From an uncultured Alphaproteobacteria bacterium (GTDB taxonomy: Bacteria > Pseudomonadota > Alphaproteobacteria > HIMB59 > GCA-002718135), in assembly GCA_902539825.1 (NCBI GenBank), contig CACBMH010000009.1:1-36945 (forward strand): a stretch of DNA of 36,945 nt, given 5' to 3'. The notes under the pieces were generated by a model. It did not search any database. It was not told where the DNA came from and worked only from the letters and a program-made list of their open reading frames with translations. Made by a program: the position numbers and the translations under genes. This document shows, piece by piece, positions 1 through 36,945 of this stretch; position 1 is the first letter of the stretch, and each line of letters begins with the position of its first letter.

Positions 1-700
1 TTAATACTTTAAAAAATTCAGGTTGGTTATGTTTTAAAAAATTTGCAACACTAAAACCATCAACTAAACTTGAGTCTCCTCCTGTAGATTCATTAGCAAT
101 ACAATGAAGTAATTGAATTCCAGGAACAGGCTTTCTATATGGGTTATCTGAATGCGATGTTAACTCTAATGCAGTATAGGCAAGATCATTTGGATTTGGC
201 TTAGAGACAACGTTAAATAATTTTCCAAAATTTGTTGCTCGAACTGGGCCTAATTTTTCAGCAAAATTTATAACTTCATTTTCTTCTGCTTTTGTATTTT
301 CGATTATTACATAACCGTATTGATAAAATACTTTAAGCATATTGATAAGTTCCTTTTTATTCTCAAAGATTTTATTATTATCAAAAATTTCTAAATTTTG
401 TTCACTGACATTCCATATTTTTTTTTCAGGTATGACATCAATATTATTGATTTCATTATAAAGATCATCGATATTAAAAGATCCTTTTGCTCCATCACTA
501 AATTCAACATTTAATATATTTTCGTTAACATTATGAGAATTTATAAATAGATTATCATCTAAGAGGCTTGGTTCATATAAACGTTGTAGATTATTTTGGT
601 CTACAAATTCACTCCCATTTAATCTTTCACGAAGCCAAATACTATGAAGTTTAAACTCTGATAATTTTCCTTCATTAATAGAAATTATTTTTTTTCCCAT
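1..700 (-). CDS. gamma-butyrobetaine dioxygenase-like 2OG-Fe(II) oxygenase (TauD/TfdA superfamily), 3' part truncated by window edge
   Basis: Missing from ORF track. Manual reverse translation from ATG at 700 is open to the left edge: MGKKIISINEGKLSEFKLHSIWLRERLNGSEFVDQNNLQRLYEPS...LAYTALELTSHSDNPYRKPVPGIQLLHCIANESTGGDSSLVDGFSVANFLKHNQPEFFKVL. N-terminal domain plus HSDNPYR...PGIQLLHC resemble GBBH/BBOX proteins; HxD iron motif present. Confidence 0.8.
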   Translation of the reverse strand, partial: MGKKIISINEGKLSEFKLHSIWLRERLNGSEFVDQNNLQRLYEPSLLDDNLFINSHNVNENILNVEFSDGAKGSFNIDDLYNEINNIDVIPEKKIWNVSEQNLEIFDNNKIFENKKELINMLKVFYQYGYVIIENTKAEENEVINFAEKLGPVRATNFGKLFNVVSKPNPNDLAYTALELTSHSDNPYRKPVPGIQLLHCIANESTGGDSSLVDGFSVANFLKHNQPEFFKVL

Positions 701-786
701 TTTTAATTTATTAATTAATATTTAAATTTGTGTAAATTATAAAATATAGTTAAAAATTAAAAAATGGTTGAGAAATAAATGATTAA

Positions 787-1617
787 TTATTCTCCTAGTA
801 GAGAATCATCCAAAACTCTAGTTTCATATGCTGAATAAGAATGCCAGCCATGTACTGTTTGATCAAAATCAATTACACTACCTGTCATTAATCCAGATTC
901 TTCTGAGCACATAAAAGCTAATCCCTTTGCTACATCAATAGGTTTAATCAATCTGTTAAAAGGAACTTTTTTTTCTTCATCTTGTAACCAATTAGGATTT
1001 TTTTTATGAACTCTTGTTTGAATATCATGTTCAGCAGGAGTATCCGTCCATCCAATATTTAAGGCATTTACTCTTATTTGATAACTAGCGACAGAATTTG
1101 CAATATTTTTTGTCATTGTTGCTAAAGCAGCTTTTGATCCACTATAAGCAACAATAAATGGCATACCACTATACATTGCCATAGATAATACATTTGCAAT
1201 TGTTCCTTTGTTCTTATCTCTAATCATTATTTTAATTGTCTCTTGCATTAATATGAAAGGTGCACGGGTATTTATGTTATAATTATTTTCATAATTTTCT
1301 AGAGTAGCACTTAGAATTGTTCCTCTTTCTGTGTATCCTGCAACATTAATTAAAGAATTTATTGTTCCAAATTTTTTATCAGTCTCCAAAACAATTTTTT
1401 TGCAATCAACAACATTTTTAAGGTCTGCTTTTATATACAAACACTCAGTGCCTAATTTTTCAATCTGATTTTTAACTTCAAGACCTTTATTTTCTTGTCT
1501 CCCACAAATTGTAATTGCTTTAGCACCTCTGCTTGCTAATAATCTCGCTGTTTCAGCACCACTACCTTGTGTACTACCTGTAACTATAATGACCTTATCT
1601 TTAAATTGTTCATTCAT
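787..1617 (-). CDS. SDR family oxidoreductase
   Basis: TGSTQGSG nucleotide motif, NVAG-type segment and AYSGSKAAL active site (YxxxK). Confidence 0.85.
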   Translation of the reverse strand: MNEQFKDKVIIVTGSTQGSGAETARLLASRGAKAITICGRQENKGLEVKNQIEKLGTECLYIKADLKNVVDCKKIVLETDKKFGTINSLINVAGYTERGTILSATLENYENNYNINTRAPFILMQETIKIMIRDKNKGTIANVLSMAMYSGMPFIVAYSGSKAALATMTKNIANSVASYQIRVNALNIGWTDTPAEHDIQTRVHKKNPNWLQDEEKKVPFNRLIKPIDVAKGLAFMCSEESGLMTGSVIDFDQTVHGWHSYSAYETRVLDDSLLGE

Positions 1618-1632
1618 AGAATTTATCTATAA

Positions 1633-2634
1633 CTAAAATTTTGGTTTTACAACTTTATTTAATTTTGCTGATTTAGTAGCTGAATTAGCAAGAATTAAAG
1701 CATTCTTTCCATCCTCAAAAGTGACTGATATATTTTTTTTATTTTTTATTGATTTAATAAATTGATCTAATTGTATTTGATAAGCATCTTTGTATCTTTC
1801 AATAAAAAAATTTTTAATAGGTTTTTTTGCAAATGATAAATTTTGATTATAGTAATTGATATCATTATTTGGAACATTATCAGAAATTAACATTCCATTA
1901 CTTCCAAATACTTCGAGTCTTTGATCATAACCATAGACGGCTCTTCTTGAATTATTTATATGAACTAAAACACCTTTTTTTGATTTCATAAAACACATAG
2001 TTGTGTCATAATCATTGGTAACCTTAAAATCATTTGAGACATTTACAGAACCTTGTGCAAAAACTTCTACAATTGGATCATTATTAAGAATAAATCGTGC
2101 CAAATCAAAATCATGAATTGAACAATCTCTAAAAATTCCACCCGATTGTTTTAAATAATCAATACCAGGTGGAGAAGGATCTCTACTTGTGATTACAATC
2201 ATTTCAATTTTACCAATCTTTCCTGATAGAACCTCACTTTGTACTTTATTATGATTAGGATCAAATCTACGATTAAAACCAATTTGTATAGTTGGTTTAT
2301 ATTTTTTAATTTTTTGCCAACATTTATTTACTTTATTTATATCTAAATCAATTGGCTTTTCACATAATATAGCTTTATTACATTCTGCTCCTAGAGAAAT
2401 ATAATCTGTATGAGTCGGTGTGGCAGAAGCAATTAAAATAGCATTTATTTGATCTGAAGAAATTGCTTCCTTTGCAGTTTTTGCAATTTCACAACTATAT
2501 TTTTTTGCAATTTTTTTAGCAGAGCTTGTATCAATGTCATAAACATATTTGAGGCTCGCTTCTGGATGATCATTTATGATTGACGCATGTAATTTCCCAA
2601 TTCTTCCTGTTCCTAATAAGGTAAAATTAATCAT
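1633..2634 (-). CDS. iolG: Gfo/Idh/MocA oxidoreductase, inositol 2-dehydrogenase-like
   Basis: LGTGRIGKLHA Rossmann start, CEKPIDLD, SGGIFRDCSIHDFDLARF, HINNSRRAVYGYDQRLEVFGSNGM; closely resembles IolG. Confidence 0.75.
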   Translation of the reverse strand: MINFTLLGTGRIGKLHASIINDHPEASLKYVYDIDTSSAKKIAKKYSCEIAKTAKEAISSDQINAILIASATPTHTDYISLGAECNKAILCEKPIDLDINKVNKCWQKIKKYKPTIQIGFNRRFDPNHNKVQSEVLSGKIGKIEMIVITSRDPSPPGIDYLKQSGGIFRDCSIHDFDLARFILNNDPIVEVFAQGSVNVSNDFKVTNDYDTTMCFMKSKKGVLVHINNSRRAVYGYDQRLEVFGSNGMLISDNVPNNDINYYNQNLSFAKKPIKNFFIERYKDAYQIQLDQFIKSIKNKKNISVTFEDGKNALILANSATKSAKLNKVVKPKF

Positions 2635-2635
2635 T

Positions 2636-3823
2636 TTAGATTTTTATCCACTTTGAATTTAAATTAGAAGATTTTTTTGCTGCATAAATAAATTTAATAC
2701 CAGCGACACCATCATCAATTGTTGGAAATGAATATTTTTTATTTTTATTATGAATCTGATCAGCAAATTCTGAATAAATATTTGCAAAAGCTTCAAAGAA
2801 ACCTTCTGGGTGACCAGCAGCAATTCTTGAAGATGATAGTGAAAATTTAGATACTAATTTACTTGCTCTTGTTATAACTTTCATTGGTTTATCTAGTTCT
2901 GTAAACTTTAGATTATTTGGATCATCCTGTAACCATTCTATTGAACCTTTTGTTCCATACACTCTAATTTTTAGACCATTTTCTCCACCAGTAGCAGCGG
3001 ACGATACCCAGATTATACCTCTTGCCTTATTTCGCATTCTTAATAATACAAAAGCATTATCATCAACTGAAATTTCTGAGGATAATGAATTTACTTCTGC
3101 TGATATTTCATTTGCTTCTAATCCAGTCACATATCTCAACAAATGATACGCGTGAGTTCCAATTTCAGATAATATCATTGAGGGCCCAGATTGTTTTTTA
3201 TCTAGTCTCCATTTTAATGTTCTTTTTTCATCTTTCTTTTTTACTCCGACTGTATAACCTTGGGGGTACTCAACATTTATTAAATTGATTTTTCCTAATT
3301 TATGATTTGAAATAATATTTTTTGCCTCTCGTAGCATTGGATAGCTTGAGTAATTGTGTGTTAATGCAAATACAATTTTATTTTTTAAAATTACTTTTTT
3401 TAATTTAACAGCATCCTCAACTGTTGCGGTTAAAGGTTTGTCACAAATAATATGTATTCCTTTTTCAATAAATACTTTTGCTATCTTATAATGATCACCC
3501 GATGGAGTCATTATTCCAAGCGCTTGAATACCATCATTTCTTTTTGACTCAGCGGATGCCATAGACTTATAATCACTGTAACAACGATCATCAGCTAATC
3601 CTAATGAAGAACCAAAAGATTTAGATTTTTTTTTATCTTTTGAAAATATTCCAGCAACAAATTCAAATTTATTATCAAATCTTGCTGATAACCTATGAGT
3701 GTATCCAATAAATGAATTAGGACCTCCACCAATAAAACCAATTCTAATTTTATTTTTATTATTTAAAGTATCATTTCTAAGTAAGTCTAATCTACCAAAA
3801 GCAATTTTGGATTTTTTTTTCAT
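2636..3823 (-). CDS. Gfo/Idh/MocA family oxidoreductase
   Basis: IGFIGGGPNSFIGYTHR, CDKPLTATVEDA, SEIGTHAYHLLRYVTG. Confidence 0.8.
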   Translation of the reverse strand: MKKKSKIAFGRLDLLRNDTLNNKNKIRIGFIGGGPNSFIGYTHRLSARFDNKFEFVAGIFSKDKKKSKSFGSSLGLADDRCYSDYKSMASAESKRNDGIQALGIMTPSGDHYKIAKVFIEKGIHIICDKPLTATVEDAVKLKKVILKNKIVFALTHNYSSYPMLREAKNIISNHKLGKINLINVEYPQGYTVGVKKKDEKRTLKWRLDKKQSGPSMILSEIGTHAYHLLRYVTGLEANEISAEVNSLSSEISVDDNAFVLLRMRNKARGIIWVSSAATGGENGLKIRVYGTKGSIEWLQDDPNNLKFTELDKPMKVITRASKLVSKFSLSSSRIAAGHPEGFFEAFANIYSEFADQIHNKNKKYSFPTIDDGVAGIKFIYAAKKSSNLNSKWIKI

Positions 3824-4593
3824 TAATTAACTATGCCACCATCAATTACATAATTTTGTGCGGTACAACCAGAACTTTGATCGGATGCAAAAAACAAAAC
3901 TGGCTTTGATATATCTTCAGGCATAAGCATTCTCTTAATACATTGTCTGTCAAGTTGAGTTTTTTTAATTTCTGGAGTAAGCCATAATTTTTTTTGCCTC
4001 TCCGTAATGATCCAACCAGGAACAATACAATTTACTCTAATGTTATAGACACCTAAATCTCTTGCTAAAGTTCTTGTTAATCCCATAATAGCAGATTTTG
4101 CAGTGGTATATCCAGGCATACCGCCTTGAGAAATCATCCATGAAAAACTACCTATATTTACAACAGAACCTTTTCCTAAATCTTTCATGTCTTTATAGAC
4201 AGCTTGGGTTGCAAAAAAATAATGTCTTAAATTAATATTCATTCTATCATCCCAATATTCAGGGGTGACACTATCTAGATCATGTCTCTCATCATTTGCT
4301 GCATTATTTACCAGAATTGAAATTGGCCCAATTTCTTTTTTTACTTTCTCTAATGAACTTTTAAGTTGTTCTATATTTTTTAAATCACATTTTACAAATA
4401 GACAATCAATATCATATTTGTTTTTAATTTTTTTTGATAATTCGTTACCTAACTCATCATTTATATCTAAAAATGCAACTTTTGATTTTTGAGAAGCAAA
4501 TTGTTCGACAATACTTTCCCCAATTCCTGAGGCACCTCCTGTAATAAGCACTACTCTATCTTTTAGTGATGGATAAGTTGCGATTTCGTTCAT
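3823..4593 (-). CDS. SDR family oxidoreductase, sugar 1-dehydrogenase-like
   Basis: YPSLKDRVVLITGGASGIG, NNAAND, YTTAKSAIMGLTR, C-terminal YVIDGG. Confidence 0.8.
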   Translation of the reverse strand: MNEIATYPSLKDRVVLITGGASGIGESIVEQFASQKSKVAFLDINDELGNELSKKIKNKYDIDCLFVKCDLKNIEQLKSSLEKVKKEIGPISILVNNAANDERHDLDSVTPEYWDDRMNINLRHYFFATQAVYKDMKDLGKGSVVNIGSFSWMISQGGMPGYTTAKSAIMGLTRTLARDLGVYNIRVNCIVPGWIITERQKKLWLTPEIKKTQLDRQCIKRMLMPEDISKPVLFFASDQSSGCTAQNYVIDGGIVN

Positions 4594-4621
4594 GATTATT
4601 TATGATATATTAATCTAAGTT

Positions 4622-6124
4622 ATGTTTAACATAATCAAATTAAATGAAAAAGATAATATTGGAATTGCTCCGATGGATATTCCTCAGAATATTAATATAA
4701 ATTATGGAATTAAATCTATAAATAATATTCCTTATGGCCATAAAATTTCTTTAAAAAAAATTAAAAGTGGTGATTTTATTTTTAAGTATGGTCAGATAAT
4801 AGGAATCTCAAATAAAAATATAGAACCTGGTGAACATGTACATTCCCATAATATGGGATATAGTGAATTCAAAAGAGAATATATCCGTAAAGATATTAGA
4901 AATGATATTAATAAAAGTGAAAAAACAGAATACTTTAAAGGCTTTAAAAGGAATAATGGATCATCAGGTACTAGGAATTATATAGGTTTAATTAGTACAG
5001 TTAATTGTTCGGCAACAGTTGTTAAAAAAATATCTAATAAAATAAATAATTATTTAAAAGATAATAATTTTGATAACATTGATGGGGCAGTTTGTTTAAA
5101 ACATTCATCAGGTTGTGGGATGAATACTTCTGGATATGCCATGAATGTATTTAACAGAACTATTGAAGGTTTTAAAATTCATCCTAATTTTGGAAAAGTT
5201 TTTGTTATTGGACTTGGATGCGAATGTGCCCAAATAAGTTTGTACAACAATGATCAGGAAAAAAGAAATATTGAATATTTGAATATTCAAGATGAAGGTG
5301 GAACAAATGAAATAATAACGAAAGTAACTTCAAAAATTTTTAATCAACTAAATGAAATTAATAGTATTTCTAGAACAAATATACCCATTTCAGAACTAAC
5401 AGTTGCTTTACAATGTGGTGGTTCAGATTCGTATTCTGGGATAACTGCAAATCCTGCACTAGGCTTTGCTTCAGATATGATTATTGATCATGGTGGAACA
5501 ACATTATTATCAGAGACTCCAGAAATATATGGAGCCGAACATTTATTATTTGAAAAATCATTAAACGAAAAAAATATAGAAAAACTAAATAAACAAATTG
5601 AATGGTGGAAAAAATATGTTGCTAGCAACGATAGCACATTAGATAATAATCCAAGTCCTGGTAATAAAAAAGGAGGTTTAACTACAATTCTGGAAAAGTC
5701 ATTAGGTGCAGTATCCAAAGCTGGAAATAGAAATATGGTTGATGTTCTCGATTATGCTGAACAGGTAAAAACCAAAGGTTTTAACTTTATGAATTCTCCA
5801 GGTTATGATCCTGTATCTGTAACTGGTCAAGTTGCTTCTGGCGCTAATGTTATTTGTTTTACTACTGGTCGAGGTTCGTGCTTTGGATTTAAACCCACTC
5901 CAAGTATTAAAATAGCAACAAATACAAATATGTATAATAAACTTAGTGAAGATATGGACATCAATGCTGGTACTATTATGGATAATGTTGCAAGCGTTAA
6001 TGAAGTTGGCAAAGAAATATTTGATAAAATAATTTCAGTTGCATCCGGTGAAAAATCAAAGAGTGAAATAAATGATTACGGTGATGATGAATTTAATCCT
6101 TGGATAATTGGAGCAACGCTATAA
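4622..6124 (+). CDS. UxaA/altronate-galactarate dehydratase family protein (SAF plus UxaA domains)
   Basis: N-terminal SAF-like region; GSSGTRNYIGLISTVNCSA, KHSSGCGM, GLGCECAQ, LQCGGSDSYSGITANPALG, FTTGRGSCFGFKPTPSIKIATN. Confidence 0.85.
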   Translation: MFNIIKLNEKDNIGIAPMDIPQNININYGIKSINNIPYGHKISLKKIKSGDFIFKYGQIIGISNKNIEPGEHVHSHNMGYSEFKREYIRKDIRNDINKSEKTEYFKGFKRNNGSSGTRNYIGLISTVNCSATVVKKISNKINNYLKDNNFDNIDGAVCLKHSSGCGMNTSGYAMNVFNRTIEGFKIHPNFGKVFVIGLGCECAQISLYNNDQEKRNIEYLNIQDEGGTNEIITKVTSKIFNQLNEINSISRTNIPISELTVALQCGGSDSYSGITANPALGFASDMIIDHGGTTLLSETPEIYGAEHLLFEKSLNEKNIEKLNKQIEWWKKYVASNDSTLDNNPSPGNKKGGLTTILEKSLGAVSKAGNRNMVDVLDYAEQVKTKGFNFMNSPGYDPVSVTGQVASGANVICFTTGRGSCFGFKPTPSIKIATNTNMYNKLSEDMDINAGTIMDNVASVNEVGKEIFDKIISVASGEKSKSEINDYGDDEFNPWIIGATL

Positions 6125-6126
6125 AT

Positions 6127-7281
6127 TTATAAATCACCTTTAAAGGCGTTTATATACATTTTTAAAAAATCTTCTGCGTTAACTGGTATAGGATTTGTAC
6201 TTGTTGATGGATCATTAAAAGCCATTAAACTCATTTTTTCTAAATTTTTGTCATCATCAATTATTTCACTTAAAGTATGAGGAATATTTAAATTAGATCT
6301 AAGCTCTAAAATCCAATCCATAAAATTATTAAATGTTGCTGATTTTAAATTTATATATCTTGCAATATCAATAATTTTTTCTTCAATGCCTTTTTTATTA
6401 TATTGTAAAACATATGGCATAAATACTGCATTAGTTAATCCATGATGTGTATTATAAATTGCACCAACAGGATGACTTAAAGAATGAATAGCTCCCAAAC
6501 CTTTTTGGAAAGCAATTGAGCCCATAGAAGATGTTGCAAGCATATTAGCTCGAGCTTTTATATTTTTTCCATCTTTATAGGCTAGAATTAAATTATCCTT
6601 GATCATCTTTATCCCTTCTAAAGCTATTCCCTGAGAAAGAGGATGAAAATTATTAGATGAATAAGCTTCAAAACAATGGGCCAAAGCATCCATACCAGTA
6701 TATGCTGTCAATGATGAAGGTAATGGTATTGTTAAATCAGGATCAAGTATAACTATAGAAGGCAGCATTTTTGGATGGAAAATTATTTTTTTTTCTTGTG
6801 TTTTTTCATTAGTAAAAACTGATGCTCTTCCAGTCTCTGAGCCTGTTCCTGCTGTTGTCGGAACAGCAATAATAGGAAATATCGCATCACTAATTGCTCT
6901 TGTCCACCAATCACCAATATCTTCAAAATCCCATAAAGGTCTTTCTTGTTTAGACATAAAAGCGATACCTTTACCTGTATCCATACCAGAGCCACCCCCT
7001 ACAGCTATTACTCCATCGTGATTATTGTGGTTAAATTGTTTAACTCCCTCCTCTACATTTTGACTTGTAGGATTTGATTTTACTTTACTAAATATATTTG
7101 CTTTTTGATTAAGGGAGCTATTAATTTTAATAATAATATCAGTTTGAAGAATGCCTGGGTCAGTAACTATCAAAGGATTTTTAATATTTAAATTATCACA
7201 TGCTTTTTGAATTTCTTTAATTCTATTTAAACCAAACCACATATTTGTTGGATAATTCCAGTTTATGTTTTGTATTTCCAT
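6127..7281 (-). CDS. iron-containing alcohol dehydrogenase
   Basis: GGGSGMDTGKG, PTTAGTGSETGRASVFT, DALAHCFEAYSS, HSLSHPVGAIYNTHHGLTNA metal ligands. Confidence 0.9.
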   Translation of the reverse strand: MEIQNINWNYPTNMWFGLNRIKEIQKACDNLNIKNPLIVTDPGILQTDIIIKINSSLNQKANIFSKVKSNPTSQNVEEGVKQFNHNNHDGVIAVGGGSGMDTGKGIAFMSKQERPLWDFEDIGDWWTRAISDAIFPIIAVPTTAGTGSETGRASVFTNEKTQEKKIIFHPKMLPSIVILDPDLTIPLPSSLTAYTGMDALAHCFEAYSSNNFHPLSQGIALEGIKMIKDNLILAYKDGKNIKARANMLATSSMGSIAFQKGLGAIHSLSHPVGAIYNTHHGLTNAVFMPYVLQYNKKGIEEKIIDIARYINLKSATFNNFMDWILELRSNLNIPHTLSEIIDDDKNLEKMSLMAFNDPSTSTNPIPVNAEDFLKMYINAFKGDL

Positions 7282-8660
7282 TAAAGTGTCCTTATGTGAT
7301 AACTTTTTGCTCGAGTAAGATGATCAAAACCTAAAACTGAAAGAGTAACACCAATGCCAGTATCTTTTACTCCTGTCCAAGCAAGACCTGGATCGAGATA
7401 ATCACATCTATTCATAAAAAAAGTACCTGTCTCTATTTTAGATCCCATACTTTGTGCAAACTCTTTATCAGAAGTCCAAATACTAGCAGTTAATCCATAA
7501 ACACTATCATTCATTAGGTTAATAGCATCTTCTTCATTTTTAACTTTCATTATTCCAACGGTTGGTCCAAAAGTTTCCTCTTTCATAAATTCCATTGAAT
7601 GATCTACATGTATAAGAGCTGAAGGACTAACATAGCAATTAGTTCCATCATCAGCCTTAAATTTATTTGAGTCAATTATATTTTTAGCACCTTTGTTTAA
7701 AGCTTGGGAAACTTGTGTTCTAATATATTTTGCTGCATTCATTCTAACAACAGGTCCTAAATTGGTATTTTCTTCTAGTGGATTTCCCAAAATATATTTT
7801 TCTGTAATTGATTTAAAACCATCTACAAATTTATCATATATTTTTTCATCAACATATATTCTTTCAATACCACAACATGATTGACCTGAATTGAAATAGG
7901 AACCATCAACTAAATTTTCGATTGCATGTTCAAGATTACAATCACTTCTCACATATGCTGGATCTTTTCCTCCAAGTTCTAATCCTGCACCTATAAATCT
8001 TGTGCCAATAGATTTTTTTATTTCTCTTCCTCCACTTACTGAACCAGTAAATAAAACATGATTTATTCGATTGTCAGAAATTACTTTTGAAGTAGATGAA
8101 TGATTTAAATGAAGAAATTGAAATATATTCTTTGGCAATGATGCTTTGGTAGCAGCATCAAATAATTGTTCAGCACATAATGGTGTTTGAGATGAATGTT
8201 TTAAAATAACAGTATTACCTGACAACAGACTTGGAACAATAGAGTTAACAGATGTATTAAAAGGATAATTCCAAGGTGCAATTACAAAAATTGTACCAAG
8301 TGGTTCCTTTTTTATATAATTATCAAACTCAGAGTCTTTTCTAGATACCAAATCCTCTAAAGCTCTTTCAGCGTTATCAATCATATAATTTGCTCTTTCT
8401 TCAAAACCTCTCATTTCACCAGGACATTGAATAATTGGTCTTCCAATTTGTTTGCATAAATTTTCAATGATTTCTTCATCATTTAAAAGGAATGATTTTA
8501 CAAAATTATTAATTATTTCTTTTCTTTCACGTAAAGAAGTTTCTTTCCACTCTTTCCTAGCGTCGTAAGCATTTTGAAGAACAGTTTCTATTTCACTATC
8601 TGTCGCAAAATTTCTTTCTACAAGTATAGAATTATCAATTGGACTAACAGTTTTAAGCAT
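7281..8660 (-). CDS. NAD(P)-dependent aldehyde dehydrogenase
   Basis: APWNYPFN, FTGSVSGGREI, LELGGKDPAYV, FNSGQSCCGIERIYVDE catalytic Cys, EETFGPTVGI. Confidence 0.9.
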   Translation of the reverse strand: MLKTVSPIDNSILVERNFATDSEIETVLQNAYDARKEWKETSLRERKEIINNFVKSFLLNDEEIIENLCKQIGRPIIQCPGEMRGFEERANYMIDNAERALEDLVSRKDSEFDNYIKKEPLGTIFVIAPWNYPFNTSVNSIVPSLLSGNTVILKHSSQTPLCAEQLFDAATKASLPKNIFQFLHLNHSSTSKVISDNRINHVLFTGSVSGGREIKKSIGTRFIGAGLELGGKDPAYVRSDCNLEHAIENLVDGSYFNSGQSCCGIERIYVDEKIYDKFVDGFKSITEKYILGNPLEENTNLGPVVRMNAAKYIRTQVSQALNKGAKNIIDSNKFKADDGTNCYVSPSALIHVDHSMEFMKEETFGPTVGIMKVKNEEDAINLMNDSVYGLTASIWTSDKEFAQSMGSKIETGTFFMNRCDYLDPGLAWTGVKDTGIGVTLSVLGFDHLTRAKSYHIRTL

Positions 8661-8730
8661 TTTAATTGGTTTAGTTATTTTAATTAATTAAATCAATTAA
8701 ATTTTTTTAAATTATATATATAGTTTGTTT

Positions 8731-9483
8731 ATGAAATTAAATTTCTCAGGAAGAACAGCTCTTATTACTGGTGGCTCTGGTGGAATTGGTTTATCAATAG
8801 TAGAAAAATTAATCAAAAATAAAATTGAAGTCATAATTTTAGACATAAATACTCCAAGTAAAAAAATACTATTAAATAAATTTGTTGAATTTATAAAAAT
8901 AGATTTATCAGACTATAAAAATTTACAATTATGTTTAACAGAACTAAAGAAAAAATATAAAAAAATTGAATATGTAATTAATGCAGCAGGTGTTTTGTTG
9001 TTTGATAAAGACGTAAGTTTAGAAAAAATTGATATAAACACATGGAATAAAGTTTTTTCTATAAACCTTAATTCAATAGTAATTGTTTTACAAAGTATAC
9101 TTCCTCAAATGAAAAAAAATAAATTTGGATCTATAGTTCACATTTCATCTATTGATGCTTTATCTGGAGACAATAAACCTCAAGATGCTTATGGATCATC
9201 TAAGGCGGCTTTATTACGCCTTTCTAAATCAATATCTATTCAGTTTGCAAGCAAAAATATTAGATCAAATTCTATATTGCCAGGACCAATAGAGACCCCA
9301 ATGCAGGAAAGATGGAAAAAAAATCCAGAGTTAAAAAAAAATCTATCTAATGTTATACCTCTCAGAAGAGTTGGAAAACCTAGTGATATAGCAAACTCAA
9401 CAATGTTTCTTCTAAGCGATGAAAGCAGCTTTATTACTGGTACTGAATTAATTGTCGACGGGGGTCTTAGGGCTAAACCTTAA
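8731..9483 (+). CDS. SDR family oxidoreductase
   Basis: ITGGSGGIGLSIV, NAAGVL, YGSSKAALLRLSKS, FITGTELIVDGGL. ORF-track start 8725 is a TTG; ATG at 8731 preferred. Confidence 0.85.
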   Translation: MKLNFSGRTALITGGSGGIGLSIVEKLIKNKIEVIILDINTPSKKILLNKFVEFIKIDLSDYKNLQLCLTELKKKYKKIEYVINAAGVLLFDKDVSLEKIDINTWNKVFSINLNSIVIVLQSILPQMKKNKFGSIVHISSIDALSGDNKPQDAYGSSKAALLRLSKSISIQFASKNIRSNSILPGPIETPMQERWKKNPELKKNLSNVIPLRRVGKPSDIANSTMFLLSDESSFITGTELIVDGGLRAKP

Positions 9484-9485
9484 TT

Positions 9486-10844
9486 TTATCCTCTTTCAAA
9501 ATATCTTCTAAGCTGCCAGTCGTTAACTGATATATCATAATCTTTTTGCTCCCACTCAGCTGCATGGATATAATGATCTAAAACATCAGAGTGGAAAATT
9601 TCTGGTAATAATTTAGATTTTTTTGCTAATTGAATTGCTTCATTTAATGTCTTTGGAACTTCCCTTACTTTCTTTTCATAGATATTCCCACTGTAAGGTT
9701 CTTCTAGTTTAAGTTTATTTTTTATTCCATACAATCCAGCACCGACAAGTGCGGCAAAAGCTAAATAGGGGTTTACATCTGCTCCTGGTACTCTGCACTC
9801 TATTCTTATTGAAGAGCCATGACCCGCTAATCTAAAACCAGCAGTTCTGTTATCTATACCCCAAACTGACTTTGTTGGAGCGAAAGAACCTTCTTGGAAT
9901 CTTTTATAAGAATTAATATTTGGTGCTAAAAATATAGAAATATCAGATAAAAATTTTATCTGACCAGCAACATAACTTTTGAATATATCTGACATTCCAA
10001 ATTTATCCTTTGAATTATAAAAAATATTTTTTTTTGTTTTCTTATCAAAGAGTGAATTATGAACATGACAAGAACTGCCACCAACATTCTCTTTATATTT
10101 TGCCATAAATGTTACTGCTTTATTTTTCTTATAAGCAATTTCTTTAGCAGCATTTTTAATCAAAATATGATTATCTGCCATATTTAATGCGTCTGTGAAG
10201 ACAACATTTATTTCTTCTTGTCCAGGAGCTGCCTCACCCTTTGAACATTCAACATAAATTCCAGATTTGAGGAGAGAATTTCTTAACTCTCTCATAACAT
10301 CTTCTTCCTTAGTTGTTTGGAAAATCATATAATCTTGTATGTACCAAGATGACTCTTTTAAATTTTTGTAATTATTATTGTGAATTTCATCATAGGTTTG
10401 ATCAAATAAAAAAAATTCTAATTCTGATCCAATCATAGGATCAAACCCCATTTTATTTGCCTTAGCAATAACATCTTTTAAAATTTGTCTAGTTGAATGA
10501 ACAAGCGGTTTTTTTCCATGATGGTCAAGGCAATCACAAATTACAATAGCTGTTTTTTCTAACCAAGTTGCAATTTTTATTGATTTCAAGTCGGGGATTA
10601 CAGTCATGTCGCCATACCCAGTTTCCCATGAAGAAGATTTATATCCAGGAACAGTAAACATATCCATATCAACTGTATAAAGATAATCACACATATGTGT
10701 TTCTTTATGTACGTAATCTATAAATGCTTTGCCAGTAACTCTTTTTCCATTTAATCTTCCCTGCATATCTGACACACAAACTAAAACCGTATCAATTTCA
10801 TCATTTTTGATAGCTTTTTTTAGATCGTTAAAAGTAATTGTCAT
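9486..10844 (-). CDS. glutamine synthetase family protein (gamma-glutamyl-amine ligase / PuuA-GlnT-like)
   Basis: GSELEFFLF, GQEEINVVF, GGSSCHVHNSL, NSYKRFQEGSFAPTKSVWGIDNRTAGFRL, RIECRVPGADVNPYLAFAA. Track start 10871 is a GTG inside a terminator hairpin; ATG at 10844 (MTITFNDL) preferred. Confidence 0.85.
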   Translation of the reverse strand: MTITFNDLKKAIKNDEIDTVLVCVSDMQGRLNGKRVTGKAFIDYVHKETHMCDYLYTVDMDMFTVPGYKSSSWETGYGDMTVIPDLKSIKIATWLEKTAIVICDCLDHHGKKPLVHSTRQILKDVIAKANKMGFDPMIGSELEFFLFDQTYDEIHNNNYKNLKESSWYIQDYMIFQTTKEEDVMRELRNSLLKSGIYVECSKGEAAPGQEEINVVFTDALNMADNHILIKNAAKEIAYKKNKAVTFMAKYKENVGGSSCHVHNSLFDKKTKKNIFYNSKDKFGMSDIFKSYVAGQIKFLSDISIFLAPNINSYKRFQEGSFAPTKSVWGIDNRTAGFRLAGHGSSIRIECRVPGADVNPYLAFAALVGAGLYGIKNKLKLEEPYSGNIYEKKVREVPKTLNEAIQLAKKSKLLPEIFHSDVLDHYIHAAEWEQKDYDISVNDWQLRRYFERG

Positions 10845-10856
10845 TAAGTTAGCCTC

Positions 10857-10888
10857 GAAAAAATCCAGCACTTTTAAAGTGCTGGATT
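10857..10888 (-). terminator. Rho-independent terminator downstream of the TRAP dctP gene
   Basis: 13-bp perfect inverted repeat AATCCAGCACTTT/AAAGTGCTGGATT followed by six T on the minus strand, directly after the dctP stop. Confidence 0.9.
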
Positions 10889-10895
10889 AAAATTA

Positions 10896-11966
10896 TTATC
10901 TATAAGGATATCCTGCTTTATCCATTGTTGATGCATATAATTTGAATGCATCTACAACTTTACCACTTCTAGGGCTTGAACTAGCTACATCATCCCAGAA
11001 TTTTTCAGCATCTTTTACAACACCTGACCATTCATTTGCTGGTAGACTAGTAAGTTCCATTTTTTTACCATTTACCCTTAAGTCTGCTTCTCCACCCCAA
11101 TACCAAACTTGTCTATAGTAATGAGATTGATCAATAGACATCTTAAATAATTCTTGAAGTTTGGGTGACAGTTTTTCCCAACTTTTAGAATTGGCAAAGT
11201 ATGAACCAAACCAAGCACCTGTTACAGAATTAGTTAACGCATAATTACAAATATCAGCCCAACCAACCTCATATGCTTCAGTAAATCCACACCAACATAC
11301 ACCATCAAGCTCGCCTGTTTGCATTGCAACTTCAACATCATCCCAAGGGACAATTACAGGAATTAAGCCATACTGTGCTAAGAAACGACCAGCTGTCGGA
11401 ACACCAAAAACTCGTAAACCTTTCATATCAGCAAGTGAGGTAATTTTTTTATCTACTGTAAATAAATGACATGGATCCCAAGCAGAAGTACTTAACCATG
11501 TCACATCTCTTACTTCTCCATATGCCTCTGCCCAAATTTCATCTAGACCATAATATTTAAACATTGCTGGCACATCCAAGCTATACCTTGTTGCAAATGG
11601 AAAATATCCTCCAAAAACAGATATATCTACTGGCGATCCCATTGTAGCATCATCACTCTGAACAGCATCAATGGTTCCAGCTTGCATAGCTCTAAATAGC
11701 TCATCTGTAGGTACTAATTGATCAGCATAAAAAAGTTCGATTTCCATTTCACCATGGGCAGCTTTATTAAATGCTTCAATTTGAGGAAGAACTACATGTG
11801 CTCCTAACGGTGCACCTGAATATGTTTGTAGTCTCCATTTAATAGGATTAGTTGCTGCATAACCATACGGAGCTGCTAAAGTTGAAGCCCCAATTGCGCC
11901 AGCAGATATTAATCCAGCTTTTTTTAAAAACTCACGTCTTTTAGTGAGATTTTTTTTATTTTTCAT
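10896..11966 (-). CDS. TRAP transporter substrate-binding protein, DctP family, with twin-arginine-like signal
   Basis: MKNKKNLTKRREFLKKAGLISAGAIGASTLAAPYGYA signal; TRAP SBP fold motifs. AAAGGAGGTATT ribosome-binding site precedes ATG at 11966, so the track start at 11981 is too far upstream. Confidence 0.88.
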   Translation of the reverse strand: MKNKKNLTKRREFLKKAGLISAGAIGASTLAAPYGYAATNPIKWRLQTYSGAPLGAHVVLPQIEAFNKAAHGEMEIELFYADQLVPTDELFRAMQAGTIDAVQSDDATMGSPVDISVFGGYFPFATRYSLDVPAMFKYYGLDEIWAEAYGEVRDVTWLSTSAWDPCHLFTVDKKITSLADMKGLRVFGVPTAGRFLAQYGLIPVIVPWDDVEVAMQTGELDGVCWCGFTEAYEVGWADICNYALTNSVTGAWFGSYFANSKSWEKLSPKLQELFKMSIDQSHYYRQVWYWGGEADLRVNGKKMELTSLPANEWSGVVKDAEKFWDDVASSSPRSGKVVDAFKLYASTMDKAGYPYR

Positions 11967-12063
11967 AATACCTCCTTTCAAAAGTAAATTGAAATAATAA
12001 GTGATTTAACTATTTTAAAAAATATAAATCAAGAAAATTAGCGATACTTTATAAACAAATTAA

Positions 12064-13404
12064 TTATCTTCTAGACACATAATCAGGAAGCCAAGTTGCA
12101 ATTTCAGGAAAAATCATAACTATAGCTAAACCTAAACACATAACTAAAACAAATGGAATAATTGATCTGTAGATATCTATGAGATCAATTTCTTTAGGAG
12201 CCATTGCTCGCATTAAAAATAAATTATATCCAAATGGTGGAGTCATATATGCAATTTGACATGTAATTGTATACAAAACACCATACCAAATTGGATTAAA
12301 ACCCAATGCAATTATTAAGGGAACATATAAAGGTGCAACGATTACTAACATTGCTGTATCATCTAAAAACATTCCCATTAAAATGTAAGACAGCTGCATC
12401 ATTATTAAAACACCCCAAGGACTTAGGTTCCATCTTTCTATGAATAGAGTTTCAATAGCTCTCACTGCCCCTATACCATCAAATACTGCTCCAAAGCTTA
12501 AAGCAGCTAAGATTATCCACATAAACATACACGAAACGCCTAAAGTTTTTTTCAAAGTATTTTCAATCACAGGCCAATTTAATTTACCTTTAACTAATGC
12601 TGCAAGAGTTGCACCAAATGCACCTACTGCAGAACATTCCACTAGACTTGCGATACCCATTAAAAATAATCCAGTCATTGAAAAGAAAATTGCAAAAGGT
12701 ATTAAGCCTGCCTGTAACAATTTCATTTTTTCAGTTTTTGAAATTTGTCTTTCTTCCTTTGGAAGAGCTGGACCTAGTTCAGGTTGGAGCTTACATCTTA
12801 TGTAAATGTATAAAATAAATAACGTTGCCATCATTATTCCAGGAATAATACCAGCAAGCCATAATTTACTAACAGGTTGCCTAGCAATCATTCCATATAA
12901 AACAAGAACAACGCTAGGTGGAACTAAAATTCCCAAAGAGCTTCCTGCTTGGACAACACCAGTTATCATTCTTTTATCATAACCAAGTTTTAGCATTGCT
13001 GGTAAAGCAATGGTGGCTCCAATTGCCATTCCTGCAACACTCAGACCATTCATTGCAGATATAGCAACCATCATTCCCATTGTGCCAATTGCTAAACCAC
13101 CTTTTATACCCCCAAAATAAACATGAAACATTCTATAAAGATCATCGGCAATACCAGATTCAGATATCATATATCCCATGTAAATGAATAATGGTAATGT
13201 AAGCATTGGATACCATTTGAATAATTTCCATGCTGCAGTGTAAGGCATTTCAACTGCGCCATCACCCCATAATAATAATGCAGCGATAGCTGCAACGAAA
13301 CCTATTGCTCCGAATACTCTTTGCCCAGTCAATAACATCAGCAACATTGTTGCAAACATAGTTATTGCAATTGTTTCATAGCTTACTAGATCTGCAATCA
13401 TCAA
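12064..13404 (-). CDS. TRAP transporter large permease, DctM family
   Basis: Multi-TM protein with LTLPLFIYMGYMISESGIADDLY, PPSVVLVLYGMIA, GMFLDDTAMLVIVAPLYVPL. Confidence 0.92.
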   Translation of the reverse strand: MMIADLVSYETIAITMFATMLLMLLTGQRVFGAIGFVAAIAALLLWGDGAVEMPYTAAWKLFKWYPMLTLPLFIYMGYMISESGIADDLYRMFHVYFGGIKGGLAIGTMGMMVAISAMNGLSVAGMAIGATIALPAMLKLGYDKRMITGVVQAGSSLGILVPPSVVLVLYGMIARQPVSKLWLAGIIPGIMMATLFILYIYIRCKLQPELGPALPKEERQISKTEKMKLLQAGLIPFAIFFSMTGLFLMGIASLVECSAVGAFGATLAALVKGKLNWPVIENTLKKTLGVSCMFMWIILAALSFGAVFDGIGAVRAIETLFIERWNLSPWGVLIMMQLSYILMGMFLDDTAMLVIVAPLYVPLIIALGFNPIWYGVLYTITCQIAYMTPPFGYNLFLMRAMAPKEIDLIDIYRSIIPFVLVMCLGLAIVMIFPEIATWLPDYVSRR

Positions 13405-13910
13405 ATTTCTCTATTTAATACTTTTGCAATGTCCTTGAAAAAAATTGCAATTGATTGAAGAAGCATTAATAAAATACCAAAAGTCATTATAGATTTGATA
13501 GGCCAAACATAAGGTGCCCACGCTGTAAATAATCTTTGATTAGTTTCTAAAGTATAAGTTAAACTAGAAATTGAACCAATTAAAAGAACAACAAGATAAA
13601 AAATTAAAAACACACTTGTTAAAGAATCCAATAATGCCTTAGTTTTATCTTTAAGTTTACTATAAATAAGATCCATTCTTACATGATCGTCTGTAAGCAT
13701 TGAATATCCTCCACCTAATAAATAATAACCTGTCATAACAAACTGAGCCATTTCAATAATCCAGATAAGTGGAATGTTAATAATATTTCTGGTTACAAAA
13801 GATAAAATTAGAATAAACATCATTACAAAAACTAGATACATAGTTGCTCGTCCAGTTTTCAAACTGATGAAATCTATCGTTTTTACATAATATTTTATTA
13901 TACTTGGCAT
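13401..13910 (-). CDS. TRAP transporter small permease, DctQ family
   Basis: 169 aa, four hydrophobic segments, DHVRMDLIYSKL motif; overlaps the dctM start. Confidence 0.88.
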   Translation of the reverse strand: MPSIIKYYVKTIDFISLKTGRATMYLVFVMMFILILSFVTRNIINIPLIWIIEMAQFVMTGYYLLGGGYSMLTDDHVRMDLIYSKLKDKTKALLDSLTSVFLIFYLVVLLIGSISSLTYTLETNQRLFTAWAPYVWPIKSIMTFGILLMLLQSIAIFFKDIAKVLNREI

Positions 13911-13970
13911 TTATAATTTATGTTACTATAGATAATTATAGAATAAAGGAAAAAATTTAAAGAGACAATC

Positions 13971-15404
13971 ATGCAACAGTATAAAAATTTTATTAACGGA
14001 AAATGGATTAGTAGCGAATCAAAGGAAACTATAAAAGTTGATGATCCTTCAAATGGTAAAGTCATTGGTGAAATTTCATGTGCAAAAAAAAATGATGTTG
14101 ATCTTGCTGTAGAAGCAGCAAAGAATTCTTATAACAATAGAGTACTTGTAGATATGCCATTGCTTACAAGAGCAAAATTAATGAGAAAAATTGCGGAAGA
14201 GACAAGAAAAGTTGCAAAAGAAGGAGGAGAACTTCTTTGTTATGAAAATGGAAAAAATATTGCTTCAGCAATTAAAGAATTCAATGATGTAGCAGATATG
14301 TTTGATTATTATGCCGGTCTAACTGATAAACTTGAAGGCAAAACTATACCTGTAGCAAAAAATATTTTTGATTACACAGTTTTAGAACCATTTGGTGTGT
14401 CAGCACATGTTGTACCATGGAATTTTCCATTATCTATGATTGGAAGATCACTATCGTGTTCTTTTGCTACAGGAAATTCAACAATTATAAAAACTGCAGA
14501 ATTAACTCCTTTGTCCGCAACAATTTTTGCAAAAGCAATACAAAATGCTGATGTACCAGATGGTTTAATTAACATAATTTGTGGATATGGGAATGAGGCA
14601 GGATCTTATCTTGTATCTCATGAAGATGTAAATCACGTAGTATTTACAGGCTCAGTCGCAACTGGAAAAAAGATACTTCATGCTTGTGCTGATAAAGCTA
14701 TTCCTGCTGTAGTTGAATTAGGAGGTAAGTCAGCTGGTATTGTTTACCCTGACGCTGATCTAAATGAAGTTCTAGAAAGCGCTCGTTCAGGAATATTTAG
14801 TGTTGCAGGACAAATTTGTACAGCGATGTCTAGATTGGTAGTTCATAAATCAATAAAAGATGAATTAGTAGATAAGCTTGTTGATATGAGTAAAACTTTA
14901 AAAATTGGACCTGGTATAGAAAAAGATACAGACCTAACTCCAGTTATATCAGAAAATCAACTTCAAAAAGTTGAGGGTTATGCGAGATCGGGAATCCAAG
15001 AAGGAGCAGAAGCAGCATATGGTGGAAAAAGATTAGAGCGTGAAGGATATTTTATGGAACCAACAGTTCTAAACAATGTTAAACAAAGTATGACTGTAGC
15101 CAGAGAAGAAATTTTTGGTCCAGTACTCTCAGTTCTTGAATATGAAGATCAAGAAGAAGCAATTGATATTGCTAATGATACTGAGTATGGTTTAGGTGCT
15201 GGTGTGTTTACAAAAGATCTTAAAAAAGCATCTTGGACTGCAAGCAAATTAGAAGCTGGTCAAGTATATGTAAATAAATGGTTTACCGGAAATCATGCAA
15301 CTCCTTTTGGAGGTTATAAACAATCAGGATATAGCCGTGAAAAAGGAGTAGATGGACTTAAATCTTATCTTCAAGTCAAAAATGTTGGTATTAGTTTTGG
15401 TTAA
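13971..15404 (+). CDS. aldehyde dehydrogenase, betaine-aldehyde/gamma-aminobutyraldehyde-type
   Basis: PWNFPLSMIGR, FTGSVATGKKI, VELGGKSAGIVY, VAGQICTAMSR, EEIFGPVLSV. Confidence 0.88.
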   Translation: MQQYKNFINGKWISSESKETIKVDDPSNGKVIGEISCAKKNDVDLAVEAAKNSYNNRVLVDMPLLTRAKLMRKIAEETRKVAKEGGELLCYENGKNIASAIKEFNDVADMFDYYAGLTDKLEGKTIPVAKNIFDYTVLEPFGVSAHVVPWNFPLSMIGRSLSCSFATGNSTIIKTAELTPLSATIFAKAIQNADVPDGLINIICGYGNEAGSYLVSHEDVNHVVFTGSVATGKKILHACADKAIPAVVELGGKSAGIVYPDADLNEVLESARSGIFSVAGQICTAMSRLVVHKSIKDELVDKLVDMSKTLKIGPGIEKDTDLTPVISENQLQKVEGYARSGIQEGAEAAYGGKRLEREGYFMEPTVLNNVKQSMTVAREEIFGPVLSVLEYEDQEEAIDIANDTEYGLGAGVFTKDLKKASWTASKLEAGQVYVNKWFTGNHATPFGGYKQSGYSREKGVDGLKSYLQVKNVGISFG

Positions 15405-16630
15405 AATCGACCAGGAGAATAAGCGCTAATGTCTATATTCGGCAATTGATCTTTTGATAAACTATCAATAATTTTTCCTGTAACAGCTCCTAAAGTCCAG
15501 CCAATATGTTGATGTCCAAATGCATAAATGACATTATTATTTTTGCGAGACTTTCCAATCACAGGTAATGAGTCTGGCAAGGTAGGTCTTCTCCCCATCC
15601 ATGTTGATCTTACTTCTTTCAATTGGGGCAAAACCTTTCTTGATTGTCTCTCTATCATTTCAAGACGTTTTTTATTAGGTGGTTTATTTAAACCTGCTAT
15701 TTCAACTGTACCAGCAGCTCTTATACCATCATGAATTTGTATTAGGTAAAATCCAGATTCAGACCAAGCAACGGGACGATTTATTAATTTCTCTTCAGTT
15801 TCAAATAAAATGTGATACCCTCTTTCGGTATCAAGAGGGAATTTATCTCCAAGCTTATTTGCAATTTGATTTGACCAAGCACCAGCACTTACAATTATTT
15901 TATCAAAATTAAGTTTTTTATTTTCTAAAAATAATTCTATATTTTTTTCTTTCTGCGTTAAATTTTTTATATTTTGATTTATATAAATACCACCTAATTC
16001 TAAAAACTTTTCAAAAATTTTAGTACTTATTGCTAATGGATTTGTTGTATGTCTAGATCCTGTAAAAATTTGACCTGCATAATAAACATCAGCCAAATTT
16101 GGTTCTAATTCTTTAACTTCATTTTTATTTAAATTTCTTACTTTAACGTTATTATTTTTTCTAATAATGTTTGCGTATTCATAATTTTCATAAGATTTTT
16201 TTGAATCAAAAAGATATAGATTTTCTTCATAGCTAATATATTCTTTTACATTTACATCTTGAAAAATTTCATCGTAAGAAATTTGTGAGTGTTTTAATAG
16301 GTTGGTTAGAGAGTTTGCTATTTCATTAACTTTTTCTTTTTTACAGTTTTTTAAAAAACTTATTGCCCAAGGCAAGTTCTTTAAAATATAAAAAAAATCA
16401 ACTGCCAAAGGTCCATCTTTTCTTAAGAGCATTGATGGTATATCCCAAATCAATCCAGGATAATTTACAGGAACATTTGCATAGTCTGCAAAAGTACAAG
16501 CATGCCCAAAACTTGTCATTGAGCCAGGCTGCTCTCTGTCAATTAAAGTTACATTAAATCCAGATTTTTTTAAAAAATATGCACTACATATACCAACTAT
16601 GCCAGCACCAATAACAGCTATGTTCTTCAC
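15401..16630 (-). CDS. FAD-dependent D-amino-acid dehydrogenase / DadA-like oxidoreductase
   Basis: VKNIAVIGAGIVGICSAYFLKKSGFNVTLIDRE; TERGYHILFE; WMGRRPTLPDSLPVIGKS; FGHQHIGWTLGAVTGKII. Track start 16687 overlaps potC; GTG at 16630 gives the expected N-terminus. Confidence 0.85.
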   Translation of the reverse strand: MKNIAVIGAGIVGICSAYFLKKSGFNVTLIDREQPGSMTSFGHACTFADYANVPVNYPGLIWDIPSMLLRKDGPLAVDFFYILKNLPWAISFLKNCKKEKVNEIANSLTNLLKHSQISYDEIFQDVNVKEYISYEENLYLFDSKKSYENYEYANIIRKNNNVKVRNLNKNEVKELEPNLADVYYAGQIFTGSRHTTNPLAISTKIFEKFLELGGIYINQNIKNLTQKEKNIELFLENKKLNFDKIIVSAGAWSNQIANKLGDKFPLDTERGYHILFETEEKLINRPVAWSESGFYLIQIHDGIRAAGTVEIAGLNKPPNKKRLEMIERQSRKVLPQLKEVRSTWMGRRPTLPDSLPVIGKSRKNNNVIYAFGHQHIGWTLGAVTGKIIDSLSKDQLPNIDISAYSPGRF

Positions 16631-16634
16631 TGTT

Positions 16635-17532
16635 CTATCGAGCTTTAATACCTCTGAGTTTTTCAGACCTTCTTCTAAGTAGCTCAACTGTAGTTAATAA
16701 AAATATAGAAAGAAGTACTAAACAAGTAGCCATACATAAAATAACAGGGCTAATTTCTTGTCGTATTCCGGCCCACATTTGTTTTGGAATAGTTAACTGA
16801 TCAATACTTGCCATAAACATAACTATAACAACTTCATCAAAAGATGTAATAAAAGCAAATAAAGCTCCGGATATAATACCTGGTAAAATCAATGGCATAA
16901 TAACTTTAAAAAATGTTCTCATTGGTTTAGCACCTAAGCTTTGTGCTGCTTTTACCATATTCATATCGAAACCAACTAATGTTGCCGTTACAGTGATTAC
17001 TACAAAAGGTGTAGCAAGAGCAACATGTGCAAGAATTACACCTGTGAAAGTATAAACAAGATTTATTCTTGCATAGAAGAAGAACATTCCTGCAGCTGTT
17101 ATAATTAGTGGAACAATCATTGGTGAAATTAAGATTGCCATTATTAAACCTTTATATGGCATATGTGGTCTACTTAAACCAAGAGCTGCCAGTGTTCCTA
17201 AAGCTGTAGCAATAACAGTTGCTATAATACCAATATAAAAACTATTTACTGTACCTTTCATCCATTTTGTTGAGCAAGGAACAGTAGAAGAAACAACATC
17301 AGCACTACAATCACCAATCATATTTCTATACCATCTAATTGACCATGCTTCTGGGTCGGGAGGCCATGCAAGCATTCCTTCAGTAAAAACCATAAAAGGA
17401 GAAACGCTAAAAGAAATTGGAATAATTGCAAATAGTGGCGCTATTAAAAAAAAGAAAACTACCGTACAAAAAAAATAAGTAAAAATAATAGTAGGTTCTT
17501 TGTACTGGAGTTGAGTAACTTGGAAGAGCCAT
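16635..17532 (-). CDS. potC: spermidine/putrescine-type ABC permease (PotC-like), apparently frameshifted near the N-terminus
   Basis: Main ORF 16635-17393 has PotC motifs (SLGAKPMRTFFKVIMPLILPGIISGALFAFITSFDEVVI). The missing N-terminus MALPSYSTPVQRTYYYFYLFF starts at ATG 17532 in another frame, and the frames join by removing one T from an 8-nt poly-T run. Confidence 0.85.
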
Positions 17533-17535
17533 TTT

Positions 17536-18802
17536 TTATCCTAACTTTATATTGTCTATTCCGACAATTTTATTGTAGAGCCAATAGAAGATCAGCATTA
17601 TACCAAGAAGTATAGCACCAAGAGCAGCGCACAATCCCCAGTTAAGTGTTGTTTTTAAATGATAAGCAATCCAACTCCCAATCAATTTACCATCTTTTCC
17701 TCCAACTAATTCAGGTGTTATAAAATACCCAATGGCAAGTACAAAAACCAATAAACCACCAGCGCTTATACCAGGAATAGTCTGTGGTAAGTAAACTCGC
17801 AAAAATGCAGTTGAAGGTTTTGCTCCTAAATTTTGAGCAGCTCTCATATGACTTTTTGGAATTACCCTCATCACACTGTATAAAGGTAAAATCATAAATG
17901 GTAATAAAATTTGAGTCATTGCTATTAAGGTTCCAACTTCATTATAAACCATTTGTATTCGACCATCGTCGCTTATGATGCCTAACCAGACTAAAATTCC
18001 ATTTATAACTCCATTTTGTTGAAGCATTACAATCCATGCTGTTGTTCTCACAAGTAGAGAGGTCCAAAATGGAAGTAATACAAAAATCATCAGAAGATTG
18101 CTATATCTAAGAGGTAAATTAGCTAAGAGATGAGCAACCGGAAAGCCAAGAATTAAGCAAAAAATTGTTACATAAATACTTACCTTAAAAGTTCTAACCC
18201 ATGTTTTAATATACATTCTTCTTTTTTCATCTTGTAAAACGACATCTCCTTCTTCATCAAATGTTCTATCCAAAGCATTCCAATAATAAATTGAAGATCT
18301 ATCTTTTACCATTTGATTAAATGAGTACCAATAAGTTGGATCTGCCCAAAGCTTATTTATATTAATAAATGTATCTTTATACGAAACTGGTTCTTCGCCT
18401 TTTTTTACAATTTTTTTTATTTCTCTAGTTGTTTTTTTTATTAAACTTTTCCAACCAGATTTTGCATAATTCATTCTTGTTAAGGCTTTACCTATTTGTC
18501 TCTTGTCTCCATTAGCTAATTCAAAAAAAAGACTTTTATACACTTCTTCAGGTGGTAGTTCGTCAGCTCCTTTATCCCAATTTTTATATTCATCAAAAGT
18601 ATTAGGAAAAACTGAATTAATTTGACTATCATCGACGCTCCTAAGAAGCATATCTCCAATTGGCATTACAAAAGTGACAAAAAATGAAAAGGAGTAAAGG
18701 AAAAACAAGAAGAAATGCACGAAGTTTATTTCTTCTTTCAGCCTTTCGAAGACTTTGTTTGAGTGGAATTCCGTCTGTAGTTAATAATTCCGCTGTAGAA
18801 AT
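17536..18802 (-). CDS. potB: spermidine/putrescine-type ABC permease (PotB-like), apparently frameshifted near the N-terminus
   Basis: Main ORF 17536-18720 has NLGAKPSTAFLRVYLPQTIPGISAGGLLVFVLAIGYFITPELVGG. Upstream open frame ISTAELLTTDGIPLKQSLRKAERRNKLRAFLLVFPLLLFIF joins FVTFVMPIGDMLLRSV by removing one T. Start codon uncertain (ATT at 18802 behind GGAGG). Confidence 0.82.
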
Positions 18803-18811
18803 GGTAACCTC

Positions 18812-18842
18812 CAAATAAAAAGGCGAGATAATTCTCGCCTTT
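18812..18842 (-). terminator. stem-loop plus T-tract between the SBP gene and the permease genes (terminator or attenuator)
   Basis: AAAGGCGAGA-ATTA-TCTCGCCTTT on the minus strand: 10-bp stem, 4-nt loop, then TTATTT just upstream of the potB GGAGG. Confidence 0.8.
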
Positions 18843-18873
18843 AGATTAAATTACAAATTTTATTTTATCAAGC

Positions 18874-19977
18874 TTAGTTACCCATCCAAGCAGCATAACG
18901 CTCATTAATTTCTGCACCGTAATCTGACCACCATTGTGGATCACTTACGATTGAAACTTTTAAACGTTCTGGTGTGTTAGGCATGTGAGGCATGATATCA
19001 ACACCTCCTGGTCCCCAAGGCTCATTGTTTTCAATGATTGGAATACCAGATGCTCTCATTGGTCCATATGTAATATATTTAGCTTGTTCAGCTTGTGCTT
19101 CAGGAGTTGAAGCATGCATCATAAAGTCAATAGCTGCATCTCTGTTAGGAGCTCCAGCGGTTAGACAAAGATACTCTTGGTCTAAAACCTGACCTTCCCA
19201 AATATACTCAAAGTTTTCACCTTCAGCTAAGTTTGCTGCACCTACACGACCGTTATATGCGATAGCCATGATAACCTCACCACTTTTTACTAACTCAAGT
19301 GGTTGTGAACCAGCAGACCAGAAAACAACATCGTCCTTAATTCTGTCCATAACTTCAAATGCTCTATCAATAGCACCTGTTTGGTTAGCTAAAACTGTTG
19401 GTACTGCATTTGGTTTAACACCATCTGCTACCATAGCTTTTTCTATAATACCTGTTGCCCAAGTATGAATACCTCTTTTACCAGGGAATTTTTCTGTATC
19501 AAAGAAGTCTGCCATGCTGTCAGGCTTTTCACCAGGGAATGCGTCAGGATCATAGAATACAACATATGTCCAAAAGATTTGTGGTACACAACAGTCCCAA
19601 CCAGAATGGTATTCAAGACCATTATTTTCCATATCTTCTGCAATCGACTCACCATCAGGACCAGGAACACCTAAAGTAGCAATTTCACTTGAAATATCTT
19701 CAAATAATCCTTCATCACATCCAGTTATTGCATCAGATGGTAAAACATCTACTAAATCCCAAGTAACACTTCCACTTTCTACTTGAGCTCTTACTTCACC
19801 TAAACCTCCGTTGTAGTTTTCAAAGACAATTGAGCTAGGATCAGAATATGTATCAGCATAAGCTTTTTGTTGACTTTCTGTATAAGCACCACCCCATGAA
19901 GCAACAGTTACAGCGCTAGCTGCAAAAGGAGCAAAGACAAGTGACACAAATAAGAAGGCTTTTAAAAATTTAGACAT
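18874..19977 (-). CDS. potD: ABC transporter periplasmic binding protein, PotD/PotF family
   Basis: Sec-type signal MSKFLKAFLFVSLVFAPFAASA; VTVASWGGAYTESQQKAYADTY; DLVDVLPSDA; strong AGGAGG RBS upstream. Confidence 0.85.
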   Translation of the reverse strand: MSKFLKAFLFVSLVFAPFAASAVTVASWGGAYTESQQKAYADTYSDPSSIVFENYNGGLGEVRAQVESGSVTWDLVDVLPSDAITGCDEGLFEDISSEIATLGVPGPDGESIAEDMENNGLEYHSGWDCCVPQIFWTYVVFYDPDAFPGEKPDSMADFFDTEKFPGKRGIHTWATGIIEKAMVADGVKPNAVPTVLANQTGAIDRAFEVMDRIKDDVVFWSAGSQPLELVKSGEVIMAIAYNGRVGAANLAEGENFEYIWEGQVLDQEYLCLTAGAPNRDAAIDFMMHASTPEAQAEQAKYITYGPMRASGIPIIENNEPWGPGGVDIMPHMPNTPERLKVSIVSDPQWWSDYGAEINERYAAWMGN

Positions 19978-20108
19978 ATATATCCTCCTATTTTTAGTTA
20001 TTTAATCTTAAGATTATGTCCGTAATGATTAAGTAATAACATGTCGTGAAATGAAAAAAAAGGGGTAAAAGTAAAAAATTTTGGCTAAATATAAAGAAAA
20101 AAGTATAA

Positions 20109-21197
20109 TTACAGATCTAATGCTCGGACATCTTCAGAATTCCAGCTTAATTTAAGTTCGTCACCTTCTTTATGATTAAAACTTCCTTCATTTGGAACCT
20201 TAACTATAAACTCATTATTACCACAAACATCAAGTCTAGCTCTGATGTGATCTCCTAGGTAAATTAGTTCTTCAATTTTACCTGAAAAATTATTGGAGTC
20301 AGATGTTGAGTTATCGATTGAAACACGTTCTGGTCTTATGGATAGTTGAGTTTTTTCTCCAACTTCATTAACATTAATTTTTAATGCTTTCACCATTCCA
20401 AAACCACCATCCAATTCAACAGTACATGATGATCCATTCACTTCCCTAACAACACCATTAAGTGTATTATTTTCACCAATAAATTTTGCAACAAAAGAAT
20501 TTTCAGGTTTTTCATACAAGATATCAGGTGTAGATAATTGTTGTACAACTCCATCATTGAATACTGCAATTCTATTGGACATTGTTAATGCTTCACTTTG
20601 GTCATGAGTAACATAGACAACTGTTATGCCAATCCTATCATGAATATGTTTTATTTCGTATTGCATCTGTTCACGTAAATTCTTATCAAGCGCGCCTAAA
20701 GGCTCATCCATTAATACTAGGCGAGGTTCAAATACCAGTGCTCTAGCCAAAGCGACTCTTTGCTGTTGTCCACCAGATAGTTGAGCTGGAAATCTTGTAC
20801 CAAAATTACCTAACTCAACCATATCAAGTGCTTTCTGCACTTTTTCTTTAATATCTGCTTTTGAAATTTTTCTCACTTCTAGTGGAAATGACAAATTTTC
20901 CGCAACAGTCATGTGAGGAAATAAAGCATAGTTTTGAAATACCATTCCTATTTCTCTTTCATAGGGAGGAATTTTACTAATTGGTTTAGTATCTAAAAAT
21001 ATTTCACCATTTGTAGGAGTTTCAAAACCAGCTAACATCATTAAAGTTGTTGTTTTACCTGATCCAGACGGACCCAACATTGTTACAAATTCACCCTTAG
21101 CAATGTCTAAGTTCAAGTTTTTTACTACTAGTACTTCTCCATCATAACTTTTATCGATCTTTTCAAATTTAACAAAACTTTTAGATGTGTCATTCAT
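20109..21197 (-). CDS. potA: ABC transporter ATP-binding protein, PotA family
   Basis: Walker A GPSGSGKTT, LSGGQQQRVALARAL signature, LVLMDEPLGALD Walker B, C-terminal TOBE-like region. Start ATG 21197 (MNDTSKS) preferred over 21239. Confidence 0.9.
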   Translation of the reverse strand: MNDTSKSFVKFEKIDKSYDGEVLVVKNLNLDIAKGEFVTMLGPSGSGKTTTLMMLAGFETPTNGEIFLDTKPISKIPPYEREIGMVFQNYALFPHMTVAENLSFPLEVRKISKADIKEKVQKALDMVELGNFGTRFPAQLSGGQQQRVALARALVFEPRLVLMDEPLGALDKNLREQMQYEIKHIHDRIGITVVYVTHDQSEALTMSNRIAVFNDGVVQQLSTPDILYEKPENSFVAKFIGENNTLNGVVREVNGSSCTVELDGGFGMVKALKINVNEVGEKTQLSIRPERVSIDNSTSDSNNFSGKIEELIYLGDHIRARLDVCGNNEFIVKVPNEGSFNHKEGDELKLSWNSEDVRALDL

Positions 21198-21262
21198 AAT
21201 ATATTTTGTAATGAAGCTTGAATAACTGCATGAAAACAAATAGTCAAAAGTTAATTTAAAAA

Positions 21263-22126
21263 ATGTTCATATTTGGAGTTATTTTTGCTTTAGTTGCTGG
21301 AATTTTATTTGGCTTAATTGGCCCTACTACAAAAATGGCTTATAATTCCGGCGCCTCTGTAGCATTAACTATTTTTTTACGTTACGCAGTAGCCTCGATA
21401 ATTATATTACCTTTTATCCCTTATCAAAAGAACCTATTAGAAATTTTTAAAAAGAACCTAAAATACTTTTTATCTATATCAGCTGGTTCTATATTATTAA
21501 CACTTGGGTTATTGACTTCAGTTATATTTATTGAAGTTAGTTTAACAATTCTTATTTTTTGCCTCTATCCAATATATGTTCTTTTATTTTCTATTATTAT
21601 CGATAAAGAAAAAATTTCACTAATTGTAAAGATTCTCTTTTTTGTAACATTTTTAGGAATTGTTTTAGTTATAGGACCATCTTTTAAAGTCATAAATATA
21701 ATAGGTATTCTTTTAGCTTTTCTTGCTTCACTTGGATCTACTAGTATGATTATAGTAAATCAAAAAATGTCTATTAAAGGTATTTCACCAATACCAATTA
21801 ATATCTTTATAAATGTTTTTAATACTATTTTCTTCTTTGTAATATTAAAAATATTTTTTTCTTTAAATTTTAATTTTGATTTCAATATTTATCTTTTAAT
21901 TTTAATTCCTTCCGTATGTTATAGCTTTGCACTTTTGTCACAATTAATTGCTATCCCCAAGATTGGAAAATCATATACTGCTTTATTTTTGTATTTAGAA
22001 CCAGTGGTGGGTGTTCTTGGGGCTGTTTTTTTATTAAAAGAAAATTTAGAAACTTATCAAATGATTGGTGCTTCGATTGTAATAATAAGTTTACTATCAG
22101 CTTCTTTTATTAGTAGTAGAAACTAA
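21263..22126 (+). CDS. EamA/DMT family transporter
   Basis: About 10 TM segments in two repeats; C-terminal LEPVVGVLGAVFLLKENLETYQMIGASIVI typical of EamA. Confidence 0.85.
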   Translation: MFIFGVIFALVAGILFGLIGPTTKMAYNSGASVALTIFLRYAVASIIILPFIPYQKNLLEIFKKNLKYFLSISAGSILLTLGLLTSVIFIEVSLTILIFCLYPIYVLLFSIIIDKEKISLIVKILFFVTFLGIVLVIGPSFKVINIIGILLAFLASLGSTSMIIVNQKMSIKGISPIPINIFINVFNTIFFFVILKIFFSLNFNFDFNIYLLILIPSVCYSFALLSQLIAIPKIGKSYTALFLYLEPVVGVLGAVFLLKENLETYQMIGASIVIISLLSASFISSRN

Positions 22127-23109
22127 AATTGGTTTTTCATGAAGTTAAACCAATTCTGACCTATTATTTTTGTAGAAACTTTTTCTGGAATATTATTTTC
22201 ACACATTAAATAAAATAAATTATTTAAGTCACTTGGTTGCTTATACCAACTTGGTAACTTAGGCCATTTTGGATTTTTATCTTTAGATTCTCCATAGTCG
22301 ATATTTTTGGTCCACTTTCCATTTCTCATCCACATAACTACATCATCAGACCAATTTAAACAAAGATCAGACCCTATTCCAATATTGTCTTCACCAATTA
22401 GGTTTACTAACTCCTTAATCATTTCACAAAAATCTTCTATGGTACAATCACCTAAATTTTTAAGATGGTAAGGATATAAACTTAACGCAATAAAACCATT
22501 TTTTTTAACAAGTTTTTGTAAAATATCAGTATCAATGTTTCTTTTAGATTTATGAAAGAAATTTGGGTTAGCATGAGAAATTGCCACAGGTTTATTTGAG
22601 ACTTCAATAGCATCAAGGCAAGTTTGCTTTCCTGCATGACTTAAATCTACAATCATGCCAAGTCTATTCATTTCTTCAATAACAGCTTTTCCAAATCGTG
22701 AAACACCTGAGTCTTTAGGTTCAAAACATCCACCAGCAAGTGGGGTTTGATTATTATAGGTGAGTTGCATAAATCTCACACCTGCTTCAAAAAATTTTTC
22801 AATTAAAAATATATCATTCGCAATAGGAGCAGAATTTTGAAAACCAAAAATAATTGCAACTTTATTATTGTTTTTAGCATCCAAAATATCTTCAGTAGTT
22901 TTTGCGTGAGCAATAATATCGTTATGCTCTTTAAAAAGACGGTGCCAATAATTTATTTTTTCAAAAGACTCTTCAGTATTTTCCCAATACACTAATGTCG
23001 CATGAATTGCAGTTAATCCAGCTTGGTGGGCATTTTCAAATAATTCCCTATTCCAGTTACAATATTCCAATCCATCAATTAGAAGTATATCTTCACTTAT
23101 TTTTGACAT
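22123..23109 (-). CDS. membrane-dipeptidase (renal dipeptidase, M19) family protein, divergent
   Basis: EAGVRFMQLTYNNQ, DLSHAGKQTCLDAIE, PVAISHANP, IGIGSDL. Canonical DGHxD, E and H positions substituted (see findings). Confidence 0.8.
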   Translation of the reverse strand: MSKISEDILLIDGLEYCNWNRELFENAHQAGLTAIHATLVYWENTEESFEKINYWHRLFKEHNDIIAHAKTTEDILDAKNNNKVAIIFGFQNSAPIANDIFLIEKFFEAGVRFMQLTYNNQTPLAGGCFEPKDSGVSRFGKAVIEEMNRLGMIVDLSHAGKQTCLDAIEVSNKPVAISHANPNFFHKSKRNIDTDILQKLVKKNGFIALSLYPYHLKNLGDCTIEDFCEMIKELVNLIGEDNIGIGSDLCLNWSDDVVMWMRNGKWTKNIDYGESKDKNPKWPKLPSWYKQPSDLNNLFYLMCENNIPEKVSTKIIGQNWFNFMKNQF

Positions 23110-23163
23110 AGATTAATACTTCTATTAATGAAAAAACCAAAATTAACTATAGATATTTAATAA

Positions 23164-24828
23164 ATGTTACAAAAATTAAGAAAAAACGATAACTACATGA
23201 AACTATCAAGAATGGGTTCACGCTATCCTTCTCGCCTTAGTTTTTCTAGAAGTATGTTAAGAAGATTGATCAACGACAACTGGGAAATACACAAGTCAAA
23301 ATTTGATTTAGATAAATATGGTTTCGGCACTGTTGTTTATGAAATAATTATTAATAAGCAAACTTATTCACTTGTATGTTTCTCTGCTTTTCTAGATGAT
23401 AAGGATAGAAGTGATAGAGTTATCGCTAGTAAATGGGATACAGCCTATACGTTACATGTAGGTAAATTATCTGATCAAGATCTAAATAGATTAAAAAAAA
23501 CAATTCCTCTTCAAGAATCAGGTCGTAATTCTCCAGACGAGTTAATTCTTAGCAGAGCAAATAAAAGTGTAAGATTGTTTCAGTATGTTGTCGATTGTCT
23601 TTCAAATGGTAATCAGCCAGATATTTATGAAATAAATAAAGTTGGGTATTTGCTGAGAACTACTGCTGTCTATGGTAGTGGTAAATTTGGATTATCAGAT
23701 TTTACTAACACAAAAAATACAACTGTTTTCAATCAACCCTTTAGAGCAGAAATGTTATCAGTTTATTTAATTAGAGAATTTAGTATCGAATTAGTTGAGC
23801 ATGTTGCAAGGCAAATTAATCCAAAAAAAGCAGTAAAGTTAGATAGAAAAATTAAACAACATTTAGGTATTGGTAATTCAACAGGTTTAGGTATGGCACC
23901 TTTTATCATTAAACATCCAAAGTTGATTAATAAGTGGATGAAACAGTACACAAAGACATTAGAAGAAATTTCTCAAATTGAGTTAGATAGTATAATTTTC
24001 GAAAAATATAAAAAACTGTTGAATAAAGCTCTTAATTATCTTGAGGAAGTAAACACAAGTGATGAATTCCAAATTAATAAAAATAAATTCACTACTGAAG
24101 ATTTAAAAAAATATATTTTCTATATTAATAACTTAGATCTTTCTCAAAAATTTAAATGGTTAGATATTCTAGATTATTGTGATTCAAATTTTAATAACGA
24201 TACTCAAGAAATTGCAAGAGTACAACTAATTGAATTGTATCCTCAAATATCAGAAGAGTTAGCAGAAGATATGGCAGATGAGGAGATAATGGAAATTGAT
24301 GGAAATCAATCTATCGGAGATATAAAACAAATAATCAATGATAAATATTCTTGGATAAAAGATATTGATTTTAATAACAAAGATAGCAATTATTTATTTT
24401 GGTATGTTTCAGCAGCAAAGTTAGAACCTAGGCTGGGTGAAAGATATAATGAGCAAGGAAGTGAATTGGAACAAAATTTAGGAATTGCAAAAATGGTCAG
24501 TGACTTATTTAAGCAAATAAAAAATGTAGATGAAAATCAATTAATTTGTGAATTTTTATTAACACATCCTCAATACAGAGGAATTGTTAAAAGAATACAG
24601 TCTTTAAAAAATTATCCTTATTCGGAAGTTCAAGATAATGTTCTCGATAAAAAAACAATACCAATTGATATGTTAAGATTTAAATTATCTTTTTTTGGTG
24701 CCAATCGATATGATCCTAAGTCAGATAGATGGTTAAGAGTAAGTTTTTTTTCTGGAGCTCCTTATTTATCAGATCTAAATAATAAAAATGTTGATGAATG
24801 GGGTTTTGCAACAATGAATTCATATTAA
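23164..24828 (+). CDS. conserved protein of unknown function (partner of DUF3726-like protein)
   Basis: 554-aa ORF, no signal peptide or TM segment seen; LSRMGSRYPSRLSFSRSMLRRL, LSRANKSVRLFQYVVD, GYLLRTTAVYGSGKFGLSDF, GIGNSTGLGMAPFIIKHP. Start may be ATG 23197 (MKLSRMGSRYPSR). Confidence 0.85.
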   Translation: MLQKLRKNDNYMKLSRMGSRYPSRLSFSRSMLRRLINDNWEIHKSKFDLDKYGFGTVVYEIIINKQTYSLVCFSAFLDDKDRSDRVIASKWDTAYTLHVGKLSDQDLNRLKKTIPLQESGRNSPDELILSRANKSVRLFQYVVDCLSNGNQPDIYEINKVGYLLRTTAVYGSGKFGLSDFTNTKNTTVFNQPFRAEMLSVYLIREFSIELVEHVARQINPKKAVKLDRKIKQHLGIGNSTGLGMAPFIIKHPKLINKWMKQYTKTLEEISQIELDSIIFEKYKKLLNKALNYLEEVNTSDEFQINKNKFTTEDLKKYIFYINNLDLSQKFKWLDILDYCDSNFNNDTQEIARVQLIELYPQISEELAEDMADEEIMEIDGNQSIGDIKQIINDKYSWIKDIDFNNKDSNYLFWYVSAAKLEPRLGERYNEQGSELEQNLGIAKMVSDLFKQIKNVDENQLICEFLLTHPQYRGIVKRIQSLKNYPYSEVQDNVLDKKTIPIDMLRFKLSFFGANRYDPKSDRWLRVSFFSGAPYLSDLNNKNVDEWGFATMNSY

Positions 24829-24833
24829 TATCT

Positions 24834-25514
24834 GTGAGTTACTCTTATTATGAAGTCTACACTAATTCACAGCGAGCTTTTTCAGGATTAGGGTTCACTT
24901 ATGGATCAGATGAAGACGCTGCATTTATTACAACTTGGCTTGAAATACTTGGTTTAGACGGAATCAAATTATTAACATTAAAAATCAAAGAATTAGATAA
25001 CACTTTTAATGCTTGCATAGATCCATCAAATATAAATGATGAGTTTGATTGTAAAAATAAGTCTTCATTGATGATAGGGCCAGGATTAATTGATTATTTG
25101 ATATCAAAAGTAGATAAAAAAGAAAATTTAAAATTAACTATAAATAATTGCAATGATCCCATATTCCTAATACCTTTGCTTTATAAGTATGCAAAAAAAA
25201 ATATCAATTCACAGTTTTTGTTAGATCAAAAAGTTGATGCACAAATAACAAATAAAAATATTAGCATTAATAGAGATATTATCTCTACAAATTATCAAAG
25301 AAATTTTGATCTTTTACTTACAAAAAATATTTTAAATGAACAAAAGTTAGATATTAATATTCCATCATCAAATATAAATAATTTGCTATCTGAAGGCATA
25401 AATCCTGATAAAAAATCTTGGGATCAAATATCTAAGATAGCTTTTAGAACTTTTGTACCTGAGTCCGAGGAATCTAGAGCGAAAGGTGCTGGAGGTGGTG
25501 ATGCAAATGATTAA
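24834..25514 (+). CDS. DUF3726-like protein
   Basis: VSYSYYEVYTNSQRAFSGLGFTYGSDEDAAFITTWLEILGLDG N-terminus and AFRTFVPESEESRAKGAGGGDAND C-terminus match my recollection of DUF3726 proteins. Track start 24798 overlaps the upstream gene; GTG 24834 is 5 nt past its stop. Confidence 0.75.
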   Translation: MSYSYYEVYTNSQRAFSGLGFTYGSDEDAAFITTWLEILGLDGIKLLTLKIKELDNTFNACIDPSNINDEFDCKNKSSLMIGPGLIDYLISKVDKKENLKLTINNCNDPIFLIPLLYKYAKKNINSQFLLDQKVDAQITNKNISINRDIISTNYQRNFDLLLTKNILNEQKLDINIPSSNINNLLSEGINPDKKSWDQISKIAFRTFVPESEESRAKGAGGGDAND

Positions 25515-26686
25515 TTTACTAAATGCAAATCTCTTGGGACTTGAGTAAGTAACTCATAACCTGATTCTGTTACTCTAACTGACTCACTTAGTTCTAATCC
25601 CCACGTATCCATCCACATTCCACACATAAGATGAAAAGTAACATTAGGTTCTAAAAGTGTCTTTTCATTTTTCCGGATACTAAGTGTGTGTTCTCCCCAA
25701 TCAGGAGGATAACCAATACCAATTGAGTAACCAGCTCTTGACTCTTTTTCTAATCCATATTTTTCTAATACTGACCAAAAAGCAACTGCAACATTATGAC
25801 AACTATTTCCTGGGTTTGTTTGTTCTAAAGCTTTCTCAATACCTTCATTTGTTATTTTTAATGTATCCGATATCTTTGGATCAGGTTTACCAACATACAC
25901 AGTTCTGGATAAGGCACAGTGATAACGATGTTTCACACCACCTAATTCAATAATTGTTCCTTCATTATTTTCAAATTTTTTATCACTAGGAGTTAAGTGT
26001 GATGCTGATGCTGATCTCCCACTTGCAAGTATTATACCTAAACCTGAATATTCTCCTCCAATTTGTGTTGAATCATTTCCAGCAATGAGAGTATTTTGAA
26101 TTTTTCCTGCAACTGTACTTTGTTTTACACCTTCTTTTATTGAATCAAATGCTGTTGTCATTCCTGCTTTCACAAGTGTGCCAGCATCTTTCATAAATTT
26201 TATTTCATTTTCAGATTTTACATATCTAACCCAATTAATTAGAAGATGTGCATTAATAAATTTAGCATTCTTTAAATTATCTTTTAATCTCCTATGATTT
26301 TCTGCAGTATAGTAATAGCTATCCATTTCGACGCCAATATTTTTACTTGACCAATTTTTGTCTTTAAATAATTTAACTATATAATCATATGGATGTAATG
26401 GTGGTGATTGAATAAGTTGCTCAGGATAACCAAATATATTTTCTTCATTTAAAAAAGTTGTAATCCTTGCACCATTCGAATCTTGCTTTCTTCCAAACCA
26501 AAATGGTTGATCTTCATCTATAGAAATTATTACTCCTTGTGGAACATAAAATGACCATCCATCATAGCCAGTTAGATAGTTCATATTAGAGGGATCAGTA
26601 GTTAATAGAATATCAACACCTCTTTTATTCATAGACTGTTTTACTTTTGCAATTCTTGAATTAAATTCTTCTTGTGAAAAAATCAT
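25511..26686 (-). CDS. M24-family hydrolase, ectoine hydrolase (DoeA/EutD)-like
   Basis: NYLTGYDGWSFYVPQGVI, GRKQDSNGARITTF, SYYYTAENHRRL, WVRYVKSENEIKFM, GYPPDWGEHTLSIR, MCGMWMDTWGLELSESVRVTESG. Confidence 0.75.
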   Translation of the reverse strand: MIFSQEEFNSRIAKVKQSMNKRGVDILLTTDPSNMNYLTGYDGWSFYVPQGVIISIDEDQPFWFGRKQDSNGARITTFLNEENIFGYPEQLIQSPPLHPYDYIVKLFKDKNWSSKNIGVEMDSYYYTAENHRRLKDNLKNAKFINAHLLINWVRYVKSENEIKFMKDAGTLVKAGMTTAFDSIKEGVKQSTVAGKIQNTLIAGNDSTQIGGEYSGLGIILASGRSASASHLTPSDKKFENNEGTIIELGGVKHRYHCALSRTVYVGKPDPKISDTLKITNEGIEKALEQTNPGNSCHNVAVAFWSVLEKYGLEKESRAGYSIGIGYPPDWGEHTLSIRKNEKTLLEPNVTFHLMCGMWMDTWGLELSESVRVTESGYELLTQVPRDLHLVN

Positions 26687-26705
26687 AATTTTTTAGATAA
26701 TCTCT

Positions 26706-27269
26706 TTATCTCTCTAATACTTCATATCCAAACTGATCTGCTGTTTCAAGAAGGATCTCCCAAATTGATAAGGCAAAACCTCTTGGCATATATAGACAGT
26801 AATTATTAGAGGATATTTTAAATAACTTAACACTGACATGATGAATGGCTGTGCTAGCAGAAGATAGATCTGGAAAATTCCTAGCTCTTAAATCAATTGG
26901 AAGATGTCTATTTAAAAATAATGATGAATTATCTCCTGTAATTTCAATACCTGTGAAAGCATGAGACATGTCTAAAATTGTTGCGATTTCCTCACTTATT
27001 TCAATTTTTTTATTAAATAGCCACCATTTTAAAGGTTCCATTCTCCATAATGATTTATTTTCAAAAATTATACCTTTATTAAAACTAGGAATATTTTTAA
27101 TTTTTAGTTCTTTTGATAGTAAATTATTCATTTCATCAATTTTGTCAGGCCAACAAGCAACTTGCAAAATTTCTAAACTTTTTAATTCTTTAAATGTTAG
27201 AGATTGTTTCTCGTTTGATGAATATTTTCCAACCTTATAATTTGTTTCTAGTGCAGAATATCTATGCAT
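26706..27269 (-). CDS. soxG: sarcosine oxidase gamma subunit family protein
   Basis: 187 aa from ATG 27269 (MHRYSALETN), overlapping the soxA stop; position in soxBDAG order; DLRARNFP and HHVSVKLF segments. Confidence 0.82.
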   Translation of the reverse strand: MHRYSALETNYKVGKYSSNEKQSLTFKELKSLEILQVACWPDKIDEMNNLLSKELKIKNIPSFNKGIIFENKSLWRMEPLKWWLFNKKIEISEEIATILDMSHAFTGIEITGDNSSLFLNRHLPIDLRARNFPDLSSASTAIHHVSVKLFKISSNNYCLYMPRGFALSIWEILLETADQFGYEVLER

Positions 27270-30219
27270 ACATTCGTTCTCCTTTAGGATCAATCATATG
27301 TGGTGAAACAACTTTTAAATTCATTTGTTTATTTCTTACAGGATCTGCCCCAACTAAATTGGTATCTTTCCATTTATCTAAACCACCTTTGACAAAACCT
27401 AATCCAATCCAATGTCCAAGTTCAGGAGAATAAGTAACTGAGGTAATTCTTCCGATACCCTGTCCTTTAATATTATTTTTTTCACAGACAATAGTTCCAG
27501 CATTAAAAGTTTCTTTTAAGTTTGTAGGAAAGAAACCTACTAGAATTTCTCGATCATTATTTTTTAATACTCCTCGTTTTCTCATTGCGCTTCCAATATA
27601 CGATTTTTTTGTAGAAGCCATTTTGCTTAAACCTGCATCATCAATTGTTACCCTTCCATCAAGCTCAGCGGCTGTTACATGACCTTTTTCAACTCTAAGT
27701 GCACCTAAAGCTTCTAATCCATATAAACATCCATCATATTTTTTTGCATTTTCCCAAAGTAGGTCCATCATTGTATTAGCAAAATCTGATTTGACATAAA
27801 CTTCAAAAGCTAATTCACCTGAAAAACTAATTCTTGCTATTCTGCAAGGAATATTACCTTTAAGAAATGTTGAAGTAACACCCATAAAAGGTAAGTTATT
27901 ATTAGTTATAACCAAAGAATCATCTAAACAATTATTGAGAACTTCTCTAGATTTAGGTCCTGCAACTGATACGCCTGCCCATTGTTCAGAAACACTAGTC
28001 ACATTAACATTAAGATCTGTCCATCTAGTTTGAAGTAATTCTTCTAACCATGACATCACTTTTGCAGCTTCACCTGTAGACGTCGTCATAAAATATTCAT
28101 TTTCTGCTAATCTCCAAGATGTGCCATCATCCATTACAATACCGTCATCCCGCAACATGATACCGTATCTAGCTTTTCCAACTTGTAGTTTTGAAAAACC
28201 ATTCGAATAAATTCTATTTAAAAATTCAGTAGAGTCTGGTCCTTGAATAGAGATTTTGCCTAATGATGTTACATCACAAATTCCAACTGTTTTTCTTACT
28301 GTTGATGCTTCTCTTATATAAGATTCACTTAAAGTTTCATTTTCTTTCGGATAATACCAAGGTCTTTGATACAATCCAACTTCAATCATTTTTGCACCAT
28401 GACCAATATTCCATTGATGCATTGGTGTTACTCTTAACGGCCTAAAATGTTTTCCAACATTTCTTCCACTTAAGGCACCTATAGATACAGGGGTATACGG
28501 AGGTCTGAAAACAGTAGTTCCAACTTCTGGAATTTCTTTATTTAAAAGTTCAGCCATTAAAGATAATCCAATGATATTTCCCATTTTTCCTTGATCATTT
28601 GCCATGCCTAAAGTTGTGTATCTTTTAAGATGCTCTACCGAAATGAAACCTTCACGATGTGCTAGTCTTACGTCATCTGTCGTTACATCATGTTGATAAT
28701 CTACAAAACTTTTTGGTCTAGATTTTTTATATTTTACTTCATAAAGTGGTTGTATGGGATTTTTCCATCCACCAGGTTTTGGAAAAAAATAATTTGTTTT
28801 AGAAATACCTAAACGGTTTAACGCATCAGTAGTTCCTGCTATCCCAGAAGCAATACAATCATTTTTATTCCATAAACCTCTAGAAGAACCTACCATTGTG
28901 ATATTTTCTTTTGTGTCAGTCGGTAAAAAACAAGCATTGTTATAATCCCATTTAGGCTTTACACCCCTGTGAGATAACAAATGTACAGCAGGCGACCAAC
29001 CGCCTGATAATAGAACCTGATCACAATTTAAAGTTTCAAATTTATTCATATCCTCACTTTTTGATATATCTAAACTATGAATTTTTTTTGAACCATTAAT
29101 ATTATAAGGCACATACCCTTTTCTAATTTCAAAACTTTTATTTGTTTCAATTTCAAAATTAGTTCGTGAGTCAAGAACAGTTACATTGGCTCCAGCTTCC
29201 GATAATTGTTGTGCTGTTTCATAAACAGAATCATTATTTGTAGCTATCGCAATTCTTTTTCCTGTTAGTACACCATATCTATTCAAATAATGCTTTGATG
29301 CATTTACGGTCATTACACCAGGAATATCATTATTATTAAATGCAATATGTCTTTCAATTGCTCCAGCGCCAACAATTATATGCTTTGCTCTAATAGTCCA
29401 AAATCTTTGACGTGGAATGTTTACATTTGGTGCTGATATATGATCTGTTACTCTCTCTAATAAACCAACAACACAATTATCATATAGTCCGAACGCAGTA
29501 GTTCTAGTCATTATTTTTATTCCTAGATTTTCAAGTTGATTTTTAATCTGTGAGTTATCAAAATTATTTTCTGCAAGTTGATCTCCTCCAACAAGACTAT
29601 CTTGCTCAACTAAAATAACATCTAATTTTTTTTCTACTGCCTCTATTGCAGCTGCAACACCAGCAGGCCCTGATCCTACAACAATTAAATCACAAAAATC
29701 ATGAGCATGTTCATAAGAGTCTGGATCAGGTAACTCAGAAGCACTTCCCATTCCCGCCGCTTTTCTAATAAACTTTTCAAAAAACATCCATATAGCTGTT
29801 CCTCTACCCCATTCAAATGGAGGTATTCCCATAAAAGTTTTATAATAAAAGCCAGCTGCAAAAAATCTACCTAAGTAATTATTTATTCCCGCTAGATCAA
29901 AATTTACATTTGGGAATGCATTTTGACCACTTGCTTCCAAACCATTATATAATTCTTGTGTTGTTGCTCTTACATTTGGATCTCTTCTATCTTTTGAACC
30001 AATAGTAACTAAGGCGCCGGATTCCTCAACTCCACTAGAAAATATTCCTCTTGGTCTATGATATTTAAAACTTCTTCCAACTATACCAATATTATTTGCA
30101 AGTAATGCTGATGCTAGAGTATCTCCTTCAAAACCTTTGTAATTCTTTTTATCCCATCTAAAGGATAGAATTTTATCTCTATTAATTTTTCCATAATTAT
30201 CTAATCTTCTTGTTTTCAT
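27262..30219 (-). CDS. soxA: sarcosine oxidase alpha subunit family protein
   Basis: 985 aa: N-terminal FEGDTLASALLANNIGIVGRSFKYHRPRGIFSSG, central DLIVVGSGPAGVAAAIEA, C-terminal GcvT-like domain. Confidence 0.93.
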   Translation of the reverse strand: MKTRRLDNYGKINRDKILSFRWDKKNYKGFEGDTLASALLANNIGIVGRSFKYHRPRGIFSSGVEESGALVTIGSKDRRDPNVRATTQELYNGLEASGQNAFPNVNFDLAGINNYLGRFFAAGFYYKTFMGIPPFEWGRGTAIWMFFEKFIRKAAGMGSASELPDPDSYEHAHDFCDLIVVGSGPAGVAAAIEAVEKKLDVILVEQDSLVGGDQLAENNFDNSQIKNQLENLGIKIMTRTTAFGLYDNCVVGLLERVTDHISAPNVNIPRQRFWTIRAKHIIVGAGAIERHIAFNNNDIPGVMTVNASKHYLNRYGVLTGKRIAIATNNDSVYETAQQLSEAGANVTVLDSRTNFEIETNKSFEIRKGYVPYNINGSKKIHSLDISKSEDMNKFETLNCDQVLLSGGWSPAVHLLSHRGVKPKWDYNNACFLPTDTKENITMVGSSRGLWNKNDCIASGIAGTTDALNRLGISKTNYFFPKPGGWKNPIQPLYEVKYKKSRPKSFVDYQHDVTTDDVRLAHREGFISVEHLKRYTTLGMANDQGKMGNIIGLSLMAELLNKEIPEVGTTVFRPPYTPVSIGALSGRNVGKHFRPLRVTPMHQWNIGHGAKMIEVGLYQRPWYYPKENETLSESYIREASTVRKTVGICDVTSLGKISIQGPDSTEFLNRIYSNGFSKLQVGKARYGIMLRDDGIVMDDGTSWRLAENEYFMTTSTGEAAKVMSWLEELLQTRWTDLNVNVTSVSEQWAGVSVAGPKSREVLNNCLDDSLVITNNNLPFMGVTSTFLKGNIPCRIARISFSGELAFEVYVKSDFANTMMDLLWENAKKYDGCLYGLEALGALRVEKGHVTAAELDGRVTIDDAGLSKMASTKKSYIGSAMRKRGVLKNNDREILVGFFPTNLKETFNAGTIVCEKNNIKGQGIGRITSVTYSPELGHWIGLGFVKGGLDKWKDTNLVGADPVRNKQMNLKVVSPHMIDPKGERMYA

Positions 30220-30500
30220 TTATTATTTTCTACAACCTTCTGTAAGTTCGGATTACATGGTTTGACACTTTTTATTTCATGAGTGACTGTAGAACGTTCA
30301 ACTACCAACCACATTCTACATCCATTAGAATGATGCCATGTTTCAAATTGAAAACCTTTTATATTTTTTCTGAAAAATATAGCTTCAGTCCATTCTTTCT
30401 CTGATGCATCTAAGGAAGGATAATTGATTGTTGCATCTCCTCCATAACTAAATTCACTATGATCTCTTTCACCACAATAAGGACAATTGATTCTAATCAT
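30216..30500 (-). CDS. soxD: sarcosine oxidase delta subunit
   Basis: 94 aa, MIRINCPYCGERDHSEFSYGGDA and HHSNGCRMWLVVERSTVTHEI. Confidence 0.93.
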   Translation of the reverse strand: MIRINCPYCGERDHSEFSYGGDATINYPSLDASEKEWTEAIFFRKNIKGFQFETWHHSNGCRMWLVVERSTVTHEIKSVKPCNPNLQKVVENNK

Positions 30501-31766
30501 TTAACCGTGCAATTTAGGATCAGGTCCTGCACCACGTTCATCTATATTGATACCTTTTTCAAATCTTTCTAAATTATGATTTTGCACGTAGTTATGCGGG
30601 CTTTCATTTGCAATTAAGTCAGCAAAATACCAACCTGACGCTGGACTTGCTTTAAAACCCCCATAGTTCCAACCAGCATTTAAATAGAGATTAGATATCG
30701 GCGTTTTACAAATAAAAAATGATCCATCCATTGTCATGTCCATAACACCTGCCCAATGACGAAGTAATCTTATTCTTCCAAGTGAAGGAAATATTGCCAT
30801 GGCCGCTTCGGCAACATCTTGAACCATAGGAAGATTTCCTCTTTGAGCATATGATTTATACCAGTCAAGATCACCACCAAACACCATACTTCCTTTATCT
30901 GACTGCGATATATAGAAATGTGCACCACCTACACCGTAAACAACAACCTGATCTAGAAGTGGCTTAACAGCCTCAGATACAAATGCTTGTAGTTTATGAG
31001 ACTCAATTGGCAGGTTACCTAATTCTGCCATTTGCCATAATACTGAAGTATTGCCTGCAACAGCAAATCCTATTTTCTTTCCTTTTATAATTCCTCTTGA
31101 AGTTTGAATACTTTCTATATTTCCATTCTTTCTTGTAAAACCTGTAACTTCACAATTTTGCAGAATGTCTACACCTAATGTATCTGCAGCCCTTGCATAA
31201 CCCCATGCTACTGCATCGTGTCTTGCATTGCCTGCTCTTTTTTGAACTGCAGCTCCAAGTATTGGAAATCTAGAATTATGATAATTTAAATGCGGAATTT
31301 TTTTCTTTAAAGTTTTTAAATCCCAAAGTTCTGCATCAGTTCCGTGGAGTCGCATAATATTATAAATCCGTGAAACTGAATCTTTAGCACCAGGGCTATG
31401 AAATAATGAGACATGAGCTCGTTGGCTAAACATTACATTATAATTTAATTCGTGACTTAAATTTTCCCATAACTTTAAAGAATGTTCATAAAATTCGTGG
31501 TTGCCTGGCATCATGTAATTTGATCTTACAATAGTTGTATTACGTCCAGCGTTTCCTCCACCAATCCAGCCTTTTTCTAAGACAGCTACATTTTTTATAT
31601 TATGATTCTTTGCTAAATAATATGCTGTGGCAAGACCGTGTAAACCTCCCCCAATTATTACAACATCATAACTACTTTTTGGTTCTGGATCACGCCATTG
31701 TCTAGTCCAATAAGACTGACCATTTAAACCGTTTTTAATTACATTCCAGGCATTAAATTTTGTCAT
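30501..31766 (-). CDS. soxB: sarcosine oxidase beta subunit family protein
   Basis: YDVVIIGGGLHGLATAYYLAK, GGGNAGRNTTIVRSNY, GNARHDAVAWGYARAAD; heads soxBDAG. Confidence 0.93.
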   Translation of the reverse strand: MTKFNAWNVIKNGLNGQSYWTRQWRDPEPKSSYDVVIIGGGLHGLATAYYLAKNHNIKNVAVLEKGWIGGGNAGRNTTIVRSNYMMPGNHEFYEHSLKLWENLSHELNYNVMFSQRAHVSLFHSPGAKDSVSRIYNIMRLHGTDAELWDLKTLKKKIPHLNYHNSRFPILGAAVQKRAGNARHDAVAWGYARAADTLGVDILQNCEVTGFTRKNGNIESIQTSRGIIKGKKIGFAVAGNTSVLWQMAELGNLPIESHKLQAFVSEAVKPLLDQVVVYGVGGAHFYISQSDKGSMVFGGDLDWYKSYAQRGNLPMVQDVAEAAMAIFPSLGRIRLLRHWAGVMDMTMDGSFFICKTPISNLYLNAGWNYGGFKASPASGWYFADLIANESPHNYVQNHNLERFEKGINIDERGAGPDPKLHG

Positions 31767-31842
31767 TTGTTTTATTAATTATTAGAATAGTTGATAAAAG
31801 TAAAATGAATTAATCTGCAATGCTAATGTTATTTAATCACAG

Positions 31843-32868
31843 TTAACTTGATGAATCTGGCCATGTGTCATTTAATCTATAACCTTCTGGAAAAGGATCA
31901 TCCTTATCGATATATAAACTTTGTTTTCCTGTAATAAATGCACTACCTGTTAATTTTGGAATAATACAATTTTTGTTATTAATTTTAATTTCCTTTTCAA
32001 TACTTGCTTTAAATGAAGATCCTATAATAGACTTTGATATAAATTCTTCATTTATTTGTATTTCATTTTTTTCTTTCATTACTGCTAATCTTGCTGAAGT
32101 ACCTGTACCACAAGGTGAACGATCAAGTTTCCCAGGTCGTATAACAACTGTATTTAATCCTGTAAGTAGTGATTGATTATTTTTTTTTAAAGGTTCAATA
32201 AATTGGCAAAAGGAAAGATAGTCTAATCCTTTAATAGTAGGATGCTCAAATCCTATAGATGTGTTTGCTTCTTTCAATAATTCTTTGGCAACATTTACAA
32301 ATTTATTTGCATTCTTAGGCTCAATTTTAAGATTAAAATCACTAGCATTACAGATTAAAAAACTGTCACCTCCAAAAGCGGTACTTACTTTTATTGTACC
32401 ATAATTTTTAGTCTTTAAATCTACATCTATTTTGTCTGCAAAGCAGGCAAGATTAGTTAAAGTGACACTTTTAACTTTCTTATTTTCACAATCAGCAACA
32501 ACTTTTATTAAACCACCGGGAGCTTCAAGTGTAAGCATAGTTTTAGGATATTTCATTTGAACAATATTTTTTTCTAATAAGACTGTCGTTACACAAATTG
32601 CATTTGACCCGCTCATTGGAGGATTATCTTCTGGTTCCATAATTACAAATCCAGCATCTGCATTTTTACTTGAAGGTTCTAAAATAATATTACAATGTTT
32701 AAAGACCCCTCCTCGAGGTTCATTTAAAAAAAAATTTCTCCATTTTTTATCTAAAAAAAGTTTTTTAGAAGCTTCCTCAGGTGAATTAAACTTCAAATCT
32801 TTAATTCCAGTTACGACATCCCCAATTTCACCACAGCAATGTGTGTTAAATACTGTGATTTCATCCAT
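31843..32868 (-). CDS. proline racemase superfamily protein (hydroxyproline epimerase/dehydratase-like)
   Basis: THCCGEIGDVVTG, EPRGG, MSGSNAICVTTVLLE, DRSPCGTGTSARLAV. Confidence 0.88.
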   Translation of the reverse strand: MDEITVFNTHCCGEIGDVVTGIKDLKFNSPEEASKKLFLDKKWRNFFLNEPRGGVFKHCNIILEPSSKNADAGFVIMEPEDNPPMSGSNAICVTTVLLEKNIVQMKYPKTMLTLEAPGGLIKVVADCENKKVKSVTLTNLACFADKIDVDLKTKNYGTIKVSTAFGGDSFLICNASDFNLKIEPKNANKFVNVAKELLKEANTSIGFEHPTIKGLDYLSFCQFIEPLKKNNQSLLTGLNTVVIRPGKLDRSPCGTGTSARLAVMKEKNEIQINEEFISKSIIGSSFKASIEKEIKINNKNCIIPKLTGSAFITGKQSLYIDKDDPFPEGYRLNDTWPDSSS

Positions 32869-34018
32869 GTGGAATTATTAGATCATCAATATTTTTAGAA
32901 TGATGTGTTATTTGTTCGTATCCATCTTTTGTTATAATAAAACTATCTCCAACTTGTGATCTAAAATTGTTTGCACTTGCCCCACCATCAACAGCAAACA
33001 CCATTCCAGGCTGAAGAACTGTTTTGTTCCCAACTACTAATTGTGGTTCCTCTAAAAAGCTAAAGCCTGTACCTCTTCCGCATCGAAATGTAGGATAAGG
33101 GTATCCTTCAGACTGTATAGTATCTGCATAAGCAGCATGAACTTCTTCAGCCGTAACTCCAGGACCAAGAATTTCAAGAGCAGCTTTTTGAGATTTTACT
33201 GCAGTCTCAAAAGCTTTTATTTGTTCATCGGATTGAATTTCTTCTACCCAAAATATTCTGTCAAAACCTAATTTAAACCTATGAAAATTTGTAGAACCAC
33301 AATAACACACAAATACGGGATCACCTTTTTGTATAATTTTGGTTGAAGCACGATGATGAGTTTTAGGTAAATCATGTCCCGATGTCATAACAGGTAAAAA
33401 GTGAATATTTGGAGACATATTGATATTATCAGGATAAAATTCTTTTAAAAGATCTGCAGCTTTTCTTGTTCCAGCTTGTGATTGTGCAAGTGCAACCTCA
33501 TACTCCGGAACATTATGACCAATTGTTTTTTTTGCTGCCTCCATCATAGCCATACCAACTTCGCCAGCATGACGAGCTATATTCAATTCATGATTAGATT
33601 TAATCATTCTTATATTATCTATTAATTTGGTTAAATCCCCAGGATGATCTTGCAGTATTTCGTCTAAATAATTTTTAACCATTGGATTGATTTTAAATTT
33701 TTCAATAAAAATATTTTTATGCTGATTAATAATTTGAGGTAATAATTCTCTCCATTCATTTCCAATACCATCATTCCATGTTTCAACTGTATCCACAGGA
33801 CAATCATCTGGTACTAATAAAACATCAAGAAGTGGTGTAATTAAGTAAGTTTTATGATCATTTGAAACAATTAATAATGTTGGTCGATTAAAATCCATAT
33901 GAAGAAAGTCATGATATCCTGTAAAATAATATATAGAGTCATCATCTGTTACAATTGAAAGATCAATATTATTCTCAGACATTTTTTTCTTAAGTTTATT
34001 TAAATTTTCAGAAAACAT
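32861..34018 (-). CDS. M24 (creatinase/Xaa-Pro aminopeptidase-like) family protein
   Basis: NIDLSIVTDDDSIYYFTGYHDF N-terminal domain; FRCGRGTGFSFLEEPQ, LQPGMVFAVDGGAS, VGDSFIITKDG pita-bread fold motifs. Confidence 0.85.
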   Translation of the reverse strand: MFSENLNKLKKKMSENNIDLSIVTDDDSIYYFTGYHDFLHMDFNRPTLLIVSNDHKTYLITPLLDVLLVPDDCPVDTVETWNDGIGNEWRELLPQIINQHKNIFIEKFKINPMVKNYLDEILQDHPGDLTKLIDNIRMIKSNHELNIARHAGEVGMAMMEAAKKTIGHNVPEYEVALAQSQAGTRKAADLLKEFYPDNINMSPNIHFLPVMTSGHDLPKTHHRASTKIIQKGDPVFVCYCGSTNFHRFKLGFDRIFWVEEIQSDEQIKAFETAVKSQKAALEILGPGVTAEEVHAAYADTIQSEGYPYPTFRCGRGTGFSFLEEPQLVVGNKTVLQPGMVFAVDGGASANNFRSQVGDSFIITKDGYEQITHHSKNIDDLIIPHG

Positions 34019-35173
34019 TTATTTTAATTGTTGTTCTACTAATTCAGTCCAATATGAAGAACCTATGACTAATAATTCGTCATTAAAATCGTAATTATCA
34101 GCATGTAAAGGTCTAGAATGCTGCTCTGATATACCGTTACCCATTAAAACAAAGCAGCCAGGTTTTTCATTTGCCATTACTGAAAAATCTTCTGAGAATA
34201 AACGCGGTTCAATATCGCCGTTACATTTATCATTTCCAAGTAATGAAACTGCAGCTTTTGTTGCAGACTCAGTTTGGTTTTTTGAATTAAAAGTTACAGG
34301 ACAAGTTGTTTCATATTTGACACTACCATTAACACCATGTGCATTGCAAATGCCCTCAACAATTTGTAACATTTTTGATGCAATTGTTTCATTTGTTTCT
34401 TTTGATAAAGCTCTTGCATCACCAGTCATTTTTACCATGCCTGGCAGAACATTTTTTTTACCATCGGTTATAAATTCAGTAATAGAAACTATACCATTAT
34501 CTGCTGGATTTAATTTCCTAGAAACTATAGATTGCAGTGCTACTGCTATTTGAGAGCCAACAGTTATTGCATCAACGCCCATATGAGGTAATGCAGCATG
34601 TCCACCTTTGGCTTTTATTTCAATTTCAAATAAATTTTCACTTGCTGTAATAGGTCCTTTTCTTGTACCAAATGTTCCAATCTCCATATTAGGAATGTTG
34701 TGCATAGCGTAAACTTCATCAATGTTAAATTTATCAAACAAACCTTCATCTATCATTGTTCTTGCGCCAAAAGTATTCTCTTCATCAGGCTGAAAAATAA
34801 AATATACTGTTCCATTAAAGTTACCTTTTTCTGATAAATATTTTGCTGCACCTAATAACATTGTAGTGTGACCATCATGTCCACATGCATGCATTCTATT
34901 ATCAAACTTTGACTTATAACTAAAATTATTAGTTTCATGTATTGGAAGAGCATCCATGTCAGCTCTTATACCTATTGATTTTGAACTATTTCCTTTTTTT
35001 AAAATTCCAACTACTCCAGTTCTGGCAATACCAGAATGAACTTCTATTCCAAACTCTTTTAGAAGTGTTGACACTTTTGCAGCAGCATATTCTTCTTCAA
35101 AACTTATTTGAGGGTGCATGTGAAGATCATGACGCCATTCTACTAATTGGTTATGTAATGACTGAGTTTTCAT
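34019..35173 (-). CDS. M20 family amidohydrolase / N-acyl-amino-acid hydrolase
   Basis: WRHDLHMHPQISFEE, GIRADMDALPI, HACGHDGHTTMLLGAAKYL, QPDEENTFGA. Confidence 0.92.
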   Translation of the reverse strand: MKTQSLHNQLVEWRHDLHMHPQISFEEEYAAAKVSTLLKEFGIEVHSGIARTGVVGILKKGNSSKSIGIRADMDALPIHETNNFSYKSKFDNRMHACGHDGHTTMLLGAAKYLSEKGNFNGTVYFIFQPDEENTFGARTMIDEGLFDKFNIDEVYAMHNIPNMEIGTFGTRKGPITASENLFEIEIKAKGGHAALPHMGVDAITVGSQIAVALQSIVSRKLNPADNGIVSITEFITDGKKNVLPGMVKMTGDARALSKETNETIASKMLQIVEGICNAHGVNGSVKYETTCPVTFNSKNQTESATKAAVSLLGNDKCNGDIEPRLFSEDFSVMANEKPGCFVLMGNGISEQHSRPLHADNYDFNDELLVIGSSYWTELVEQQLK

Positions 35174-35176
35174 AAA

Positions 35177-36619
35177 TTACATATTATTAAATTCTTTAAT
35201 CTTATTGTCTAGAGAAAGCATATAATCATAATGTGAATTCCAAAATTTTTGATCTTTTCTTTTTTCAAATTCCTCAAGACTTACACCTTGTTGCTCTACC
35301 CAAGTAAAGTACCCTAAATTAAATATTCTTTTCTTATCCATGTAAGAAAGTTCTAGCATATTATCAGTAGATATTCCTGATAAGTGTTTTCCAAATAGTT
35401 CAGCACAGACTATTTCATCAAAATTGTTTTTAAAATCAGCAATGGTCTTTTTCAACTCTGACATATATAAATCTGCACCATCTGTAGCGACCGTTATAAT
35501 TGCTTCATCACTATTTAAATCCATATATTTAGCTAGTTTAATTGATGCCAGTATATTTGCTATTGCTGAAAAGCCAAATTCAGGAAGTCGAGAAACAAAA
35601 TCAGGCTCAAAATTTTTTTTCTCAATTAAAAACTTTTTTCCTATTTCAGTATTAAAAATCATATTTAGATTATTTGTAGCTTGATCAGAAACATCTACGA
35701 CAAAATCTGTATTCATTACATTATGAATAAGGGGAACATGTTTGTCACCAATTCCTTGTATATTATGTTCACCATAACCTCCATGAAGCAATGTTGGACA
35801 CTCCAAAGCTTCAACAACTGCAATCTTCGTCTTTAATTTGTCTTTAAGATAATCTCCTGCTGCTAGAGTGCCGCTTGATCCTGAAGCACTTACGTAAAAC
35901 CTGGGAGTTAAATTACTGTTACCTTTAACTTTAAGAAATGATTTTTCAAACGATGGACCAGTAACAGAACGATGAATACTGTAATTATAATACTCATCAA
36001 ATTGATTTATTATATCATTTTGATTATCTTTTTTTAATTCATTACAAGCATCGTAGATTTCTTTAACATTACTTTCTGTGCCTTTTGTCTTTATGATATT
36101 TTTTTTATCTTCAACCCAATTATTCAACCATTCAAATCTCTCATTACTCATTCCTTTAGGAAGTATTGCAATACTATTAAGACCCATTATCCGAGATATT
36201 GCTACTCCGCCCCTACAATAATTTCCTGTTGAAGGCCAAACTGCTTTATGTTTTTCATAATCAAAAGTGCCATTCAATATTCTTGGAAGCAAACAACCAT
36301 AAGCTGCCAAAACTTTATGAGCTGTTATTAAGGGAAAATATCGTCCCATATTTACAATTATCTTTGCCTTAACACCCGTAAATTCTGTTGGAAGCACAAT
36401 ATATTCAGGCTCATTTCCAAAACCTGATTGATCTCTTTTATTAAACCAATGAACTCTAAAGAGGTTGAGAGGATTGATATCATTATTATTTATTTTTTTT
36501 AGAGAATGTTTAATATCATCATTAATAATTTGAGGGTCTTTAAGTTCACTAATACTTGGCAAGACAACTCCTTTTGATTTGAAGTAATCAGACGTTTTTT
36601 TTATTATTGCTTGACTCAT
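35177..36619 (-). CDS. PLP-dependent fold-type II enzyme (tryptophan-synthase-beta/ammonia-lyase-like), 480 aa
   Basis: YFPLITAHKVLAAYGCLLPRI with candidate Lys, WPSTGNYCRGGVAISRIMG, VSASGSSGTLAAGDYLKDKL. Confidence 0.72.
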   Translation of the reverse strand: MSQAIIKKTSDYFKSKGVVLPSISELKDPQIINDDIKHSLKKINNNDINPLNLFRVHWFNKRDQSGFGNEPEYIVLPTEFTGVKAKIIVNMGRYFPLITAHKVLAAYGCLLPRILNGTFDYEKHKAVWPSTGNYCRGGVAISRIMGLNSIAILPKGMSNERFEWLNNWVEDKKNIIKTKGTESNVKEIYDACNELKKDNQNDIINQFDEYYNYSIHRSVTGPSFEKSFLKVKGNSNLTPRFYVSASGSSGTLAAGDYLKDKLKTKIAVVEALECPTLLHGGYGEHNIQGIGDKHVPLIHNVMNTDFVVDVSDQATNNLNMIFNTEIGKKFLIEKKNFEPDFVSRLPEFGFSAIANILASIKLAKYMDLNSDEAIITVATDGADLYMSELKKTIADFKNNFDEIVCAELFGKHLSGISTDNMLELSYMDKKRIFNLGYFTWVEQQGVSLEEFEKRKDQKFWNSHYDYMLSLDNKIKEFNNM

Positions 36620-36622
36620 AAA

Positions 36623-36945
36623 TTAAATATTGATGCCTAAATTATTTGTTTTACAAAGATTATAAGCAAATCTTGCAATTGCAGTATCTTGTACGCCAGT
36701 TCCTGTCAAATCACATATCGTTATATCTTCTTTATTTTTTCTTCCTAAGCTTGGATCATTAATAATATCACCAAGTTCATTAAATTTTTCTTTAGAAGAA
36801 ATTATATTTTGTTTTAAAGCATGATGTAATTCACCCAAAACACTTGTTTGTAATTGATTGTCTGGCACATATTGATCGCAATATTTTAACATCTGAGGAT
36901 CTAATTCGTTTTTTTGTTCTGCATCTGATCCCATTGCTGTTATGT
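36623..36945 (-). CDS. ornithine cyclodeaminase/mu-crystallin family protein, C-terminal part; 5' end outside window
   Basis: ITAMGSDAEQKNELDPQMLKYCDQYVPDN...ICDLTGTGVQDTAIARFAY. Frame is open through the right edge, so the ATG at 36934 is internal. Confidence 0.85.
   Translation of the reverse strand, partial: ITAMGSDAEQKNELDPQMLKYCDQYVPDNQLQTSVLGELHHALKQNIISSKEKFNELGDIINDPSLGRKNKEDITICDLTGTGVQDTAIARFAYNLCKTNNLGINI

Follow-up and report, generated by a model that had tools for sequence, protein, structure and literature searches.

We propose, with a probability of about one in two, that ORF1 and ORF2 encode two subunits of one enzyme. Together with an M19-like protein, this enzyme would attack an N-methylated azaheterocyclic carboxylate, most likely homarine (N-methylpicolinic acid), and convert it toward N-methylglutamate, from which N-methylglutamate dehydrogenase (MgdABCD) would produce glutamate. 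The three genes lie side by side in the window, by which we mean the whole stretch of 36,945 nucleotides that was analyzed:

22123 to 23109, minus strand: M19-like protein, divergent to ORF1 and 54 bp from it; constant partner of the pair, with a predicted atypical metal site
23164 to 24828, plus strand: ORF1, 554 aa from an ATG; no Pfam or PDB match for the family; proposed to be the main catalytic part of the pair
24834 to 25514, plus strand: ORF2, 226 aa from a GTG; DUF3726, with a predicted shortened Ldh_2 fold, no SHG motif, and a conserved C-terminal tail

The window is part of a 0.96-Mb assembly that is 61% complete. Among named genomes, those closest to it come from single cells of the open ocean, such as AG-337-I02, and we take these to belong to the AEGEAN-169/HIMB59 order of alphaproteobacteria.

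The ORF1–ORF2 pair

An earlier sequence-only reading had described ORF1 and ORF2 as adjacent, translationally coupled plus-strand genes that form one unit; both genes are real, and all of these points held. The ORF2 frame is open to 25514 and could begin at a GTG (24834) or, further upstream, at an in-frame ATG (24798). Translation from the GTG yields MSYSYYEV, which aligns with the first residues of distant homologs (MSYSLNEI, MSHSLNEI, and the like), so that the GTG, as read before, is the likely start. In distant homologs, the usual junction between the two genes is a 4-nt overlap, which is a signature of translational coupling. ORF1 was found adjacent, on the same contig and within tens of bases, in every one of the 31 DUF3726-bearing genomes among 278 Alphaproteobacteria sampled, and in Mesorhizobium sp. 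131-2-1 the two are fused into one gene of 815 residues (WP_199201047.1). The pairing in 31 of 31 genomes, the common 4-nt overlaps, and the fusion are strong evidence that the two products act together and that the pair is obligate.

ORF1 alone gave zero matches in Pfam, NCBIfam, PHROG, and PDB, and a profile of 45 homologs gave only chance helical matches when compared to PDB and Pfam. It was also unrelated to the Ldh_2 profile. Structure prediction had been suggested for both proteins, but for ORF1 the AF2 model, made from a shallow alignment, was poor (pLDDT 57), its Foldseek matches were meaningless, and no fold was obtained. A heme-dioxygenase-like fold was considered and nothing was found to support it. 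By these comparisons, ORF1 is a protein without any known family or solved structure, which is a new point. Across the 45 sequences, which reach down to 28% identity, more than 40 residues are invariant, many of them charged or polar. They include R131, N133, S135, R137, Y162, R165, G173, G176, G235, G237, N238, L242, G243, H251, and P252, and the ORF1 blocks quoted earlier as constrained do contain invariant positions. There are many invariant arginines, a single invariant histidine (H251), and zero invariant cysteines, which argues against a multi-histidine metal site or an Fe-S cluster.

Copies of ORF1 within the genus range from 98% to 66% identity and those in the sister family stand at about 45%, with the window’s ORF1 forming a long branch inside the main ORF1 clade. 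The gene was found in 40 of 289 sampled Alphaproteobacteria and in some other Proteobacteria. It is present in 168 plasmid or megaplasmid records, mostly from Sinorhizobium and Phaeobacter, and a search of viral contigs found zero relatives. The plasmid of Phaeobacter inhibens DSM 17395 carries ORF1 at two positions; the pair in that strain includes PGA1_RS19010 and PGA1_RS19015, and in Ruegeria sp. TM1040 it is TM1040_RS02335/RS02340.

ORF2 scores 39 bits with DUF3726 (PF12525), for which the cut-off is 22.1. Of 39 homologs, 38 match this family too, and a literature search found no paper on the domain. Here, structure prediction was informative, as the AF2 model was fair (pLDDT 77, pTM 0.77) and its top 27 Foldseek matches all belonged to the type-2 malate/lactate dehydrogenase (Ldh_2) family. 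The best of these had an E-value of 1.8e-4, a probability of 1.0, and a TM of about 0.6 of the query. Independently, the Ldh_2 model PF02615 gave direct matches to two other members of the ORF2 family over their first 133-135 residues (1.3e-10 and 6.1e-9), but none to the window’s ORF2 itself. With hhalign, the ORF2 profile aligned to that of the Ldh_2 reductases from the gene cassettes described below over 59 N-terminal columns (82.7%, E 9.6e-6); compared to PDB sequences, it gave zero matches. Based on the AF2 model, the hhalign result, and the Pfam matches of the other members, DUF3726 is predicted to be a shortened Ldh_2-fold protein, also a new point. The Pfam model of DUF3726 covers only the N-terminal 73 positions, which in ORF2 would form the start of this shortened fold.

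The ORF2 model resembles the Ldh_2 family (PF02615, including DpkA) in overall fold but differs in length (226 compared to about 335 residues), with about 10% identity, and in the SHG motif, which is absent from the ORF2 alignment and present in nearly all cassette Ldh_2 proteins. Without this motif, ORF2 is unlikely to act as a dehydrogenase in the usual way. The C-terminal tail of ORF2 is kept, with the consensus SRxxGAGAGxxDND.

The M19-like partner and the cassette in other genomes

Next to the pair, the constant third member is the M19 gene and not the M24 gene. It adjoins ORF1 in 59 of 64 ORF1 loci surveyed with the cassette genes as queries, several of which end at contig edges, and was in place in all 52 testable loci of the window’s genus. 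Its product matches the M19 Pfam family with 242 bits and the structure 2i5g, an “amidohydrolase,” with 206 bits. The sequence-only reading had correctly listed it as a dipeptidase-like neighbor and had not singled it out as the constant partner. The canonical binuclear ligands of M19 are an HxD motif, a bridging Glu, and two His. In the window’s protein, the bridging Glu is replaced by Gln and the N-terminal HxD is absent, while the two later His are kept. It therefore shares the family of M19 membrane dipeptidase and 2i5g but differs in its altered metal ligands, suggesting that it is no standard binuclear dipeptidase. This unusual predicted metal site is another new point.

Among the same 64 loci, a cassette-type aldehyde dehydrogenase was found near ORF1 in 29, an Ldh_2 reductase in 18, a BCCT transporter in 15, and a LysR regulator in 14. 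In roseobacters, rhizobia, Vibrio, and Caballeronia, the pair stands in a cassette with the aldehyde dehydrogenase (ALDH), M19, a betaine-type transporter, and often the reductase. The annotated order is LysR-ALDH-M19-(BCCT)-ORF1-DUF3726-(Ldh) in Ruegeria, Mesorhizobium, Shinella, Phaeobacter, and Sulfitobacter, and LysR, ALDH, M19, ORF1, DUF3726, and Ldh occur all together in the first three. A HIMB59-type genome has a betaine transporter (OpuAC/permease/ATPase) preceding ALDH-M19-ORF1-ORF2. The nearest PDB relative of the cassette Ldh_2 protein is DpkA, a delta1-piperideine-2-carboxylate reductase (184 bits; the next has 136), and MttB and DMSP genes, including DMSP demethylase, are close to some cassettes. 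A second ORF1 subfamily occurs in rhizobia (Sinorhizobium, Aminobacter) in the order IclR-ORF1-ORF2-M19-ABC, without ALDH or Ldh_2, which suggests that the ORF1/ORF2/M19 triad is a module of more than one context or pathway.

Of this cassette, the window holds only M19, ORF1, and ORF2, with M19 reversed, plus Mgd-like genes. On the other side of the M19 gene are the following:

16635 to 17393, minus strand: Pot-type ABC permease
17536 to 18720, minus strand: Pot-type ABC permease
18874 to 19977, minus strand: solute-binding protein (SBP_bac_8) of the Pot-type ABC transporter, kept in 49/49 genus-level relatives
20109 to 21239, minus strand: ABC transporter ATPase (Pot type), kept in 49/49; possible uptake system
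21263 to 22126, plus strand: EamA-type permease, kept beside M19/ORF1 in 49/49; possible transporter

For two enzymes of the cassette, no close ortholog was found in the window’s genus: identities reached at best 33-35% for the aldehyde dehydrogenase and were 29-35% for the Ldh_2 reductase. Because both are missing from this clade, the substrate is less certain for the window, whose clade may use other enzymes for these two steps or a different substrate. Three candidates within the window were rejected. The aldehyde dehydrogenase at 13971-15404 is only 34-35% identical to the cassette enzyme. The glutamine-synthetase-like gene at 9486-10871, considered as GmaS, scored 219.5 bits with the type III model, which has a cut-off of 469.6. 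The Pot-type ABC transporter is no ortholog of the rhizobial triad transporter, as the solute-binding proteins are 25% identical.

The sox-like genes and rival explanations

Downstream of the pair, an M24 gene and four sox genes are present, as read before:

25511 to 26686, minus strand: M24 gene, DoeA-like, below cut-off
26706 to 27293, minus strand: soxG-like subunit, putative Mgd
27262 to 30219, minus strand: soxA-like subunit, putative Mgd
30216 to 30500, minus strand: soxD-like subunit, putative Mgd; gene order as in soxBDAG/mgdABCD
30501 to 31766, minus strand: soxB-like subunit, taken as part of Mgd

A tree of concatenated SoxA and SoxB placed the window’s copy in a 22-row clade with a support of 100, in what was a quick tree without bootstrap. 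The same clade contains cassette-adjacent copies (L118 from Ruegeria TM1040, and L257), a copy beside M19 and Ldh_2 (L247), and a HIMB59-type copy (L239). Behind the last of these come mgsABC-like genes (class-II amidotransferase, GXGXG, and glutamate synthase) and a gmaS-like gene. Since its clade holds this mgsABC/gmaS-linked copy, the window’s sox-like genes, by synteny only, probably encode N-methylglutamate dehydrogenase. The likeness to MgdABCD thus consists of four genes in BDAG order and a relative linked to mgsABC and gmaS, with the caveat that other mgs-linked copies fall in a third, distant sox clade. The same two-paralog problem is found in SAR11, where workers were unable to tell the operons apart (PMC3160333).

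The N-methylated osmolyte catabolism suggested earlier for the pair agrees with the BCCT and betaine ABC transporters, DMSP demethylase, and Sox/Mgd-like genes found as neighbors. The triad could act, however, on an osmolyte other than homarine, N-methylated or cyclic, such as proline betaine, hydroxyproline betaine, trigonelline, pipecolate betaine, or carnitine, and the window’s clade may use another substrate than the roseobacter cassette does. The different regulator and transporter of the second ORF1 subfamily would fit this explanation, as would the MttB and DMSP genes near some cassettes and an AEGEAN clade that lacks ALDH and Ldh_2 orthologs yet keeps its Pot-type ABC and EamA genes in 49/49 relatives. 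The DpkA-like reductase and the mgs-linked Mgd clade point instead to a six-membered N-methyl ring that is converted to N-methylglutamate, and we regard another osmolyte as possible but rather unlikely.

Another possible explanation is that the window’s sox genes encode an ordinary sarcosine oxidase and lie near the triad by accident. In its favor, sox genes are close to few ORF1 loci outside the genus, and the locus of L233, the nearest relative of the window’s copy, contains DMGDH and MttB genes. However, the copies linked to fhs and DMGDH form a separate 15-row clade, which includes a second, canonical-type AEGEAN copy (L261), and the window’s copy groups with the mgs-linked HIMB59-type copy instead. 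This difference from canonical SoxBDAG sarcosine oxidase, not decisive given L233, speaks against sarcosine as the substrate. SoxA was also kept in place in 46 of 52 genus-level relatives, which argues against an accidental vicinity. We regard an ordinary sarcosine oxidase as rather improbable.

The pair could also assist another protein, either the M19-like one or the Sox/Mgd flavoenzyme, in maturation, as a chaperone, or as a regulator, since ORF1 has no enzyme family match, ORF2 resembles a catalytically broken dehydrogenase, and M19 is a constant neighbor. The number and character of the invariant ORF1 residues are, on the other hand, typical of an active site, and M19 proteins such as renal dipeptidase need no partner of this kind. 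Moreover, a SoxB-like (Sox/Mgd) gene is within reach of ORF1 in only 6 of the 64 loci, compared to 59 for M19, so that the earlier idea of an assembly factor is not supported for sox. We consider an accessory role quite unlikely.

The earlier link to ectoine was not supported. The M24 gene scored 464.5 bits with the DoeA ectoine hydrolase model TIGR02993, below its cut-off of 613, so its identity as ectoine hydrolase was not upheld. Only 20 of 53 genus-level relatives had it at the expected position, which puts M24 and the ectoine idea outside the unit. A joint role of the pair and the window’s M24, M20, and trans-3-hydroxyproline-dehydratase-like genes in the breakdown of ectoine or hydroxyproline is suggested by proximity and by matches below cut-off (the M20 gene has 312 bits to DoeB2 and the proline-racemase-type gene 415 bits to T3LHypDht), but is highly improbable, given that M24 is near ORF1 in zero of the surveyed loci outside the genus and that annotated ORF1 cassettes elsewhere contain none of the three.

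The proposed route and known systems

Returning to homarine, ORF1 and ORF2 are the only cassette genes without assignable chemistry and are for this reason, by elimination, assigned the attack on the ring, which would be either a dearomatization or an oxidative C5-C6 ring opening. The resulting semialdehyde would be oxidized by the aldehyde dehydrogenase, and a cyclic N-methyl imine would be the substrate of the Ldh_2 reductase. DpkA as the nearest solved relative fits a reductase acting on the imine of a partly reduced picolinate-type N-methyl ring. Release of the N-formyl carbon would fall to the M19-like protein, a role that is weakened by its lack of the canonical metal ligands, and MgdABCD would demethylate N-methylglutamate to glutamate. 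In terms of carbon, N-methylglutamate would retain from homarine the N-methyl group, the carboxyl, and carbons C2 to C5 but not C6, so C5-C6 cleavage, semialdehyde oxidation, and loss of an N-formyl carbon are what would be expected. More tentatively, ORF1-ORF2(-M19) may be an undescribed N-methylpyridinium enzyme composed of a novel-fold ORF1, a degenerate dehydrogenase subunit, and a metal-altered M19, which dearomatizes or opens homarine. The AEGEAN-169 version would then be divergent, linked to its own Mgd, and possibly directed at a related substrate.

To our knowledge, bacterial sinks of homarine were unknown until recently. Homarine is an abundant osmolyte of marine phytoplankton (PMC8269262), although by a published correction the homarine concentrations in that paper were overstated. 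Mgd takes part in homarine catabolism according to a paper that cites Ferrer-Gonzalez et al. 2026 for this, and tmaR, an AraC-family regulator, adjoins mgd (PMC13390433). In Ruegeria TM1040, likewise, the sox/mgd operon stands directly beside the ORF1 cassette, with an AraC-type regulator separating the two. Mgd also serves methylamine, so its vicinity is no proof of homarine. If the proposal is true, ORF1 and DUF3726 would be a diagnostic gene pair for homarine flux in genomes and metatranscriptomes, the uncultured AEGEAN-169 clade would join the homarine consumers, and a Pfam domain of unknown function would gain a fold with a testable hypothesis.

The trigonelline pathway (TgnA/TgnB) resembles the proposed route in that the ring of an N-methylpyridinium carboxylate is opened, and after TgnAB it continues with an aldehyde dehydrogenase and then a hydrolase. 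It differs in its oxygenase, since no TgnAB-like oxygenase was found in the annotated cassettes and ORF1 and ORF2 match no oxygenase family. An attack on the ring by ORF1 and ORF2 would be a new way of breaking an N-methylpyridinium ring. TgnAB, which opens trigonelline, is itself thought unlikely to open the homarine ring (PMC8269262).

A further comparison is with the homarine operon homABCDER, and here the window differs, as its set is incomplete and has just M19, ORF1, and ORF2. This operon is said to have been described by Ferrer-Gonzalez and colleagues in 2026 as one regulator and five genes with N-methylglutamate as the product. The ORF1 cassette may correspond to these hom genes. The roseobacter cassette, with its regulator and five structural genes, matches this gene number, which is a lead and not a test, and it shares with homABCDER the vicinity of Mgd and an occurrence in marine and soil Proteobacteria.

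Start of ORF2 and the M19-like partner

An alternative ATG for ORF2, the DUF3726 protein, lies in frame 12 codons upstream and overlaps the end of ORF1 (window 24798-24833). This longer start was found in several relatives and is absent from two compared loci, L100 and L103. The GTG start is preferred over the upstream ATG. The M19-like protein (window 22123-23109) belongs to a subfamily, with the structure 2i5g among its members, in which half the metal-binding residues of canonical dipeptidases are gone. One of the two remaining His is also gone from the Shinella copy (DMSD for DMSH).

Rhizobial modules

Sinorhizobium meliloti pSymB and plasmids of Aminobacter carry divergent ORF1/ORF2/M19 modules with an IclR regulator and ABC transporter:

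L292:11223-19438, divergent ORF1/ORF2/M19 module
L295:9196-17268, divergent ORF1/ORF2/M19 module

Neither contains the cassette dehydrogenase or reductase gene (ALDH, Ldh_2), and ORF2 has lost its DUF3726 match in both. In Mesorhizobium ciceri (L293:10022-12423), ABC permease and ATPase genes flank the ORF1/ORF2 pair, which M19 does not adjoin.

Other catabolic genes

Window 25511-26686 and 31843-36619 hold two M24, trans-3-hydroxyproline-dehydratase-like, DoeB2-like M20 and PLP enzyme genes, none reaching an NCBIfam equivalog cut-off; this is a predicted amino-acid-derivative catabolic stretch. Elsewhere, a glutamine-synthetase-like gene (window 9486-10871) adjoins TRAP transporter and sugar-acid-type genes and scores far short of the GlnA, type III and gamma-glutamylputrescine synthetase model cut-offs.

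AEGEAN-169 has two Sox/Mgd-type operons in separate clades, L261 (G220) versus window 26706-31766. In keeping two, it resembles SAR11, for which two have likewise been reported (PMC3160333).
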